60,304 nt of DNA, from assembly GCA_015066345.1 (NCBI GenBank), contig SVOQ01000015.1, forward strand, positions 1 through 60,304, given 5' to 3'. This DNA is from Oscillospiraceae bacterium. GTDB lineage: Bacteria > Bacillota > Clostridia > Oscillospirales > Acutalibacteraceae. Under the pieces are notes generated by a model. It was not told where the DNA came from. It did not search any database and saw only the letters and a program-made list of their open reading frames with translations. The translations under genes and the position numbers were made by a program. Position 1 is the first letter of the stretch. Every line of letters begins with the position of its first letter. Below are positions 1 through 60,304 of the stretch, piece after piece.

Positions 1-118
1 CTTTTTTGTTGCAGTTGGCAGACCGCAACTCCATTATATCACGAAGGAGTTTTCTTTTTAGGATTGTTTCAGCTATATAATTTAACTGAACCACGCGTCT
101 AACGCGTGGTTTTACTAT
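1..118. other. Left-edge noncoding stretch with a palindrome
   Basis: I see no coding sequence before the ABC-transporter terminator. Positions 91-109 hold a hairpin (CCACGCG / CGCGTGG) followed on the plus strand by TTTT, so it may be a terminator for a plus-strand gene left of the window. The rest is AT-rich with no recognisable element. Confidence 0.4.
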
Positions 119-149
119 ACAAAAAAGAACGCGAATTAACGCGTTCTTT
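119..149 (-). terminator. Rho-independent terminator of the amino-acid ABC operon
   Basis: A 10-bp perfect stem (124-133 with 140-149, AAAGAACGCG arms, 6-nt loop) starts a few bases after the ATPase stop codon. On the minus strand it is followed by a T run (complement of 121-126). Confidence 0.85.
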
Positions 150-155
150 ATAGTT

Positions 156-899
156 TTATATCAACACTTTACTTAAGAATGACTTAAGTCTGTCGGTCTG
201 CGGATTATTGAATATTTCGTCGGGAGTACCCTCCTCGGCAATAACACCCTCATCCATAAATATAACTCTGTCCGCCACTTCTTTAGCAAAGCCCATTTCG
301 TGAGTAACAACAATCATCGTCATACCCTGTTTAGCAAGGTCCTTCATAACGTCAAGTACCTCGCCGACCATTTCGGGGTCAAGAGCAGATGTAGGCTCGT
401 CAAAAAGCATAACTTCGGGGTTCATAGCCAACGAACGAACTATGGCAACACGCTGTTTCTGACCACCTGAAAGTTGGCTGGGATACGCTTTTGCTCTGTC
501 TGCAAGACCAACTCTTGTAAGTAACTCCATAGCCTTTGATTCGGCTTCCGCCTTACTCTTTTTAAGAAGTTGAGTAGGTGCAATAGTCATATTCTTAAGA
601 ATATTCATATTAGCGAAAAGATTAAAGTGCTGGAACACCATACCCATTTTCTGACGGTGGATATTTATATTAACCTTTTTATCGGTAATATCAACATCAT
701 TAAATAAAATCTGACCATCCGAAGGAAGTTCAAGAAGGTTGAGTGAACGAAGTAAAGTTGATTTACCACTACCCGAAGGACCGATAATAACTACAACTTC
801 GCCTCTTTTTATGTCAACGCAAACACCGTCAAGAGCCTTAACCTCGCCACCGGCATAATGTTTTTTCAAATTTTTAACTTGAATTATATTATCGTTCAT
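156..899 (-). CDS. Polar amino-acid ABC transporter ATP-binding protein (GlnQ/HisP family)
   Basis: This 247-residue cytoplasmic ATPase powers uptake of a polar amino acid. Walker [10 protein letters not shown] lies at residues 40-48, the signature LSGGQKQR near 140, and Walker B with the catalytic Glu ([10 protein letters not shown]) near 165; a Q-loop and an H-loop (VVTHE) are present. I chose the ATG at 899 rather than the upstream in-frame codon because AGAGGAGG lies about 8 nt before it. The start overlaps the 3' end of the permease gene by 11 nt, which suggests translational coupling. It is the last gene of the operon, before the terminator at 119-149. The family is clear; the amino acid carried cannot be read from the sequence. 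Confidence 0.93.
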
Positions 900-1632
900 T
901 ATGACGAAGCCTCCTCTCGATAATGCTGAACACTTTCGTGAGAACAACAACAGTAAGAAGATAAATAATCGCTACTGCTATAAGGGGCATAAATGCCTCA
1001 AAAGTACGTCCTCTTATAAGGTCACCCGCTTTTGTAAGGTCCATAATACCAACGTAACCTGCGACGGAAGTTTCTTTAAGTAACGCAATAACTTCGTTAA
1101 GAAGTGTGGGAAGTGTAGCTTTTACAGTCTGGGGAATTACTATATGTATCATAGTCTGAAGATAGTTAAAACCAAGGCTTCGACCTGCCTCAAACTGACC
1201 GTTATCAACGGACATAATACCGCCACGGAAAATCTCGGCAACGTAAGCCGCTGAGTTGAAACCGAATGCTACAATTGCTATTACAACGTCATTATCCTGT
1301 GTTACAAGAAGCACAAAGTACCAAATCATAAGTTGAACGACCACGGGAATACCACGTATTACCGTAATGTATACTTTTGAAATGCCATTTAAAACCTTAA
1401 GTAACACATAACCGAAACCGCCCCTGAGTTTGAGGGTTTCTTCGTTTTTGTCGTAAGAAGAACGAATAGCCGCAAGAATTATACCAAAAAGTAAACCTAT
1501 GATAATCGCGAAAGCAGTAATTATTATAGAGTTAATAAAGCCTTCCAAGAGCCATTCCCAACGGTTATCGTTTATAAAACAAAGGACAAAAGTATCCTTC
1601 AAATCAAGAAACCATAATTTCAAAGCTTCCAA
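889..1632 (-). CDS. Polar amino-acid ABC transporter permease (HisM/GlnP family)
   Basis: A 247-residue integral membrane permease with about five hydrophobic segments. The cytoplasmic EAA loop ([12 protein letters not shown] and following residues) contacts the ATPase. The start is probably TTG at 1632, preceded by AAGGAGG with a 7-nt spacer. It sits between the binding-protein gene and the ATPase gene and overlaps the ATPase. As the only permease here, it probably works as a homodimer. A stable hairpin at 1661-1682 separates it from the binding-protein gene. Confidence 0.92.
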
Positions 1633-1660
1633 CAGTTTCCCTCCTTAATACCGCAAAATA

Positions 1661-1682
1661 CGAGGACGGGTTACCGTCCTCG
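1661..1682 (-). promoter_or_regulatory. Intercistronic hairpin after the binding-protein gene
   Basis: A perfect 9-bp stem (CGAGGACGG / CCGTCCTCG) with a 4-nt loop lies in the 71-nt gap between the binding-protein stop and the permease start. There is no long T run after it, so it is more likely a partial terminator or mRNA 3'-end stabiliser than a full stop. Such hairpins usually keep binding-protein mRNA above permease mRNA; that role is inferred here. Confidence 0.6.
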
Positions 1683-1703
1683 TACCGTGTTATTAAAATA
1701 ATC

Positions 1704-2486
1704 TTATTTTGCAGGAATATATTTGTCGATAATTTCTGCAAGTTTACCTTCTTTTTCTAACTCTGCAAGAGCATTGTTAACTTTTTCAAGAAGTTCTGTG
1801 TTTTCTTTTGCGATAGCGATAGCGTAATCTTCTCTTGCCCATTCTGCATCAAGGATTTCAAGACCTTCGTTAGCTTCTACGAAAGCTTTAGCGGGTTCGT
1901 TATCGATGATAACTGCCTGAACCTTACCTGTCTTAAGAGCCTGAACAGCGTCTGCACCGGTTTTGTAACGAATAACGTTATCTTCGCCGTAACCGCCGTT
2001 TTCAGCTGTATCAGATGCGTAGATATCTCCTGTTGTATCCTGCTGAACGCCGAATTTCATTGAACCGTCACCCTTAAGGTCATCAAGAGATTTGATGTTT
2101 GAATCGGAAGCAACGATAACAACCTGAATACCTGTTGCGTAAGATGTTGAGAAGTTAACGCTCTGAAGTCTTTCGTCAGTAACTGTCATACCGGCAATAC
2201 CCATATCGAATTTATCTGTCTGAACGCCACCGATAATTGAACCGAACTCAACGTCTTTGATTTCGAGTGTCATACCGAGTTTATCTGCAATAGCCTGTGC
2301 GATTTCGATATCGATACCTACAAATTCGTCACCCTCTTTGTATTCATAGGGAGGGAATGCTGCGTTTGTAGCCATAACGAGTGTTTCTTTTTCTGCTTCT
2401 TTTTCGGGAGCACTACCGCAAGCAGCGAAACAAGCAAGCATAGCAAATACCATTACAATAGCTGTAACTTTTAAAAACTTTTTCAT
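1704..2486 (-). CDS. Amino-acid ABC transporter substrate-binding lipoprotein (SBP family 3)
   Basis: A 260-residue secreted lipoprotein that captures the amino acid for the permease/ATPase pair. The N-terminus is a lipoprotein signal with two candidate lipidation cysteines (Cys19 and Cys23; FAAC before Gly is the better site). The mature part is a type-3 periplasmic-binding fold, with segments such as FVGIDIEIAQAIA and FDMGIAGMTVT typical of GlnH/ArtJ-like proteins. The start is the ATG at 2486, preceded by TGAGG; an upstream in-frame ATG lacks a ribosome site and would bury the signal peptide. First gene of the operon, behind the promoter at 2535-2563. Confidence 0.93.
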   Translation of the reverse strand: MKKFLKVTAIVMVFAMLACFAACGSAPEKEAEKETLVMATNAAFPPYEYKEGDEFVGIDIEIAQAIADKLGMTLEIKDVEFGSIIGGVQTDKFDMGIAGMTVTDERLQSVNFSTSYATGIQVVIVASDSNIKSLDDLKGDGSMKFGVQQDTTGDIYASDTAENGGYGEDNVIRYKTGADAVQALKTGKVQAVIIDNEPAKAFVEANEGLEILDAEWAREDYAIAIAKENTELLEKVNNALAELEKEGKLAEIIDKYIPAK

Positions 2487-2534
2487 TTCTAAAACCTCAC
2501 TTTTATTTTTAGGAATCAGTTTCCTGTGGTGTGA

Positions 2535-2563
2535 ATTATACATCACATTATTTGAAAAAGCAA
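2535..2563 (-). promoter_or_regulatory. Sigma-70-type promoter of the amino-acid ABC operon
   Basis: On the minus strand, TTGCTT (2558-2563) and TATAAT (2535-2540) are separated by exactly 17 nt. They lie about 50 nt upstream of the binding-protein start. Confidence 0.7.
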
Positions 2564-2675
2564 CACTTTTCCGTAAAAAACAGGGTCAGTATGCAGAAAA
2601 GTGAATATTTTTACATAAATTTTGTGGTTCGAAAATTAGATATGTACAAATTGAGCTAAATAATGTATAATGATT

Positions 2676-2900
2676 CTTGCGAAGCCTCGCCTCTCTGCGC
2701 AAGGAGAGAGGGGGACCGCCATAAAAAAATCCTCATCGTTACGATAGATGTAAAAACGCGTGTTTATTTTTCCGTTAAGATAAATTTAATCGGAGCGGTG
2801 GAGAGTCCCGACAACTAATCATAAAAACAACTAAACAGGACCTTCCACCATCGCAAGCGATGGTCCCCCTTCCTCCCGCAAGCGGCAGGAAGGCAAAGTT
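2676..2900. repeat. Palindrome-bounded intergenic element, copy A
   Basis: Within the 462-base gap 2487-2948, one end carries a 7-bp hairpin (CCTCTCT / AGAGAGG, 2689-2711) running into GGGGGACC. The other end carries ACCATCGCAAGCGATGGT (hairpin 2848-2863), CCCC and a second hairpin of CCTTCCT/AGGAAGG type (2869-2893). The AT-rich middle contains GGTGGAGAGT (near 2798). The same layout and the GGTGGAGAGT word recur at 49886-50230, so this looks like a dispersed non-coding repeat rather than a gene. No protein is encoded. Confidence 0.5.
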
Positions 2901-2948
2901 ATCGCTTACCACAACTAAATCACAACCAACACGGAGGTTTATATTTAT

Positions 2949-4034
2949 ATGAAAAAGATTTTATCGCTACTTCTTGCAGTGGTACTGAGTATCACCACCG
3001 CAAGTATAGCCTTTGCCGCAAACTACAACGGCTTTGTTTATACTGAAAATGCCAATGGTACTTACACCATCACGGGCTACAATGATTTTCACACGGAGCT
3101 TGTAAGCATACCCGCTCAGATAAACGGTAAAAATGTAACCGCCATAGGAACGGGTGCATTTCAGACCAAAAACAATATCCAGACCGTAAGAATACCCGAA
3201 ACCGTCACTTCCATCGGCTCTATGGCATTTTACGGTTGTAAGAAGCTCTCATCAGTTGTTATGGGCGAAAATGTAGCATCCATCGGTGCAAAAGCCTTTA
3301 ACTCCTGTACCGCACTTACGGAAGTAAACCTTAAAAATGTTGAGATTTTAGGTGAATACGCCTTTTACGGTTGCACATCTCTCGAAAAAATATTCTTAGG
3401 CTCTTCACTTAAAGTAATCGGTAAAAACGCTTTTAACAAATGCGTAGCCCTTACAACTATTGTAATGAGTGAAAACTTACTTTACATTGATGACTACGCA
3501 TTCGCAGGTTGCGTAGGTCTTACTTCGCTTACATTCCCCGATAAATTAGGTTATATAGGCAACAGTGCTTTTAAAGGTTGCTCCGCCCTTTCTGATGTAA
3601 CATTCGGTACGGGTGAATTGGAAATTGCAAGTTACGCCTTCGAAAGCTGCAGTGCATTAACTGAAATCACCATACCCGATAACATAACTAAAATCGGAAG
3701 ATACGCTTTCGCCTTACGCGAGGTAAACTCAAACGAATTTACCCACAACATAAAAATCAACTGCACTAAGACCGGTGCCGCCATAGTTTACGCAAAGACC
3801 CACGGTATAAGCGTAATAATCAACGGCACCGAGCAAAGTTTTTCAAACTTCGGGGATATTAACGGTGACGGTCAGGTTACAACGGATGACGCTCACAGGC
3901 TTTTGCGTATCGCCGCATCTCTTGAGCCATCCCCCGATGAAGATACCGTTTTCTTATGCGATATAAACTCCAACGGTATTATTGACATCCCCGACGTACA
4001 AGGGGTTTTGAGAATTGCATCGGACTTAGACTGA
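2949..4034 (+). CDS. Secreted leucine-rich-repeat (BspA/LRR_5-like) protein with C-terminal type I dockerin
   Basis: A 361-residue exported protein. Residues 1-23 form a signal peptide ending in AFA. Residues of about 40-260 are six or more BspA-type LRR_5 repeats (IGxxAFxxCxxLTxVxxP pattern). The last 65 or so residues are a type I dockerin with two F-hand calcium loops (DINGDGQVTTDD and DINSNGIIDIPD), each followed by a helix with the LLRIAA/VLRIAS pattern. Dockerins bind cohesins, so the LRR part is probably displayed on a cell-surface or cellulosome-like scaffold. ACGGAGG precedes the ATG. The last 9 nt overlap the 3' end of the convergent amidase gene. The ligand is unknown. Confidence 0.88.
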   Translation: MKKILSLLLAVVLSITTASIAFAANYNGFVYTENANGTYTITGYNDFHTELVSIPAQINGKNVTAIGTGAFQTKNNIQTVRIPETVTSIGSMAFYGCKKLSSVVMGENVASIGAKAFNSCTALTEVNLKNVEILGEYAFYGCTSLEKIFLGSSLKVIGKNAFNKCVALTTIVMSENLLYIDDYAFAGCVGLTSLTFPDKLGYIGNSAFKGCSALSDVTFGTGELEIASYAFESCSALTEITIPDNITKIGRYAFALREVNSNEFTHNIKINCTKTGAAIVYAKTHGISVIINGTEQSFSNFGDINGDGQVTTDDAHRLLRIAASLEPSPDEDTVFLCDINSNGIIDIPDVQGVLRIASDLD

Positions 4035-4709
4035 TTTTTTGACTATAAGTCCTGTAAAACCCGCTTTTTTCAATTTATCAAGATGACTTTGTGCATTCTT
4101 TTTTGAACTGAATGCACCCGTCTGTACTGTATATAACGTCTTCGCTTCGGCGGGGACGTTTGTTTTTTCGTCACTTACGGGAAGTTTCACCCCGTAATAA
4201 TCACAGATACCCTTTGCAATTGCCTCACCGATTTGTGTAGTATTCTTTATGATGAAATCAGAACCCTCTTTTGTATCGTGAAATTCACATTCGCAATAAA
4301 CCGTAAGGCCCTTTGCCACCCTGCATTCGTAAAAATCAGGTTTTGAAATGAGTCTTTCTGTACTTTTACCCGGTGTAATGGGTGCAAGTCTATTGAGGAC
4401 CGCCTGACCTGCTTTTTTATTCTCACCTGAGAGTTTATATAAAAGAATCTGCGTACCGCCCGTAACATTGTGTTTTGCGGTTGCATTTGTATGAATAGCA
4501 ACGTGCATATCAGCACCGAAGGCGTTACTCTCCTGTACTCTTTTATACATATCAAGGTTATATGTACACATAACGTTAAAACCCGCTTTTTTCAGGTAGT
4601 TTACACACGCTTTTGCTATTTTATGACACTGCACCTTTTCGTTGGTGTTACCCGTTGCGTATAAATTACCCACCTGATTACTTGGGGAAATGTAGATTTT
4701 CTTACTCAA
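4026..4709 (-). CDS. Phage endolysin: N-acetylmuramoyl-L-alanine amidase (Amidase_3) with C-terminal SPOR domain
   Basis: A 227-residue lysis enzyme predicted to cut the amide between MurNAc and L-Ala. The Amidase_3 core covers about residues 1-175 and includes the zinc-ligand region HVAIHTNA. The last 36 or so residues form a SPOR-type repeat (LYTVQTGAFSS onward) that binds denuded glycan. I place the start at TTG 4709, preceded by GAGGAGG with a 6-nt spacer; this overlaps the holin stop by 8 nt. It ends the late operon and its stop overlaps the convergent dockerin gene. The phage role comes from the holin next door; the fold also occurs in cellular amidases. Confidence 0.87.
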   Translation of the reverse strand: MSKKIYISPSNQVGNLYATGNTNEKVQCHKIAKACVNYLKKAGFNVMCTYNLDMYKRVQESNAFGADMHVAIHTNATAKHNVTGGTQILLYKLSGENKKAGQAVLNRLAPITPGKSTERLISKPDFYECRVAKGLTVYCECEFHDTKEGSDFIIKNTTQIGEAIAKGICDYYGVKLPVSDEKTNVPAEAKTLYTVQTGAFSSKKNAQSHLDKLKKAGFTGLIVKKSV

Positions 4710-4983
4710 TGAAACCCTCCTCAAGATGTCGCACATCTTTATCGGTACAATATGTCATCGCCCTCTTACTATCGCTGAGACCCTCGGTTGTGGGGTCAAC
4801 CACAACACCAACGAGGGCGAGAATATTTACCGCCATATTTATGAGTTCAAGTACCTCATTCTCACTTGCAGTGGGGATAATATCAAATAATGATAAAACC
4901 CTGTAAACCAAAGCCACTATAAGCACCGCTACACTTATTAAAAATGTTTTATTCTTAAGCCTTGCTTTAATATTCAGCATCAT
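4702..4983 (-). CDS. Phage holin (phi-LC3 / Phage_holin_1 family)
   Basis: A 93-residue membrane protein with two hydrophobic segments (FLISVAVLIVALVYRVL and LINMAVNILALVGVVV) followed by the family hallmark VVDPTTEGLSDSKRA. Holins open the membrane to let the endolysin out. The ATG at 4983 is the best start (AAGGAG with an 8-nt spacer); the upstream GTG and ATG are too close to that site. It overlaps the amidase start, the usual holin-lysin pair. Confidence 0.88.
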   Translation of the reverse strand: MMLNIKARLKNKTFLISVAVLIVALVYRVLSLFDIIPTASENEVLELINMAVNILALVGVVVDPTTEGLSDSKRAMTYCTDKDVRHLEEGFIE

Positions 4984-5003
4984 CTGCATCACTCCTTAAA
5001 AAA

Positions 5004-5324
5004 TTATTCGTCAGATTTATTAATAATGCTTTCTTTGGGTAACAATGAAATTAATTCCTCATATTTGTGCTTAACCTCACCGTTACCGCCATATTTTATG
5101 TATTTTTCACCTGCATCAATACGCTCACTAAGGGGCATTTCGTGGGACATAATAGTAAGCCTTTTAATGGAAAGATAATTGTCGAGGGAATGCTCATTTG
5201 TTTCCTCTATCCATTTTTCGCACTTACGTATAAATTTATAAACCTTTATAAATGTTGCAATTATAACCCCAAGTGCGGTAAGTAGTGATGCTACGAGAAT
5301 TATAGTATTAACCACTAAGGTCAC
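5004..5324 (-). CDS. Small phage membrane protein of the lysis/tail module, function unknown
   Basis: About 106 residues: one strong N-terminal transmembrane helix, then a charged cytoplasmic domain with two helical stretches (residues of about 30-95). I do not recognise a named family. The start is probably GTG at 5324, overlapping the upstream gene by 17 nt; the second GTG at 5315 is possible. A longer reading frame from 5432 is ruled out by the overlapping gene. Its place between a tail gene and the holin fits an accessory lysis protein such as an antiholin or spanin-like factor, but that is only positional. Confidence 0.6.
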   Translation of the reverse strand: MTLVVNTIILVASLLTALGVIIATFIKVYKFIRKCEKWIEETNEHSLDNYLSIKRLTIMSHEMPLSERIDAGEKYIKYGGNGEVKHKYEELISLLPKESIINKSDE

Positions 5325-5559
5325 CGACCTTTTGAGGAATCCGACTTTTAATTTTCTCAACAAAATTAAAATACTCCTCAAACTCACGGGGTTTTGTGTC
5401 CCGCTGACGCAAAATGGCGATTTCGTCATCAACGGAGTATTTCTCCCTGATAGCCGAAACTATGATTTCTTTACGGGTTGGTGTTTCTATGTTAAGTTCA
5501 ATATCCGCAATTTCTTCCCAGGTCATTTCCCTGTAAACACCATTTTCTAAAACCTTCAT
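5308..5559 (-). CDS. Small phage protein downstream of the tail/baseplate gene
   Basis: An 83-residue soluble acidic/basic helical protein (MTWEEIADIE at the start, AILRQRDTKPREFEEYF in the middle). Short proteins of this pattern commonly follow tail-fibre genes in Firmicutes phages and may help fibre assembly; that is inferred. Its ATG overlaps the stop of the 493-residue tail gene as ATGA (5556-5559). Confidence 0.65.
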   Translation of the reverse strand: MKVLENGVYREMTWEEIADIELNIETPTRKEIIVSAIREKYSVDDEIAILRQRDTKPREFEEYFNFVEKIKSRIPQKVGDLSG

Positions 5560-7037
5560 TTTCTAACCCCCCACAAAGTAATAGTTGTACCTTCCATAAA
5601 TGTTTTAGGTTCACCTACTTGCCCGATAAACTCTACCTTATTTATATTTATTTCTTTTCCGGGTGGAACAGGTTGACCGTATAAATCAGAGTTATTGGCA
5701 CTGGGAAACTGTGCAGTAGTAGCTATTGCTGCAGCGGGTGCGGTACATATCCCACCATTCCCCACACCAAAGCTATCATATCTGAAACACCATCTTCTTA
5801 ATGTTTCATTACGTAAATCCAGGTAAGCGTTACCTATTAAAGCTAATCCGCCCGCTAAAACATAAAATCGACCTTTAGAATAATCGGTCATACCTATAAG
5901 TGTTTCACAATACAAATCAGAAAGATTAAAGGAATTCCCGTCTTTATCCTTAGTAATTGAAATTTTAGTAGGCAAATCACCGTTTTCATCGGGAGCTACT
6001 GTTACAGTGACTATTTCCTCAAACACTTTACCGTTCTGTTTTTTCTCAAGTTCTTCACCAAAAACATTAAATGCCTCGTCCATTGCCAACGCACCGTACA
6101 CCTGTTCGTTGGTGTGTTCTTCATCCACATCAACTTGTGTCAAAATGTCAATATCACTGTTTTTCAGTTTTTCTATCTCGCTTTCGGCATTTTTCAGACG
6201 GGAAGAACTGATTATTATCGAACCGTCAAAATCCTCGGGGATAATATTCGTGGAGTCGGTTTTTGCGGCTTGAATATTGAGATATCCGTCATACTCGGAT
6301 ACGTATTCAACAATGCCGGTACTGATACCGCCATTTTTCAGGTTACGTGCGATATTCAAATCATCACTGTCAAAAATACGCCACCATACCTTTAACCCCT
6401 CAGGAAGTTCAATTTTAATTATGTCACCAACTCTGACCTTCACGCAGTAAGGTGTTATAATCCAGAACTTAGAATCAACAATACCGTTATTTGCCTCAAA
6501 AGTACCGTTAACAAAATCACTTTTCTCTAAACGGGTAATTATATTAAACTTCTGGAACTCATCATAAACCGCTTTTGCCGTAGGATATTGCTCGTTTGTG
6601 GATTTTTCCGTTAAACTCTCGGTTTTATTTGCGATCTTTTCCCTGTCGCTTACCTTTTCCAAAAGTTTTTCCGCAAACAACTGACAGTATTTCTCATACT
6701 CAGTTATGGAGGGAATTTCTTCAATTGCTACTTCTTCCGTATACGAACCCTCGTTGACATAAAAAGCGGTGGGCTTTGGGGAGTACATTAACTCAACCCC
6801 GTCGGAACTTTCTTTATAGGCGTAAACACCAAGAATTGCCGTACCTTTTTTCAAAGTGGGGATAAGGCATTCACCATCACACACAGGAACGGGAATATTA
6901 TTAAAAGCCGCCGTTACAGTAAGGGAAGAAAACTCCTCGGGTAACTGAAACTCGCATATATTCAATCCCCTTTCCCCTGCGTTAACAGGGCTGTACTCGG
7001 TGATAATTACTGTATCTTTAGTTACGTTTACTTTCAT
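5556..7037 (-). CDS. Phage baseplate/receptor-binding protein (BppU-like N-terminus)
   Basis: A 493-residue structural protein. Residues 1-95 resemble the N-terminal beta domain of upper-baseplate proteins. A helical linker follows with the common fibre phrase NEQYPTAKAVYDEF (near 150). The middle (about 165-285) looks like a beta-sandwich carbohydrate-binding module, followed by a short coiled coil and a C-terminal beta-rich region. It probably forms part of the host-attachment apparatus. The start ATG directly abuts the stop of the preceding gene (TAA then ATG). Host receptor unknown. Confidence 0.7.
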   Translation of the reverse strand: MKVNVTKDTVIITEYSPVNAGERGLNICEFQLPEEFSSLTVTAAFNNIPVPVCDGECLIPTLKKGTAILGVYAYKESSDGVELMYSPKPTAFYVNEGSYTEEVAIEEIPSITEYEKYCQLFAEKLLEKVSDREKIANKTESLTEKSTNEQYPTAKAVYDEFQKFNIITRLEKSDFVNGTFEANNGIVDSKFWIITPYCVKVRVGDIIKIELPEGLKVWWRIFDSDDLNIARNLKNGGISTGIVEYVSEYDGYLNIQAAKTDSTNIIPEDFDGSIIISSSRLKNAESEIEKLKNSDIDILTQVDVDEEHTNEQVYGALAMDEAFNVFGEELEKKQNGKVFEEIVTVTVAPDENGDLPTKISITKDKDGNSFNLSDLYCETLIGMTDYSKGRFYVLAGGLALIGNAYLDLRNETLRRWCFRYDSFGVGNGGICTAPAAAIATTAQFPSANNSDLYGQPVPPGKEININKVEFIGQVGEPKTFMEGTTITLWGVRK

Positions 7038-8243
7038 TTAACCACCCTTTTTATACTTCTTATACATTGCCGCAAGGTAGTCCTGATAGGTTGCGTATGT
7101 GTCAGTAAGTTTAGAACTACCGAATTCTTTGGCGGTCATTATAGTGTGAACGCCCGTTCTTATACAGAATTCATTGTAGGATATGGGCGGTGTTGTAAGG
7201 CTACTGTCACTACCACTGTCTTTTTCTGAAGATTTTTTTGAAGACGAGGAAGATGATGCACGACTTGCACTAAGTGCATACTGCCTGTCCTTATTAGCCT
7301 GGTCCCGTTTTGCCTCAGCCTCTTTAAACGCCATTTCCTTTTCAAATTCCTGTCTGTCAAGGGCGTCCTGATATTTTTCAAATTCGTATTCACGGTCGTT
7401 TTCCCACGCATCAACCTCTGCAAGAAATTCATCAAATTCCGCGTCGGACATTGAGGTAAGTTTATTTAGCAGATACTCGCCGTCCTCGTAGTATTTCTCT
7501 AATTCAGAAAGGTACTTGTCGTAGTCATCACCATCGAGTGAACGAAGAAGTGTAACATCCTCGAGCATTTTGTCACCCTCGTCGGTGTACTGAATATACG
7601 CCCTGTCACGTAAATCAAGGGCAATATCATTAAGTCCGTTAAGGTACTCGTCGTAAGCCTGATTACCCGCATTGACGGCGTAAGAGTTAGCGTAACCGCC
7701 CGTAAGAGCCGTTGCCTGACCCACCGTATCCATCATGGCTTTTTTGCCGTTTTCAATGTACTGTTCCCGATACTGTTGATACAACGGGTCCGCGTTAAGG
7801 TTGTAATTAAAATCCTCTCTGTTGAGAATATCGTTTAAAATAGTTTCAATTTGCTCCGAATACTTGCTCTCGTACTCCGAGGGCTTATTTTTCTCCCATT
7901 GACTGAGGGCATTTTCAGCGGACTTAACTTCATCGCTTTTCTTGTACTCGGGTCTTGGGAGATTTTTCAAACTTGGTACGGCGGCGGACTGAGTTTTATT
8001 ACCCGTTGATGAAGTCTTTGAAGAACTTTTTGAATTAAGGCTACCCCAGGTTTTAACACCTACAATACCGTCAACCTGAAGTCCGTGTTTCTTCTGATAA
8101 TCCCTTACGGCGGCTTGGGTTTTACTACCGAATTGTCCGTCAACCGCAAGGGAATAACCGTGATTATTTAATGTTTCCTGTAATTTTTTAACATCACTAC
8201 CTGATGAACCGTAGGAAATAGTTGAATAAGCTATATTTATCAC
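7038..8243 (-). CDS. Virion-associated peptidoglycan-binding protein with long coiled-coil (candidate ejection protein)
   Basis: 401 residues. Residues of about 10-72 are a PG_binding_1 domain (GSSGSDVKKLQETL ... VDGQFGSKTQAAV ... VDGIVGVKTWGSL). A Ser/Lys linker, then a long acidic helical region (about 100-330) with TALTGGYANSYAV, then a Ser-rich stretch and a compact C-terminus. It sits among tail genes, not beside the holin, and has no hydrolase domain. I infer a structural or internal virion protein that grips the cell wall during DNA entry. A tail-fibre linker role is an alternative. Confidence 0.6.
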   Translation of the reverse strand: MINIAYSTISYGSSGSDVKKLQETLNNHGYSLAVDGQFGSKTQAAVRDYQKKHGLQVDGIVGVKTWGSLNSKSSSKTSSTGNKTQSAAVPSLKNLPRPEYKKSDEVKSAENALSQWEKNKPSEYESKYSEQIETILNDILNREDFNYNLNADPLYQQYREQYIENGKKAMMDTVGQATALTGGYANSYAVNAGNQAYDEYLNGLNDIALDLRDRAYIQYTDEGDKMLEDVTLLRSLDGDDYDKYLSELEKYYEDGEYLLNKLTSMSDAEFDEFLAEVDAWENDREYEFEKYQDALDRQEFEKEMAFKEAEAKRDQANKDRQYALSASRASSSSSSKKSSEKDSGSDSSLTTPPISYNEFCIRTGVHTIMTAKEFGSSKLTDTYATYQDYLAAMYKKYKKGG

Positions 8244-8245
8244 CT

Positions 8246-10012
8246 CTATATTATGTAATTTCCGCTTATAAAAATCTGTGTTCCTTTACTTATTGCTCCA
8301 CCGGGGCGAATGACAATTTCACCCGTACCCTGTATTCCCCCAAGGCTTTCTACACCCGATGAGAAATGAACAACACATCCCAAAGGAGCGAAAAACAAGG
8401 GCTTTCGGGTAGAAATTGTTGCGAGAGTATGAGTGGTATTTGCCCCAAGGTCTTTTGAAACTTCAGTACGAATGGCAACACAAACCATTCTCAAAGCGGG
8501 ATAATGCCTGATATTACAGGTAAGATTCTGTGCGTTTTCGTGGGATTCGTAAGATATATTTTCGTAGTTGAGTTCACCCGAAACGCTGAGATTTCCGTCA
8601 ACGCTTAAATCCCACGCAACCTCCAACTCGTTTTCCTTTTCGGAAAATTTACCGAAGGCGGCACCTTTACCGCCCCGACGTATATTAAAGGGAATAGCCG
8701 CCACGGACACGGAGCGTAAAAACTCAATATAATTCCGGCAAACACGGTCTTTTACTCCCACCGAAACCATATAGGACGAGCCTTCCTCAATATTACCGTC
8801 GCCGAAAATGAACGGGGAATTTGTAAGACTCAGTGCATCACCATATGAAGAAGCCTTAGAATTTTTAAATTTCAATACGGTTTCGCAATTGTTTTTATTA
8901 TTCACCTGACTGTAACCCACGGCGTAATCAATAATCAGGTATTTACCCTGAGAATTCAGAGTGCCGTCCTCGTCACATCTTTCAATGCTTTTAATAGTCA
9001 CATACGGACTTTTGTAATCGCATACGGTTATATTCTGAGTTTTCTGAGTAATAAAACCTCGGCTGTCCCTTAGGGAAACGGTTATTGTTACAGTACCGCT
9101 TTTGGTTAAATCAAACACCGCGGGAGCATTCCTCTTAGAAACATCCCCCACCGTAATAGTAAGGCTCTGTAAAGTTGCCCCGTATTTATACGTAATGTCC
9201 GTCAAATCCACCTTCAACTGACTTATACCCTTAACGTATTCATCAAAATCTTCGGGTACCGAGTTTTCTATTTTCTGTAATGAGATATTAAACTCGGGCT
9301 TATACGCGGATGTTGAGGGTATAACAAAGGGAATATTTTTATTAACCGAGCCAATAAGTACGCCCTTACTGTACGTTTTCAGAGTGATTTTCAAAGTACC
9401 TTTTGAAGCCTTTGGAACCTGACTTGCCCAATTAAGGGGTATGCTCATTGTATATTCCTTTACTCCTGCACCAATATCCGCACTTGCACTTTCGTTTCCC
9501 ACACTCCATATTAACCTATGGGTAAAACTACCCGATGCGTAGGTTATGGTGGCTTTGAGAGTACTGTCGGGGTTGACACTTACCGCAGAAAGTGAAAAAG
9601 ACGATGCTCTCGGTATGGTGGTGCATTTAAAACTGCAAGTAACCTCACCACCCGTAAGGTTGGTGCTACTCATAGTAAATTCGCCACCTATATTCAAAGC
9701 AAGGCTACCGTCGGCGGTATGACTAACATTCCCCGTCCATTGGGCAAGGGTTACCGTAAGGTTATTTCTCGTATCAATAGCGATATTTTTACTCACCTTT
9801 ACCGACCCGCCCACAGTGAGTTTTACACTGTTTGCACTTTCCGTAAGGTTGTAAGCGGAGGCGGAGTAGCCGTCATTTCTTTTAAGCAGAAGTTTTACCG
9901 TAACGTTACTTGTGTTTGAAGAAATGTTCTGAGAATTTTGGGATACATTCAGCCACAAATCATATTTACCGCCTGAAACACCCGTACATTTACCGTAATA
10001 ATTAATCCCCAT
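8246..10012 (-). CDS. Phage minor structural/tail protein, DUF859-like
   Basis: A 588-residue beta-rich protein. The N-terminus (YGKCTGVSGGKYDLWLNVSQ) and repeated Ig-like beta segments up to about residue 430 match the DUF859 family of phage structural proteins. The last 130 or so residues contain GAAFGKFSEKENELEVAWDL, a segment typical of fibre proteins, and a distal beta domain. It overlaps the preceding coiled-coil gene by 11 nt. Likely a fibre or tail-tip component; the exact role is unknown. Confidence 0.7.
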   Translation of the reverse strand: MGINYYGKCTGVSGGKYDLWLNVSQNSQNISSNTSNVTVKLLLKRNDGYSASAYNLTESANSVKLTVGGSVKVSKNIAIDTRNNLTVTLAQWTGNVSHTADGSLALNIGGEFTMSSTNLTGGEVTCSFKCTTIPRASSFSLSAVSVNPDSTLKATITYASGSFTHRLIWSVGNESASADIGAGVKEYTMSIPLNWASQVPKASKGTLKITLKTYSKGVLIGSVNKNIPFVIPSTSAYKPEFNISLQKIENSVPEDFDEYVKGISQLKVDLTDITYKYGATLQSLTITVGDVSKRNAPAVFDLTKSGTVTITVSLRDSRGFITQKTQNITVCDYKSPYVTIKSIERCDEDGTLNSQGKYLIIDYAVGYSQVNNKNNCETVLKFKNSKASSYGDALSLTNSPFIFGDGNIEEGSSYMVSVGVKDRVCRNYIEFLRSVSVAAIPFNIRRGGKGAAFGKFSEKENELEVAWDLSVDGNLSVSGELNYENISYESHENAQNLTCNIRHYPALRMVCVAIRTEVSKDLGANTTHTLATISTRKPLFFAPLGCVVHFSSGVESLGGIQGTGEIVIRPGGAISKGTQIFISGNYII

Positions 10013-10964
10013 CTATCCACCTCACTTCAAGTCCGTTTCGGGTAGTATCAAATAAAAAATACCCGTCGTTGGAATTACCAATTTTTAAATAATCTATAAT
10101 TTCCGCGTTGGTTATGTACAACGCACTGCCCGAAATATACGCTACTTCCGCAACGCCCTGATAAAAGGAAAGTTTATCATTTGTAAATCGGGCTTTTACG
10201 TTACTGTCACTTCTGCCGATTTCAATACCGTATACGCCCTCCTCCAACTCGCCTCGTCTTATGTACACATCCAGAGATGAAACGAGTTCACTTACCTCTC
10301 CGCCAAGGGTGGATAAATCATCCGAAACCTTAGTAACACTTTCGGAAAACTGCTCCGTAATATTATCCGCGGATGCTGTTATCTGGGCATTAACCCGATT
10401 TTCAAGGCTTTGGGAATCCTCTTTTGTAACGTACAGGTTTTCTATCTGTGTGCTTATTGCCTCCGCCTGAAGCGTCAGTTCCGCTTTAGCACTTTTCTTA
10501 TAACCCTCTAAATCCTGTGAAACCGTCTCGGTATTTTCTGAAACCAGTTTTATATCCGAGAAATTCTGTTGTATTTTTGTTTCGGTCTGTGCTGAGTATT
10601 CACCGAATTCGCTTTTTCCTACAAAATCCCCCGTAACACTCTGTAAAATCTCTGTTTTACTCTGCTCAATTCTGGAGTTGTAGTCCTTCTCAATATCCTC
10701 GGCGGTACTGAGAATTTTTTCTTTTAGTTGGTTGAATCTCTCGCGACTCGCACCGTTAAGAATGGTCACGTTTTCCTGTTGGCTTTTTCTTGTAGTTTCA
10801 ATTTTTTCTTCAAGTGCCGACAGTTCATTCTGACTTTTAACATCAAGGGCATGGGACAAAGCCTCGTTAAGTTCATAGAGATAATTTTTCAGAAGTAAAA
10901 ATCTGTTATCGGTGGAATACTTTACTGAAGTGATATTCGGAACACTTAAATTAAGGTCATACAT
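10002..10964 (-). CDS. Phage coiled-coil tail/connector-associated protein
   Basis: 320 residues. Residues of about 20-235 are nearly continuous amphipathic helix and coiled coil (many Glu, Gln, Lys, Ser; SQNELSALEEKIETT and following). The C-terminal 85 or so residues are a beta-rich module (EEGVYGIEIGRSD onward) that resembles the shared C-terminal region of phage minor tail proteins. It overlaps genes on both sides (8 and 11 nt). Probably a trimeric tail spike or fibre shaft. It is too short for a tape measure, consistent with a short tail. Confidence 0.62.
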   Translation of the reverse strand: MYDLNLSVPNITSVKYSTDNRFLLLKNYLYELNEALSHALDVKSQNELSALEEKIETTRKSQQENVTILNGASRERFNQLKEKILSTAEDIEKDYNSRIEQSKTEILQSVTGDFVGKSEFGEYSAQTETKIQQNFSDIKLVSENTETVSQDLEGYKKSAKAELTLQAEAISTQIENLYVTKEDSQSLENRVNAQITASADNITEQFSESVTKVSDDLSTLGGEVSELVSSLDVYIRRGELEEGVYGIEIGRSDSNVKARFTNDKLSFYQGVAEVAYISGSALYITNAEIIDYLKIGNSNDGYFLFDTTRNGLEVRWIDGD

Positions 10965-12714
10965 TCAGCTCACTCCCCGATTCAATTTTTCTTGAAATAC
11001 TGTAAATTTTAACGTCACCCCTGCCCTGAATTTTAATACGAAGGTGGTCGCATCTCGGTGTAATAAACGGAAGATGCAGTGAGCCGGTTTTATCAAAAAC
11101 AGTATCAATTTGTTTGACCCATTTACCGTTACTGTCAAACTCAAAGAACACCGAAAGCCTTGCTCCCTTAGTACCCGTTGCCCTTAGAGATACATTGGAA
11201 TAATACTTATTTTCGGGAAGTCCCAGACCCCATAAACCGCTTTCAAAGGTCCAGTTAAAGTCATCCTCCTCATAAAAACCCTTTAACTCACCCGTAAAAG
11301 AACCGTAGCGGTTTTCACCGTCCATAAGCCCCATACGACGGGAGCCGTCCTGATTCATAATGAAGTAAAGGTTGCAGTTGTTATTGGAAAATTCCCTTAT
11401 ATCAATATTATCCTCCCTGTGCCAGAGAGCCTTGTCCTCGTCGTAAACAAACAGATGTCTCTGCTCGTTTTTGTCGGACATACAGATGTAATATTTACTG
11501 AAGCACCCCCCTGCCACGGCTTTTGAGTAGTAGGTATCTCCAAGAGCCGATGAAACCGAGACAGGTACACCACCCTCGTAGGCACATACACCGCCCACGG
11601 ATTTATAGTAAAGTGTTTCATTAAGGCACACCACGGAACGGTGTGAGCCTTTCTGCACTCCGCGTATATAGGACGTAACCACCGTATAGGGCGGATTCTG
11701 ACCGTATATTTTATGAACACAGTTTTCTTTGAAGAAAAGGATATATCCTCTGTAACCCACCGCCGCGGTAAAGGGTCCGTCACTACCTACGCTTACGGCA
11801 TAACTGTCCATAGAAATACCCATAAAGGAATTAAAATTCTTAGGGTCACCGAGTTTTGATGCGTAAATCTCGTTGGTTTTTGAGGAGCAACCCCATATTC
11901 GGTTACCGTACTCACAAACAAAATCCATATCGGGGACTTTTCGTTGCACCCTGACTACGGTATCAATGGTAAGAGCATTGTCGATAATCCCCGTTATAAC
12001 AATAAAGTCATCACCCTTGTGACGGATAACGTGAGCCCCGTCAAGGTCGGTATTTTCAAAACCCGAAAGCAGAACACCGTCATACTGATTAAAATTCTCA
12101 CCGATATTCGCACAGTTAATACGCACGTATGTAGTGGCAATTTCCTGCCAGAAATTAACCGTTTCGTAAAACTGTTTGAGTGTATGGGGTGTACTCGAGG
12201 TATCAAGCCACAAATCACCGTTAGCGGGATTTTCGGGAGGTACTGAGGAAATTGCGTAATCCCCGTACAACTCACCGTCCGCCCTGCACATTCCCAAAGT
12301 TACCTGAGCGTTACTTTCAAACTCCGCCTCCAGATAACCGTAGTCGCTTAAATCCTCGGTGTTTACGTAAACCTTATCGGGAAAGATAATGAGATACGCA
12401 CCCATGGAAACGAATTTTCTTTCTTCGTTTATGTTGGGGAAGAATAAATCAGTAACCTTTTCACCGCCGTAATACAAGGAGCCGTTATTTATGTACGCGA
12501 TGCACTCCTTAGAAAAAAGCCCCTGAAGATTATCACCCGTCACGTTAAAGAACACTCTTTTATTTCTTGGTGAAAGGGCGGGGAAAGAAACAACACCCGT
12601 ATTCTCGGTAAACGAAAAGGCATTTTCGCCAATGACCTTATTATTTTCGTAGCCTTTGAAACGACTTATAATTTCACGGTCCTTATAAAGCTCATTTAAT
12701 CTGGGGTTATACAT
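10957..12714 (-). CDS. Beta-propeller-like tail (nozzle/stabilisation) protein of a short-tailed phage
   Basis: 585 residues, almost all beta. Repeating blade-like segments (for example RIWGCSSKTNEIYASKLGDPK, YRGYILFFKENCVHKIYG, KSVGGVCAYEGG) are characteristic of propeller-type nozzle or tail-needle-stabilisation proteins in podovirus-like phages. The C-terminus is a separate beta domain. It follows the small adapter-like gene and overlaps it by 8 nt, the order expected for adapter then nozzle. The assignment rests on fold pattern and position. Confidence 0.6.
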   Translation of the reverse strand: MYNPRLNELYKDREIISRFKGYENNKVIGENAFSFTENTGVVSFPALSPRNKRVFFNVTGDNLQGLFSKECIAYINNGSLYYGGEKVTDLFFPNINEERKFVSMGAYLIIFPDKVYVNTEDLSDYGYLEAEFESNAQVTLGMCRADGELYGDYAISSVPPENPANGDLWLDTSSTPHTLKQFYETVNFWQEIATTYVRINCANIGENFNQYDGVLLSGFENTDLDGAHVIRHKGDDFIVITGIIDNALTIDTVVRVQRKVPDMDFVCEYGNRIWGCSSKTNEIYASKLGDPKNFNSFMGISMDSYAVSVGSDGPFTAAVGYRGYILFFKENCVHKIYGQNPPYTVVTSYIRGVQKGSHRSVVCLNETLYYKSVGGVCAYEGGVPVSVSSALGDTYYSKAVAGGCFSKYYICMSDKNEQRHLFVYDEDKALWHREDNIDIREFSNNNCNLYFIMNQDGSRRMGLMDGENRYGSFTGELKGFYEEDDFNWTFESGLWGLGLPENKYYSNVSLRATGTKGARLSVFFEFDSNGKWVKQIDTVFDKTGSLHLPFITPRCDHLRIKIQGRGDVKIYSISRKIESGSELNV

Positions 12715-13084
12715 ACAAATCCCCTGCCTTTATTTCACTCTGTTTTAAAACTGCCTTTTTTCGGTTTATACTGTTACTCAAATCCCTGTACATATTGTTA
12801 AAAAGCAGGGCGGAGTTATTGAATCGGGCAATTTCACCGTTCATATAGTCGAGCTTCATATTAAGGTACAAGCCGTAAATTTCACCGAATTCCTCGGGTG
12901 CTTTAAGTGTGGTTTCCAATGGAGTGGAAATATCGTAGCCCTTAAAAGGCTCGTCCCCTCTCGGCTCGGTAATTTCCGAACTGATTTTATAATCCAACTG
13001 AGAAACCCAACGTATTTTTTTACCTATGTCAACTGAGTTACTGCGTTCAGAGTCAAATATCTCAATTGCTTTTCTTAAAGTCAT
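12707..13084 (-). CDS. Head-to-tail adapter-like protein
   Basis: 125 residues, mainly helical, with the pattern IRWVSQLDYKISSEI near the N-terminus and LYLNMKLDYMNGEIARFNNSALLFNN in the C-terminal half. This pattern is seen in small connector proteins between capsid and tail genes of Firmicutes short-tailed phages, analogous in role to the T7 gp11 adapter. No enzymatic motif. It overlaps the nozzle gene by 8 nt. Confidence 0.6.
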   Translation of the reverse strand: MTLRKAIEIFDSERSNSVDIGKKIRWVSQLDYKISSEITEPRGDEPFKGYDISTPLETTLKAPEEFGEIYGLYLNMKLDYMNGEIARFNNSALLFNNMYRDLSNSINRKKAVLKQSEIKAGDLYV

Positions 13085-13095
13085 AAAACCCCTCC

Positions 13096-13308
13096 TTAAA
13101 GAGAGATATTAGCGTCAATATATGCCGCGGAAACCGCCGCCATATTCTCACTGTTTTTAATTACCTCTGCGAAGCGTTCGGGAATTTCAACGGTTTTGCC
13201 CGTCTGCACAAGGATACGTTCACCGTTAACCGCAACGAAACGTTCCGTATCATTTCTTGAGGTTTTAGGAATAAAAACACTCACGAGTTTTTCTTTTGTA
13301 TTTGCCAT
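13096..13308 (-). CDS. Small phage protein after the major capsid gene
   Basis: 70 residues, basic N-terminus then a compact beta/alpha domain (ERFVAVNGERILVQTGKTVEIP). Genes of this size and pattern often follow the capsid gene and may be head-decoration or neck proteins; I cannot assign one. It has its own ribosome site (AAAGGAG region, 13319-13325). Confidence 0.6.
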   Translation of the reverse strand: MANTKEKLVSVFIPKTSRNDTERFVAVNGERILVQTGKTVEIPERFAEVIKNSENMAAVSAAYIDANISL

Positions 13309-13366
13309 TTATATACACTCCTTTAATGTGTGGGGTGTCATAAAGACACCCCCGTTAATATTTAAT

Positions 13367-14380
13367 TCAGTTAGCCTTAGCAGTTGCACTGAAAGCAGAA
13401 CCGCTTTCAATTCTGATAAGGTATTCTTCAACAAGTCTTTTTGCAGTCTTAAGACCCTTCCAACCCACTGAAGAACGCTGATTAAGGGGGTCGTTACCGT
13501 AGCCCTTCTGTTTTACGATATGCTCAACGCCACCGCCGTTAACGCTTGTAACACCGTAGGCATCCGCACCGATAATAAGTGTTGCGAATACGGCACAACC
13601 ACTTGCACCCTCGTTCCAGATTTTAGCCTCTGTGCTTTCAACGAAACGTACACCGCCGAGACAACCGATTTCGCCCTTAAGCATATTTTCGGGGGTTGCG
13701 TATTTCTGAACTTCCATCCACTGATTACCCGCCTCCTGCATAAGATCGTAGGCAACATAGGGGTGAATAATACCAACATAGTAGCCGTCAATTTTGGGGG
13801 CGTTCATTGCCTTAAGTTCTGCCGCCGCCTTGAAAACATCCTTAACACGAAGGAGTGCGGTTTTGTCAATTGCACTTCTTGAGGTAACCGCAGTTTCAGT
13901 ACCGTCCGCAGAAACCTTGGGGCAATAAAGCACGTTTGTACCGCCGACAATTTCGTTTCTTACAATTGTATCCATAGTAAGACCCGCCTGTGACGCAAGT
14001 TGCTTAGTAGCCTCAACGATAGTATTATCAACCGCAGTAAGCTCAAGAAGGTCGGTCTGCTCAATATAGTCACCGTACTGTTCAACAGTAGCACTGACGC
14101 TTGAAACATTAAGTTTATTACCCGTGGGTGTTACACCCTCAGTAAGGGGTGTAAGAGCCTTGGGGAGGGATGAAAACTTACGGAACTCAATAATCTTACC
14201 GCCGTTTTTGGGGATATCGCGTTTCTGACCGAACTGGTCGTGAACAAGGTAGGGTGAAGCAAGAGTAATAAGAGTTTTATCGTAAAATGTTTTCATTTCC
14301 GCAGAAAGTGATTCGGAAGTAGTTTTGTTCACTTCGTCACCTGCGGCAAAAAGCTGAATATTAAAAATATAATCTGTCAT
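13367..14380 (-). CDS. Major capsid protein, N4-gp56 family
   Basis: 337 residues, the main shell subunit. The N-terminus is MTDYIFNIQLFAAGD; after it comes the family core (FYDKTLITLASPYLVHDQFGQ ..., GGKIIEFRKFSSLP, ALTEGVTP-like segment and LLELTAVDNTIVEATKQL). The IQLFA motif at residues 8-12 matches the L27-type Prp cleavage motif, so cleavage after Phe11 is predicted. It follows the scaffold gene by 20 nt. The capsid identification is firm from sequence pattern and gene order; the cleavage is inference. Confidence 0.88.
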   Translation of the reverse strand: MTDYIFNIQLFAAGDEVNKTTSESLSAEMKTFYDKTLITLASPYLVHDQFGQKRDIPKNGGKIIEFRKFSSLPKALTPLTEGVTPTGNKLNVSSVSATVEQYGDYIEQTDLLELTAVDNTIVEATKQLASQAGLTMDTIVRNEIVGGTNVLYCPKVSADGTETAVTSRSAIDKTALLRVKDVFKAAAELKAMNAPKIDGYYVGIIHPYVAYDLMQEAGNQWMEVQKYATPENMLKGEIGCLGGVRFVESTEAKIWNEGASGCAVFATLIIGADAYGVTSVNGGGVEHIVKQKGYGNDPLNQRSSVGWKGLKTAKRLVEEYLIRIESGSAFSATAKAN

Positions 14381-14400
14381 AAAATTTCCTTTCCATGGTG

Positions 14401-15165
14401 CTAAAAAGATATATTCGCACCATTCTCAACCTGTTTAAGTATTTTTAAAATATCTTGTGAGGTCAGGGAATTAACGTCAACAGATGTAACAACCGCACTC
14501 TCCGAGGAAACACCGTTTTCAATGGGGCGTCTGCCTTTAGCCTCTATGCCCTTTACAACCTGTTCGCGGACTTTATCCGCGGTGTAAGCCATAGCTCCGG
14601 ACAGTATTTCGTCCTTATGTACTGTTTCATAAGCCGCTTTAAGGGGTACTCCGCCTAAAAGGAGCTGTGAAAACAATTTGTTTTCCCGTAGTTCTTTTCT
14701 TAAATCAAAGTCGGGATATGTATTTTTAACATCCTCACTCTGTTTAACCCAACTGCTTATTTTACCGCGGAGGTTTTTTCCTCGTTCAGAAACAACCTCA
14801 TTTTCAGGCGGTGTATTTACGGGAGTTTTTTCTTTTTCTTTAATAAAATCAAGTAAATTATCCTCGTTACCGTCCTCAACGCCGTATTTCTCCATAAGGG
14901 ACTCAACCACGGGGGAAACCCGTTCCTTGTACTCCTCGAGTTCTTTGGTCTGCTTAAATCTTTTGTCGATAATTGCCTGAGTTTTTCTTGTAAACTGTTC
15001 TTTGAATCTGCCGTTAATTAAATTGGCAAATTCCTCGTCATCGTTTACAATTTCGGCACTTGTCTGCTCGGCGACAGCATCTTCGACGCCCGTTTTCCCG
15101 TTTGAATTTTCCGCACCCTCACTTGCGAAAAGTTGCAAATCGGGAGTGTACCATAATTTTTTCAT
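14401..15165 (-). CDS. Capsid scaffolding protein with LQLFA N-terminal motif
   Basis: 254 residues, highly charged and helical, typical of scaffolds (Glu/Lys-rich coil of about 50-150). The N-terminus MKKLWYTPDLQLFASEG carries LQLFA at residues 10-14, the same processing motif as in the capsid protein; predicted cleavage is after Phe13. The C-terminal region is basic/polar and may bind the capsid subunit. Its position directly before the capsid gene and directly after the Prp-like protease gene supports the call. Confidence 0.82.
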   Translation of the reverse strand: MKKLWYTPDLQLFASEGAENSNGKTGVEDAVAEQTSAEIVNDDEEFANLINGRFKEQFTRKTQAIIDKRFKQTKELEEYKERVSPVVESLMEKYGVEDGNEDNLLDFIKEKEKTPVNTPPENEVVSERGKNLRGKISSWVKQSEDVKNTYPDFDLRKELRENKLFSQLLLGGVPLKAAYETVHKDEILSGAMAYTADKVREQVVKGIEAKGRRPIENGVSSESAVVTSVDVNSLTSQDILKILKQVENGANISF

Positions 15166-15252
15166 TTGTTTTTCCTTTCATTTCAGAAATAAATTTTTAA
15201 TCCATCGTCTTTCCGAAGTGTCATTTATATATAAAAACCCAAGGGTTATTAA

Positions 15253-15573
15253 CTATTCCATTGTGATGTAATCGGGGTAACTTTCCGCCAACATCATAAA
15301 TCCCGTAACAAAAGCATCTATAATGCCCTCAATACGTTCTTTTGAAAAACTGAATTTTTCAATTTCAAAGCAGATATAACCGTCGCGGATAATATTACGG
15401 TGAAGTTTTAATCTACCGTTGCTTTCCTCGTCTAAAATACAGTTGATGAAAGACCCCGCGAGGGTGGATATACCCGCGCAAACTACGTCCTCACCCCGTG
15501 TGCCGTAGCCACTGTGACCCTCAACACTAAAAAGGGTTTTATCGTAGTATTCCCTGTAACATACTTTCGTCAA
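15253..15573 (-). CDS. prp: Prp-family cysteine protease (DUF464), predicted prohead protease
   Basis: A 106-residue protein with the full Prp signature: His20 in VEGHSGYG and Cys32 in EDVVCAGIS, 12 residues apart as in cellular Prp (the His22/Cys34 pair). Cellular Prp removes the N-terminal extension of ribosomal protein L27 at an LQ-x-F/A site. Here the gene lies between portal and scaffold, overlapping the portal stop as ATGA (15570-15573). Scaffold and capsid both carry that motif, so the likely role is capsid maturation. It could also process host L27; a cellular prp would normally sit between rplU and rpmA, which are absent. Confidence 0.85.
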   Translation of the reverse strand: MTKVCYREYYDKTLFSVEGHSGYGTRGEDVVCAGISTLAGSFINCILDEESNGRLKLHRNIIRDGYICFEIEKFSFSKERIEGIIDAFVTGFMMLAESYPDYITME

Positions 15574-17222
15574 ATCATACTCACTCCGCTACTAAGTTTT
15601 GCCGCAAGGGCACTTTTACCCTCAAAGTCCATCATACTTATGGCAAGAAGTGCCTGTTGACGAAACTCGGGATTAAACATTCCCGCGTTATATAACTGCA
15701 AAGCAAGTTCATTCTGACTTATTTTTGTAAAAGGACTTGCCTTCTGAGCACTGACTTTAATATCAAAAACGGGCTTTCTTGAACCCATTTCAATACCGAA
15801 TGTGCTACCCTGATTTTTAAGCCTTATCTGTGAATTGTCGTAGGATATAAACTCCTGCTGACCGTTATCGCCTAAAATACGGAAAAATCGTGGTTCATCG
15901 TAAAACTGACGTATAAGTTCAACTGCAAGGGAATTAAGCTCCGAAAAGGCTCTGTAACCGCCCTTTACCATATCGCGGGTAAGTTTACTACCTGCCTCCT
16001 GTAAAGCCGCAATGGCGGATGCGGCAGTAACACCGCTCGAAACACCGCCCTGTGAAAAATCACGGTTACCGCTTGTTTCCTTAAGCTCGTCGATTTTACT
16101 GTTGAGAATACCGAGGTAAATCTCAGGAATACCCGACATACGAATTTCCCGGATACTGTCCTCACCAAGGTTGCTACCCGAAACGTGAACGAAATTATTG
16201 CTCCAGTCGGCAAATTCTTCTTCGTTTACCGCACCCGAGGAATTAATGAAGTATCTGGGATTCGTAGCCATAGTTGCGTTTTTAACAAGGGCGTTACCCA
16301 ATAAATCTATCTGCTTCTGAGCATCCTTCATAATGTCAATGTAACCGAAACCGCAGGGTGTACCCTCCTCCACAAAAAGGGAATCGAAAACAAAGGGATA
16401 CTGACCGTGGTCGTAAAAGCCCCTCTCGGAATATTCGGGGTCATTTTCCGATGCGTAAAGAAGTTCATTGTTGCAGATTTTACAGTAATGCACCGTTTCA
16501 ACACCGTTTCTTATGACCTTATAGTATCTGTCGATTACGGCACTCTTCTCGGATGTGTCAACGGAATCGTCAAATACATAATGGGCAATTTCTACCGTTG
16601 ACGAGCCTAATTTACCCGACAATTGCGGATAAAGTGACACAAGGGCATCGTTATCCATAAGTTCAACGTGGAAGATGTTTTTGCTTTTCTGTATATCCTT
16701 TACTCCCGGCTCCCAGAAAAGGTTAAGCACGTCCACCTGCTTGATTTCGATATCCCCCAGACCGTTATTTTTCAAGGGATTCCAGAATATACCGTAAACG
16801 GCAGTACCCGCCTTAAGTTTGTACCACCAGGCATCACTGTAAATTTTTTCAAAGCCGTTACGCTCAAAAATAACAGGTAAAATCTGCGAAAGCACCGTTG
16901 CGGCTTTTTCGTCACTTACCTCACGGGGTAAGCAGGTTACTTCGGGATAATTATCCATAGCATCCGCGTGTTTGTTGGCAATGGAGTTAAAAAGCCACGC
17001 GGAGGCATTTTTATCGCCCTTATCCCCCCTTAACTGCTCCCAATGACGCAGTTTAAACCACTGCTCATTGTCAACAATTCGGTTTTCGAGGGCGGTTTTG
17101 CCCTCTTTATATTTTTTGAGAATACTGATTGCTTTCTCGGTTTCCTCCTGACCGATAACCCCTTTTGTACCAATGGTTTCGGCAGGTTTCACTTTCTCAT
17201 AAGTCTTTTTATTTTCTTTCAT
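15570..17222 (-). CDS. Phage portal protein
   Basis: A 550-residue portal subunit forming the DNA channel at the head vertex. Recognisable features are the N-terminal helical part with WFKLRHWEQLRGDKG, the wing region (DIEIKQVDVLNLFWEPGVKDIQKS), the conserved KDAQKQIDLLGNALVKNATMATNPRYF segment near 320, and QGGVSSGVTAASAIAALQEAGSK near 410, all typical of P22/Gram-positive short-tail-type portals. It starts 1 nt after the TerL stop and ends overlapping the Prp gene. Length is in the normal range and the frame is intact. Confidence 0.88.
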   Translation of the reverse strand: MKENKKTYEKVKPAETIGTKGVIGQEETEKAISILKKYKEGKTALENRIVDNEQWFKLRHWEQLRGDKGDKNASAWLFNSIANKHADAMDNYPEVTCLPREVSDEKAATVLSQILPVIFERNGFEKIYSDAWWYKLKAGTAVYGIFWNPLKNNGLGDIEIKQVDVLNLFWEPGVKDIQKSKNIFHVELMDNDALVSLYPQLSGKLGSSTVEIAHYVFDDSVDTSEKSAVIDRYYKVIRNGVETVHYCKICNNELLYASENDPEYSERGFYDHGQYPFVFDSLFVEEGTPCGFGYIDIMKDAQKQIDLLGNALVKNATMATNPRYFINSSGAVNEEEFADWSNNFVHVSGSNLGEDSIREIRMSGIPEIYLGILNSKIDELKETSGNRDFSQGGVSSGVTAASAIAALQEAGSKLTRDMVKGGYRAFSELNSLAVELIRQFYDEPRFFRILGDNGQQEFISYDNSQIRLKNQGSTFGIEMGSRKPVFDIKVSAQKASPFTKISQNELALQLYNAGMFNPEFRQQALLAISMMDFEGKSALAAKLSSGVSMI

Positions 17223-17223
17223 A

Positions 17224-18597
17224 TTAAATACTCCTGTAATATCCTTTGTTTAAATCCAAGGGGTCGTCGCCCAAGAGGGCATTTTTCTTTTTATATGTGG
17301 GTGCAATGGGTCTTGCCATGCACATATACCTGACCTCGTCGGCAATATGGTCCTCACCCGTTGTATCAAGGTCCTCGGGGTTGGTGACACTGAATTTAAG
17401 TTCGGGCACCGTCCTTATAAACCCCTTGCAGGTGTTAAAGACGTACATCATTGGTATGCCGTTGTCGTCAAAGGAAAGTCGGTAATGTACCTGCATCCAC
17501 CCGGGAAGTCGTTTGTTATCGCCCTTTGTAAAATAAATACCGTTTCTTACTGCGGCTTCAATAATTGCCTCGCCCCTTGATGCATCCCATATTGAGGGGT
17601 CTGCTACACCTGAAATATGCTTATTTTTAAGCCAACGGTGAGTTCTTTCTATTTCCGCAATTTCCGAAAATATTTTTTCGGGTGGCCATTTAACACCCTC
17701 GTTGGGAGATTTGGTGCAACCGTAAAGTTCAAGTATCCTGTAAAGTCTGCCGTCATAATCCACCGCCCACCATGCACAGGAAAAAGGCTTTGCGTACCCG
17801 AAGTCAAAGGAGCGGTAAATAACCCAGTCATTGGGAATTTCAAAAGGCTCTATAACGTGGGTGAATGTACCGTCCTTGTAATTTTTTGGTACATCGCGGA
17901 ATTCTTCAAAAAACTGACCGTCAAAAATATCCCAGTTACCGAAACGGTGAGCCTGTCGCAGTTTTTCAGGAAGTGAGTCAAGAACCTTTACGTACTCGGG
18001 GTTGGTTTTCATAAGCACCGTATTATCGTCAATGGTTGCGGGTATGAATATGTAATCCGCAGGGTCCTCACCGCTTTCGTAACGCCCCTTTACAAAAAGC
18101 CGTTTAAACCAGTTGTGACCCACCCCACCGGGGTTTCCCGTAAAATACATACGGGGTTTAAAATCCACTCGGGTTGTTCGGTTACAGGTCATAAGAAACT
18201 GAATTTGCGTGAATGTGAAATGTGTGCATTCCTCAACACCTATAACGTCGTATTCCTGACCCTGATACTGATAAATGTCGTTTTCCGTGTCGCAATAGCC
18301 TAAGCGGATACGTGAGCCGTTGGGAAAAATAAAGGCTCTTTCATCCCGTTTGTAACGGGCTATACCGTTTAGTAGCGAAAGTAAGGGTAAAAGGTGATTT
18401 TCACGAAGTTCGGGTAAGGTTTTACGCAGCAGCAAAAGTTTAAGCCCACTGTATTGAAAAGCAAGTAAAACGAACTTAGTTCTTAACGCCCAGGATTTTC
18501 CGCCCCCACGAGCACCGCCGTAACCTATAAATCGGTTTGTGGATTCAAAAAATTCTTTTTGCTTTTCGTTGGGTGGCGGTATGATAAGCTCTTTCAT
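17224..18597 (-). CDS. Terminase large subunit (TerL)
   Basis: A 457-residue packaging motor: N-terminal ATPase and C-terminal RNase-H-fold nuclease. Walker A GGARGGGKS is at residues 27-35, Walker B with the catalytic acid pair (VIGVEE) near 125, and motif III (YFTGNPGG) near 165. Nuclease acidic residues appear in RSFDFGYAKPF and GVADPSIWD. I use the ATG at 18597, which forms ATGA with the stop of the preceding gene; the GTG 9 nt upstream lies too close to the AGGAG. It is intact, which argues against advanced decay of the element. Confidence 0.92.
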   Translation of the reverse strand: MKELIIPPPNEKQKEFFESTNRFIGYGGARGGGKSWALRTKFVLLAFQYSGLKLLLLRKTLPELRENHLLPLLSLLNGIARYKRDERAFIFPNGSRIRLGYCDTENDIYQYQGQEYDVIGVEECTHFTFTQIQFLMTCNRTTRVDFKPRMYFTGNPGGVGHNWFKRLFVKGRYESGEDPADYIFIPATIDDNTVLMKTNPEYVKVLDSLPEKLRQAHRFGNWDIFDGQFFEEFRDVPKNYKDGTFTHVIEPFEIPNDWVIYRSFDFGYAKPFSCAWWAVDYDGRLYRILELYGCTKSPNEGVKWPPEKIFSEIAEIERTHRWLKNKHISGVADPSIWDASRGEAIIEAAVRNGIYFTKGDNKRLPGWMQVHYRLSFDDNGIPMMYVFNTCKGFIRTVPELKFSVTNPEDLDTTGEDHIADEVRYMCMARPIAPTYKKKNALLGDDPLDLNKGYYRSI

Positions 18598-18860
18598 TTG
18601 CTCCACTCCTGTATTTGTTTTTCAAGCCTTATAATCACACCGTCCGAAACCTGAGCAGAGCCGTCGCAACATTCAAGTAAATCGTAAAGTTCCCTTAAAG
18701 CCCCTACGCTTTCTTTTAAAAACTTAGCGTCAATTTCGGGGTTTCCCGTAGCTTTAAAACTCTTTCGTGCCTTTTTTATAATATCGTCAATCAAAGCACT
18801 CATATTGTCCGCTGCCGATGAAACCCTTTTGTATTTATCTACGTTTCTTTTCTCGCTCAA
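18594..18860 (-). CDS. Small helical phage protein in terminase-small-subunit position
   Basis: 88 residues, charged and helical (NVDKYKRVSSAADNMSALIDD; LKESVGALRELYDLLEC). No helix-turn-helix is obvious. It overlaps TerL and the upstream gene by ATGA junctions at both ends, so all three are translationally coupled. Position suggests the DNA-recognition partner of TerL, but the sequence is not diagnostic. Confidence 0.55.
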   Translation of the reverse strand: MSEKRNVDKYKRVSSAADNMSALIDDIIKKARKSFKATGNPEIDAKFLKESVGALRELYDLLECCDGSAQVSDGVIIRLEKQIQEWSK

Positions 18861-19084
18861 ATTCTCAAACCTCTTTCGTAAAGGGATGAAACGCTCTTAA
18901 AATGATTACATCTGCTACCACCCGCAGAACAACACACGCTATTCTCATAGGTATCTTTAATATCTTTACTCGGGAATCTGTGAATACATTTAGTGCCTTT
19001 AAGAATTCCTTCGCAAATAACAGAACGATTACCTTCCCCGAGATAAAAGGGACATTCAATTCTATCTTCTATGGCTTTTGACAT
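18857..19084 (-). CDS. Cys-rich small phage protein, first gene of the late operon
   Basis: 75 residues with a zinc-binding pattern of Cys and His (CPFYLGEG, CEGILKGTKCIHRF, CCSAGGSRCNHF). Such proteins often precede terminase genes in Clostridia prophages and may be late regulators or nuclease accessory factors; function not established here. AGGAGG precedes the ATG at 19084. A longer frame to 19120 would run through that ribosome site, so it is rejected. The divergent control region lies just upstream. Confidence 0.7.
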   Translation of the reverse strand: MSKAIEDRIECPFYLGEGNRSVICEGILKGTKCIHRFPSKDIKDTYENSVCCSAGGSRCNHFKSVSSLYERGLRI

Positions 19085-19113
19085 TTTACGTACCTCCTGT
19101 ACTATTATTGGTA

Positions 19114-19142
19114 TTGACATCGGAATAAAATTGAGTTATATT
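19114..19142 (+). promoter_or_regulatory. Promoter of the repressor/ImmA pair
   Basis: TTGACA (19114-19119) and TATATT (19137-19142) separated by 17 nt on plus. Transcription would begin near 19150, at the first operator repeat, giving a leader of about 120 nt that passes through both operators and the LexA box. Confidence 0.7.
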
Positions 19143-19150
19143 ATTTTCGT

Positions 19151-19199
19151 AAACTGTACAGATTTCCGAACCACAACTGCATTATAGTACAGTTTTCCG
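19151..19199. promoter_or_regulatory. Paired operators between late operon and repressor
   Basis: AAACTGTAC (19151-19159) and GTACAGTTT (19187-19195) form a perfect inverted repeat. In the same orientation, GTACAGATTTCCG (19156-19168) and GTACAGTTTTCCG (19187-19199) are a 13-bp direct repeat with one mismatch, 31 bp apart (three helical turns). A minus-strand TATAAT (complement of 19181-19186) touches the second site. These are the likely binding sites of the XRE repressor controlling both directions. Confidence 0.6.
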
Positions 19200-19217
19200 T
19201 ACTTTTTTACCCAAAAC

Positions 19218-19231
19218 CGAACGAATGTTCG
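19218..19231. promoter_or_regulatory. LexA (SOS) box upstream of the repressor
   Basis: CGAACGAATGTTCG fits the Gram-positive LexA consensus (CGAAC, four bases, GTTYG) exactly in both arms. It lies between the operators and the ribosome site of the repressor gene. This suggests that DNA damage changes expression of the repressor/peptidase pair. Confidence 0.65.
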
Positions 19232-19269
19232 ATTTTTGTAGCATTGCACAAAAACAGGAGGTCATTATT

Positions 19270-19605
19270 GTGAATATGTATGAAAAAATAGCACAACTCT
19301 GTGACGAAAAGGGCATAAAACCTGCGGGTTTGTGTAAAGCAACGGGTATACCCAAAAGTACACTATCCGAATTAAAGCAGGGCAGAACCAAAACCTTATC
19401 CACTCAGACATTAAGTAAAATAGCCCAGTATTTTAACGTGTCATTGGGGTATTTCGATGATACTTTTGACCCTGTTGAAGATACGAGGGATGAACTGTTT
19501 CAAAAACGAAAACTGCTTTTCGATATGTCGAAACGTGCAACGGAGGACCAACTTGACACATTCCTTGTGATGTTTCAGGCTTTAATTGATAAGGAGGACA
19601 AATGA
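19270..19605 (+). CDS. XRE-family repressor of the phage element
   Basis: About 111 residues. The helix-turn-helix covers residues of about 10-60 (KPAGLCKATGIPKSTLSELKQGR), followed by a helical C-terminal half without a peptidase or LexA-type cleavage site. The start is GTG at 19270 (AGGAGG at 19256-19261, 8-nt spacer) or ATG at 19276. It is transcribed away from the late operon and overlaps the ImmA-like gene as ATGA. It is probably the CI-type repressor removed by that peptidase, as in ICEBs1 ImmR/ImmA; that relation is inferred. Confidence 0.85.
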   Translation: MNMYEKIAQLCDEKGIKPAGLCKATGIPKSTLSELKQGRTKTLSTQTLSKIAQYFNVSLGYFDDTFDPVEDTRDELFQKRKLLFDMSKRATEDQLDTFLVMFQALIDKEDK

Positions 19606-19808
19606 GCCAGATTATAAGACAAATAAAAATGCCGCTGACTATCAGGGCTTTTACAATACCCGATGCCAACGGCGACTTTAACATTTATATTAACGAGAAT
19701 TTATCCGACGAAGCCAAACGCAAATCCTTAGCTCACGAAAGATACCATATTGAAAACAACGACTTCCAAAAAACCGAATTTGCAAGACTCATAGAAGAAA
19801 AGAGTTGA
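19602..19808 (+). CDS. Miniature ImmA/IrrE-type metallopeptidase
   Basis: A 68-residue protein with an HExxH zinc-metallopeptidase motif in LAHERYHIENN (near residues 44-54), as in ImmA/IrrE anti-repressor peptidases. The family is usually 120-250 residues; here only the core around the active site is left, with no obvious third zinc-ligand helix. It is coupled to the repressor by ATGA and followed at once by a terminator. It may be a minimal active peptidase or a decayed remnant. Supported by motif and gene pairing. Confidence 0.7.
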   Translation: MSQIIRQIKMPLTIRAFTIPDANGDFNIYINENLSDEAKRKSLAHERYHIENNDFQKTEFARLIEEKS

Positions 19809-19829
19809 CCCGAGGGGTCAACTCTTTTT
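19799..19829 (+). terminator. Terminator of the repressor/ImmA operon
   Basis: GAGTTGACCC and GGGTCAACTC (19802-19811 with 19815-19824) form a 10-bp stem with a 3-nt loop, followed by TTTTT on plus. The stop codon of the ImmA-like gene lies inside the first arm. Confidence 0.85.
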
Positions 19830-19832
19830 AGT

Positions 19833-19945
19833 TAGGAATCAGGAGTGAGGAGTGAGGAGTTAAGGGGCACTTGGTGCCGATTGTAAATGCAAAATGCAGA
19901 ATGCAAAATGCAAAATTATCGGGGCTTACGCCGAATTATAAATCA
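19833..19945. repeat. Composite intergenic repeat, copy 1
   Basis: Tandem GGAGTGA/GGAGTTA units (19840-19865), then GGGGCACTTGGTGCC (small palindrome), then four AATGCAAA-like units (19886-19917), then CGGGGCTTACGCCGA. The same modules recur, partly inverted, at 28541-28686 and 31764-31816. Non-coding. It lies directly right of the phage element. Confidence 0.6.
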
Positions 19946-19965
19946 AATTATTCGCTCAAGATTTA

Positions 19966-20856
19966 TTATTTCTTCATTTCTGCAAGGTCGCGGTAATTAA
20001 TAAGTTTAATTCCACACGCTTTGATGTGTTGAAGTGTCTGTGGATCTGAGAAAAGTCTGTGTTCCCATACACGGCGGTGCCATGCACCTGAAATACCTTT
20101 AAGTTCCTCGCTTTCGAATGCGGGGTGAATATAGGTTTCGGTAATACCGTTGGGGAATGAACGGTAAAGTTCATAAATGTATTCTTTAAAGTTTTCGTAA
20201 GAGTCATTCTGAGGGCCGTTCCACTCGCCGGGAATGAGGAAATCGGGCATTGCAACACCGTTTGCCTTAGCGAATTCAAGAACTTTGCCGTAGAACATCT
20301 TAATCATATCAAGGTCGATTTTAACTGCAAGGGTATCGTTTGAGAACATCTCGGGTACGAATGTACCGGGGAAACGGAAAGGAAGTCCGTACTCCCCTGC
20401 AATAGCGAGGGTGAGGTTCAAAAGTTCAAATCTGCCTGTTTCAATACCGTAGAGTGAACCCATATGGTTATCAAGATGTGAGGGAGTAACTCCAAAGGAT
20501 TTGAAACGTTCTATCTGAGCGCGGATTTCTTTTTCAACCTGGTCAATATCGCAGTTTTTCTCAAACTCGTCAGATTCGTAGTACATAAAGCCTTCACTGT
20601 CGCGAAGTGAACTTGTATCGCCCTGAGCAATGGGACTCCAACGGTAGTTACCCCATTCACTTGTGAATGTAAGGTGTACACCAACTGCGTACTCGGGGTG
20701 AGCCGCTGCCCATTTACCCGCTTCTTTAGCCCAACAACAGGGAGTCATAATTGTAGCGGAGGTAATACCGCCCTTCTGGAATAAATCCGCAACCGCACCG
20801 TTGGCGGCGTGGCACATACCGTAATCGTCTGCGTTGATAATCAAATATTTATCCAT
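19966..20856 (-). CDS. ChbG/HpnK (YdjC-like) carbohydrate deacetylase
   Basis: A 296-residue cytoplasmic metal-dependent deacetylase of the ChbG/HpnK family, which removes N- or O-acetyl groups from small sugars such as chito-oligosaccharides. Motifs: NADDYG at residues 8-13 (metal Asp), GVHLTF near 60 (metal His), HLDNHMG near 127 (metal His and catalytic residues), and a C-terminal HPA segment. No signal peptide. GAGGG precedes the start. It lies 23 nt after the peptidoglycan-binding membrane protein gene and may be co-transcribed with it. Substrate is not determined. Confidence 0.88.
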   Translation of the reverse strand: MDKYLIINADDYGMCHAANGAVADLFQKGGITSATIMTPCCWAKEAGKWAAAHPEYAVGVHLTFTSEWGNYRWSPIAQGDTSSLRDSEGFMYYESDEFEKNCDIDQVEKEIRAQIERFKSFGVTPSHLDNHMGSLYGIETGRFELLNLTLAIAGEYGLPFRFPGTFVPEMFSNDTLAVKIDLDMIKMFYGKVLEFAKANGVAMPDFLIPGEWNGPQNDSYENFKEYIYELYRSFPNGITETYIHPAFESEELKGISGAWHRRVWEHRLFSDPQTLQHIKACGIKLINYRDLAEMKK

Positions 20857-20878
20857 TTAAAATCCCTCAACTTATTAT

Positions 20879-21976
20879 TTATTTTTTCTTGTTGTTTGCT
20901 TCTTCAAAAAGGTCTGAAAGTGACATTACGTCATTCTTCTTTTCGGGTTCTTCTTTAACCTCGGTTTCGGATTTCGCTTCACTTTCAGGAGCTTTCTCCT
21001 GTAATTTTTTCTTCTTTTTCTTTTTTACTATGAGTACGATTACTATAACAATAATCGCTATAATCCAGATAAATGCAATAAGAATAACTGCAAGAATGAT
21101 AATTAAAATGTTTGAGCCGTCATCATTCTGATTTCCGCCCACGGTTGCTACGGCAGTTGTGTTAACGGATGTAACGGGTGCGGTTGTAGCCTGACCGATA
21201 CTTGTTATATATTGGAAATATAAATGTTCAATTTTATCAATAACTGCGTCGTTTACTACACCGTCGGCAGTAAGACCGTTTTCCGCCTGAAGTTTTTTAA
21301 CTGCCTCTACGGTTTCGTCGTCGTAAACACCGCTAATCTCTTTACCCTGAAGACCGTATCCGCTATAAATAATATTCCACTGTATCCACTTTACCCCGTC
21401 ACCCATATCACCGGGTTTGATTTCACCTGTGGGTCTTGCGTAGGGGTTGGTTATTGCGTTGGGGTTAAGAGTTTCCGCTACGGGAACTGTGGACTGAGGA
21501 ACTTGAGTATTGGGGGCGGGTTGTACTATGGTTTCACCCTGAGTCATAGTCTGAGTTGCCGCAGGTACGGGGTCAATATATATGGCATCATTACCGCCAA
21601 CGGTAGTATTCAACACACCGTTTGATGAGTTACCCGAACCTGTGCCGCCGAGACCTCCGAGTATATCACCCACGTCACCGAATATACCGCCCAAGCCACC
21701 GATACCGTCAATGAAGCTACTTCCGAAATCCCCTGAGCCACCGCCGATACCGCCTAAGATATCGCCGAGTCCACCGGATGAACCCGAAGATGAAGGTTCT
21801 TCAGTGGGAGCATCCATAGTGGTGTTCATATCGTCCGCATCGTCATAGTGTTGCTCAAGTGCGGCATTAGTAATATTATTTTTGATTTCTGCCTGAGGCA
21901 TTTTGACACTGAGAACAGTTGTCAGAAGTGCAACTACGGCAATAGCCGAGCAGAAAAGAGATAACTTCTTTTTCAT
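20879..21976 (-). CDS. Membrane-anchored extracellular protein with Gly-rich region and PG_binding_1 domain
   Basis: 365 residues. Order: N-terminal signal or membrane segment (6-24), acidic linker, a glycine-rich low-complexity region (about 68-125), a Pro/Thr-rich linker, a peptidoglycan-binding domain (about 193-250), a C-terminal transmembrane helix (about 288-315), then a cytoplasmic tail starting with about seven lysines and rich in Glu. The layout suggests a wall-contacting membrane protein anchored at both ends, with a cytosolic tail. I do not recognise a named family beyond the PG_binding_1 repeat. TGAGG precedes the ATG. Confidence 0.75.
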   Translation of the reverse strand: MKKKLSLFCSAIAVVALLTTVLSVKMPQAEIKNNITNAALEQHYDDADDMNTTMDAPTEEPSSSGSSGGLGDILGGIGGGSGDFGSSFIDGIGGLGGIFGDVGDILGGLGGTGSGNSSNGVLNTTVGGNDAIYIDPVPAATQTMTQGETIVQPAPNTQVPQSTVPVAETLNPNAITNPYARPTGEIKPGDMGDGVKWIQWNIIYSGYGLQGKEISGVYDDETVEAVKKLQAENGLTADGVVNDAVIDKIEHLYFQYITSIGQATTAPVTSVNTTAVATVGGNQNDDGSNILIIILAVILIAFIWIIAIIVIVIVLIVKKKKKKKLQEKAPESEAKSETEVKEEPEKKNDVMSLSDLFEEANNKKK

Positions 21977-22081
21977 ATTTAAACCTCACATAATTTGTTA
22001 AAATACATTATAACACAAGGCACCACCCAATGCAATACTATTAAAACTTAAGTTTTTGTAAATAAATACTTGTCTTAAATT

Positions 22082-22147
22082 TAATTACGAATTACGAATT
22101 ACGCATTACGCATTAAAAAAGAGCCAACCCTCAGGTCGGCTCTTTAA
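22082..22147 (-). terminator. Terminator with adjacent AATTACG tandem repeat
   Basis: GAGCCAACC / GGTCGGCTC (22121-22142) forms a near-perfect stem followed by a T run on minus, just after the E2-like gene. Next to it (22082-22115) lies a short tandem array of AATTACG and CATTACG units, a non-coding simple repeat. Confidence 0.75.
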
Positions 22148-22157
22148 AACTATGTAT

Positions 22158-23090
22158 TCAAGCGTTGTCGTTAAGAATCATTTCGGGATTCTTAAAGAAT
22201 TCATCCATTTTTGTAAGGAAGGGTCTTACTTCACCGAAGTCCAGGGCTCTGTGGTCGAAGCAGATATTCATAGGAAGAATTGTTTTGATAACAATTTTAT
22301 CCTCGCCGTTTTCGTCAGTAATAACAACGGGCTTTTTCTGGAGTGTGCCTATACCGATAACGCAAACCTGGGGCGGAATAACCATAAGCATTGCAACCTC
22401 ACCGTTAAGACCGCGGGTATCCGCACCAACGTTGGAAACGGTAATTGTACCCTGCTTAAGGTCCTTACGAGTGATTCTTTCAGTTTCGGGAATAGCGTTA
22501 TAAGCTTTTTTCTCCGCACCTTTAAGACGTACGATTCTGTGACGTTTGTTGGTGTTAGCACCGTAAAGTCTTTTTATCGCCTTAATAATATGACCTCTTT
22601 TAAGTTTATCCAATGTATCGTGGAAAGAAACTGAGTAAAGCGCCTCGGTAAGATTTGTTTTCTCGAGTCTGCGGTTAATATCCGCCTGATAAGCGGCAAT
22701 TTCCTTAAGAGTTTTATTACCCATATCCTTCATAGTGATGGTCATCATTTCACCACTGGGAAGAATCCACGGAACGGAAATATCAATATTATCAAATGTA
22801 GTAACCTTACCTCTTACAAGACCTTTTTCGTAATGCATATGAGCATTAATCATGGGGTCAACCTCAATAGCCTCGGCAATTGCCTTAAGAAGTACTGCGT
22901 TAAAAGTAATCTTTGCAGGGGCACCCTCAACATTTTTCTCAGCACTGAATTTTTTAAATGCTGCAACGAATTCGGTTACGTCAGGCTCATATTGATAACT
23001 TACGTGAGGAATATTCTGCCAACTCTCGGTAGTCATGTTGGCAACGATTTTTCTCTGAATGCCAAATCGTGTAACATTTTTTACTGCCAT
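22158..23090 (-). CDS. Stand-alone catalytic domain of a 2-oxoacid dehydrogenase E2-type acyltransferase
   Basis: A 310-residue protein matching only the C-terminal catalytic domain of dihydrolipoyl acyltransferases (chloramphenicol-acetyltransferase-like fold). The active-site motif DHRALDFG is near residue 285 and the core segment NIDISVPWILPSG near 110. The lipoyl domain and peripheral-subunit-binding domain of a true E2 are absent, and no E1 or E3 gene is nearby. It may use CoA thioesters directly as an acetyltransferase-like enzyme. The ATG at 23090 has AAAGGTG upstream; a GTG at 23099 overlaps that site. Confidence 0.82.
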   Translation of the reverse strand: MAVKNVTRFGIQRKIVANMTTESWQNIPHVSYQYEPDVTEFVAAFKKFSAEKNVEGAPAKITFNAVLLKAIAEAIEVDPMINAHMHYEKGLVRGKVTTFDNIDISVPWILPSGEMMTITMKDMGNKTLKEIAAYQADINRRLEKTNLTEALYSVSFHDTLDKLKRGHIIKAIKRLYGANTNKRHRIVRLKGAEKKAYNAIPETERITRKDLKQGTITVSNVGADTRGLNGEVAMLMVIPPQVCVIGIGTLQKKPVVITDENGEDKIVIKTILPMNICFDHRALDFGEVRPFLTKMDEFFKNPEMILNDNA

Positions 23091-23453
23091 AAAATTCACC
23101 TTTCGTTTTTATGTTTTTAATAAAACTTTTTAATATTGTAAAAATGCGAAAACATCAATTTTGTTTTTTAAACAACTTTCACCTATACTATATCGTTAAT
23201 ATTATATCAAACATTCCCGATGAATGTCAATTCACATTTCTGTGTAAAAACGTTTTTCTCCCATATGCACAAAACAAAAACTCGCATATTGTTAATATCG
23301 TAGTTATTATATTTACTTTTTGGTTACATATTGTTAACTTTTTGTTAAAGATTTTATTTTTTAATCACTTATATTGCCAAGGAATAATTCGTGTGATAAA
23401 ATATTACCGATTTTTACTTAATTTATTAATTGTATGTAAGTGAGGCGAATTTT
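23091..23453. promoter_or_regulatory. Divergent AT-rich promoter region
   Basis: This 363-bp gap between the divergent E2-like gene and the ABC operon is very AT-rich. On plus, TTGCCA (23374-23379) and TAAAAT (23397-23402) with a 17-nt spacer form a good promoter for the ABC operon. No operator palindrome or structured RNA was recognised. Confidence 0.55.
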
Positions 23454-25856
23454 GTGAGTGTTATAAACAAAATCCTTTATAAACTTCATATAAAAAAGCC
23501 ACCGAAAAAAGCCCCACCCTCTAAGGAAATACTTCCAGAGCCAATTCGAGAGGTTTTAGAAAAAGAGGGGCTTGATACCTCCAATGCTGTTTTTTCCCTT
23601 AAAACAGATATGACTTCGGCGGAGGAATACGGCGACAACCTTTTTTTCTTTGACGAAAAAGGCATTTACTGTGCCGTTTTTAAAGAAAAGGAACTTCCCA
23701 AAAAACAAAAGAAGAAACACAAAAAGCCCGATTTAAAGCCCGAACTTTTAAAATTAACCGCCATTCCCATTGATGAAATTGACGAAATTTTCGCCGAGCA
23801 ATACCTTGCCACGGGTCAGTTAACATATACATTCAAGGGCGAGTATTATTCTTTGGGTTATTTCTCAATCGGTTTATTGGAAAAGGCGGACAACTTCCGC
23901 AGAATTTTCAACGCCTTTAAAAAGGATCGCTCCCACGAGCAATACCTTAACGAGGACACGGGTAACACCTGTGAGAAATGCGGTGCACCCATACCCAAGG
24001 GTTTAAAATACTGCAAGGACTGTGTTGATAAAAAATCCACCGTCAAACGTCTTTTCTCATTCTTCGGCGAAGTTAAGGGTAAAATGATTTTTATGATTTG
24101 TGCCGTCCTGGTAAGTAGCGGTATCAACATCTTAATCCCTCAGTTTTCAACCCAGAAACTTTATGACGAGGTTTTAAATCCCGATAACACCCTCGCCTAT
24201 GACGATTTGTTCAAGGCTCTTATAACCGTAGTTCTCACTATGGCGGCTCTTAAAATATCCCAACAGTTATTGACCCTCGTTTATCAGTACATTGTTGCGG
24301 GTATCCTCCCCGAGGTTGTTTACAGTATAAAATTAAAAATCTTTAAGGCAATGCAAAGGCTTTCCGTTGGTTTTTATACTCATAAACAGACGGGTTCGTT
24401 AATGGACCGTGTCACAAGGGACGCCAACAATATTTACTGGTTCTTTGTTGACGGTTTCCCCTATCTTATAGGTAACGCCATAACCGTTGTGGGACTTATT
24501 ATCATAATGTTCCTTACAAACTATAAGTTAACCCTTTTCATTTTACTTGCTACGGGGCTTATACTTTTCATCTACCCCATAGTAAACAAAAAATTCAGGA
24601 AACTCCACCATAAAGTATGGGTTCAGAACTCCCGCCTTACTTCAAAAGTAAGTGACAACATTAACGGTCACCGTATAATCAAGGCTTTTTCAAAAGAAAC
24701 CGAGGAATTGGGCGAGTTTGATAAAATCAGTACGGGACTTCTTGATGCGGAAATTAAATCTGCCAATACTGAGGGTACGGTTTTCCCCATACTTTCAATT
24801 ATTATTTATCTTATCAGTGCCGTTGTTTTAGGTATAGGCGGAGTTATGGCGGTTACCACTAAGGAAATCACCATCGGTGAACTTCTCACCTTTGTAGTAT
24901 ACCTTCAGATGCTTCAGGCTCCCATTGAGTTTCTCTCCTGGGTTACAACCTGGTGGGCTCGTTGCGTGGACTCTGCACAACGTGTTTTTGAAATTATGGA
25001 CACTGAGCCCGATGTACAGGATAAGGAAAACCCCGTAATTCTCGATGACTTCAAAGGCTCGGTTGAATTAAATGAACTTCAGTTCGAATATGAACCCGCA
25101 CACCCCATAATCAAAAACCTTTCACTTAAAATTGAAGCGGGTGAAATGCTCGGTATTGTGGGTAAAACGGGTGCGGGTAAAACTACACTTTCAAACCTTA
25201 TTGCAAGGCTCTACGACCCTAAAGAGGGTGTTGTAAAAATTGACGGTGTTGATGTTAAGGACCTTTCGTCAAAGCAACTCAGGAACAATATCGGTATCGT
25301 TTCACAGGATATTTTCTTATTTATGGGTACTATTGCGGATAATATCCGCTACGCGAGACCCGACGCTACTAACGACGAGGTTATAGCCGCCGCAAAAGCC
25401 GCTTCGGCTCACTCGTTTATATCTAAACTTCCCGACGGTTACGAAACCTACGTCGGCTCGGGCGGACAGAGTTTATCGGGCGGTGAACGACAGAGAATTT
25501 CAATTGCCCGTACCATTATTCAGAATCCTAAAATCCTCATTCTTGACGAGGCAACTGCCGCAATGGATACGGAAACGGAACGAAATATACAAAATTCCTT
25601 AACCGAACTTAAAAACGGCAGAACAACCATTGCCATTGCCCACCGACTTTCCACCTTACGCGATGCAGATAAACTGGCGGTTATTGATGACGGTGAATGT
25701 ATTGAATTCGGCACCTACGATGAATTAATCGAGAAAAAGGGTGCTTATTATAAGATGTACAAATTACAGGAAGAAGCACTTCGCTTTATCGGTATAGGCG
25801 AAGAAAGTCCTGATGATAATGACGAAAAGGAGAAAGAGCAAGATGAAAACAGATAA
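23454..25856 (+). CDS. ABC exporter (fused TMD-NBD) with N-terminal cytoplasmic domain and zinc ribbon
   Basis: About 800 residues. Residues 1-165 form a soluble domain; a zinc ribbon (CEKCGAPIPKGLKYCKDC) follows near 170-190. Six transmembrane helices span about 200-500. The NBD carries Walker A GKTGAGKTT, signature LSGGERQR and Walker B ILILDEATAAMD with the catalytic Glu kept. Start GTG 23454 (TGAGG upstream). It forms an operon with a DUF1854 gene and a second half-transporter, so the working pump is probably a heterodimer. The same trio occurs in other bacteria, where it has been linked to cyanophycin metabolism; no cyanophycin gene is visible here. Cargo unknown. Confidence 0.85.
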   Translation: MSVINKILYKLHIKKPPKKAPPSKEILPEPIREVLEKEGLDTSNAVFSLKTDMTSAEEYGDNLFFFDEKGIYCAVFKEKELPKKQKKKHKKPDLKPELLKLTAIPIDEIDEIFAEQYLATGQLTYTFKGEYYSLGYFSIGLLEKADNFRRIFNAFKKDRSHEQYLNEDTGNTCEKCGAPIPKGLKYCKDCVDKKSTVKRLFSFFGEVKGKMIFMICAVLVSSGINILIPQFSTQKLYDEVLNPDNTLAYDDLFKALITVVLTMAALKISQQLLTLVYQYIVAGILPEVVYSIKLKIFKAMQRLSVGFYTHKQTGSLMDRVTRDANNIYWFFVDGFPYLIGNAITVVGLIIIMFLTNYKLTLFILLATGLILFIYPIVNKKFRKLHHKVWVQNSRLTSKVSDNINGHRIIKAFSKETEELGEFDKISTGLLDAEIKSANTEGTVFPILSIIIYLISAVVLGIGGVMAVTTKEITIGELLTFVVYLQMLQAPIEFLSWVTTWWARCVDSAQRVFEIMDTEPDVQDKENPVILDDFKGSVELNELQFEYEPAHPIIKNLSLKIEAGEMLGIVGKTGAGKTTLSNLIARLYDPKEGVVKIDGVDVKDLSSKQLRNNIGIVSQDIFLFMGTIADNIRYARPDATNDEVIAAAKAASAHSFISKLPDGYETYVGSGGQSLSGGERQRISIARTIIQNPKILILDEATAAMDTETERNIQNSLTELKNGRTTIAIAHRLSTLRDADKLAVIDDGECIEFGTYDELIEKKGAYYKMYKLQEEALRFIGIGEESPDDNDEKEKEQDENR

Positions 25857-26346
25857 ACTTTCAATTGAATTTTTAAATCCCGAAAACTGCGTTTTTTCCT
25901 TTAATGACAACGGTTTTCTGCTTATGAAGTTAGACGGTGAAAATATAGGCAGAGTAAAACTTATACGCACTTACCCTTATACTCTTAAGGATGAATACAT
26001 CTGCGTTCATAACCTTGACGATAAGGAAATCGGCATTATCAGGGATTTAAACACCCTCGACAAAGATTCCTGTGAAAACGCAAAAAAAGAACTTGAGAAC
26101 AGATACTATTGCCCCACCGTAACATCCATAAAAAGCGTAAAAGAGCGAATGGGTCACTTTTATTTTGAAACCATAGTTGACGGTAAGGAAAAGAATTTTA
26201 CCGTCCGCGATATTACCCGTAATATGCGGTTTGCCACAAGTGACACTCTCCTTATTTTTGATATGGACGGCAACAGATATGTTATTCCCGACTTTGAAAA
26301 AACCGAGCCTAAAAGCAAAAGGCTCCTTGAACCGTATTTGTATTGA
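25843..26346 (+). CDS. DUF1854 protein, partner of the ABC exporter pair
   Basis: 167 residues from ATG 25843 (AAGGAG about 10 nt upstream), overlapping the first ABC gene by 14 nt. Features of DUF1854: EYICVHNLDDKEIGIIRDL, the ELENRYYCPTVTSIKSVKER segment, and the C-terminal LLIFDMDGNRYVIPD. It is cytoplasmic with no membrane helix. The N-terminal domains of both flanking exporters seem to share its style, so it may be a free copy of a regulatory or docking module. Function unknown. Confidence 0.8.
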   Translation: MKTDKLSIEFLNPENCVFSFNDNGFLLMKLDGENIGRVKLIRTYPYTLKDEYICVHNLDDKEIGIIRDLNTLDKDSCENAKKELENRYYCPTVTSIKSVKERMGHFYFETIVDGKEKNFTVRDITRNMRFATSDTLLIFDMDGNRYVIPDFEKTEPKSKRLLEPYLY

Positions 26347-26348
26347 TT

Positions 26349-28505
26349 ATGAAAAAGATTATTGCTCATTTTGACATATCACCCGAGGGCAAAAACTGTT
26401 ACGGAACTCTCACTCTTGACGGGAATTTCATAACAAAAACCCTTGACGGTGCTGAAGAAAAATTTAATATTTCAGATATCTCCGAAGCGGTTCAGTATAC
26501 GGATATCGGTTGCGGTCGACTTGAATTAAAACCCAAAAATTCCAAGGATGACGGTAGCGAAAACATCCATATATGCCGTTTCTCAATGAGTTGCGTTGGT
26601 GAAGTGGGTGAATTCGTCAAGGTTTTAAACCACCTTTTTGAAACGGGCGAAACCCTCGACATCAACACGGATGACTTACCCGTTTGTCCCAAATGCCACA
26701 GGCATTACCTGAGGGGTATGAATATGTGTATGTTCTGCGTTAAAAAGTCCTACGTTTTTTCGAGGGCATTCGGTTTCTTCAAGCCCTATGTTAAAGCGGT
26801 TATAGGTGCAGGACTTCTACTTACCGTTGCCAATGTTATTTCGGCAATTATGCCCCTTTTCAACTCCATTCTCATTGACGATTACCTCTTACCTACGGCG
26901 AATGCTACGCCCTTTTTCCAATCCCGCACAACGGGTATCGTGGTAATTGCATTAATAATGGCATTCTCCTTTGCCGTTTCCCAGATTTTCAACATTCTCA
27001 GCTCGCGTATATCCAATAAGGTCGGCTCACGTTTTTCAGGGGATTTAAGGAACATAGTTTACGGTAAAATACAGGAATTGTCCCTTACCTCAATGTCCAA
27101 ACGCTCCGCGGGTAATCTTATACACCGAGTAACCCACGACACCGAAAGGGTAAAAGAATTTTTTAATCAACAGGGACGTTACCTTATCCAACAGGTAATT
27201 ATGTTCACGGTTATTCTTATAATTCTCTTTAAAACTAACTGGCTTTTAACCCTTATTGTTTTAATCCCCGTACCCATTGGTGCTCTTATGATGACCCGCT
27301 TTCGTCACGCTACGAGAGTACGTTATTTTAAACAATGGCGTATAAATTCCAAGGCAACCTCGATTCTTCACGATATTATCAAGGGTATACGAGTTGTAAA
27401 ATCCTTTGGTAACGAGGAACGTGAAATCGAAAAATTCGCCAATGTTTCAAAGAAACTGGCAAAGGTAAGTGCATCCAACGAAAAATTCTGGGCGGTTACA
27501 TTCCCCCTTGTTGGTAACTTTATGGCTTTGGGCGAATTCTTAGTTCTTATAATCGGCGGTAAAATGGTATTGGACGGCACACTTACAATCGGTGAACTTG
27601 TACGTTTCAACTTGTATCTCGCCTACCTTTACGCACCACTTCGTTGGCTCTCAATGTTCCCAAGACGTCTTGCGGACTGTACCACAAGCCTTGTTAAGAT
27701 TTACGAAATACTTGATGAAGAACCTGCGGAAAAAGAGGTTGACTCCAACCTTACAATTGATTCCTCAAAACCCATTAAGTTTGAGAATGTAACCTTCGGC
27801 TATAAATCCTACGAGCCCGTGCTTAAGAATATCAACCTTGAAATTCAACCGGGCGAAATGATAGGTCTTGTAGGTCATTCGGGTGCGGGTAAATCCACGG
27901 TCATTAACCTTTGTATGCGTCTATATGACCCGGGAGTCGGTAAAATCACCATTGGCGGTACGGATATTAAAAGCGTACCCTCAAAGGAATTACGCGACAA
28001 TATCGGCGTTGTTTTCCAGGAAACCTACCTTTTCTCAGGTTCGGTGTTTGAGAATATAGCGTATGCAAGACCCGACGCATCACCCGACGAGGTTATTTCC
28101 GCTGCAAAAGCCGCTAACGCTCACGAATTCATAGCGAAACTTCCCGACGGATATAATACGGTTATCGGTGAAAACGGTCACACCCTATCGGGTGGCGAAA
28201 GGCAACGTATAAGTATTGCCCGAGCAATACTTAAAAACCCCCGTATACTTATTCTCGACGAAGCCACAAGTTCCCTTGACCCTGAAACAGAAATCAAAAT
28301 TCAGGAGGCACTCGGCAGACTTATTGAGGGCAGAACAACTATCGCAATTGCCCATAGATTAGCAACCCTAAGAAACGCCGACAGGCTCGTTGTTATCGAA
28401 AAAGGCAGAATTGCCGAAGTTGGCTCACATCAGGAGCTTATAGATATGGGCGGAATTTACTCAAACCTCGTAGCCGCACAAAGAGAAACACATTCATTGC
28501 ATTAA
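26349..28505 (+). CDS. Second ABC exporter half with N-terminal domain and zinc ribbon
   Basis: 718 residues from ATG 26349, two nt after the DUF1854 stop. A 110-residue N-terminal domain is followed by a zinc ribbon (CPKCHRHYLRGMNMCMFC, about 117-134), six transmembrane helices (about 150-430) and an NBD with Walker A GHSGAGKST, signature LSGGERQR and Walker B ILILDEATSSLD. Both NBDs of the pair keep the catalytic Glu, unlike many asymmetric heterodimers. Terminator at 28504-28540. Confidence 0.85.
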   Translation: MKKIIAHFDISPEGKNCYGTLTLDGNFITKTLDGAEEKFNISDISEAVQYTDIGCGRLELKPKNSKDDGSENIHICRFSMSCVGEVGEFVKVLNHLFETGETLDINTDDLPVCPKCHRHYLRGMNMCMFCVKKSYVFSRAFGFFKPYVKAVIGAGLLLTVANVISAIMPLFNSILIDDYLLPTANATPFFQSRTTGIVVIALIMAFSFAVSQIFNILSSRISNKVGSRFSGDLRNIVYGKIQELSLTSMSKRSAGNLIHRVTHDTERVKEFFNQQGRYLIQQVIMFTVILIILFKTNWLLTLIVLIPVPIGALMMTRFRHATRVRYFKQWRINSKATSILHDIIKGIRVVKSFGNEEREIEKFANVSKKLAKVSASNEKFWAVTFPLVGNFMALGEFLVLIIGGKMVLDGTLTIGELVRFNLYLAYLYAPLRWLSMFPRRLADCTTSLVKIYEILDEEPAEKEVDSNLTIDSSKPIKFENVTFGYKSYEPVLKNINLEIQPGEMIGLVGHSGAGKSTVINLCMRLYDPGVGKITIGGTDIKSVPSKELRDNIGVVFQETYLFSGSVFENIAYARPDASPDEVISAAKAANAHEFIAKLPDGYNTVIGENGHTLSGGERQRISIARAILKNPRILILDEATSSLDPETEIKIQEALGRLIEGRTTIAIAHRLATLRNADRLVVIEKGRIAEVGSHQELIDMGGIYSNLVAAQRETHSLH

Positions 28506-28540
28506 AACTAACCCCTACGCCTTGCGTGGGGGTTAGTTTT
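28504..28540 (+). terminator. Terminator of the ABC-DUF1854-ABC operon
   Basis: AAAACTAACCCC and GGGGTTAGTTTT arms form a 12-bp stem around TACGCCTTGCGTG, and a T run follows on plus. Confidence 0.85.
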
Positions 28541-28686
28541 AATTAGGAATGAGGAGTGAGGAGTTAGGAGTTTTGGGACCTGCGGTCGGCATTTACAATC
28601 GGCTTCGCCCCTTAATTTTGCATTTTGTATTTATAATCGGCACGAAGTGCCCCTTAACTCCTCACTCCTCACTCCTCACTCCTAAC
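28541..28686. repeat. Composite intergenic repeat, copy 2 (inverted layout)
   Basis: GGAGTGAGGAGTTAGGAG (28551-28571) at the left, GGTCGGC, CGGCTTCGCCCCTTAA, ATTTTGCATTTTG, ATCGGCACGAAGTGCC, then ACTCCTCACTCCTCACTCC at the right. The outer GGAGTGA and TCACTCC tracts are inverted with respect to each other, so the 146-bp unit can fold on itself. The modules match copies at 19833-19945 and 31764-31816. Confidence 0.65.
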
Positions 28687-28687
28687 T

Positions 28688-28719
28688 AAAAAAGTCATCT
28701 ATCTCAGATGACTTTTTTT
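28688..28719. terminator. Bidirectional-looking terminator hairpin
   Basis: AAAAAAGTCATCT and AGATGACTTTTTT arms around ATCTC. The hairpin follows the repeat and precedes the next gene, so it may stop read-through from the repeat or stand as an orphan. Confidence 0.65.
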
Positions 28720-28742
28720 CTTTTTTGGGATAGAATATTTTT

Positions 28743-29630
28743 ATGAAAAAATTCTTCAAGTTCAATTTATTGTTGCTATGTGTTTTTATAATTTTTAGTT
28801 TTCCCTTTACTAAAGCCCCATACACACCTGAAAACAAATACAATTCAGTTATAAATGCCATTGATAAAACCTACCCTAAAAATCAGGACGTTCTGCGTAT
28901 TATGTCCTATAATTTATTGGCGGATACTCCCGGCTTTGAGGGTAGCCCCGCCTACTTACGTGCATCGGGTGTGTGTAATATTCTCAACACCTTAAAACCC
29001 GACGTAGCGGGACTTCAGGAAGTGGGTCGCAACTGGTTTTTCTCATTAAATCAGGGTACAACTTATAGTTTCATATCCCCCGTAAAAACCGCCCTGTTCG
29101 GCACTATGACCGCCATTATTTATAACAAAGAAACGGTAATTTTGGAAAATTCGGGTGAATACGTTTTCCCTGAAACCTATAACGGCAAATTAAGATGTGC
29201 CGTGTGGGGTCTTTTCAAAGAAAAACGAAGTGACAAAAAATTTTTAGTCATTAATACACATCTGAGTTTAAAAGAAAAAGGTAGCGACTCGCCCTTAGAA
29301 CAGGCAACTAATATTATTATTTTAGCCAATGAATTAAAAGAAAGATTTAATTGTCCCCTGTTTTTTGTAGGGGACTTTAATTCGGATAAAAGAAGTCTAT
29401 ATAACACCTCCTCCGCCTGTATCTACGAAACTCTTTGCACCGTTTCTGACGACACTGTTAATTTATCTTTTGAAAAAGGTTGCGGAGAAAATAAAAATTT
29501 TTCCTCATATAGTGCAGACCATATTTTTCTAAAGGGTGAGGCGGAAATATTGCGGTATATTATTCTCTCCCAACCCGATTTTGTAGAATTAAGCGACCAC
29601 TACCCGATCTTTATTGATACAAAGATTTAA
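28743..29630 (+). CDS. Exported endonuclease/exonuclease/phosphatase-family protein
   Basis: 295 residues. An N-terminal hydrophobic segment (6-24) is a signal peptide or anchor. The EEP fold is clear: MSYNLL (near 54), LQEVG (metal Glu, near 91), INTHLS (near 173), GDFNSD (near 215), ADHIF and the terminal SDHYPI (catalytic Asp-His). Substrates of this family range from DNA to phospholipids and inositol phosphates; an extracytoplasmic location makes nuclease or sphingomyelinase-like roles possible. Not assigned further. Single gene with its own upstream region. Confidence 0.85.
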   Translation: MKKFFKFNLLLLCVFIIFSFPFTKAPYTPENKYNSVINAIDKTYPKNQDVLRIMSYNLLADTPGFEGSPAYLRASGVCNILNTLKPDVAGLQEVGRNWFFSLNQGTTYSFISPVKTALFGTMTAIIYNKETVILENSGEYVFPETYNGKLRCAVWGLFKEKRSDKKFLVINTHLSLKEKGSDSPLEQATNIIILANELKERFNCPLFFVGDFNSDKRSLYNTSSACIYETLCTVSDDTVNLSFEKGCGENKNFSSYSADHIFLKGEAEILRYIILSQPDFVELSDHYPIFIDTKI

Positions 29631-29645
29631 ATTGTTAATTTTATG

Positions 29646-29673
29646 TTGACATTGAGTTAAAAAAAGGTAAAAT
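29646..29673 (+). promoter_or_regulatory. Promoter of the M28 peptidase gene
   Basis: TTGACA (29646-29651), a 16-nt spacer and TAAAAT (29668-29673). A TATAAT lies 5 nt further on but at a poorer spacing. Confidence 0.6.
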
Positions 29674-29706
29674 ATAATTATATATTTAAATTTTGGAGTG
29701 AGGAAA

Positions 29707-30966
29707 ATGTCTTTAGCGAACAAAACAAACCTCTCAAAAGGTATTGAGCAAAAAAACACCTACGCCGATTATATGATCGATGAAATCACTCACGTAATCA
29801 AAACCTGCGGTAAACGTGACCCGGGTAGCGAGGGTGAAAAAAAGAGCTGCGAATATATGGCGGATGTACTTAAGAAAGACTGCGGTTGCGAAGATGTAAA
29901 ACTCGAGTCTTACACCGTTTCTCCCCGTGCTTTCTACGGTTGGATTTACTTCACAATGACCTTTGTGCTTCTTGCAATTGCCGCTTTCTTCTTTATACCC
30001 GTAGTTGGTATTCCCCTTATTATTGCAGGTTTTGCAATCGTTCTTATTCAGTTCGGTTTCTACAAGAAGCTCCTTGACCCTATTTTCAAAAAGAAAACAA
30101 GCCACAACGTTACTGCTATTAAAAAATGCTCCGGCGAAGTTAAGAGAAGAATCATCTTCAACGGTCACCCCGATGCTACTTGGGAATGGCCCGTAAACTA
30201 CGCTCTCGGCGGTGTTGGTTTTGAAGGTCACGCTATTATAGCCGTTGTTGGTGCTCTTTATTATCTCGCTCTTTCAATTGCTCACGTTATAAAATCAGGT
30301 GTCGCACCCTCAATGCCCGACCTTTCCGACCCCGTAGTTATTGCCGGTCTTATTGGTCTTATTTTCGTGCCCTTTATGATTGGTCTTTATTTTATGGTAA
30401 ACTACAAACGTGTTGTTGACGGTGCTAACGACAACCTTACAGGTTGCTATATGGGTATCGCAGTTCTTAAATACCTTAAGGACGAAGGCATTGAACTGGA
30501 AAACACCGAAGTTGGCGTTATCCTTACAGGTTCTGAGGAAATCGGTCTGAGAGGCTCAAAGGCTTGGGCAGAGGCTCACAAGGACGAATTCAAGGATGTT
30601 CCCACATTCTTCTACGCATTCGACACAATTAACGAATCAAAACACCTTATGGCTAACTACCGCGACCTTAACGGTACGGTTAAATCCGACAAAGAAGTTG
30701 CTGACCTTTTCTATGAGGCAGCCATTGAAGCGGGTGTTCCCTGTAAAAAGGGTTGGATTCCTCCCCTTGGCGGTGCAGTTGATGCAGCGGGCTTTACTCA
30801 GGGCGGATTCAGAGCCGCAGGTGTTACAGGTCTTAACCACAAACTTGAAAGATATTATCACACAAGACTTGACTCCTACGACAATATGAACAAAGAAGGT
30901 ATTGCTAACTGCTTCGCAGCAACAGTTAAAACCCTCGAAATGTTCGATAACGGCTCTAAACAATAA
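29707..30966 (+). CDS. Membrane-bound M28-family zinc peptidase
   Basis: 419 residues. Two hydrophobic segments (about 80-125) and a further pair (about 180-240) are inserted in an M28 aminopeptidase fold. Metal-ligand candidates: His in NGHPDATWEW, Asp in GANDNLTGC, the Glu pair in TGSEEIGLRGS, Asp in AFDTINES and the C-terminal His in YHTRLDSYDNM. The start is ATG 29707 with GGAG 8 nt upstream. Predicted to cut N-terminal residues from peptides. Whether the active site faces in or out cannot be settled; no signal peptide precedes it. Confidence 0.85.
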   Translation: MSLANKTNLSKGIEQKNTYADYMIDEITHVIKTCGKRDPGSEGEKKSCEYMADVLKKDCGCEDVKLESYTVSPRAFYGWIYFTMTFVLLAIAAFFFIPVVGIPLIIAGFAIVLIQFGFYKKLLDPIFKKKTSHNVTAIKKCSGEVKRRIIFNGHPDATWEWPVNYALGGVGFEGHAIIAVVGALYYLALSIAHVIKSGVAPSMPDLSDPVVIAGLIGLIFVPFMIGLYFMVNYKRVVDGANDNLTGCYMGIAVLKYLKDEGIELENTEVGVILTGSEEIGLRGSKAWAEAHKDEFKDVPTFFYAFDTINESKHLMANYRDLNGTVKSDKEVADLFYEAAIEAGVPCKKGWIPPLGGAVDAAGFTQGGFRAAGVTGLNHKLERYYHTRLDSYDNMNKEGIANCFAATVKTLEMFDNGSKQ

Positions 30967-30977
30967 AATACATAAAA

Positions 30978-31013
30978 AAAACCCATCGCATCACGATGCG
31001 ATGGGATTTTTTT
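30978..31013 (+). terminator. Terminator of the M28 peptidase gene
   Basis: CCCATCGCAT (30982-30991) and ATGCGATGGG (30996-31005), a 10-bp perfect stem with a 4-nt loop, then ATTTTTTT. Confidence 0.9.
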
Positions 31014-31019
31014 AACTAA

Positions 31020-31110
31020 GTTTGCCTTACGGCAAGTGAAGTTACTTCGTAGTGAAGTTGCAGAGCAGTGAAGTTTGCTTCGCAAGTGATTTTGAGGCAA
31101 ACTTAACTTC
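31020..31110. repeat. GTGAAGTT tandem palindromic repeat
   Basis: GTGAAGTT occurs at 31036, 31052 and 31068, with a degenerate fourth copy (GTGATTTT) at 31086, giving a 16-18-bp period. The spacers are short palindromes (GCCTTACGGC, TTGCTTCGCAA), so the array can form consecutive hairpins. The outer arms TTTGCC and GGCAAA are inverted. Non-coding. Together with the low-complexity stretch that follows, it fills the 420-base gene-free region 31014-31433. Confidence 0.6.
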
Positions 31111-31202
31111 ATTTTTATATACAGATAAAAACTTCACCGTAAGGGCAAAGCCGATTATATACACCAACGGTAGCGGTCGCATACAGTCGCTAACGTTCGC
31201 AG

Positions 31203-31292
31203 CCGATATAGATATAGAAATAGATATTGATATTGATTTAGAAAAAGATATAGACATAGAAACAGTCATAGAAAAGGATATAGATACTGATA
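31203..31292 (+). repeat. GATATA-type low-complexity tract
   Basis: About 90 bp of repeated GATATA/GATATT/GAAATA units. Read on plus it would encode an Ile-Asp-Glu-Lys repeat, the kind of tail that often follows phage DnaD-like or DUF6291 domains, but no domain precedes it here. Probably a remnant or simple repeat. Confidence 0.5.
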
Positions 31293-31364
31293 GGATTCAG
31301 ATTCTGTGTTTTTTCAAAAATTTCGCTTTTCTGAAAAAATTTTTTCACTTTCGTTCAAATTGGG

Positions 31365-31412
31365 TTGAAATAATAAAAATTCCGTGCTACAATTATATCG
31401 AACATTTGTTCT
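31365..31412 (+). promoter_or_regulatory. Promoter and LexA-like site of the DUF6291 gene
   Basis: TTGAAA (31365-31370), a 17-nt spacer, TACAAT (31388-31393), then CGAACATTTGTTCT (31399-31412) at the expected start of transcription. The last resembles the Gram-positive LexA box with two departures from consensus. Confidence 0.6.
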
Positions 31413-31433
31413 ATTAACAGAAAGGTATTTTTT

Positions 31434-31757
31434 ATGAAAGAAAAAAAGAGTTTTTTAATGTATTTTGATTGGGAAGCCCCCTTTGACTGTCTTGATGACG
31501 AAAGCCTCGGTGAGCTTTTCAGAGGTATTTTTAAATACGCAAAAAATAACGAGGAGCCTGATTTCGCTGACCCCACCCTATATATAATATTCTCGTTTGT
31601 TAAAACATCCCTCGACAGAGACAGACTCGCCTACGAAGAGAAATGCCGAAAAAATTCAGAAAATGCAAAGAAAGGTGCTTCCTCCAAGGCTAAAACCTCG
31701 GAAGAAACACCGTATCCACCACATGATTTTAATAGTTTATTAAAGACTATAAGTTGA
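31434..31757 (+). CDS. Phage-type DUF6291-like protein
   Basis: 107 residues. The N-terminal 75 residues (KKSFLMYFDWEAPFDCLDDE ... LYIIFSFVKTSLDRDRLAYEEKC) match the DUF6291-type domain found at the start of prophage replication-module proteins; the tail (NSENAKKGASSKAKTSEE) is the usual polar linker. In phages the domain is often followed by a longer C-terminal part, so this may be a truncated remnant. AAAGG precedes the ATG. It has a good promoter and LexA-like operator. It lies 12 kb from the phage element with no phage neighbours. Confidence 0.65.
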   Translation: MKEKKSFLMYFDWEAPFDCLDDESLGELFRGIFKYAKNNEEPDFADPTLYIIFSFVKTSLDRDRLAYEEKCRKNSENAKKGASSKAKTSEETPYPPHDFNSLLKTIS

Positions 31758-31763
31758 GCGAAG

Positions 31764-31816
31764 TTTTATTTATAATCGGCGTAGCCCCGAAACTCCTCAC
31801 TCCTAACTCCTCACTA
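31764..31816. repeat. Composite intergenic repeat, partial copy 3
   Basis: ATAATCGGCGTAGCCCCG followed by ACTCCTCACTCCTAACTCC, modules also seen at 19833-19945 and 28541-28686. It touches the 3' end of the isomerase gene. Confidence 0.55.
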
Positions 31817-32671
31817 TTTGCAAGAATCAAACATTCTTGCAAACCTACACGCTCTCGCGTACGCCTCGGCAACATATTCCTCAATGGGCATTTTAAAATA
31901 CTTGTCGTTTTCGTGGCGGTTGGGCTTGGATTTATTGTTAAGTTCAAATGTAAGTATGTCGTTAAATCCCGTCTTAGCAAGACGTTTCGCGTTATAAACC
32001 CAATCGGCAATACCGTCAAAGGGCAAAAGATGTAAATCATCGTGCCAGAAAATTCTGCCGTTAAAATCTTTAACCCCAAGATTATCGTTAATATGGGTAA
32101 ATATAAGTTGGTCGCCGTAAAGGGCAAGTAAATCCTTAGAATCGTTGTAGCACATTTCGTGACCCGAATCCCAACAGAAACCAACGCAGTCCTTGTTTTT
32201 AAATTCCTTAAGAATTGCATCAAGACCGTTTTCGCCCTCGGTATTTTCGAAAGCAATTTTCACACCGAGTTTTTGGGCAACCTCGACTACCCTGCCGTAG
32301 TTTTCTAAACCGAACTGTGTGGGCTTACATTTTTCGTCAAAACCTACATATACGTGGGAAACCATAATGGGAATCTCAAGTTCCGAGCAAAGTTCAACAA
32401 AATGCGAAAGTTCCCTCACACCTTCCTCGGCATCCTCCTTTTCGGTTTCGTCCCACATACTTGCCGTGTTACCAAAGGGACCGTGAAGGGCGTTAAAAAT
32501 CATCCCTTCCTCTTTACCGACCCTTGCACATTCTCTTATGCTGTCATCCTCACCCGAACGCCAATGACCCGTAAAGGCTTCAAATCCCGTCTTTTTAAAA
32601 AGGCGTATCTGCTCCGTAAAAGGGATACCGAAATCACCGTTTAATGACAATGATAATTTTTGTTTATACAT
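31814..32671 (-). CDS. Sugar phosphate isomerase/epimerase (xylose-isomerase-like TIM barrel)
   Basis: A 285-residue cytoplasmic TIM-barrel protein of the AP_endonuc_2 superfamily. Metal-site regions are visible: IAFENTEGENGLD (Glu), GFCWDSGHEM (Asp/His), FTHINDNLG (His), and a C-terminal LTFELNN (Glu). Such enzymes isomerise or epimerise small sugars; the substrate is open. GAGGTGA precedes the ATG. It lies 11 nt after the phosphatase gene (start 34311), so they probably form one transcript. Confidence 0.85.
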   Translation of the reverse strand: MYKQKLSLSLNGDFGIPFTEQIRLFKKTGFEAFTGHWRSGEDDSIRECARVGKEEGMIFNALHGPFGNTASMWDETEKEDAEEGVRELSHFVELCSELEIPIMVSHVYVGFDEKCKPTQFGLENYGRVVEVAQKLGVKIAFENTEGENGLDAILKEFKNKDCVGFCWDSGHEMCYNDSKDLLALYGDQLIFTHINDNLGVKDFNGRIFWHDDLHLLPFDGIADWVYNAKRLAKTGFNDILTFELNNKSKPNRHENDKYFKMPIEEYVAEAYARACRFARMFDSCK

Positions 32672-32682
32672 AAAATGTCACC

Positions 32683-34311
32683 TCAGGGTTGCTTAGGTAC
32701 GTTAATAGCCTCGGTGTTGGATGCTATATCAATGAAATTATTGTGTTCGTAATAGTAGGCATCCATACGAAGATGCTTGCAGAAACCATCCTTAGGAGCG
32801 TAAAGTTGACCCTCACTGAGCCTTAAACAGGGGGCTTCCATTTCGTAAGTACCCTCATCAGTAACAACGGTAGTTGAATTCTCGGTAAACTCAGCAGTTC
32901 TGCCGTAAACACCGATACGGATTTTACCCTCACTACGTTCAACGTCACCGCCGATGAAGTTTATAATCTGACCTATGGGTATATACCATACGCCGTCAAT
33001 ATTTTCGGGTAAATTGTGGGCAACGCATATACCTAAATCGTAACCCTTGAATTTCAGACGGGTTCTGTCGTAAACGGGTGCAGGGTCATAGGGAAGAATA
33101 AGGTCTTTAGTTTTATCAATAATACATTGGTCAACAATTCTGCCGTCCTCAACGTAAGCGGTGATGGTGCATTTCTTATCATCAATATCCACTGTTGAGA
33201 ACATCGACAAATCTTCCTCGTGGCAATAGGTTTTTGCGTTCCACACCTTGGGAACAACTCTTGTTCCGGGAGGATTACGGTGACCCGAACCGATATTATA
33301 ATGAATTGTACCCTCCGAGGGCTTGTCGAAAAGACCCTCACCCCTACGGGGATATGAACGCGCAAAGCTATGCTCGTGACCTGAGAATACAATATCATAT
33401 TTATCCATACCGTCACGCATTGAGGGGTACGTATCGTCAATTTCAATCTGAGGACCTGCGTAGTTTACGGGGAAGTGATGAACTGCAAATTTCCAGGTTT
33501 CCTTGCTGTTTTCGGCTCTGTCAATAAGCCATTGGTTCATTTCCTCATAACCGCTTGTACCCGTGCAACAAATCATAGTATTACCGTAAACAAATGAATG
33601 GTTTGCAATGGGTCTTTCCTCCGGACCGTTGTGAGCGTAACTGCCCCAGAGTTGGTTTGTAAAATATGTAGCGTATTCGGAGTAATATTTATCTTCCTTA
33701 GTGAAGTAAGAGCTGAAGCCCATATCGTCGTGGTTACCCATACAGAACATTACGGGCATATACTCCATTATACCCTTAAGACCCTCGAAAAGTCCCGTCC
33801 ACTGAATATCCGTCTGACCGCAGTTGGTGTTATCCCCTGCGGTAAGAATGAAATCACATTCAGGATGCTCCTTGAGGAATTTTTTAAGAATACCGTTAAG
33901 TACACTGTAATCTGCGGGAGGCTCTGCGTCCCCTGACTGAACGTCGGACATACAAAGGAAAGAGAACTTAGTCGCGTTTTCCTTGGTGGTTTTAAAGGAA
34001 TAAATCTCACTTCTGTTTTCGTCGTCACCACAGGTATACTCGTACCTTGTATCGGCACTAAGACCCGTCATATCCGCAAAGAAGAAGTGGCTTTCGTCCA
34101 TATCAGTTTCGAAATAGTGCTTTAAAGCCTCGGCTTTGCTCCAGCTTTCGGTACCCTCTTTACGGTAAAGGGCGTAACCACCCTCAACGCTTGTATCGGT
34201 ACGCCATCTTACGGTCATAGAATGAGCCGCGTCACCCTTAATTGATAACATAATCTGGTCGGGTGCGGGTGATGAACCCCTTATATTTTTCCATTCAGTT
34301 TTTGTAATCAT
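32683..34311 (-). CDS. Purple-acid-phosphatase-like metallophosphoesterase with Fn3-like and copper-amine-oxidase-N-like domains
   Basis: 542 residues. Residues of about 15-110 are the fibronectin-type PAP N-terminal domain. The metallophosphatase core has dinuclear-metal motifs (CMSDVQSGD, AGDNTNCGQ, CMGNHDDMG, VHHFPVNYAG, FSGHEHSF). Residues of about 430-540 resemble the Cu_amine_oxidN1 domain (IPIGQIINFIGGDVE and following). The chosen ATG at 34311 has AAAGAGG upstream. No signal peptide is seen, unusual because CuAO-N-like domains mostly occur in exported proteins. Predicted to hydrolyse phosphomonoesters. Confidence 0.83.
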   Translation of the reverse strand: MITKTEWKNIRGSSPAPDQIMLSIKGDAAHSMTVRWRTDTSVEGGYALYRKEGTESWSKAEALKHYFETDMDESHFFFADMTGLSADTRYEYTCGDDENRSEIYSFKTTKENATKFSFLCMSDVQSGDAEPPADYSVLNGILKKFLKEHPECDFILTAGDNTNCGQTDIQWTGLFEGLKGIMEYMPVMFCMGNHDDMGFSSYFTKEDKYYSEYATYFTNQLWGSYAHNGPEERPIANHSFVYGNTMICCTGTSGYEEMNQWLIDRAENSKETWKFAVHHFPVNYAGPQIEIDDTYPSMRDGMDKYDIVFSGHEHSFARSYPRRGEGLFDKPSEGTIHYNIGSGHRNPPGTRVVPKVWNAKTYCHEEDLSMFSTVDIDDKKCTITAYVEDGRIVDQCIIDKTKDLILPYDPAPVYDRTRLKFKGYDLGICVAHNLPENIDGVWYIPIGQIINFIGGDVERSEGKIRIGVYGRTAEFTENSTTVVTDEGTYEMEAPCLRLSEGQLYAPKDGFCKHLRMDAYYYEHNNFIDIASNTEAINVPKQP

Positions 34312-34452
34312 AAAAACGCCTCTTTCATTGAACATATACATTTATAGTACATATACTTCATTTTAACCCATACAAAAAAAATTGCAATTCTTTTTATATA
34401 ATTTTTATAAAAAAACTCTTCTAAAAAATACCATAATTTTCAAAATAACCTA

Positions 34453-34481
34453 TTGACAAAACTATAATTCAGGCATATAAT
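34453..34481 (+). promoter_or_regulatory. Consensus sigma-70 promoter of the feo operon
   Basis: TTGACA (34453-34458), 17-nt spacer, TATAAT (34476-34481): both hexamers match consensus exactly. Confidence 0.85.
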
Positions 34482-34488
34482 ATAGACA

Positions 34489-34540
34489 GTTAGCAAAGGC
34501 TAACCGATTTTTTGTGAGCGTAAGTTAGCGAAGGCTAACT
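34489..34540. promoter_or_regulatory. Tandem palindromic operators of the feo operon
   Basis: GTTAGC-AAAG-GCTAAC (34489-34504) and GTTAGC-GAAG-GCTAAC (34524-34539) are 6-4-6 palindromes with identical arms, 35 bp centre to centre. The first covers the transcription start. The arms resemble DtxR/IdeR-type metal-repressor boxes (GTTAG...CTAAC). A ferrous-iron-responsive repressor is inferred. Confidence 0.7.
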
Positions 34541-34560
34541 CAACGAAAGGTAGTGTACAG

Positions 34561-34800
34561 ATGAATCTTAAAGATGCCGCCGAGGGCAAGGATTACATTA
34601 TAGATAACATCTTAACCAACGACGAAGAATTAGACACCTTTTTATTCTCGTTAGGGTGTTACGGTGGCGAAAGCATCCACGTTACATCACAGTTAAGAAA
34701 CGGTTGTATAGTGACTATTAAAAACAGTCGTTACCATATCGACACCCCCTTAGCCAAAGCCATTACCATTCACGAAATTAAAGGAGCAGTCACAGTATGA
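34561..34800 (+). CDS. feoA: FeoA, ferrous iron transport accessory protein
   Basis: A 79-residue SH3-like cytoplasmic protein that supports FeoB. The core L..LGCYGGESIHVTSQLRNGCIVTIKNSRYHI is the FeoA fold. It overlaps feoB as ATGA. AAAGG lies about 11 nt before the ATG. Confidence 0.85.
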   Translation: MNLKDAAEGKDYIIDNILTNDEELDTFLFSLGCYGGESIHVTSQLRNGCIVTIKNSRYHIDTPLAKAITIHEIKGAVTV

Positions 34801-36782
34801 GAATCGCGTTAGCAGGTAACCCTAACTCGGGCAAAACCACAATGTATAACGCCCTTACAGGCCGTAACGAAAAGGTCGGCAACTGGGCGGGTGTTACGGT
34901 GGATAAAAAGGAATCTCCTTTAAAAGGCAAATATGCTTTCGGTAAAGAAAAAATCACCGTTGTTGACCTTCCCGGTGCTTACTCAATGTCCCCCTTCACA
35001 AGTGAAGAAAGTGTCACAAAAAATTACATTATAAACGAAAAACCCGATGTTATAATTAACATAGTTGATGCTACCAACTTAAGCCGAAGCTTGTTTTTCA
35101 CTACCCAACTTCTTGAATTAGGTATTCCCGTGGTAGTAGCCTTAAATAAAAGCGATATCAACGAAAAGAAGAAAACCAATATTGATTTAGAAAAATTATC
35201 CGAGGCACTTTCCTGCCCCGTAATTAAAACTATTTCTACTTCTTCAAGAGGATTCAAAAAACTCATACAAACGGCGGTTTCAAATAAGTCAACCAATCAG
35301 GTTGCACCCTACACTCAGAATGATTCGGAATTAACTGACAAAACCGCCTCCGAAGAAGCGGACCGTAAAAGATTCGAATTTGTAAACGGTATAGTAAAAA
35401 ATGTTGAAAAACGCAAATTCTTATCCACACGCAAAACCTTCAGTGACAAAATAGACCGCGTACTTACAAATAAATGGGTGGGAATCCCCGTTTTCGCAAT
35501 TGTTATGTTCCTGGTTTTCCAGATTTCCCAAGTCTGGGTGGGTACACCCATTGCGAATTTCCTCGTGTCACTTATTGAAACATTCCAGAATTTCGTTGGA
35601 GGATATATCACCAATGAATTCATTTACGCCCTTGTGGTAGATGGTATTATAGGCGGTGTGGGTGCCGTTGTAGGCTTCCTCCCCCTTGTTATGGTAATGT
35701 ATTTCCTCATTGCATTACTTGAGGATTGCGGATATATGTCCCGAGTTGCCGTAGTCCTTGACCCGATTTTCAAAAAGGTTGGTCTTTCGGGTAAATCCGT
35801 TATCCCCTTTGTTATTACGGTTGGTTGTGCCGTACCGGGTATTATGGCGAGTCGTACTATTAAAAACGACCGTGAACGCCGAGCCACCGCAATGCTTGCA
35901 CCCTTTATGCCCTGTGGTGCTAAAATCCCCGTAATTGCCCTTTTTGCAGGTGCATTCTTTGACGATGCAGGTTGGGTCAGTACATTAATGTACCTTTCGG
36001 GTATAGTGCTTATTTTCGTAGGTGCTTTACTCGTGACCAAGGTAACGGGTGCTAAAACAAAAAAATCATATTTCATTATTGAATTACCCGAATACAAAGT
36101 TCCGTCATTTATCGGTGCATTTAAATCAATGTGCTCCCGCGGATGGTCCTACATAGTAAAAGCGGCAACAATTATACTCCTTTGTAATACTGCAGTTCAA
36201 ATTATGCAGAGTTTTACTTGGAAATTACAGGTTGCCGAAACTGCGGATGCTTCCATTCTCGCAACAATTGCATCACCCTTTGCTTACGTATTGTTCCCCA
36301 TAGTGGGTGTACTCAGTTGGGAACTTGCCGCCGCAACGGTTACGGGATTTATTGCTAAAGAAAATGTTGTGGGTACTCTCGCAGTATGCTTTGTAGGTCT
36401 TGAAAACTTAATTGATACGGACGAACTTGCTATGCTTGAGGGTTCAAGTGCCGAGGTTGCGGGTATTATGGCAATATCCAAAATAGCCGCTTTATCATTT
36501 TTGATGTTCAACCTTTACTCACCCCCTTGCTTTGCGGCAATAGGTGCTATGAACGCAGAAATGAAGAGCAAAAAGTGGCTCGCCGCAGGTGTTGGCTTAC
36601 AGCTTGGCGTAGGTTACACAGTATCGTATTTCGTATATACAATCGGCACACTTATTACCGCACCCGCTACACTTAATATTACAGGTGCTATTGCAGGACT
36701 CGGTATTGTAATTGTATTCGCACTCTCAATTACGGTAATTTCAATACGCTCAAAGAAAAATCTCACAAAAGAAAAAGCGTAA
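34797..36782 (+). CDS. feoB: FeoB, ferrous iron transporter with G-protein domain
   Basis: 661 residues. The N-terminal GTPase has G1 GNPNSGKT (residues 7-14), a G2 Thr in the switch, G3 DLPGAYSMSP (near 58) and G4 NKSD (near 119). A helical insertion domain follows, then about eight to ten membrane helices from residue 225. Conserved membrane motifs include CGYMSRVAVVLDP, VGCAVPGIMASRT and PFMPCGAKIPVIALF. It moves Fe2+ across the cytoplasmic membrane. Frame intact, usual length for a Firmicutes FeoB. Confidence 0.95.
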   Translation: MRIALAGNPNSGKTTMYNALTGRNEKVGNWAGVTVDKKESPLKGKYAFGKEKITVVDLPGAYSMSPFTSEESVTKNYIINEKPDVIINIVDATNLSRSLFFTTQLLELGIPVVVALNKSDINEKKKTNIDLEKLSEALSCPVIKTISTSSRGFKKLIQTAVSNKSTNQVAPYTQNDSELTDKTASEEADRKRFEFVNGIVKNVEKRKFLSTRKTFSDKIDRVLTNKWVGIPVFAIVMFLVFQISQVWVGTPIANFLVSLIETFQNFVGGYITNEFIYALVVDGIIGGVGAVVGFLPLVMVMYFLIALLEDCGYMSRVAVVLDPIFKKVGLSGKSVIPFVITVGCAVPGIMASRTIKNDRERRATAMLAPFMPCGAKIPVIALFAGAFFDDAGWVSTLMYLSGIVLIFVGALLVTKVTGAKTKKSYFIIELPEYKVPSFIGAFKSMCSRGWSYIVKAATIILLCNTAVQIMQSFTWKLQVAETADASILATIASPFAYVLFPIVGVLSWELAAATVTGFIAKENVVGTLAVCFVGLENLIDTDELAMLEGSSAEVAGIMAISKIAALSFLMFNLYSPPCFAAIGAMNAEMKSKKWLAAGVGLQLGVGYTVSYFVYTIGTLITAPATLNITGAIAGLGIVIVFALSITVISIRSKKNLTKEKA

Positions 36783-36792
36783 GAGGTAAATT

Positions 36793-36954
36793 ATGACAAT
36801 ACCTGAAATAATTATAATTGCCATTGTGGTCTTAGTATTAGCCGTAGCAGTAATTTACATTTACAAAGCAAAAAAACGCGGCGAAAAATGTATAGGTTGC
36901 CCCTACTCAAAAGAATGTCAAGGCAACTGCAACGGTGGTTGCAACAAACAGTAA
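36793..36954 (+). CDS. FeoB-associated Cys-rich membrane peptide
   Basis: A 53-residue protein not longer than one helix plus a tail. Residues 5-24 are a transmembrane helix, followed by a basic stretch (KAKKRGEK) and a cysteine-rich end with six Cys (CIGCPYSKEC, CNGGC). It matches the FeoB-associated Cys-rich proteins found after feoB in Firmicutes. GAGGT lies 6 nt before the ATG, which is 10 nt after the feoB stop. It may bind iron or act in FeoB assembly. Confidence 0.85.
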   Translation: MTIPEIIIIAIVVLVLAVAVIYIYKAKKRGEKCIGCPYSKECQGNCNGGCNKQ

Positions 36955-36971
36955 TCCATTCAATAACATAA

Positions 36972-37022
36972 AACTCAAACCCCAAAGGTGAGCCGTAAAA
37001 AGCTTGCCTTCGGGGTTTTATA
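36972..37022 (+). terminator. Terminator of the feo operon
   Basis: AAACCCCAAAGG and CCTTCGGGGTTT are the outer arms, around a 21-nt centre, followed by TAT. The stem is imperfect. Confidence 0.6.
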
Positions 37023-37038
37023 TGCCATACATTTTATG

Positions 37039-38376
37039 TTATACATTCTTTTCATACAGATATCGTTTTAATAAGAATGCACAATAATAAGGGAAAGTAT
37101 AAACGCCATTGTTGAATCCGATATTACCTGCACACAGTTTTATTCCATATTCAATATCGGAATATTTTTCGCTCGATACCAGCAACGACAGTGATTTTGC
37201 TTTGTTATTAGTTGATTTCACTTCCAAAGGTATTAAGGTATTGGCTGTACGAACAAAGAAATCCTGCTCCAATGTAGAATTATCTTTTTTGTAATAATAA
37301 AGCCCATAGCCGGATTTCACAAGAGCTTCACCAACAACACTTTCATATAAAGCACCTTTGTAAACCGAAAGATTTTTATTTGCTCGCAAATCCTCCTGTG
37401 CTTCATCATCAAGCAAAGCAACTAACAACCCTGTATCACAGAAATATATTTTGAATTTATCAGGGTCATAATTACCCTTAAGGGGTAGCTCGGGACTGTT
37501 CAGACAGTAACATATATGAATCATACCTGCATCCTGTAACCACTCGACACATCCTCTATAATCCTTAAACCTTGCACCCTTTTCTACTTTTGAAAGTTGG
37601 AACTTTTTATTTTCCTTTGCAAGCTGAACAGGAATACTATTGAAAACATTTGTGATTCTTGTCTGATCAAGACCCACAGCATATTTGCGAATATCCTCTT
37701 GATAGTCAGCAATAAGCTGTCGTTGAATTCCCAAAGTACCTTCAAAGGTTTTATTCTTTATATATTCCTTAACAACGGCAGGCATACCACCAAGAATACA
37801 ATAATCCAAGAATAGTGATGAAAAAATTGTGTGTTGTAATTCAGAAAACGGTTTTAGCTCAAGCATAGCCTTCAACATATCATTTATTACATCTCCGCTA
37901 TAACCTTTAGCCCAAAGAAACTCTTCAAAATCAAGCGAATACATATCATAATCCGTCTTGTTGCCCACACTGTTGCTCTCAATTCTTTTATAATTTATCC
38001 CCAAAAGTGAACCTGAACAAATAACATCAAAACGTCCGTCAATATTAAAAAATTTAAGAGAGGTCGCTATCTCAGGATACTCTTGAATCTCATCAAAGAA
38101 TATAATCGTTTCATTCGGAATAAACCTATATGATGGTTCAATCAAGGATATATTTTTAATAATAGAGTCAGTATCATAGCCATCTTCTGTAATCATTTTG
38201 TATTTTTTTGAGGTAACAAAATTTATTTCAATCACACTTTTATAATTATCCTCAGCAAACTTTCTGATTGATTCTGTTTTACCTATTTGACGAGGACCTT
38301 TTACAATTAAAGGCTTTCGATCATTATTATTTTTCCATTCGGACAGGAATTTATCTATTTTTCTTTCCAGATACAT
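37039..38376 (-). CDS. AAA_14/DUF4143 ATPase
   Basis: 445 residues. Walker A GPRQIGKTES (near residues 26-35), Walker B IIFFDEIQE (near 90) and sensor CSGSLLG. The C-terminal half is the DUF4143 domain, including a PD-(D/E)xK-like segment (ALVKSGYGLYYYKKDN, DFFVRTANTLIPLEVK). The family is widespread, often in many copies, and its role is unclear (possible DNA or stress-related ATPase). AAAGGGG precedes the ATG. Stands alone, convergent with the feo operon. Lower GC than the genes to its left suggests transfer. Confidence 0.85.
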   Translation of the reverse strand: MYLERKIDKFLSEWKNNNDRKPLIVKGPRQIGKTESIRKFAEDNYKSVIEINFVTSKKYKMITEDGYDTDSIIKNISLIEPSYRFIPNETIIFFDEIQEYPEIATSLKFFNIDGRFDVICSGSLLGINYKRIESNSVGNKTDYDMYSLDFEEFLWAKGYSGDVINDMLKAMLELKPFSELQHTIFSSLFLDYCILGGMPAVVKEYIKNKTFEGTLGIQRQLIADYQEDIRKYAVGLDQTRITNVFNSIPVQLAKENKKFQLSKVEKGARFKDYRGCVEWLQDAGMIHICYCLNSPELPLKGNYDPDKFKIYFCDTGLLVALLDDEAQEDLRANKNLSVYKGALYESVVGEALVKSGYGLYYYKKDNSTLEQDFFVRTANTLIPLEVKSTNNKAKSLSLLVSSEKYSDIEYGIKLCAGNIGFNNGVYTFPYYCAFLLKRYLYEKNV

Positions 38377-38607
38377 AAATATTCCCCTTTCACTAATCTC
38401 GCACCATTATTATACACAAAAAATAGCGAATAATCAACCTCATTTCACATTTTTATGAGGGAATAATAAACACTTTTCGACATTTTTATGAGAACAAATA
38501 TTAATCCCATAAAAAACAAATTTCAAAAATACGTACTAAAACACTATTGACAACCTAAAACTGAGGCTTATGCGGATTTTTCCATAGTCAGATTTATATC
38601 TGATAAA

Positions 38608-38648
38608 AAATCAAGGAGCAGATTTCGTTCTGCTCCTTGGTTTTTTCG
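38608..38648. terminator. Bidirectional terminator after the GH78-like gene
   Basis: CAAGGAGCAGA and TCTGCTCCTTG arms around TTTCGT, with T runs on both strands. It serves the minus-strand glycosidase gene that ends at 38667. The rest of 38377-38666 is AT-rich with nothing recognised. Confidence 0.8.
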
Positions 38649-38666
38649 AATAAATTGAAAACCATC

Positions 38667-41009
38667 TTATCCGTTATTAAGTATTTTTTCTACTATCTCA
38701 ACATCACCGATTTTACCGCCGTTTGTATGCTTTCCGTTTTGGTAATAGGTCTTTGAATTAATATTTACAACAGCACCATCCGGCACATATAAAACTGCTT
38801 TCATTCCCTGAGGAATAGTCAGGTTAATAACATACTCTCCGTCAGCCTTTTCATAATTAAGAGTGACTAAGCCTTTCACACTTGGAACGGTACAGTTTAT
38901 GTTGTCGTAAAGGGCGTATTGAGGGTCGATTTCAACCTTTTCGTAACCTGCCTCAAGGGGTGTGATACCTGCAAAATGCTTACTCATTATAACAAGGGGA
39001 CCGCCACTCCACGCATGATTCATAGTACCCTGCCACGAATCCCAGAATTCCCAGAGAGTGGAGTAATCCTCGCACATCATATCGTTGTATCTTTCCTTGA
39101 TTCTGTTCCTTGCCGCCTCGTATTCGCCCATTTCACAAAGGGCTTCGAGAACATAGTACTCCATATACGGGCTTGAGTTCTTGGTGGTTTTCAGTACATT
39201 TGTAATAGTATCATACTGCTCTTCATCCGCAAGTCCCGCTAAAACTGCAAGGGCATTGGCTCTGTCATCGGGTTCTTTCGCATCTTCACTTTTGAAGCCA
39301 TCCTCGGTCCAAAGAGCCTTATAACCCTTGGCGATAGTGTCTTTTCTTGTGGTAATAAACGAGATATCCTCGGTCCTTCCTAAAATCTGAGCCATTTCCT
39401 CAGTGGCAGAAAGAGCGTAATACACCCAAGCATTTTCAATAGCGGTCATATCCGCTTTTTTACCCCAATCTGGCCAATCCCACGAGCCACTGCGGTGAAC
39501 CACAAGATTATCTTCGCCCATTTCCCAAAGTTTCAGGTAGTCAAGTGATGCATCATAAACCTTTTCGAGGAAAGCCTTGTCCCCTGTGTATTCATAGTAA
39601 GTGAGGAAACCTACAATTCCCGCAAGTTGCTGAACGGGAAGTTCAAAATAGTCACCGCTTATAGGTACAACGGTCTGAAGCACCTTTGTATCGTCAACGT
39701 GGTTAAGCATAGCATCCACACCCTTTTGATACAGCAGGTAGGAATTACTGTCCATAGAGTACATGGTCATAATCATTTCGCTCGTAACGTCGCCCCACCA
39801 TTGTGCTCTTTCTCTGTCGGGACAATCCATAAAATTGTCACGCATAGTAACGTACAGAGTACGTAAAGACTTTTGCCACAGTGAATTCATAAATTCATCG
39901 TCGCACTTAAAATCACCGCTGAAAGCACTGTCATATCCCGTTTCACGGTACATCAATGAAACAACCGTAACACCTTTTGGTATTTTATAAGTAATATGCT
40001 CACCGTTAACCCAACCTAAAGCCTCAAACTCCTGCTCACCCTCTTTGGTTATATAGGTAGTTGAAACCGCACCGATTAAAGTGTTTTCCGTTGTTATACG
40101 AATCTTTTTTCCCTCGGGTGCTATAACCTTAAGGTATGCACTAACCTGTGCATTATAGGGGATATCCACAGTGATTTTCTCACCCAAAAGCTTTGTTACC
40201 GTATGATTTTCGTAGTTCTTGGAATTCTCATAATCCTTAAGACCGTAATCTTTCAAAAAGGGTATTCCTCTGGGGTAAAGCTTACCGTAAGCACCCTCAC
40301 CACCAAGGGCGTATTCGGTTGCATTCTCCCAGGATGAAAAATCGTAATCTTCATTTATCCAATTACCTATTTCTTCCCTTGCATCATAATAAATACTGTA
40401 CTCGGGAAGTCGGTAGTTTGGCGGATACAGGGCACTGTCAATATAAGCGCTGTTTCTTTTTACTTTCCAGCTTTTGTCGGATGTTATTGTAATATTTTCG
40501 CCTATGGCTTCAAAAAGGAATCCACCCTGACCGCTACTACTGTATGAATAGCTTGTTTCGTTATCCCAGAACCAAACTAACGCACAAATTGAGTTTTCGC
40601 CCTTTTTAAGGTACGGTGCAATATCCAAACTGTCATAATATCCCCCGTTTTTTTCGGGACCTCGTTTAACATTCCCCTCAAAAACAACGGTTTCGCCGTT
40701 TATGTAAAGCCAATATTTTGAATCGGCAGAAATATGTGCAATAAGTTCCTCGGGCTTTTTATCAAGGGTAACCTTTTTATTAAGGCACATCCACACATTG
40801 TTCTCAGTAAGGTTATCCTTATCCCAAATCCATTGAGCGTTCCAGTCAGTTTTTTCTTCAGTAGGAATCACCCTGTATTCAGGGATACTGTCGGGAATAT
40901 TATAATCATTAGTAAAAGGCACCAACACCAAATCCCCCTTTGGAAAAAGCGACGTAATAAACCCCGCCGCTATTACAAGATAAGAAATAATCGTCTGTAA
41001 AACATCCAT
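38667..41009 (-). CDS. Exported GH78-like alpha-L-rhamnosidase
   Basis: 780 residues. Residues 1-26 look like a signal peptide or anchor. Beta-sandwich domains fill about 45-340 (AQWIWDKDN, LIAHISADSKYWLYINGE). The (alpha/alpha)6 barrel starts near 370 with the GH78 catalytic-region motif MDCPDRERAQWWGDV, and continues to about 700, ending in a beta domain (TPLEAGYEKVEIDP). GH78 enzymes invert alpha-L-rhamnosyl linkages in pectin and glycosides. It lies in a series of glycan genes. The precise rhamnoside is not known. Start ATG 41009, GGGTGA upstream. Confidence 0.83.
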   Translation of the reverse strand: MDVLQTIISYLVIAAGFITSLFPKGDLVLVPFTNDYNIPDSIPEYRVIPTEEKTDWNAQWIWDKDNLTENNVWMCLNKKVTLDKKPEELIAHISADSKYWLYINGETVVFEGNVKRGPEKNGGYYDSLDIAPYLKKGENSICALVWFWDNETSYSYSSSGQGGFLFEAIGENITITSDKSWKVKRNSAYIDSALYPPNYRLPEYSIYYDAREEIGNWINEDYDFSSWENATEYALGGEGAYGKLYPRGIPFLKDYGLKDYENSKNYENHTVTKLLGEKITVDIPYNAQVSAYLKVIAPEGKKIRITTENTLIGAVSTTYITKEGEQEFEALGWVNGEHITYKIPKGVTVVSLMYRETGYDSAFSGDFKCDDEFMNSLWQKSLRTLYVTMRDNFMDCPDRERAQWWGDVTSEMIMTMYSMDSNSYLLYQKGVDAMLNHVDDTKVLQTVVPISGDYFELPVQQLAGIVGFLTYYEYTGDKAFLEKVYDASLDYLKLWEMGEDNLVVHRSGSWDWPDWGKKADMTAIENAWVYYALSATEEMAQILGRTEDISFITTRKDTIAKGYKALWTEDGFKSEDAKEPDDRANALAVLAGLADEEQYDTITNVLKTTKNSSPYMEYYVLEALCEMGEYEAARNRIKERYNDMMCEDYSTLWEFWDSWQGTMNHAWSGGPLVIMSKHFAGITPLEAGYEKVEIDPQYALYDNINCTVPSVKGLVTLNYEKADGEYVINLTIPQGMKAVLYVPDGAVVNINSKTYYQNGKHTNGGKIGDVEIVEKILNNG

Positions 41010-41076
41010 AAAAATCACCCTATATTATACTTATGTATAAAAATAAACTCTTTTTATATGTATTAACTTCATTCTA

Positions 41077-42678
41077 TCAATAAACTATATAAATCGGCGA
41101 ATTGCTTACGGTCATTTTTCCACCGATTTCAATGGTGTTTCCGTACATATCGTAAGCGTCATACTCACCCTCGGGTGCAGGAATTTTAGTTTTATCGCCG
41201 AGACTGTAATACACTTCAATTTTATTTCCGTTTTGGTTGTATTCGTCTATTACAAGGTCTTTTTCATTTGAAATATTCTTTACGAATTCAGCATTACCGA
41301 GAAAACGTATAACTGTTGCATAAGTAATTACGGGTTCGGTAGGTTGTAAGTATTCATTGAAAAAAGCAAAGTCATTTATATCATTTTCGGGTGTAACAGT
41401 TTTCCTGAATGCAAAGGAAACGTAACCCTTTGCACCTGTTGAACGGGTGTAAAGTGCCTTACAGGCAATTGTTGATGCATCTGCACCGCCAACACCGCTT
41501 TCGCTGTTAAATCCGCCACCTGTCAACCCCGCGCTGTTTGTAAGGTTCAGCGTTTTGGTCATATAGTCGTAGTAATTATCAAGTCCGTCGTGATTGTGAT
41601 AACCGAAGTTATCAAGTAAGCCCTTGTTTATAAGTTCTGCTGATTTCTCATAGTATTCTGTATTGGTTTCTTTCTCTGCAGTTGCAAGACCACCCGAAAA
41701 AACATAAGCCGATTCATTTTTTGATTTTATTGTTTTTGAGGTATTTTCTAAAAGTTCAAAATATTCTTCCGATGTTCCCGCAAAGAAAAACAGGTTAGGT
41801 TCATTCCATATTTCCCATAAAATATCCTCATTATCTGCATAATGGTCAGAAACCTCATTTGTAAAATCATTCCAAAGCTTAATATCGGGCGGATAAGTCC
41901 AACTAATTGATTCATCATAATTCTTTTTGTATTTTTCGGCAGTTGACCACTCCCCTGCGTTGTAGCCGAGAAGCCAGTTATATTTCATACCGTGACTGTT
42001 AACCTGTTTCACGAGATAATCCTGAGTTGTAAAATTCAACTCACCATAGGGTTCGCTCTGCATAGCACCCCAACCAACACTGTCTTCGCGAACAAGGTTA
42101 GCACCGAGATATTGAGCCGTATCGAGAATTATGTTGACGGATTCTTCGGCACTATAACCGGGAACGCAAAAGCCCTCGCCCCAAGTGTACGCTCGTGTAA
42201 TATACGGCTGAACACCATAGTAAAATTCATCACTTGCCTGTTCATTTTTGGGAAGAACGCCAACAGTAAAACTAAGTTCATCTTTACCGAATTGTTTAAT
42301 CTTAATGGTAAAAATACCGTTTTCCTGTGAAGTAAAACTCAAAATATTATAAGGCGAATTATAATCAAATGTAACATAAGCCCATTTATTGAAGTCAGTT
42401 TGCTCACTTGTAATCATTACTATTGCTTTAGTACCGCTTAAATCTTCGTCGAGGCATTCGAGAACAATATTAATTTTTTCATTGGGTTCAAAAAGGTTAC
42501 CCTCACCCTCTACGCCAAAACGCAAAAAGTCGCTCTCACCGTTTACGTAATATTCAACGCTTTCCTCAACATTTGACACATTTATTTTATTCTTGTGAAG
42601 AATTATACCAAAAGCTATACCAACCACAAGCAAAACAGCTATTATAATCAATACAATTTTCAAAACAGTTTTTTTCAT
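41077..42678 (-). CDS. Membrane-anchored clan GH-A glycoside hydrolase (GH39-like)
   Basis: 533 residues. An N-terminal transmembrane anchor (about 6-28), a beta domain (about 40-140), then a TIM barrel. The acid/base region is LWEIWNEPNLFF (near 265) and the nucleophile candidate is Glu in GFNSESGVGG (near 395). The NEP pattern places it in clan GH-A; GH39-like is my best guess from the barrel spacing, so beta-xylosidase-type or related activity is possible. AGAGG precedes the ATG. It is preceded by repeat-promoter copy 42714-42788. Confidence 0.75.
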   Translation of the reverse strand: MKKTVLKIVLIIIAVLLVVGIAFGIILHKNKINVSNVEESVEYYVNGESDFLRFGVEGEGNLFEPNEKINIVLECLDEDLSGTKAIVMITSEQTDFNKWAYVTFDYNSPYNILSFTSQENGIFTIKIKQFGKDELSFTVGVLPKNEQASDEFYYGVQPYITRAYTWGEGFCVPGYSAEESVNIILDTAQYLGANLVREDSVGWGAMQSEPYGELNFTTQDYLVKQVNSHGMKYNWLLGYNAGEWSTAEKYKKNYDESISWTYPPDIKLWNDFTNEVSDHYADNEDILWEIWNEPNLFFFAGTSEEYFELLENTSKTIKSKNESAYVFSGGLATAEKETNTEYYEKSAELINKGLLDNFGYHNHDGLDNYYDYMTKTLNLTNSAGLTGGGFNSESGVGGADASTIACKALYTRSTGAKGYVSFAFRKTVTPENDINDFAFFNEYLQPTEPVITYATVIRFLGNAEFVKNISNEKDLVIDEYNQNGNKIEVYYSLGDKTKIPAPEGEYDAYDMYGNTIEIGGKMTVSNSPIYIVY

Positions 42679-42713
42679 AATCATTACCTCTTAAACCGTA
42701 TTAAGCAAAAACA

Positions 42714-42788
42714 TTATACCATATATTTCATAACATTTCCACAGTTACATTTATACATAAAAAACTTTACTGCATAATAAAAAGAAAA
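42714..42788 (-). promoter_or_regulatory. Repeated promoter cassette, copy 1
   Basis: On minus: TTATGCAGTAAAGTTTTTT, then AATGTAACTG, TGGAAA, 17 nt, TATAAT (complement of 42713-42718). The same cassette lies before the genes starting at 52851, 56709 and 60039. It drives the clan GH-A enzyme gene. Confidence 0.75.
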
Positions 42789-42789
42789 G

Positions 42790-42816
42790 AACCCGCCACA
42801 ATTTGTGACGGATTTT
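42790..42816 (-). terminator. Terminator of the 165-residue gene
   Basis: CCGCCAC / GTGACGG arms (one mismatch), loop AATTT, followed on minus by a T-rich run. It lies between gene 42824 and the promoter cassette. Confidence 0.6.
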
Positions 42817-42823
42817 CCTTTAA

Positions 42824-43294
42824 TCAAAATATATTGTGTTTATTTAATTTATAATCTATCAAACGCCATTCTTCATCACTTTTAGAAGTTGATTTGAACT
42901 GTTCAAAAATAATCCCGTTAGAAAATTCAACTACTAAATCCTTTGATTCAGTAAGGTAACATTTTGAAATATAAGCACCTTGCATTTTTTGTTCAACAAG
43001 TTTCTTTTGAACATCAAAGACACTGCTTAAATCGTCCGTTCTTCCCATAACATTAAAATCCCAATCATCAGCAACATCTTCATTATAAGGAATATAAATG
43101 TCTCTTGATGCAAGTAATATTGTTTCTTTTTCTCTGAATCTCCATTGCGTTTGAAAATGAAGCGAATATTCTGCTACATCTATATTTTTTCCTCTTTCAG
43201 AAACAAAGGAATAATCTTCTCCTATAAAGAGGCAAAGCATATCAATAGCACGACTTATGCAATTAAATTTTTTATTGATAAGTTTTGTCAGCAA
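42824..43294 (-). CDS. Small soluble protein of unknown function, immunity-protein-like pattern
   Basis: 156 residues if TTG 43294 is used (GAGGTG with a 6-nt spacer); an earlier in-frame codon at 43321 lacks a ribosome site. The pattern (SRAIDMLCLFIGED ... ETILLASRDIY ... DLVVEFSNGIIFEQF ... DEEWRLIDYKL) resembles small DUF6188-like or immunity-type proteins, but I cannot name it. No membrane helix. It lies next to the hip module. Confidence 0.55.
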   Translation of the reverse strand: MLTKLINKKFNCISRAIDMLCLFIGEDYSFVSERGKNIDVAEYSLHFQTQWRFREKETILLASRDIYIPYNEDVADDWDFNVMGRTDDLSSVFDVQKKLVEQKMQGAYISKCYLTESKDLVVEFSNGIIFEQFKSTSKSDEEWRLIDYKLNKHNIF

Positions 43295-43475
43295 TAAAAA
43301 CACCTCGTTTAAATACAACAAAATATTCTTTAATCATTATATCATAAAAATAAAATAACCCAAAATTGTTTATCTCTTTTTCTTTGTCGTAGGTAGTTCG
43401 TCATACATAGCGTTAAATAGCTTTCAAGGAAATCCCTATCGTCAACATCATCTACACTCTCGTGCAACCTAAAAT

Positions 43476-44423
43476 TTATTTTTCCAAAACAGCAATTCGC
43501 TCAATAATAAGATTCTCAAGACTATCTTTCATATCATCAGGCATATAGGAATCTTTGCACATCTCAATATATTTATCTTTGAGCTTAACAATTTTCCGAA
43601 TCATCTTATCTGCAGATTTTTCTGTAATGCCAATTGTTTCTGCAAAAACAAGAAAATCCTTTCTTCTGATATTCTGCTTTTTACCGTTTATAGTTAACGC
43701 CAACTGTTCCTTATCCGCAGGGATAACAACATTTGTTGAAAGCATATCATAAGCATCTGACAAAGCATAAATGCTACTTCCCTCTCCTGATTCAATAAGA
43801 GAAAAGTTTTTCAGGTGCATATCAGAATTACCTACCGCAAAAGAAAATACAACCCTGATAAATAACTCCGCAAGGTCAAGTCCTGAATTTGCAGAATAAC
43901 TTGAAACAATTTTACCGCAACGCTCATAAGAGCCGCGGTACTTATCTTCCGTAAGTCTTCCGTCAAGCTGACAGAAATCCTCCATTGCAAGCATTTGTCC
44001 GTTTGCTCGGTCAATTCGCTTTGTAATGTATGCAAAGGCGTTATTCTGTGATGGCATACGCAGTAATGCAAAGGGAACAGTTTTTATTCCGCTCACCTGA
44101 GCCATTCTCATTACAAGATACTCCATTTCAGGCAAAGCCTTGTATTCCTCTGTTTGTGGCTTCAGAATATAGCCTGTCGGATAGTTCACAATAGTCAGAC
44201 GTGGGTTTTCAAGCTTTGACAAATGCAAAGATATTTTTTTTTGAACACCCGGAACAGTAAAGCCTTTATTGGTGTTATCGATAGCAAGCTGATTGATAAA
44301 ATCATTTGAAATATCAACATCGGGAAATTTAGTTGTTTCGAAAAATGATTTTATACAAGCGGTATGCCAACCACATTCGGTTTCAGTACGAAGAGGCTTA
44401 CCACAACAAAAACAATAGCTCAT
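43476..44423 (-). CDS. hipT: HipT-like serine/threonine kinase toxin (HipA C-terminal type)
   Basis: 315 residues. Residues 1-25 are a zinc-knuckle-like N-terminus (CFCCGKPL and CGWHTAC). The HipA-type kinase follows: Gly-rich loop GVQKKISLHL (near 59), catalytic loop AVGNSDMHLKN (near 196) and metal motif SDAYDML (near 219). It lacks the HipA N-subdomain, which is encoded by the separate gene upstream, sharing the TAATG junction. This is the HipBST arrangement known from enteropathogenic E. coli, where HipT phosphorylates TrpS and HipS is the antitoxin. Target here is inferred only. Confidence 0.85.
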   Translation of the reverse strand: MSYCFCCGKPLRTETECGWHTACIKSFFETTKFPDVDISNDFINQLAIDNTNKGFTVPGVQKKISLHLSKLENPRLTIVNYPTGYILKPQTEEYKALPEMEYLVMRMAQVSGIKTVPFALLRMPSQNNAFAYITKRIDRANGQMLAMEDFCQLDGRLTEDKYRGSYERCGKIVSSYSANSGLDLAELFIRVVFSFAVGNSDMHLKNFSLIESGEGSSIYALSDAYDMLSTNVVIPADKEQLALTINGKKQNIRRKDFLVFAETIGITEKSADKMIRKIVKLKDKYIEMCKDSYMPDDMKDSLENLIIERIAVLEK

Positions 44424-44749
44424 TACTCCGCCTCCTTAACAGAAACATTTCCTATAGGGTCTTTGCAGGCAACAAGCAATAAACCAAAACGGTCCTTTCG
44501 GTCAATTTTCCAGTTGTCAGTAACAACATTAAGCAACCAGCCTTCAGGAATAAGACCGTCAAAAAACGAGAACAAGGTTTTTGAAGTATATTCTTCCTTT
44601 TGCATTGGTAACGTAAGGCTTACTGCAGTTGAATCTGCTCCTCCAATATATTCTTCATCATAGATAAAAGAATATCCTGAATCAGTTTCCTTCAAGGTTC
44701 CTGCAAAGGTGTTTCTTACATATACATACGCTGTTCTGTATGCTCCCAT
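44423..44749 (-). CDS. hipS: HipS-like protein (HipA N-subdomain 1)
   Basis: 108 residues equal to the N-terminal subdomain of HipA: YVRNTFAGTLKETDSGYSFIYDEEYI, AVSLTLPMQ, FFDGLIPEGWLLNVV and DRFGLLLVACKDPIGNVSV. In HipBST systems this subdomain is a free antitoxin that blocks HipT. It is coupled at both ends by TAATG overlaps with the repressor and the kinase genes. Confidence 0.85.
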   Translation of the reverse strand: MGAYRTAYVYVRNTFAGTLKETDSGYSFIYDEEYIGGADSTAVSLTLPMQKEEYTSKTLFSFFDGLIPEGWLLNVVTDNWKIDRKDRFGLLLVACKDPIGNVSVKEAE

Positions 44750-44949
44750 TAGTCATCCTTCCTTCCCGGAACTGCCTTCATGCCAAACATTGAAAGTGCC
44801 TGATTCACCTTATCCATTCTAACTGTTTCCTTGCCTTGCTCAAGCTCACGAACAAAACGAAGACCTAATCCCGAACGGATTGCAAACTCTTCCTGAGTAA
44901 GTCCTGCTTCTTTTCTTTTTTGTTTTATAAATTCAGCAATCGTATTCAT
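44749..44949 (-). CDS. hipB: HipB-like XRE regulator of the HipBST module
   Basis: 66 residues, a single HTH (IKQKRKEAGLTQEEFAIRSGLGLRFVRELEQGK) with the C-terminal NQALSMFGM segment usual in HipB. The ATG at 44949 has no Shine-Dalgarno sequence; a promoter with TTGACT-17-TATAGT puts the transcription start at or beside the ATG, so leaderless translation is possible. The upstream in-frame extension to 45063 covers operator DNA and is rejected. It probably represses its own operon through the three sites at 44960-45059. Confidence 0.82.
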   Translation of the reverse strand: MNTIAEFIKQKRKEAGLTQEEFAIRSGLGLRFVRELEQGKETVRMDKVNQALSMFGMKAVPGRKDD

Positions 44950-44959
44950 AATTACACTA

Positions 44960-45059
44960 TACACCCTATCGGGTATAAAGTCAACAGTTTCTACCACAAT
45001 TATACCCGATAGGTGATAAAATATACATTCAAACGTGCAATTACACCCGATAAGGTATA
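44960..45059. promoter_or_regulatory. Three HipB-type operators and hip promoter
   Basis: O1 TACACCCTATCGGGTATA (44960-44977), O2 TATACCCGATAGGTGATA (45001-45018), O3 TACACCCGATAAGGTATA (45042-45059) share the palindromic form TAYACC(C)-N4-5-GGTRTA, with starts 41 bp apart. On minus, TTGACT (44979-44984) and TATAGT (44956-44961) with a 17-nt spacer flank O1, so repressor bound there would block RNA polymerase. Confidence 0.78.
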
Positions 45060-45062
45060 GCA

Positions 45063-45100
45063 AATCTCAATTTCAAGTAAAAAATTTACCATATAATACA
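45063..45100 (-). repeat. Degenerate promoter-cassette upstream half before HipBST
   Basis: On minus, TATTATATGGTAAATTTTTT then ACTTGAAATTGAGATTT. This aligns with the partial copy before HipBA (58600-58645; TATTATGCAGTAAAATTTTTT-type) and the upstream half of the four full cassettes. Confidence 0.45.
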
Positions 45101-45104
45101 AAGG

Positions 45105-45134
45105 AAAGGAGCTGACTTTTTTGTCAGCTCCTTT
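45105..45134 (-). terminator. Terminator of the six-hairpin glycosidase-like gene
   Basis: AAAGGAGCTGAC (45105-45116) and GTCAGCTCCTTT (45123-45134), a 12-bp perfect stem. Confidence 0.85.
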
Positions 45135-45166
45135 AGTTTTTAGTTCTACAAAGTGGAATTTATTAA

Positions 45167-46627
45167 TCACAATTCGTATTTACGAATGAAATATGATGGC
45201 GTACAGCTCCAAGCATGACAAAGGCTGTTTATCATTCTGTCATTGTATGGTGAGAAATCGAGATCATCGGGAATATACGCTTCCCAGAAGGTATCTGCAC
45301 CGAGCTCAACCATACCACCCCAGAATTTTTTCAAATACTGTACTGCTTCACCCTTCATACCAAGTTTTAACATAGCTTCAATAACATAGTGGCGCATATA
45401 CGGTGTGACAGGTTGCTTAAAATCCTTGTTATCAAGGCAGGAAAGAAGAAGTTTTTTTGCTTCTTCTCCGGTTATCACACCGCCTAATATCATCCAGACC
45501 TGAGAATGAACGCTGAGCTGACCATTATCTGAAGGATTTACGAACACTTTTTCACTTTCATCATAAAGATGCTTTTTTGAAGCGGAACGAACCTCGGAAA
45601 TCAGAGCAGAATATTTTTCATACTCCTCATCACCCATTGCCATCAGCAAATCTCTAAAACGAGCAAGTGTATAAAGATATACCCCCTGCAATGCAGTCAT
45701 ACACTCAAGACCGGGACACCAGTCAATAAAAGCAAACCAACCCGCCTGCCTTGTTGCAATCAGATTTTTGTCAAGGGTAGCTTTGAAGCTTGCAAGCTGT
45801 GATTTGCAAATTTTCAAAAGGTCATTTACAACATCCCTGTCCCCTGTATGCTCAAAATAATCGCATACACTTACAACATATAAAAGTGCATAGTCCTCAA
45901 TATGAGTTGCACCGGAATGGTAGTAAGGAGTTTCATAAACAAATGACGGTAGAAAACCGAGTTCATTGCATTCACCGGCAGCAAAAAGATATAGACATCT
46001 TCTTACAATTTCAAGATTATTGAATGTATAATAATTTGTAAGAGCTTCAAGACGAAGGTCACCAATCCAAAGACGTCGGTCACGCTTGGGACCATCCTCA
46101 AAGAAGGTCTGCATACATTCCTTGAGAGTGTTTGTTGCAACAAGGTCAATTTTATTAAGCAAAGCATCTTCCGTGTTCGCAGATTTCAGCACAGTTACAT
46201 CAGCACTTGTTGATGCACGGAAGCTGAAATCAAAAAGTCTTATTGGTCGGGTGGTTCTTTCCACCGTTATTTTTATGTATCTGCAGGCATATCTTCTCGG
46301 TAAGGTTATTTTCTGCGGATAGTCAAGATTAATGATTTCTTCCTGTAACCATGTTTTCGAAAGCACACCCTTGTATTCAGAAAAATCATCATTGATTTCT
46401 CTCATATCTTCACCGAATTTTACTATCAGCCTTACAGGAGCATCAACAAAAACATCAACCCTATCAAAGCTAAAAGAGAAATGTCCTACTGCGTGTTCTC
46501 CCAAATCAAGAAGAAAACTCTCCCCGCTTGAACCGATAAATTCGGTTATATCGGGAGCAAGAAAAGAAAATTTCAGTTCAGGAAAATTCTCCTGAGCCTT
46601 ACTTAAAAAGTAATCTTTATCTTTCAT
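45167..46627 (-). CDS. Cytoplasmic six-hairpin glycosidase, GH78-like
   Basis: 486 residues. N-terminal beta domain (about 20-145), then an (alpha/alpha)6 barrel with FFEDGPKRDRRLWIGDLRLEA near 190, the counterpart of the GH78 DGxxRDR..W.GD catalytic segment. Later barrel motifs are FAFIDWCPGLE and ADTFWEAY. There is no signal peptide, so it probably cleaves imported rhamnosides inside the cell. It is shorter than most GH78 enzymes, lacking extra beta-sandwich modules. Substrate is inferred from family. Confidence 0.78.
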   Translation of the reverse strand: MKDKDYFLSKAQENFPELKFSFLAPDITEFIGSSGESFLLDLGEHAVGHFSFSFDRVDVFVDAPVRLIVKFGEDMREINDDFSEYKGVLSKTWLQEEIINLDYPQKITLPRRYACRYIKITVERTTRPIRLFDFSFRASTSADVTVLKSANTEDALLNKIDLVATNTLKECMQTFFEDGPKRDRRLWIGDLRLEALTNYYTFNNLEIVRRCLYLFAAGECNELGFLPSFVYETPYYHSGATHIEDYALLYVVSVCDYFEHTGDRDVVNDLLKICKSQLASFKATLDKNLIATRQAGWFAFIDWCPGLECMTALQGVYLYTLARFRDLLMAMGDEEYEKYSALISEVRSASKKHLYDESEKVFVNPSDNGQLSVHSQVWMILGGVITGEEAKKLLLSCLDNKDFKQPVTPYMRHYVIEAMLKLGMKGEAVQYLKKFWGGMVELGADTFWEAYIPDDLDFSPYNDRMINSLCHAWSCTPSYFIRKYEL

Positions 46628-46726
46628 ATTACAAACACTTCACTTTATAATTACAATTTTTATTGATAAAATCAAGTTTATCTGACTCTGCAAATTGGAA
46701 GTTGCAGAGTAGAAAAATTTGTAAGT

Positions 46727-46754
46727 GTAGGGGCTGATCTTGACCAGCCCCTAC
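46727..46754 (-). terminator. Terminator of the 901-residue beta-helix gene
   Basis: GTAGGGGCTG and CAGCCCCTAC, a 10-bp stem with an 8-nt loop, just after the stop codon of the beta-helix gene. Confidence 0.8.
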
Positions 46755-46765
46755 TCGATAAATTC

Positions 46766-49405
46766 TTATTTCACCCTACCTATCATATCAAGAGGGATTT
46801 CTTTAAAATCAGGAGCGTCTTTTCTGATTTCATCAATATCCTTGATATTATAATCTCCGTTATCGGAATCCACAAAGATTTTATCACATTTGCCTACATT
46901 ATATATTGCATTGTCGCTTATATCGCTGAACTGCCAAACGGAGCTGTAAATCTCGCCATAACCCATATTTTTATTAATGATAATGTTATTCTTAAATGTG
47001 CTTGCAGGGTTGGGAATATAATCAGGCGAATCTGCTTTTGAAATATCGTCCGTACAATTCTTGTATTCGGGGAATGCATTTTGCCAGGCTTCACTCTGCC
47101 AGGGTGAATTATAAAGTGCTTCCCACATATCACCGCTTCCGATGTGAGCGTGAGTAAACCACCCCTTTTCAAGAGCACCCTCTCTTGCTCTGTCATCAAA
47201 CCTCAGAGCATTGTTGCCGGGGTTAACGATGATGTTATTGGTTATGACATTATCTCTGCCACCACCGACGTGAATTGAGTTACTGGGAATATTGATAAGA
47301 AGATTGCCGTAAATCTGATGACCTGAAACCGCATCATCAAGATAAATACCATCGGGTCTGTGATTTTCCGAGCCGACGTTATAAATACAGTTGTATCTCA
47401 CGATATTGCCGTACCACACCCAGCTTCGTCCCGAATAAATTGCACCTGCATCATCGGAAAGAAGGCATACATCGTGGATAAGATTATATTCAATAATGTG
47501 ATTGTTACCCTTGTATGTAATTGCTTCGTGAGGAGAGTTCGCCATTTCGTTGTGAGAGCAAATATTTCCTACGCCTTCAAGAGTAACGGCAGGCTGATAA
47601 GTCTGGTAAATTTCCGACCAATCGTGAATGTAATTGTTGGCAGCCTTGCTGTTACCGGGGGTAAGAGTTTGAGTATCGCCACCGGTAATAATAATTCCGC
47701 CCTTTCCGGTACGGGTGATTTCGTTGTTATATGCAAGGTTATTGCTTCCGTTCATAACAAGAGCATTACCTGCAACATTTTTGATAAGACAATTCTGAAC
47801 GGTATTGTTATTGCCTGTTATAACTACGCCGTCACTTCGTGTTCCTTTTACGGTTAATCCGTCAAAGGTGATATAATCAGCCTCAGAACTTATTACGGGA
47901 TTGAGTGAGAGAGAAAGAATAATTTCTGCATTATCCTTGTTTTCAGGTTCCCACATACAAAGGAGTCCCTTTTCTCTGTCGAGATACCATTCTCGGGGTG
48001 CAGAAAGCTCTTCAAGAACGTTGAAAAAATAGTACGGTGCATCGGTTTTTGTTCCGTAAAGACTAACGAACTGGGGTGTAAGCTCACGAGTATTTTTATC
48101 AAAACTTCCTATGGGAGTTGAAGCATCCGCCCAATCATATTTCCAATAGCCGAACATCCACACATCATTAAGGTTTTTCCAGCCTGAAATTCTCTTTGCA
48201 AGTTCAGGATTCACTTTGTAAATATCCGGTTCGGGATTACGGATTTCATACCAATCTTTAACCTCTGTAAGCGCACCGTCGGATTCCTTACCTAAGCCTG
48301 TTTTTACAACCTCTTCGGTGTAAAGATATTCACTATCGGGATATCTTGCAACGGTTTGTCTTATGTCATCCACGAAAAGCTCGCAATAAAGAGGACCTGT
48401 ATAATCGCCGTCATAATTATCCGCTGTATGGTAAGAGCCGATTGCATAAATCTTACCCCAATCGTCCCTTGTGAGCGAATAGGGTGCTTTTGTCAGGTCA
48501 ATAACCTCAACATTTTCCTGAGCATCGGCAGAAAGTCTTTCTGCAATTTCGGGATAACCTTTTACATTTTTAAAATCAGCGGTATTAAGTGTTATACCGC
48601 CGTTGATAACAACCTCACCGTTATAAGAACAGTATGTTACGGGACATTCCTCTGTGCCCGAATCCTCTTTGGTAAGTTCGAGAGAAGACACGCGGTATTC
48701 ACCGCCTTCTATGCAAACCGTAATTCCGTTTTTGCCTGTTTTATCTGTATTTCTTACAGCTTCAACCGCTTTTTCAATAGTCAGAAACGGTGAATCCTTT
48801 GTACCGCTGTTGTTATCGTCGCCTTTTGTGCTTACATAAAAATCACCAATGATTAATTTATCATCATTCTTTTCTTTTGATACTGCAGTTATAACAGGTG
48901 TAGGAGCAGTGTAATTTTCATAAAGCAAATCATAAATGTGGGATTTTAGATACGAATGACTTCCGAAGAGAAATCCGCTAACAATAAGTAAGCAGAGAAT
49001 CGCTTTTAAAATCTTTTTGCTAAATATCCTCAACACACAAAGCAGAGCCATAACAGCTGTGATTATAAATGTGAGATACACGGGAATAACCATTGCCGCC
49101 AAATCAAGCTCACCGCTGCCGATTACGGCATTTATCAAAAACATAAGTCCCATAAGGATAACCGCAAAAACCAAAGCCGTTAAAACTGCGTTCAATGCGA
49201 TTTTCTTTTTATCCGTTTTTTTGCTAAGGGGTATGGAAAGTAACGCTCCCCCAAGGGAAACCACAACGCCGAGAATAAACTGAAGCGGTGTATATTCAAA
49301 ACAAAGATATTGCATGTGGTAGTAATACAAACCAACAATTGCAAAAGCCATGCCCAAAACAAGAAAAATTGTTCCGCATATTTTTGATTTTAAGTTTTTC
49401 TTCAT
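46766..49405 (-). CDS. Membrane-anchored right-handed parallel beta-helix protein (pectate-lyase-like superfamily)
   Basis: 879 residues from ATG 49405 (GGGAGG upstream). The N-terminus has four to five transmembrane helices (about 8-160). An extracellular domain follows, starting FYVSTKGDDNNSGTKDSPFLTIEKAV (near 190), the usual entry into a parallel beta-helix. Many coil repeats of the type NNxIxNxxGNAL and YNxIxNVGSENH run from about 540 to 760. Likely a glycan lyase, hydrolase or epimerase acting at the cell surface; the catalytic residues cannot be picked by eye. Confidence 0.75.
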   Translation of the reverse strand: MKKNLKSKICGTIFLVLGMAFAIVGLYYYHMQYLCFEYTPLQFILGVVVSLGGALLSIPLSKKTDKKKIALNAVLTALVFAVILMGLMFLINAVIGSGELDLAAMVIPVYLTFIITAVMALLCVLRIFSKKILKAILCLLIVSGFLFGSHSYLKSHIYDLLYENYTAPTPVITAVSKEKNDDKLIIGDFYVSTKGDDNNSGTKDSPFLTIEKAVEAVRNTDKTGKNGITVCIEGGEYRVSSLELTKEDSGTEECPVTYCSYNGEVVINGGITLNTADFKNVKGYPEIAERLSADAQENVEVIDLTKAPYSLTRDDWGKIYAIGSYHTADNYDGDYTGPLYCELFVDDIRQTVARYPDSEYLYTEEVVKTGLGKESDGALTEVKDWYEIRNPEPDIYKVNPELAKRISGWKNLNDVWMFGYWKYDWADASTPIGSFDKNTRELTPQFVSLYGTKTDAPYYFFNVLEELSAPREWYLDREKGLLCMWEPENKDNAEIILSLSLNPVISSEADYITFDGLTVKGTRSDGVVITGNNNTVQNCLIKNVAGNALVMNGSNNLAYNNEITRTGKGGIIITGGDTQTLTPGNSKAANNYIHDWSEIYQTYQPAVTLEGVGNICSHNEMANSPHEAITYKGNNHIIEYNLIHDVCLLSDDAGAIYSGRSWVWYGNIVRYNCIYNVGSENHRPDGIYLDDAVSGHQIYGNLLINIPSNSIHVGGGRDNVITNNIIVNPGNNALRFDDRAREGALEKGWFTHAHIGSGDMWEALYNSPWQSEAWQNAFPEYKNCTDDISKADSPDYIPNPASTFKNNIIINKNMGYGEIYSSVWQFSDISDNAIYNVGKCDKIFVDSDNGDYNIKDIDEIRKDAPDFKEIPLDMIGRVK

Positions 49406-49576
49406 AAAATAAATCCTCCCGGATACAGATTTATTGAAATAATTATAGCACAATATAACCATTCTTTTCAATCACAAGTGACAAAATCCCCCCTGCGTTT
49501 CTGTGTTATGTGGTTATATAAATCCTTGTTTGTCGAATTGATTATATCACCAATCAACAACTAAAGCAATAAAAGA

Positions 49577-49612
49577 AAAACGACTGAAAACAGATAGCTT
49601 TCAGTCGTTTTT
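49577..49612. terminator. Bidirectional terminator beside the tRNA-like fragment
   Basis: CGACTGAAA (49581-49589) and TTTCAGTCG (49599-49607) with A/T runs on both sides, so it works in both directions. On minus it directly follows the CCA end of the tRNA-like fragment. Confidence 0.8.
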
Positions 49613-49720
49613 GGTCGAGATGACGGGATTTGATGGGCTCTGCCCATCATTCGCTACGCGAATACCCAACATCTACGTCCCGAAAAGGTGTGTCCGTCTG
49701 CTCTTATGAACTGCACACAA
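49612..49720 (-). pseudogene. Degenerate tRNA-Pro-like remnant with encoded CCA end
   Basis: On minus, CAAATCCCGTCATCTCGACCA-type sequence (complement of 49612-49632) is the T-arm/acceptor 3' end of a Firmicutes tRNA-Pro, and TTTTCGGGACGTAG (near 49674-49688) resembles a tRNA-Pro(CGG) anticodon arm. The T arm is interrupted by two hairpins (GATGGGC/GCCCATC at 49632-49648; ATTCGC/GCGAAT at 49649-49663). The acceptor 5' strand is not recognisable. A functional tRNA is unlikely. Confidence 0.45.
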
Positions 49721-49885
49721 CATATTGTGCTTTCGTGTATTTTGGGAATGCTCTTTGAAGCTGAATTCTACACTGTTTTCATATAGTACGACTCTATCTG
49801 TGAGCTTTATGTGGTCGTTACCATTTTTAATAGAAAACTGCAAATCAGTATTTACTTGATAGAAAAAGCAATTTGTTGTAGTCCT

Positions 49886-50230
49886 GCCTCTCTTCGAAGA
49901 GAGGGGGACCACCTTTTTATTAATTTGGGATTAAATCAAAGTTTCAAGCGTGCCAAATAATAAAGAATAAAAATAAATTTAGTTGGGTGGTGGAGAGTTC
50001 TTGACGCGAACTTCTGAGCGTCTTTTCACCGTAAGGTGAAACTGTAACAAATTTATTGTTCTCGGTAAGTATATTGCAATTGAATCTTACGATTCAACGA
50101 CACGCCTGATGTCGTGTCGAGAACCACCCACCGTTCCGCTAAACTTAATTCTACACTCTACAACTGGCTCGCTTGATACCTATTCGTATAAATAATTCAT
50201 TTCAAGACGGTCCCCCCGCCTTCGAAGGCA
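49886..50230. repeat. Palindrome-bounded intergenic element, copy B
   Basis: The left end CCTCTCTTCGAAGAGAGG (49886-49903) runs into GGGGACC. Internal hairpins include TTCACCGTAAGGTGAA, GAATCTTACGATTC and CGACACGCCTGATGTCGTG. The right end GGTCCCCCC leads to GCCTTCGAAGGC (50218-50229). GGTGGAGAGT (near 49988) is shared with copy A at 2676-2900. No protein is encoded. Confidence 0.55.
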
Positions 50231-50284
50231 GGTATAAATAACCGCAACATTTTCTCCTACTCTGCAAATTCAAGTTTAATTAAA

Positions 50285-50611
50285 TCACAACAATTCTCTC
50301 AACTTATCAAGGAAAGCCTCTTCGCCAAAAGTATTAACTTTGAACAGAACAGCCTGGCTTCCGCCCGATGTAATTGCAGAAAGATAAATAGGTCCACCGG
50401 CATTTTGAAACAATGTAACATTCATACTCACACGGTTACCACCAGCATAACTGTATCTTTCAAAAACACGAACACTGCATCTGGCATCACCATCACAAAT
50501 ATCGCTGGAATCTTCAAGAGTAGCCGACATACTACCATTCAGTATTCCGTTTTCTATTGTCTTCAAAATCTGTCCGAAATCACCATTAAGAACCTGCTCT
50601 AATTTTGCCAT
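50285..50611 (-). CDS. DUF6054-like small protein
   Basis: A 108-residue soluble alpha/beta protein (LEQVLNGDFGQILKTIENGIL, CSVRVFERYSYAGGNRVSMNVTLFQ, VNTFGEEAFLDKL). The pattern agrees with DUF6054, a family of unknown function. AAGGAG precedes the ATG. It follows the 156-residue gene by 75 nt, perhaps in one transcript. Confidence 0.7.
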   Translation of the reverse strand: MAKLEQVLNGDFGQILKTIENGILNGSMSATLEDSSDICDGDARCSVRVFERYSYAGGNRVSMNVTLFQNAGGPIYLSAITSGGSQAVLFKVNTFGEEAFLDKLRELL

Positions 50612-50686
50612 TGCTTCTCCTTCTGTTCTTTACGCCAACATTTACTTATATCTTCAATTTGGATTTTACTGAAATGTGAAAAACAC

Positions 50687-51157
50687 TCATTCCTCCGATA
50701 TATTGTGAGGGCTGGGGTATTGCTCACAAAAAAGACCGTATTTTGTGGCAGTTTTTTCAACTACCACAGTAGGCAGCACCGAGCCAATGTACATGTAGTA
50801 ATCATAACCAAAATGGATAAAGAAATTTTTGCCTGTTAGTTTAAACCAACACTGTTCGCGAAGGCATGCAGAAATAAGTTTACGCATCTCAGCAACATCA
50901 GAAACAGTCGATGGAAGATAAATGTCTTTTGAATAACATTCCGCTTGCTCAACAGAAAGGCTAAGTATCTGTGCTTTTGACAACAAGTCTATACAGCAAT
51001 CAATATACGCATTTTCTGTGTCCAGATATTTTGCGTATGTTAGCTCAGTTTTGCCAAAACTTTTTCCAACATCGCTAAAGCTGGTCCACTCATCTACTGC
51101 ATATCGTCCGTCTATACGATTAGCAGGGTTATACTTGGTGATTCTGTATTCAAACAC
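50687..51157 (-). CDS. Soluble protein of unknown function
   Basis: 156 residues. The N-terminus FEYRITKYNPANRIDGRYAVDEWTSFSDVG begins the protein; the middle is helical with several Cys, and the end has GYDYYMYIGSVLPT. I do not recognise a characterised family. The start is GTG 51157, with GGGGAGG 8 nt upstream. Probably transcribed with the downstream DUF6054 gene. Confidence 0.65.
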   Translation of the reverse strand: MFEYRITKYNPANRIDGRYAVDEWTSFSDVGKSFGKTELTYAKYLDTENAYIDCCIDLLSKAQILSLSVEQAECYSKDIYLPSTVSDVAEMRKLISACLREQCWFKLTGKNFFIHFGYDYYMYIGSVLPTVVVEKTATKYGLFCEQYPSPHNISEE

Positions 51158-51213
51158 TCAGGCTACCTCCCCTCACGTCTATTCGCAAAATTCTCATTTA
51201 CCAATCCCACAAA

Positions 51214-52851
51214 TTATTTAGAAGTTACTTCACAATGCTTACCGATAATGAACCTTATTTCCGGAGATTGCAGTTTATTTCCGTTAGCTGTAATACCGTC
51301 AAGCTCAACCTGAACTGTGTTTGTGTTGCTGTCAGTACCTGCAATTTTCGGGCTCATATATGAAGTGTAGGAAACATTTCTGAAAACAACATTTTTAATT
51401 TCAAAATTCTCCGCTTCCTCATCATAAATCTTCACAAGAATCGGTCTGCCCTCGTCACGGAATATTTCAATATTTTCAAAAAGAACTCCGTCAATGCTAC
51501 CCTCGGTCTGCTCCGCTACAACAACAAGCGAGCCGATTCTGTCGTTATCCCATATACCGTCACGGTAAATTACAGCACAGTCACGGAAAGTCACATCGGA
51601 AATCCTCTTGTTGACTTCCCCCGTGATACCGAAGCATCTTGCATATCCACCCCAGGCAATGCAATTTGTGAATGTGATGCTTTTACTGTCCATTGTACCG
51701 CCGAGAGCCTTTACCTCAAAGGTGTCATCCGCTACTCTCGCAAAGCAGTTATCAATGCTTACGTTGTGGCTGTTGCAGATTGCAAAGCCGTCGCAGTTAC
51801 CACGGTTGCCGATGATATCAACATTGTCTATATCAACATCGGTACAGCAATACGAAATAAATGACCATTCGGGCGAGTTGATAATTTTCACATCTTTAAC
51901 GGTAACGTCATTACAATTAGTGAAAACAACTCCCCTTCTCTCTCGTCTGTCAAGACGTGTCATATCAATTACACCTCTACCGGCGAGAGTTATGTTTTCG
52001 CATTTATAGAAATTGATAAAAGGATACCTTGTAAGTCCGAAAGCATTATCTCCGGGAGCAGTAGGCTCTAAGTATTTATTTTCATCCTCGGCGCAATCAA
52101 TATCAAAAAGGTGGTTTGCAATCACATAAGCACCCTCGCGCAGATAAATAACAAGATTTTTGTTACCAACCAGGTTGACGTAATCGTACTCATACACGCC
52201 TTTATCAAGAACCCAGACGTTATCCTCTCCGTATTCCTCTATGTATGCCGCAATTTCTTTATCCTCATCAACCTTTTCACGTACCATAAGAGTATAGCCG
52301 TAGTATTGATTTGCGTCGTTAAAAAGGAAGGTATAGACACCCGTTTTATTGATTGATGCTTTTACGGTGTTGTTTTTACACTGTGCCTCTACACCGTGTG
52401 ATTCAGGTAACACAATGGCATTTTTAAGCTCTACATCAGCACCGGTTATCTCAATATTGAAAGAAAACTCCTCGCTTGAATCAACATAAATTTCAGAGAA
52501 TGAGTGGAGAGTACCCGTATCGTCAACACGTATGAAAACCACTGAAGCATAAACAGGAATTTCCTCTCCGCTTACCTTTGCGGTGTAATAAGGCGATATT
52601 GTTATGCCGTTTATATCGTCATATCCGCCGGACTGTACATATTCAGGAAGCTGAGCCGATGCTCTGCCTACAAGTTCCTGCTCGGTAAGTCCTGCCTCTT
52701 CAAGAGTAATTATTGCCTCATCGGGATATTCAAGATACGAAAAATCAAAATTCTTACTTTCGGGATAAACTGTTCCGGGAAACACCAGATTTGAACAGAA
52801 AATCGAAACGGTTGTGAAAAGTGTAATCAAAAATTTAACGATAGTTTGCAT
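51214..52851 (-). CDS. Exported GH28-like polygalacturonase-type beta-helix enzyme
   Basis: 545 residues. Residues 1-26 are a signal peptide. A beta domain (about 60-200) precedes a right-handed beta-helix with GH28-style segments: GRGVIDMTRL, NSPEWSFISYCCTDVDIDNVDIIG, NCDGFAICNSHNV and RVADDTFEVKA. The usual GH28 NTDG is read here as NCDG and the DD pair as ADD, so catalytic carboxylates are partly conserved. Acts probably on pectin-like polygalacturonides or related beta-helix substrates. AGGAGG precedes the ATG. Behind promoter cassette copy 2. Confidence 0.78.
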   Translation of the reverse strand: MQTIVKFLITLFTTVSIFCSNLVFPGTVYPESKNFDFSYLEYPDEAIITLEEAGLTEQELVGRASAQLPEYVQSGGYDDINGITISPYYTAKVSGEEIPVYASVVFIRVDDTGTLHSFSEIYVDSSEEFSFNIEITGADVELKNAIVLPESHGVEAQCKNNTVKASINKTGVYTFLFNDANQYYGYTLMVREKVDEDKEIAAYIEEYGEDNVWVLDKGVYEYDYVNLVGNKNLVIYLREGAYVIANHLFDIDCAEDENKYLEPTAPGDNAFGLTRYPFINFYKCENITLAGRGVIDMTRLDRRERRGVVFTNCNDVTVKDVKIINSPEWSFISYCCTDVDIDNVDIIGNRGNCDGFAICNSHNVSIDNCFARVADDTFEVKALGGTMDSKSITFTNCIAWGGYARCFGITGEVNKRISDVTFRDCAVIYRDGIWDNDRIGSLVVVAEQTEGSIDGVLFENIEIFRDEGRPILVKIYDEEAENFEIKNVVFRNVSYTSYMSPKIAGTDSNTNTVQVELDGITANGNKLQSPEIRFIIGKHCEVTSK

Positions 52852-52916
52852 TATCTTTCCTCCTATTCTTTACGTAAACATTTGCTCATATCTACAAATT
52901 TAAATTTGTCAACCCC

Positions 52917-52990
52917 ATTATACCATACCTTCCGCCACATTTCCACAGTTACATTTATGTACAAAAAATTCAACTGCATAATACAAAGAA
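52917..52990 (-). promoter_or_regulatory. Repeated promoter cassette, copy 2
   Basis: On minus: TTATGCAGTTGAATTTTTTG, then AATGTAACTG, TGGAAA, 17 nt, TATAAT (complement of 52917-52922). It drives the GH28-like gene. Confidence 0.75.
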
Positions 52991-53003
52991 TAAGAAAACA
53001 TCA

Positions 53004-53027
53004 GGCAGTGCACCGAGGTACACTGCC
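53004..53027 (-). terminator. Terminator of the GNAT gene
   Basis: GGCAGTG (53004-53010) and CACTGCC (53021-53027) with a 10-nt loop; T-rich on minus afterwards. Confidence 0.7.
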
Positions 53028-53044
53028 CTTGTTTTATTCGTCCT

Positions 53045-53671
53045 TCAGAAAAGCTGCGTTGGAAGCTTCAATTTTTCTTTCGGCGGGAACTGCTTGTCAA
53101 ACTCCTGTGCCTCATCTTCATTTACAAAATATCCCTGTGGCGGAGTGTATTTACCTGTAACACCTTTGAGATAACCTTTTTTCAGTTCCTTGCAAAGGAA
53201 GAATGATGCATCTGCATCTTCGGGTAAATCGTGGTAACGAATGCCGAATTCACCGGCATAAGTAAAACCGCTTTTGCCATAAAAGCCAATGTCACCTTCA
53301 AAGCATATTGCACCAAAGCCCATTCCCGTTGCTTTTTCCAGAGAATAGTCAAGCAGGATTTTACCATAACCCTGACGCTTCAGTTCATTTGCAATACAGA
53401 TAGGACCCATTGTCACGATTGGAATATACCTGCCATCATCGGATTGGATAACAGCATTCATAAACATATTTTGTCCTATGATTTTGCCGTCCTTTTCCAT
53501 AACAAAGTCAAGTTCGGGAATGAATGCATCATCATTACGAAGTTGGTTGAGTACATAATGCTCAAGGCAACCGGGACGGTACACATTCCAAAATGATTCC
53601 CTTACAAGATTTTCAACTTCTCTTTGTTCTTCTTTTCTTTCATTACGAATCATTAAGTCATTTTTATTCAT
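53045..53671 (-). CDS. GNAT-family N-acetyltransferase
   Basis: 208 residues. The acetyl-CoA-binding GNAT segment PICIANELKRQGYGKILLDYSLEKA (near 90-115) contains the RQGYG loop, a variant of the Q/RxxGxG/A motif. The C-terminal part (about 150-208) is an extra region with LCKELKKGYLKGVTGKY. Cytoplasmic; acceptor substrate unknown. AGGAGG precedes the ATG at 53671. Confidence 0.85.
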   Translation of the reverse strand: MNKNDLMIRNERKEEQREVENLVRESFWNVYRPGCLEHYVLNQLRNDDAFIPELDFVMEKDGKIIGQNMFMNAVIQSDDGRYIPIVTMGPICIANELKRQGYGKILLDYSLEKATGMGFGAICFEGDIGFYGKSGFTYAGEFGIRYHDLPEDADASFFLCKELKKGYLKGVTGKYTPPQGYFVNEDEAQEFDKQFPPKEKLKLPTQLF

Positions 53672-53832
53672 TGTTTTTCCTCCTGAAAATTGTTGACCTT
53701 CAATGTGGGAGGCTTGTGCGATTGTATTTACAAACCTCCTCGGTTAAAACACAATCTCCACTGTCTTGATTGTTTTTCTCAAAAAGCAATCTCCTTTAAA
53801 AATAATATTTATAATCAAACCCGAAGGCAGGA

Positions 53833-54492
53833 TTATCTGTCTAAAAATTTAAGTTTGCTGACAAAACAATACAGCATTACAAGTCCACAACTGAGTATTG
53901 CACCGCCAATTATATCAGTAATCCAATGTACACCTGAAAGAATTCTGCCGATAACCATAAAAAGAATAAAAACAATGATTGACAATGAAATAAGCTTTTT
54001 CAGAGTTTCATTTTTGATACGATTATTAAATTGCATAATTGTTGTCGGCATAATACACATTACAAGCATAGTGGTTGTCGACGGATAAGATGCTTCCAAA
54101 ATACCGTTTACCAGTATTGGTCTGTAGTTTACAACAAACAGTTCAAAGAAAATGTACATTGCAATTACAAGAACATAAAAACCGCCGAGAACAAGAATAC
54201 TGTAATCAACTTTCAGAATTCGCTTTCTCTTAATCCACTGTATAAATCCAAGCAAAGCAAATCCCATAGCGAAACCGAGCGGAACCAGACCTAACCAATC
54301 GGTAATCGTATAAAGCGACATATTAACACCTGTAAGATTATGAACAAACTGATTAAGTGTTGCAAATCCGACAGCAGAGTTTTGAGGACCGATTGCTTTA
54401 ATATCAATAAATTGAATTACTATCGTCCACAACGCAAATCCCACAATCATGCTGATTGCGGTATAAAGAGTCTTTTGATTGTTTTTTGTCAT
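53833..54492 (-). CDS. PAP2-family membrane phosphatase
   Basis: 219 residues, six hydrophobic helices. The three PAP2 signatures are present in part: NYRPI (motif 1, RP), SYPSTTT (motif 2, PSxx, with Thr where His is usual), and GRILSGVHWITDI (motif 3, R-x5-H-x3-D). Family members dephosphorylate lipid phosphates such as phosphatidate or undecaprenyl pyrophosphate. The missing His of motif 2 may lower activity. ATG 54492, AAGGTAGG upstream. Confidence 0.8.
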   Translation of the reverse strand: MTKNNQKTLYTAISMIVGFALWTIVIQFIDIKAIGPQNSAVGFATLNQFVHNLTGVNMSLYTITDWLGLVPLGFAMGFALLGFIQWIKRKRILKVDYSILVLGGFYVLVIAMYIFFELFVVNYRPILVNGILEASYPSTTTMLVMCIMPTTIMQFNNRIKNETLKKLISLSIIVFILFMVIGRILSGVHWITDIIGGAILSCGLVMLYCFVSKLKFLDR

Positions 54493-54602
54493 TTTTATCA
54501 ACCTACCTTTTAAATATTTGGCTTTCGCCTGAATTAAGTTTAAAGGAAGGCTGGAACAACCACAAGAAACGGGATGTCACACGAACGACACTTTCCGTAT
54601 CA

Positions 54603-55205
54603 TTACCATTTTATAAGCAACAACGCCTTAATAATGAGCAATACGAACATAAAAGCTGCTGCATAAGGTTGCGTGCTAATGATAAAAATCAGTATTCCCA
54701 CTGTGTTTAATATTAAAGAAATTTTACTTTTATTTTTAATCCAAAATGTATTCTGACATTTTTGCAAAGCAAGTGTTAAAATTCCCATCGAAATAATTGA
54801 AATTACAATAGCAAAATAAACAATTCGCAAATAGAACGATATTTCAATAAATGACAACAGTGATACTGCTTGTACACTTTCATTTGCAGCCTGACCGAAG
54901 AACGGAACAAAAAAGAACATCGCTATACAAATGTCAAGCAATCCGAATACTAAATCACGAAAATAATTTCGCTTTTGATTCGTATCTTCTTCAGCTATTA
55001 TAAGTAACTCCTCACCTGACAGAAGTTCATCAATCGTTATTCCGAAAAATTCAGATAATGCCTTCAATGAATCAATGCTTGGATAACCTCTGCCTGATTC
55101 CCATTTTGAAATTGCAGTTCGTGAAACATAAATAGCCTCTGCAAGTTCTTCTTGAGTAATTTCTTTTTGTTTTCGAAGCTGTTGTAATTTCTCATTAAAT
55201 TCCAT
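54603..55205 (-). CDS. XRE-family regulator with C-terminal membrane domain
   Basis: 200 residues. HTH at about 6-60 (LRKQKEITQEELAEAIYVSRTAISKWESGR), then four transmembrane helices. Such membrane-linked XRE proteins may sense envelope signals. It lies 110 nt before the PAP2 gene and may be co-transcribed; functional link unknown. Confidence 0.82.
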   Translation of the reverse strand: MEFNEKLQQLRKQKEITQEELAEAIYVSRTAISKWESGRGYPSIDSLKALSEFFGITIDELLSGEELLIIAEEDTNQKRNYFRDLVFGLLDICIAMFFFVPFFGQAANESVQAVSLLSFIEISFYLRIVYFAIVISIISMGILTLALQKCQNTFWIKNKSKISLILNTVGILIFIISTQPYAAAFMFVLLIIKALLLIKW

Positions 55206-55786
55206 AACAAACTCACTTTAAAAATATTGTTTATAAAAATTATACCACAACCCTATCAAACAAATCAACCTGAATACATATTCTCCTGCTTATTCAGATG
55301 GAGGCTCTAATAAAAAGAAACTGCCCTCCAAAAGTGAGAGCAGTTAAAAAATTAGTTAGAGTGGGTAAAGCGTATCCGAACCAGCCTTAAACGGCGAGGT
55401 TTCGGTACTTTTGCCCGATTTGCCCTTGAAAGGCGCCAGCCTGTCTGCAGTCAAATACGACCAAAATTCCTCGAAACCTCATCCATTTAAGGTCGGAGAA
55501 TTTTGTGATTAAGTATTTTTCGCTCAGATGAGGCAAAAACGCAGTAAATCCTGACGGATTTACGAGTATTTTAACGAAATATGAGTGGAAAAGACTATCC
55601 CAAAATCTGGTTCGGATATGCTTTATCCACTCTAATCAAAGTGAATTTCTTTATCTTTTTTTATACACGACCAATTCAGGATTTTCGCCATTTTCTTCAT
55701 AGGTGCAGACAAGGATAAGGATTGTAGTTTGAACAGCAACTTGCTGTTGCTATCAGTTCGATTAATTGGAATTTGTCCTACTATGT
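55206..55786. other. Gene-free gap holding a terminator and a MITE-like element
   Basis: The 581 bases hold the upstream region of the XRE gene, an imperfect terminator stem at 55322-55350 (AACTGC ... GCAGTT, T-rich on minus), the terminal-inverted-repeat element at 55356-55635, and about 150 bp of remaining AT-rich sequence with nothing recognised. Confidence 0.6.
55356..55635. mobile_element. MITE-like element with 29-bp terminal inverted repeats
   Basis: Left TIR begins TTAGAGTGGGTAAAGCG (55356-55384); right TIR ends GCTTTATCCACTCTAA (55607-55635). The two match at 27 of 29 positions. Inside, CGAGGTTTCGG on the left faces CCTCGAAACCTC on the right, and CCTTAAA faces TTTAAGG, so much of the 280 bp can fold. 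No coding sequence. It lies between the 2H phosphoesterase gene and its probable terminator at 55322-55350. Transposase family not identified; a TA or TTA target is possible. Confidence 0.75.
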
Positions 55787-56326
55787 TCAGGCCTTCAAAT
55801 CAACAGTGTAAATTTCTTCTACAGGAAAAGTTATTTTAATTAATCCTATTGAAGAGAACTTACCAACCCAACTTTCAAACTCATGCAATAATAAAGTGCC
55901 GGCTTTATAGAAAACTTCTTCGTCATCCTCCTGAGTCATAGCTAAAGTACAGTGCGGTACCCATCTGTTGGGAAGATACCATTCCCATCCTTTCGTATCA
56001 AAACCTCGCATATATTTATGTAATTCTCTCTGAAACCGATACATATCCTCAGTCATAACAGGAGATGCAAAAATTGCTCTTGTATCATTAAACATTCCAA
56101 TAGAACCCAAACATGCAGGCATTTGCTTATGAGTCTTTGCAAATCGTTTTAATTGTTTTATACATTTTTCTTCATTCAAATCATTAAAACACGCTAATGT
56201 AATATGAGGTCTGGTTTTCCATTCCAAAAACTTTGTGCTCAATTTTTCATCTGCTACTCTTTTGGCTAAATTATAAAGCTTTTCTTCCAAATCTTTATCG
56301 AAAAACAATTCAATTGCGTACTGCAT
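55787..56326 (-). CDS. 2H phosphoesterase (LigT/2'-5' RNA ligase-like)
   Basis: 179 residues with two H-x-T/S motifs: RPHITLACF (near 40) and VPHCTLAM (near 128). These form the active site of 2H phosphoesterases, which open cyclic 2',3'-phosphates or act on related nucleotides. Usual length for the family. Soluble; physiological substrate unknown. Confidence 0.88.
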   Translation of the reverse strand: MQYAIELFFDKDLEEKLYNLAKRVADEKLSTKFLEWKTRPHITLACFNDLNEEKCIKQLKRFAKTHKQMPACLGSIGMFNDTRAIFASPVMTEDMYRFQRELHKYMRGFDTKGWEWYLPNRWVPHCTLAMTQEDDEEVFYKAGTLLLHEFESWVGKFSSIGLIKITFPVEEIYTVDLKA

Positions 56327-56361
56327 ATTACCCTATCCCTCAAATTCTTATTTATATCTCC

Positions 56362-56709
56362 TTATGATGTGTATGTTCCTCCCGTATTTTCTTTATTAAG
56401 GGTTCCCTCAACTTCAATCAAAAGGCATTTAACCAATTCCTTACATATGGGGCGATGCTTCGTTCCTTTGGGAATGATTATAAAATCACCTTCACACAAA
56501 TGTGTTAATCCGTCCTCAAATTCAATGTCAAATTCTCCCTCAATACAGTAAAACATTTCATCAGAATTTTCGTGTACATGAAAATCTAAAGTTCTGTTTT
56601 CAGCCTGCAATACATTTAGCATATGATTATTCAATGTGCCTACTCTCTTATAGCAGAATAATTCATCGATCATATTTGCATTCTCTTTCAAATTTACTTT
56701 TTGTATCAA
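56362..56709 (-). CDS. Cupin-domain protein
   Basis: 115 residues, single cupin_2 barrel with the two motifs HVHENSDEMFYCIEGEFDIE (metal His/His/Glu) and IPKGTKHRP (metal His). Probably a metal-dependent isomerase, dioxygenase or sugar sensor. Start TTG 56709 with GGAGG 8 nt upstream. Behind promoter cassette copy 3. Confidence 0.85.
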   Translation of the reverse strand: MIQKVNLKENANMIDELFCYKRVGTLNNHMLNVLQAENRTLDFHVHENSDEMFYCIEGEFDIEFEDGLTHLCEGDFIIIPKGTKHRPICKELVKCLLIEVEGTLNKENTGGTYTS

Positions 56710-56741
56710 TTCTCTCCCCTCCGGAATCTAATGCATTAATC

Positions 56742-56817
56742 CCATTATACCATATCTTCCGCCACATTTCCACAGTTACATTCATGTAAAAAACTTTACT
56801 GCATAATTCAAAGAAAA
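56742..56817 (-). promoter_or_regulatory. Repeated promoter cassette, copy 3
   Basis: On minus: TTATGCAGTAAAGTTTTTTA, CATGAATGTAACTG, TGGAAA, 17 nt, TATAAT (complement of 56744-56749). It drives the cupin gene. Confidence 0.75.
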
Positions 56818-56839
56818 ACACCTGCCAAACGGCAGGTGT
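56818..56839 (-). terminator. Terminator of the HipBA operon
   Basis: ACACCTGCC (56818-56826) and GGCAGGTGT (56831-56839), 4-nt loop, T run on minus. Confidence 0.85.
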
Positions 56840-56851
56840 ACGAATTTAAAA

Positions 56852-58141
56852 TTACAACCCTAAAATTGTTTTTATTCTCTCAATATTTCTTTCTGACATT
56901 TCCGTTTGCCTTGCAAAGAATTCCCATTTTGAAACAGCATTTTTTACTTGCTCAATACTTTTTTCTGCATCAGATTTTTTGATACCCACCTTTTCAGCAA
57001 CCATCAACATATCATCTTTTGTTATGTTGTCAGCCTTTCCGTTAATAAGCATCTGATGAGCCTTAACCCATTGACTGTCTTTTCTGTATGCAAAGGTTAC
57101 ATCGTAAGCAGGTGATAAAGACCAGACACCTTTTTTATCCATAAGGAATGATATGTTTTTGGTATGGTCATCATAGTTTTTAGCATATTCATTGAAGACC
57201 ATTCGTTTAAATAATTGAATGTAGTCGCTATAAGGAAGCTTAAGCTTCTTCATTACAGAAAAAGCATCCTCGTAGGAATAAATCATTGGTGAATTAAAGT
57301 CCATATGAGCTAAAGCGCAAAGCGTTTGCATGTGCAGCTTCCTGCCGTTTTTACCTGTTCTGTCAAAACGCTTTGTCATAAAATGAGCTTTTCCTTTTTC
57401 TTTGTAAAGCTTACATTCACTCATTTCTATACCCGCTTCAACAGCCATAAGATAATAGGCATATTCAATCTTAGTATATTCGCTATCATCAGGACGAGTG
57501 TCCTTATCCCTGTTGTTTTTAATACTATCAAATTTTAATAACCAATATTCATAGCCTTTACCTGCTTCAATCTGACCTGAACGGATATCGTTTGTTTCAG
57601 GATTCCATGCTATAAGAGTCTTAGCTCTTGCTCCGCCAACAGAAGAACTGCATTCCATCAACTGAGACATAAGACGATCATTTTCTTCAATATGAATATT
57701 CTCTTTTTCAGAAAGTATTTCAGAAGCAAGTATTGTTAAAGCGTCAAGGTCAACAGGCTCGTCTATCGCTCCGATTTCCCGGGAAGGCTCGTATTCCAAA
57801 GCACCCATACCTCTTTTGCCTGTATAACAAAGCCTTTCTATAACAGATAAGCTATCAGGCGCTCTTCCCTGACTTTCTAAATATCTGTTGATAACAATGT
57901 TACCGAATCTGTCAGGAAGCGAATCTGCAACCATACCCGGAAGTCCGTAAAAGGTTTGTTCCGGCAAGCTACGGAAAGAATAGGTAACGTTTGATAACGG
58001 CATTGTAACAGGTGAAATTTCAATATTACTTTTCAAAAACTCATCATCATACTGAAACCCTACTAAACCATTATCCTCCTGATGAAGATAACCTACAGTA
58101 GTACCCCACATTCTAACACGAACAGTATTTACTTTTTTCAA
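56852..58141 (-). CDS. hipA: HipA-type Ser/Thr kinase toxin (full length)
   Basis: 429 residues. N-subdomain 1 (about 5-105; RVRMWGTTVGYLHQ, LPEQTFYGLPGMVADSLPDRFG), kinase core with a Gly-rich loop SSSVGGARAK (near 170), catalytic loop KNYDDHTKNISF (near 318) and metal motif SPAYDVTFAY. It phosphorylates a translation factor or tRNA synthetase in known members and causes growth arrest. Coupled to the HipB-like gene by ATGA. Complete, unlike the split HipS/HipT 12 kb away. Confidence 0.87.
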   Translation of the reverse strand: MKKVNTVRVRMWGTTVGYLHQEDNGLVGFQYDDEFLKSNIEISPVTMPLSNVTYSFRSLPEQTFYGLPGMVADSLPDRFGNIVINRYLESQGRAPDSLSVIERLCYTGKRGMGALEYEPSREIGAIDEPVDLDALTILASEILSEKENIHIEENDRLMSQLMECSSSVGGARAKTLIAWNPETNDIRSGQIEAGKGYEYWLLKFDSIKNNRDKDTRPDDSEYTKIEYAYYLMAVEAGIEMSECKLYKEKGKAHFMTKRFDRTGKNGRKLHMQTLCALAHMDFNSPMIYSYEDAFSVMKKLKLPYSDYIQLFKRMVFNEYAKNYDDHTKNISFLMDKKGVWSLSPAYDVTFAYRKDSQWVKAHQMLINGKADNITKDDMLMVAEKVGIKKSDAEKSIEQVKNAVSKWEFFARQTEMSERNIERIKTILGL

Positions 58142-58494
58142 TCTTCATCATCCTCCCTGTCTTCTCCCCAGACCCAAGTATCGTTTGAAGCCTTCTTGTC
58201 AGGTCTTGCGCGTTTTCTGATTGCTTTTTCTTCAAACATCGCTTTGTAATCAGGTTTAGGTTCAGGAATAAGCATATCAAGATTATCCAATAAATTAAAT
58301 TCCGATAAAATTTTAATTATGGCAGACCACTTTGTATCATCACCATTTTCTATACGCATTAATGTAGTTACCGAAACGCCACATCTCTGAGCAAGCTGAT
58401 GCTGTGTAATATTCAAGGAAATCCTATATTGTTTTATACGATTTCCAAATTCTTGTAAAATTGCTTTTTCGCTGTCAAATTGCGTAATCCTCAT
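58138..58494 (-). CDS. hipB: HipB-like XRE antitoxin
   Basis: 118 residues. HTH at about 15-65 (RIKQYRISLNITQHQLAQRCGVSVTTLMRIENG) and an unusual basic/acidic C-terminal tail (KPDYKAMFEEKAIRKRARPDKK), probably contacting HipA. AGGAGG precedes the ATG. The promoter (TTGACA at 58557-58562) is framed by an inverted repeat AACTATTCA/TGAATAGTT, the candidate operator. Confidence 0.83.
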   Translation of the reverse strand: MRITQFDSEKAILQEFGNRIKQYRISLNITQHQLAQRCGVSVTTLMRIENGDDTKWSAIIKILSEFNLLDNLDMLIPEPKPDYKAMFEEKAIRKRARPDKKASNDTWVWGEDREDDED

Positions 58495-58511
58495 AACTCC
58501 TCCTGAAAAAT

Positions 58512-58574
58512 AACTATTCAGATTTGCAACATTATATTAACATAACGCACTTAATATGTCAACTTTGAATAGTT
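58512..58574. promoter_or_regulatory. HipBA promoter and candidate operator
   Basis: AACTATTCA (58512-58520) and TGAATAGTT (58566-58574) are a perfect 9-bp inverted repeat 45 bp apart. Between them on minus lie TTGACA (58557-58562) and, 17 nt on, TAATAT (58534-58539). Each arm could be one half of a looped repression complex. Confidence 0.6.
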
Positions 58575-58599
58575 AACATAAAATTTCAACATATACCAA

Positions 58600-58645
58600 A
58601 TACAATTTCAAATGTAAAAAATTTTACTGCATAATACAAAGAAAA
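58600..58645 (-). repeat. Partial promoter cassette before HipBA
   Basis: On minus, TATTATGCAGTAAAATTTTT then ACATTTGAAATTGTATTT. The left half matches the four full cassettes; the TGGAAA/TATAAT half is missing. It resembles the stretch at 45063-45100 before HipBST. Confidence 0.55.
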
Positions 58646-58668
58646 GAGCAGACCGAAATCTGCTCTTA
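58642..58668 (-). terminator. Terminator of the polytopic membrane protein gene
   Basis: AAGAGCAGA (58644-58652) and TCTGCTCTT (58659-58667), 9-bp stem, followed by TTTCTTT on minus. Confidence 0.8.
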
Positions 58669-58674
58669 TATATT

Positions 58675-60039
58675 TTACACCTTTGATTTTTTCAGTAACA
58701 CAAGAGAATACGCAAGTACCGACACCGCTGAAATAATAACGAGTATATTATGTAATGTAAACACCTCAACTATTGCCCTGTGTTCCGCAGAAGCGACGAA
58801 GAAATACGACAAGAACATAAACCCTACAAATACAGGAAGCAAAATCCTTGAAAGCCATTCCATACCCTTTTTTTCTGCATTGATACCTGCTTTTTTAGTA
58901 AGCAACCCTATGAGAATTGCAGTTAAAATAACCGCCACTACTATTGCAATTATGTATACTGTATCGGAGCTATCTTCAAAACGCCTTGCAACAGGACGGA
59001 CAAGGTTCACGCCTACCGTACCTATAAATCCCGCTAAGAACACAAGTATTTTCTTTGGCTTTTCGGGAAGCCTTGAAAATGCAATTTCGGGAACGTCCTC
59101 GCTTTTTTTCAAGGATAAAAGAACTGCGGTAATTATAACACCTGCAATAAATCCTGTAAAATATTCCCAACAAGACCAGGCGTATAAAAAGTCACCCTCA
59201 TACTGTGCACCAAGCTGACGGTAACCACCGTTTGCAAAAAAGAAGAACAAGTTCGATACTGTTATAGAAATACCGAATGCACCGCATACAAGAGCACCCA
59301 CTTTTGCAGCAACCTTGTCTTTAACAATAAATCTTGTGGCAAGTATTGCACCCAAGGCTCTGATAGCGGAAGAAACAGCCTGAATTTCGGAGAAATAATT
59401 TCTGCCTCCGATAATCTTTTTACCCCAGGAAATATCAGCGAAATGTTGCATGTATACCTGATATACAGAACCCTCTTCACCTGCTATTTCAAGACCTTCC
59501 TCAAACAGCTCCACAGCCCCGGGCTGAAGAAGTCCCACAATCCAATGGGAAAAACTCGCTTTGGAAACTGTGTCAAAAACCAGGAAAGCACCAATAACAA
59601 AAAGGAAATCCTTCACTTTCCATTGGTGAGAGCTGAAAGCCCTGCCCAACAGCACTGCGTAAATACCTGCCATGCCCAAGCCTACGCAACACATCATAAA
59701 TGCTCCTGACACAGGTGAAATATATCTGAAGAAATGCTCTGCACCCTCCACTTCGCTCTCACGGATAACCCCCGTTATCTGATTTACCATTGTTCCCCAA
59801 CTGGGTACTGTCAGAATAAAAGACATAGCCGTTAAGGAAAGCCATCCTAAATCAAGCTTTTTGCGTTCACCCATAACAGTTGTGATAAAAAGCAGGTAAA
59901 CAAAACCTACATTAAACACACCTGCTTCCGAGCCCCAGCCACGCGAACCGCGAAGACGCCACAAAAAGCCAAGAAGAAGCCCACCAAGAAGAATCATCAG
60001 AATTTTCTGCCATAAAGGTCTTTTCGTTGTATTACCCAT
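58675..60039 (-). CDS. Polytopic membrane protein of unknown function
   Basis: 454 residues with about 11-12 hydrophobic helices. The N-terminal part has WRLRGSRGWGSEAGVFNVG, which may be conserved; the middle has a soluble loop (about 175-215). I do not recognise a transporter signature. AGGAGG precedes the ATG. It is under promoter cassette copy 4, which also precedes glycan enzyme genes, so a role in sugar or envelope handling is possible but unproven. Confidence 0.65.
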   Translation of the reverse strand: MGNTTKRPLWQKILMILLGGLLLGFLWRLRGSRGWGSEAGVFNVGFVYLLFITTVMGERKKLDLGWLSLTAMSFILTVPSWGTMVNQITGVIRESEVEGAEHFFRYISPVSGAFMMCCVGLGMAGIYAVLLGRAFSSHQWKVKDFLFVIGAFLVFDTVSKASFSHWIVGLLQPGAVELFEEGLEIAGEEGSVYQVYMQHFADISWGKKIIGGRNYFSEIQAVSSAIRALGAILATRFIVKDKVAAKVGALVCGAFGISITVSNLFFFFANGGYRQLGAQYEGDFLYAWSCWEYFTGFIAGVIITAVLLSLKKSEDVPEIAFSRLPEKPKKILVFLAGFIGTVGVNLVRPVARRFEDSSDTVYIIAIVVAVILTAILIGLLTKKAGINAEKKGMEWLSRILLPVFVGFMFLSYFFVASAEHRAIVEVFTLHNILVIISAVSVLAYSLVLLKKSKV

Positions 60040-60085
60040 TATTTTCCCTCCTGTTCTATGCTACATAAACTCCAATTCGCCACAT

Positions 60086-60160
60086 CATTATATCACACAT
60101 TGCACAACATTTCCACAGTTACATTCATATAAAAAACTTTACTGCATAAGTCAAAGAAAG
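60086..60160 (-). promoter_or_regulatory. Repeated promoter cassette, copy 4
   Basis: On minus: TTATGCAGTAAAGTTTTTTA, TATGAATGTAACTG, TGGAAA, 17 nt, TATAAT (complement of 60087-60092). It drives the polytopic membrane protein gene. Confidence 0.75.
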
Positions 60161-60218
60161 GAGCTGACCAAAATCAACTCCCTATGTTATATTTTTTAGT
60201 TCGATAAATTGGAATTTG

Positions 60219-60304
60219 TTAAATACTGATGATATCTCTTATTTTTTGAGCATAATCGTTGCCGTGGTTTATGGAAAATTCGCCGTGATACAATTTTGGC
60301 AAAA
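60219..60304 (-). CDS. 3' end of a gene that continues beyond the window
   Basis: An open frame enters from the right edge on minus and ends with TAA at 60219-60221. The last 27 residues include KLYHGEFSINHGNDYAQKIR. An imperfect terminator stem (GGAGCTGA ... TCAACTCC, 60160-60181) follows, supporting a real gene end. Function cannot be told from this piece. Confidence 0.55.
   Translation of the reverse strand, partial: LPKLYHGEFSINHGNDYAQKIRDIISI

Follow-up and report, generated by a model that had tools for sequence, protein, structure and literature searches.

Among the closest described systems is that of Staphylococcus aureus, in which the host protease Prp cuts ribosomal protein L27 as well as the capsid and scaffold proteins of phage 80-alpha; its cut falls between F and A (PMC5744158). 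Residues G21, H22, D31, C34, and S38 have been reported as essential in this enzyme, and the P3 Gln of the site touches its loop residues Gly29 and Asp31 (PMC9405229). A second relevant enzyme, the protease of phage Cp-1, is filed in family C108 and cuts the Cp-1 head protein (PMC12445089).

The locus described here lies in the window, the whole stretch of 60,304 nucleotides that we analyzed. It resembles the S. aureus/80-alpha system in protease family, fold, and essential residues and in the LQxF/A sites that its capsid and scaffold proteins each carry close to the N-terminus. In that system, however, the protease belongs to the host and the phage has none, whereas here one prp gene is part of the head operon and another adjoins rpmA. 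From sequence comparison, we consider it highly probable that the phage-type Prp is the head protease of this cluster, cutting its own scaffold and capsid, with a loop fitted to Gln sites, inside a vertically inherited cluster.

The protease and its predicted sites

Table 1. Features of the phage-derived cluster and their positions in the window
Feature	Position	Strand	Basis or details
Whole cluster, 15.8 kb, conserved chromosomal locus	4026-19808	.	Locus in relatives, congruence with flank, selection
Amidase, lysis end	4026-4736	minus	PF01520 1e-16
Holin, lysis end	4702-4992	minus	PF04531 1e-19; phrog_297
Small ORFs after capsid, internal-virion-like and tail genes, 493-aa ORF, peptidoglycan-binding protein	5004-13308	minus	phrog_511, phrog_372, PF05895, PF01471
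N4-gp56 family major capsid protein	13367-14380	minus	337 aa; TIGR04387, phrog_1357
Predicted Prp site in capsid, N7-A12, cut F11/A12	14345-14362	minus	Six residues identical to host L27 (MLKINIQLFAHKK)
Scaffold-like protein	14401-15165	minus	254 aa; starts MKKLWYTPDLQLF, then ASEG; phrog_13908
Predicted Prp site in scaffold, D9-A14, cut F13/A14 (DLQLF/AS)	15124-15141	minus	Sequence
Prp-family cysteine protease	15253-15573	minus	106 aa; PF04327, phrog_4478 peptidase, AF2 model, Foldseek
Catalytic Cys32 of cluster Prp	15478-15480	minus	
Catalytic His20 of cluster Prp	15514-15516	minus	
P22-like portal protein	15570-17222	minus	PF16510 6.2e-32; phrog_156
Terminase large subunit (TerL)	17224-18606	minus	PF04466, PF03237
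Two small ORFs (88, 87 aa) upstream of TerL	18594-19120	minus	Orthologues in genus copies
Divergent Cro/C1-type regulator and short IrrE-like (M78) protein	19225-19808	plus	PF13443 1.7e-13; PF06114 4.1e-05; phage regulator PHROGs

On the minus strand, the genes run in the order TerL, portal, Prp, scaffold-like protein, capsid (Table 1). The prp gene starts with TTG, overlapping the end of the portal gene, and its place between the portal and scaffold-like genes, an order found in many relatives, is the spot that a prohead protease occupies in other phages. It does not lie between rplU and rpmA, the position of a cellular, ribosome-processing prp. The product matches PF04327 (2e-15, 57.2 bits against a cut-off of 27), which places it in the Peptidase_Prp family (MEROPS C108), and it scores under every one of the NCBIfam Prp equivalog cut-offs. 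Its AF2 model (pLDDT 93) has the secondary-structure order bbabbab, and the best Foldseek match of this model is S. aureus Prp (7jvs/7kld; TM 0.78 to 7jvs). G19, H20, D29, C32, and S36 correspond, in that order, to the five essential S. aureus residues, and the His-Cys spacing of 12 is that of H22/C34 in S. aureus Prp, the Gln-reading type. Among relatives, Prp has a median dN/dS of 0.177, with no value at or above 1 (54 pairs). In some long relative records, Prp is located far from the capsid.

The capsid protein belongs to the N4-gp56 family (TIGR04387, 1.3e-81, 274 bits, cut-off 60; phrog_1357, 5.8e-85) and begins MTDYIFNIQLF/AAGD. The neighboring protein is a putative scaffold, judging by its position and by relatives, many of which have the same place and motif; phrog_13908 itself has no stated function. 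Within the first 30 residues, the pattern [LIVMF]Q.F[ASG] occurs in 3 of the 166 window ORFs of at least 60 aa, namely, the capsid, the scaffold, and an unrelated ORF at 58138-58494 that we set aside as a chance match. Across 146 non-redundant loci, the motif was found in the first 60 residues of 61/146 capsids, compared to 6/916 other plus-strand ORFs of at least 150 aa, and three of those six (L351, L155, L371) resemble scaffolds that our scaffold picker missed. The Prp motif in capsid and scaffold is more than a chance occurrence. A sequence-only reading of this DNA had given the coordinates, His20, Cys32, and the location of Prp between portal and scaffold, as well as Prp motifs in scaffold (DLQLF/AS) and capsid (NIQLF/AA), and it was right on each of these points.

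In the model that we favor, Prp would most likely cut the scaffold after Phe13 and the capsid protein after Phe11, and short N-terminal tags would presumably be removed around procapsid assembly. The long His-Cys loop would fit the enzyme to LQxF/A sites that contain Gln, as the host L27 site does, other sites would be served by relatives whose loops differ, and Prp would work within a phage-derived head-tail-lysis cluster inherited at one chromosomal site in the genus. Phage 80-alpha with an uncleavable capsid or scaffold stays viable (PMC5744158).

Own and host proteases

The sequence-only reading had called for a search for a second prp near rpmA, and we found one in the host genome, beside rpmA between the L21 and L27 genes (G000:C10). 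The host L27 site and the capsid site are the same (NIQLFA), and the host Prp could probably make the same cut in this bacterium. In addition, one sister cluster (G052, the same as G081) lacks prp and retains its scaffold and capsid sites. Five prophages whose capsid carries a Gln site also lack a Prp of their own, two of them (L316, L318) without a visible scaffold site; thus, the need for an own Prp is not universal. These observations, together with the use of host Prp by 80-alpha (PMC5744158), favor the explanation that in this bacterium processing is carried out by the chromosomal Prp of the host, the cluster copy being redundant. We nevertheless think this unlikely, since prp is retained in 13 of the 14 genus cluster copies examined (window included) with a dN/dS of 0.185 (6 pairs), since its catalytic residues are intact, and since the cluster Prp is no recent copy of the host gene, an origin that we rejected on finding that 18 of 19 L27-neighbor Prps form a clade of their own (support 0.895).

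The proposal that an own Prp makes head maturation independent of the host enzyme is supported for the family, by comparison, and not for this genome. In six host genomes, L27 has no extension, rplU is directly followed by rpmA without a prp there, and Prps were found only at phage positions, so that phages with Prp and sites occur in hosts in which neither a chromosomal prp nor an L27 extension was found. Here, given a host Prp, a shared L27 and capsid site, and a sister cluster that keeps its sites without prp, independence from the host enzyme is not established. Comparison with relatives supports the other part of the proposal, that Prp would act on its own scaffold and capsid.

Among 80 named-genome loci (5 fragments were left out, the capsid call failed for L320, and L372 was moved by eye from non-Gln to Gln), an own Prp was present in 25/25 loci with a non-Gln site, 42/47 with a Gln site, and 0/2 without the motif; own-Prp status was entered by hand for loci without Prp in the flank, and some of the genome bins may not be complete. 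In its strict form, the claim "no own Prp without a Gln site" holds only as a trend in this set. For L312, the head region seems to be partial. The idea that Prp is missing from some phages with LQ[RQ]F sites proved wrong, as 7 of 18 whole records had Prp elsewhere, these being all 7 records over 30 kb among the 18. In the stretches examined of four phages of the same capsid family, Page (Bacillus), SV21 (Paenibacillus), WRightOn (Streptomyces), and Y3 (Pseudoalteromonas), neither Prp nor the motif was found, and a control search was positive for prp in B. subtilis. The cases of Page and SV21 suggest that a Prp-bearing host lineage does not force the motif. In E. coli, by contrast to B. subtilis, the controls gave a short L27 and no prp, in line with PMC9405229.

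A less probable alternative than processing by the host enzyme is that phage Prp serves mainly as a chaperone, binding to the N-terminal tags in assembly, with cleavage secondary. Chaperone activity toward L27 has been proposed for the S. aureus enzyme (PMC9405229), and 80-alpha needs the scaffold N-terminus but not its cleavage (PMC5744158); on the other hand, His and Cys are kept in 112/112 non-redundant Prp relatives. Still more improbable is that phage Prp targets host L27, tying infection to ribosome biogenesis or lysis, which the sequence-only reading had raised as a possibility. Only the identity of the two NIQLFA motifs speaks for this; phage Prps persist in the six genomes whose L27 has no extension, divergent phage Prps would read non-Gln sites, many of them unlike the L27 motif, in hosts whose L27 has Gln, and the L27 of this host already has its own Prp.

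Loop and site in related phages

We compared His-Cys spacing with the residue at P3 of the site. A capsid was called in 373 loci; we excluded 16 of them (8 with Prp), in which the capsid-core pattern was not found, and removal of near-identical capsids (shared 5-mers above 0.6) left the 146 loci. Each scan contributed its 80 best loci, so that the sets are not a random sample. In 111 non-redundant relatives, 48/51 capsid sites with Gln at P3 go with a spacing of 12, and 58/60 without Gln go with another spacing (Gln/12, 48; Gln/other, 3; non-Gln/12, 2; non-Gln/other, 58; Fisher 3e-25); the motif caller used ignores P3. Three calls were mended by eye, L301 (really LQMF) and L060 (really TLQHF), which had been called non-Gln, and L220, which had been called Gln, giving 49, 3, 1, and 58. 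For scaffold P3, the corresponding counts are 36, 3, 13, and 58 (1e-14); some of the 13 non-Gln scaffolds at spacing 12 are mis-picked ORFs, while L042, L332, L135, L304, and L078 appear to be genuine non-Gln scaffolds next to Gln capsids. Capsid and scaffold share the same P3 in 56/109 loci, compared to 22.8 in shuffles, and 0/10,000 shuffles reach this value. Across the relatives, sites drift off the L27 motif in step with the Prp loop; natural sites include LQLFA for phage Prps of spacing 12, FHLFA/LNLFD for spacing 7-8, and NLRLFD for spacing 17.

True exceptions are L029 (Gln site, spacing 9) and L060 (Gln site, spacing 10). Further exceptions are L367 (Gln, spacing 9), outside the 111 relatives because its capsid-core pattern failed, and L258 and L020, which have mixed partners. 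Prps beside L27 with a spacing of 11 in hosts whose L27 has Gln (L411, L412) also speak against the rule. In a tree control, 13 of 15 independent pairs agreed on a Prp tree built without the loop and 9 of 12 on the capsid tree, with none opposing, although one agreeing pair per tree rested on L060. Shared descent of the linked capsid, scaffold, and Prp genes in related phages, without functional contact, is the least credible explanation of this agreement, being countered by the pairs after mending (Prp tree, 12/14 agree, 2 same class, 0 oppose; capsid tree, 9/11, 2, and 0), by the fact that the loop that changes is the part touching P3 in S. aureus Prp, and by seven phages with a different capsid that obey the same rule. 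These comparisons support the view that His-Cys spacing predicts P3 and that protease and cutting site change together across related phages; because enzyme and sites co-vary, we infer that Prp cleaves scaffold and capsid.

Inheritance of the cluster and comparison with known systems

Gene transfer agents are recognized by a single, vertically inherited locus, by genes for structure and packaging that are not accompanied by integrase or replication genes, and by particles that transfer random host DNA. At least one chromosomal flank is common to the window and 12 of 13 other genus copies examined, and both flanks are common in 3; TerL was found in 17/22 genus genomes and not in the other 5. 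TerL and portal distances track those of YdjC, w22158, and w23430 (8 to 9 genomes; r of 0.92 to 0.96; 0/500 permutations), while flank genes w26343, SBP, and w156 track them weakly or not at all. The cluster is under purifying selection (TerL dN/dS of 0.06). Pfam and/or PHROGs scans recognized no integrase or replication gene among the cluster ORFs and gave no clear match for the 493-aa ORF and several small ORFs, and a search for att-like direct repeats gave nothing convincing (best flanking pair, 18 nt at 83%). The two ORFs upstream of TerL, without PHROGs or Pfam matches, are possibly a small terminase. The cluster is thus a single vertical locus without recognized integrase or replication genes and, on this genomic comparison, is probably a vertically inherited part of the chromosome rather than a mobile phage, a seemingly long-domesticated phage like a gene transfer agent. 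The sequence-only reading had missed this likely non-mobile nature.

We advance a broader combined reading only tentatively, judging it as a whole slightly more likely wrong than right: a genus-wide domesticated phage would make host-DNA particles (a gene transfer agent of Clostridia-like hosts, built on an N4-gp56 capsid and a P22-like portal) with heads processed by its own Prp, and the His-Cys loop of phage Prps would set P3 of the capsid and scaffold sites, freeing heads from the host L27 motif. In gut Clostridia, where we know of no such element, the conserved cluster would be a candidate gene transfer agent or particle weapon. The loop-site relation brings the scattered DUF464 "peptidase" annotations of phage head operons under a testable rule, in which loop predicts motif and motif predicts loop. 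It also offers about 100 natural pairs of enzyme and substrate in a protease family that is an antibiotic target; in the literature that we found, the S. aureus enzyme is the sole member solved with substrate. Short-loop cellular Prps for which no substrate is known may recognize defined motifs of other kinds.

Gene transfer agents and PBSX-type defective phages share with the cluster a set of genes for head, tail, packaging, and lysis that spans about 15 kb, the absence of a recognized integrase or replication gene, one-locus vertical inheritance, and purifying selection. The cluster differs in its N4-gp56 capsid and P22-like portal. Thermotoga maritima TM1457 (1S12), a cellular Prp described as not cutting L27, has a short His-Cys loop (GHAPDKTLC), as do short-loop phage Prps, and gave the highest TM (0.81) among the matches of one of these (L097); the phage data suggest that short-loop Prps may read different, defined motifs.

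A similar gene order is seen in phages with a DUF464 "peptidase" that infect lactic acid bacteria and Brochothrix (phiFL3A, BL3, PLgT-1, TP712, phiS13, Krappator27, and TMW 1.1365 P3), in which Prp follows just after the portal (with a gap or small ORF between them in PLgT-1 and TP712) and scaffold and major head protein begin with LQxF[AS]. In contrast to the cluster, these phages have a different capsid, and the records seen state no substrate, labeling the protein peptidase, ribosomal protein, hypothetical, or unknown. The protease of pneumococcal phage Cp-1 (orf13) matches our own Prp profile and scores below the cut-off against PF04327 (0.0024), and no LQxF site was found in the first 75 residues of the Cp-1 head protein. 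It is, like the cluster enzyme, a phage-encoded Prp-family protease (MEROPS C108, clan CR) that processes the major head protein (PMC12445089), but it is very divergent, with a short loop (GHGDDTDQSC), in a phi29-like phage. With Cp-1, phage-encoded C108 head proteases were already known; the specificity code and the domesticated setting appear to be new.

The Prp of the phage-derived cluster and its predicted substrates

The genes and residues that the sequence-only reading had claimed for the Prp, scaffold, and capsid region were present as described (table). In an AF2 model (pLDDT 93), the best structural match of the window Prp was Staphylococcus aureus Prp (7jvs and 7kld, TM 0.78), and the residues reported as essential in that enzyme in passages of PMC9405229 (G21, H22, D31, C34, and S38) are all conserved, with equal spacing, in the window protein. 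The second prp gene that the same reading proposed to look for near rpmA was found on contig 10, flanked by the genes for L21 and L27. The host L27 N-terminus is MLKINIQLFAHKK, and the capsid site NIQLFA is identical to the host L27 motif. The Prp-site motif was seldom seen at the N-termini of other ORFs. Processing of the scaffold and capsid by the cluster's own Prp, a predicted cleavage, is well supported by comparison with relatives.

Features of the cluster and its surroundings in the window
Feature	Position	Strand	Description
Cluster	4026-19808 (15.8 kb)		Two small ORFs, TerL, portal, Prp, scaffold, capsid, internal-virion-like and tail genes, peptidoglycan-binding protein, holin, amidase
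Divergent Cro/C1 regulator and IrrE-like ORF	Within 4026-19808		Part of cluster
Portal			P22-like
Prp	15253-15573	Minus	PF04327 match, 2e-15; His20, Cys32
Scaffold	14401-15165	Minus	Predicted site DLQLF/AS
Capsid	13367-14380	Minus	N4-gp56 family; predicted site NIQLF/AA
Leucine-rich-repeat protein	2949-4034		Dockerin-like end; adjoins cluster, likewise in several genus genomes

Among the best 80 loci from an IMG/VR capsid search, 48 had a Prp by our own profile. Whole-record searches for loci that had flanking sequence and seemingly lacked Prp (18 records) found one in 7, which were all of the records longer than 30 kb. The set was enlarged by three more capsid scans (best 80 each), one Prp scan, and one scan of named genomes (best 80) to 376 loci, including the window and six annotated phages; 373 had a capsid call and 276 had both capsid and Prp. 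After exclusion of 16 loci for a missing capsid-core match and removal of near-identical capsids, 146 loci remained, 112 with Prp, and the catalytic His and Cys were present in all 112 of these nonredundant loci, drawn from the best 80 per scan. In L035, L048, and L307, the Prp lies ~18 to 22 kb from the scaffold and capsid, and an ORF of ~1600 aa precedes the scaffold; the distant Prp of L307 sits directly after a portal-like gene. GenBank misleadingly labels the phage Prp gene of L085 (4956-5243) and of records H76 and H78 "ribosomal protein."

Covariation of the Prp loop with the predicted cleavage site

Across the nonredundant loci (from the best 80 per scan), the spacing between the catalytic His and Cys tracks the P3 residue of the site. 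A motif caller blind to P3 gave capsid calls in 111 loci, of which 48 paired Gln with a spacing of 12, 3 Gln with another spacing, 2 non-Gln with 12, and 58 non-Gln with another spacing (Fisher test, 3e-25); the corresponding scaffold counts in 110 loci were 36, 3, 13, and 58 (1e-14). By eye, three automatic capsid calls were wrong (L301 and L060 are truly Gln and L220 truly non-Gln), and the corrected capsid counts are 49, 3, 1, and 58 (1e-26). Capsid and scaffold had identical P3 residues in 56 of 109 loci, compared with 22.8 after shuffling, and 0 of 10,000 shuffles reached 56. With automatic calls, a Prp tree built without the loop held 15 independent pairs differing in P3, of which 13 agreed with the rule, 2 had the same loop class, and 0 opposed it, and a capsid tree held 12 (9, 3, and 0, respectively); with the corrected calls, the values were 12, 2, and 0 of 14 pairs and 9, 2, and 0 of 11.

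Particular sites also pair with particular loops: FHLF with HADDHDAC, LNLFD with HATGS-C loops, NLRLFD with HAGYGMTNHLPEGHDIVC, and LQLFA with loops such as HAGYAPRGQDIVC. Exceptions are Gln sites with spacings of 9 to 10 (L029, L060, and L367, the last outside the tabulated set), loci with one Gln and one non-Gln partner (L020 and L258), and non-Gln scaffolds at spacing 12 beside Gln capsids (L042, L332, L135, L304, and L078). Since loop residues Gly29 and Asp31 hold the P3 Gln in S. aureus Prp (passages of PMC9405229), the loop is the part expected to vary with the site. The short-loop Prp of locus L097 keeps the fold (pLDDT 96; TM 0.81 to 1s12 and 0.72 to 7kld); 1s12 is Thermotoga maritima TM1457, a Prp with a short His-Cys loop that is described as not cutting L27.

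Prp also accompanies other heads. It follows the portal in seven phages of lactic acid bacteria or Brochothrix (PLgT-1, TP712, phiFL3A, BL3, TMW 1.1365 P3, phiS13, and Krappator27), with LQxF[AS] in the scaffold and major head protein and a spacing of 12 in all seven. The major tail proteins of phiFL3A (LDLQLLAG; L437, 9917-10279) and BL3 (MDLQKFAG; L438, 9160-9481) open with a Prp-like site as well. In Dorea phage DO134P1, Prp precedes two proteins opening with NLQLFA and GLQVFT. The Cp-1 protease, assigned to MEROPS C108 and said in passages of PMC12445089 to cut the Cp-1 head protein, matches our Prp profile (1e-9) and has a short loop; the first 75 residues of that head protein contain no LQxF. 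In the titles, abstracts, and passages of the open literature compared, which includes PMC9405229, PMC5744158, PMC12445089, PMC6893505, PMC10846135, PMC8569155, and PMC3362512, we found no description of a phage-encoded Prp with LQxF sites or of loop-site covariation; earlier statements in Wall 2015, Wall 2017, or Martin 1998 are possible.

Host L27 and host Prp

L27 was sought in 30 host genomes from the 80 named-genome loci, most of them metagenome bins in which binning errors or gaps are possible, and was found in 27: 20 hosts carry an extension whose P3 residue is Gln, and 7 lack one; in these 7, a stop codon in frame and a GGAGG-like sequence lie immediately upstream. Six of these 7 are labeled Bacillota, Clostridia-type or Gallibacter, and have rplU and then rpmA, with a gap of 22 to 58 nt. 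Searches with Pfam and two alignments found 1, 1, 1, 1, 2, and 2 Prps in these six genomes, and in five of them the phage's own Prp DNA was located at the position of the Prp found. In G045, the second Prp is a second phage copy, judged by position. In the isolate Gallibacter intestinalis, the first of two Prps lies within an N4-gp56-type prophage with the site LHLHMFD, and the second precedes proteins opening with MKKLQLFAEP and MLKKKLQLFAAP, apparently an unrelated prophage's scaffold and capsid. The seventh host, a Treponema genome, has one Prp adjoining L27 and another at a phage position.

The proposal that head maturation is independent of the host Prp holds for the family, in that the only Prps found in the six hosts are at phage positions, but it is unproven for the window copy. 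The further suggestion that the phage Prp acts on host L27, linking ribosome biogenesis to lysis, found no support. Ten phages with non-Gln sites occur in hosts having a Gln L27, L320 by its scaffold call only. No own Prp was found in L312 and L346, which have no motif, or in L315, L316, L318, L341, and L374, which have a Gln capsid site and a host with Prp; no site is seen at the start of the L316 and L318 scaffolds. Sites with Met at or near P2 form a further class (L328, L347, and L321; LHTHMFD, LHPYMFF, and LHLHMFD), with similar stretches in the scaffolds and hosts whose L27 has no extension.

The cluster in the genus and its likeness to known elements

TerL was found in 17 of 22 genus genomes, including that of the window, and in 10 of the 11 of high quality, mostly as a single copy, with best identities of 77 to 95% per other genome. 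Outside the genus, 9 of 148 other family genomes drawn had TerL (E of 1e-100 or better; identity, 42 to 57%). At least one chromosomal flank is common to the window and 12 of 13 other genus copies examined, and both are in 3; one flank carries YdjC and ABC-transporter genes, and the other carries genes for the LRR-dockerin protein and a solute-binding protein. Distances for TerL and portal track those of YdjC and the window genes w22158 and w23430 (r, 0.92 to 0.96; 0 of 500 permutations; 8 to 9 genomes), with weak tracking by w156 and hardly any or none by w26343 and the solute-binding protein gene. Median dN/dS values, from as few as 5 nonindependent pairs per gene with dS of ≤2 (mostly ~1.5), were 0.060 for TerL and capsid, 0.082 for portal, 0.108 for amidase, 0.139 for the regulator, 0.153 to 0.164 for three tail-side genes, 0.184 to 0.185 for scaffold and Prp, and 0.327 for a tail protein, compared with 0.053 to 0.102 for flanking genes.

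Among the five genus genomes lacking TerL, G084 keeps the amidase and its neighbors next to YdjC (L526, 3945-7231), a lysis end alone, as if a deletion had removed the rest of the cluster; YdjC has different neighbors in G078, lies in a different context in G071, and had no match in the other two. Genome G068 has the cluster and two extra head-gene copies amid other genes (L471, L472/L473, and L474/L475), which are probably prophages. One of these is mosaic, with a capsid 92% identical, a scaffold 32%, and a Prp 23%. In the G081 (= G052) copy, no Prp was found: the portal is followed directly by the scaffold, and both head proteins contain NIQLFA.

No integrase or replication genes were recognized among the ORFs of the cluster. 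These features agree with a putative domesticated phage whose nearest likeness is to gene transfer agents or PBSX-like elements, and the cluster, conserved and immobile-looking in the genus, is a candidate gene transfer agent.
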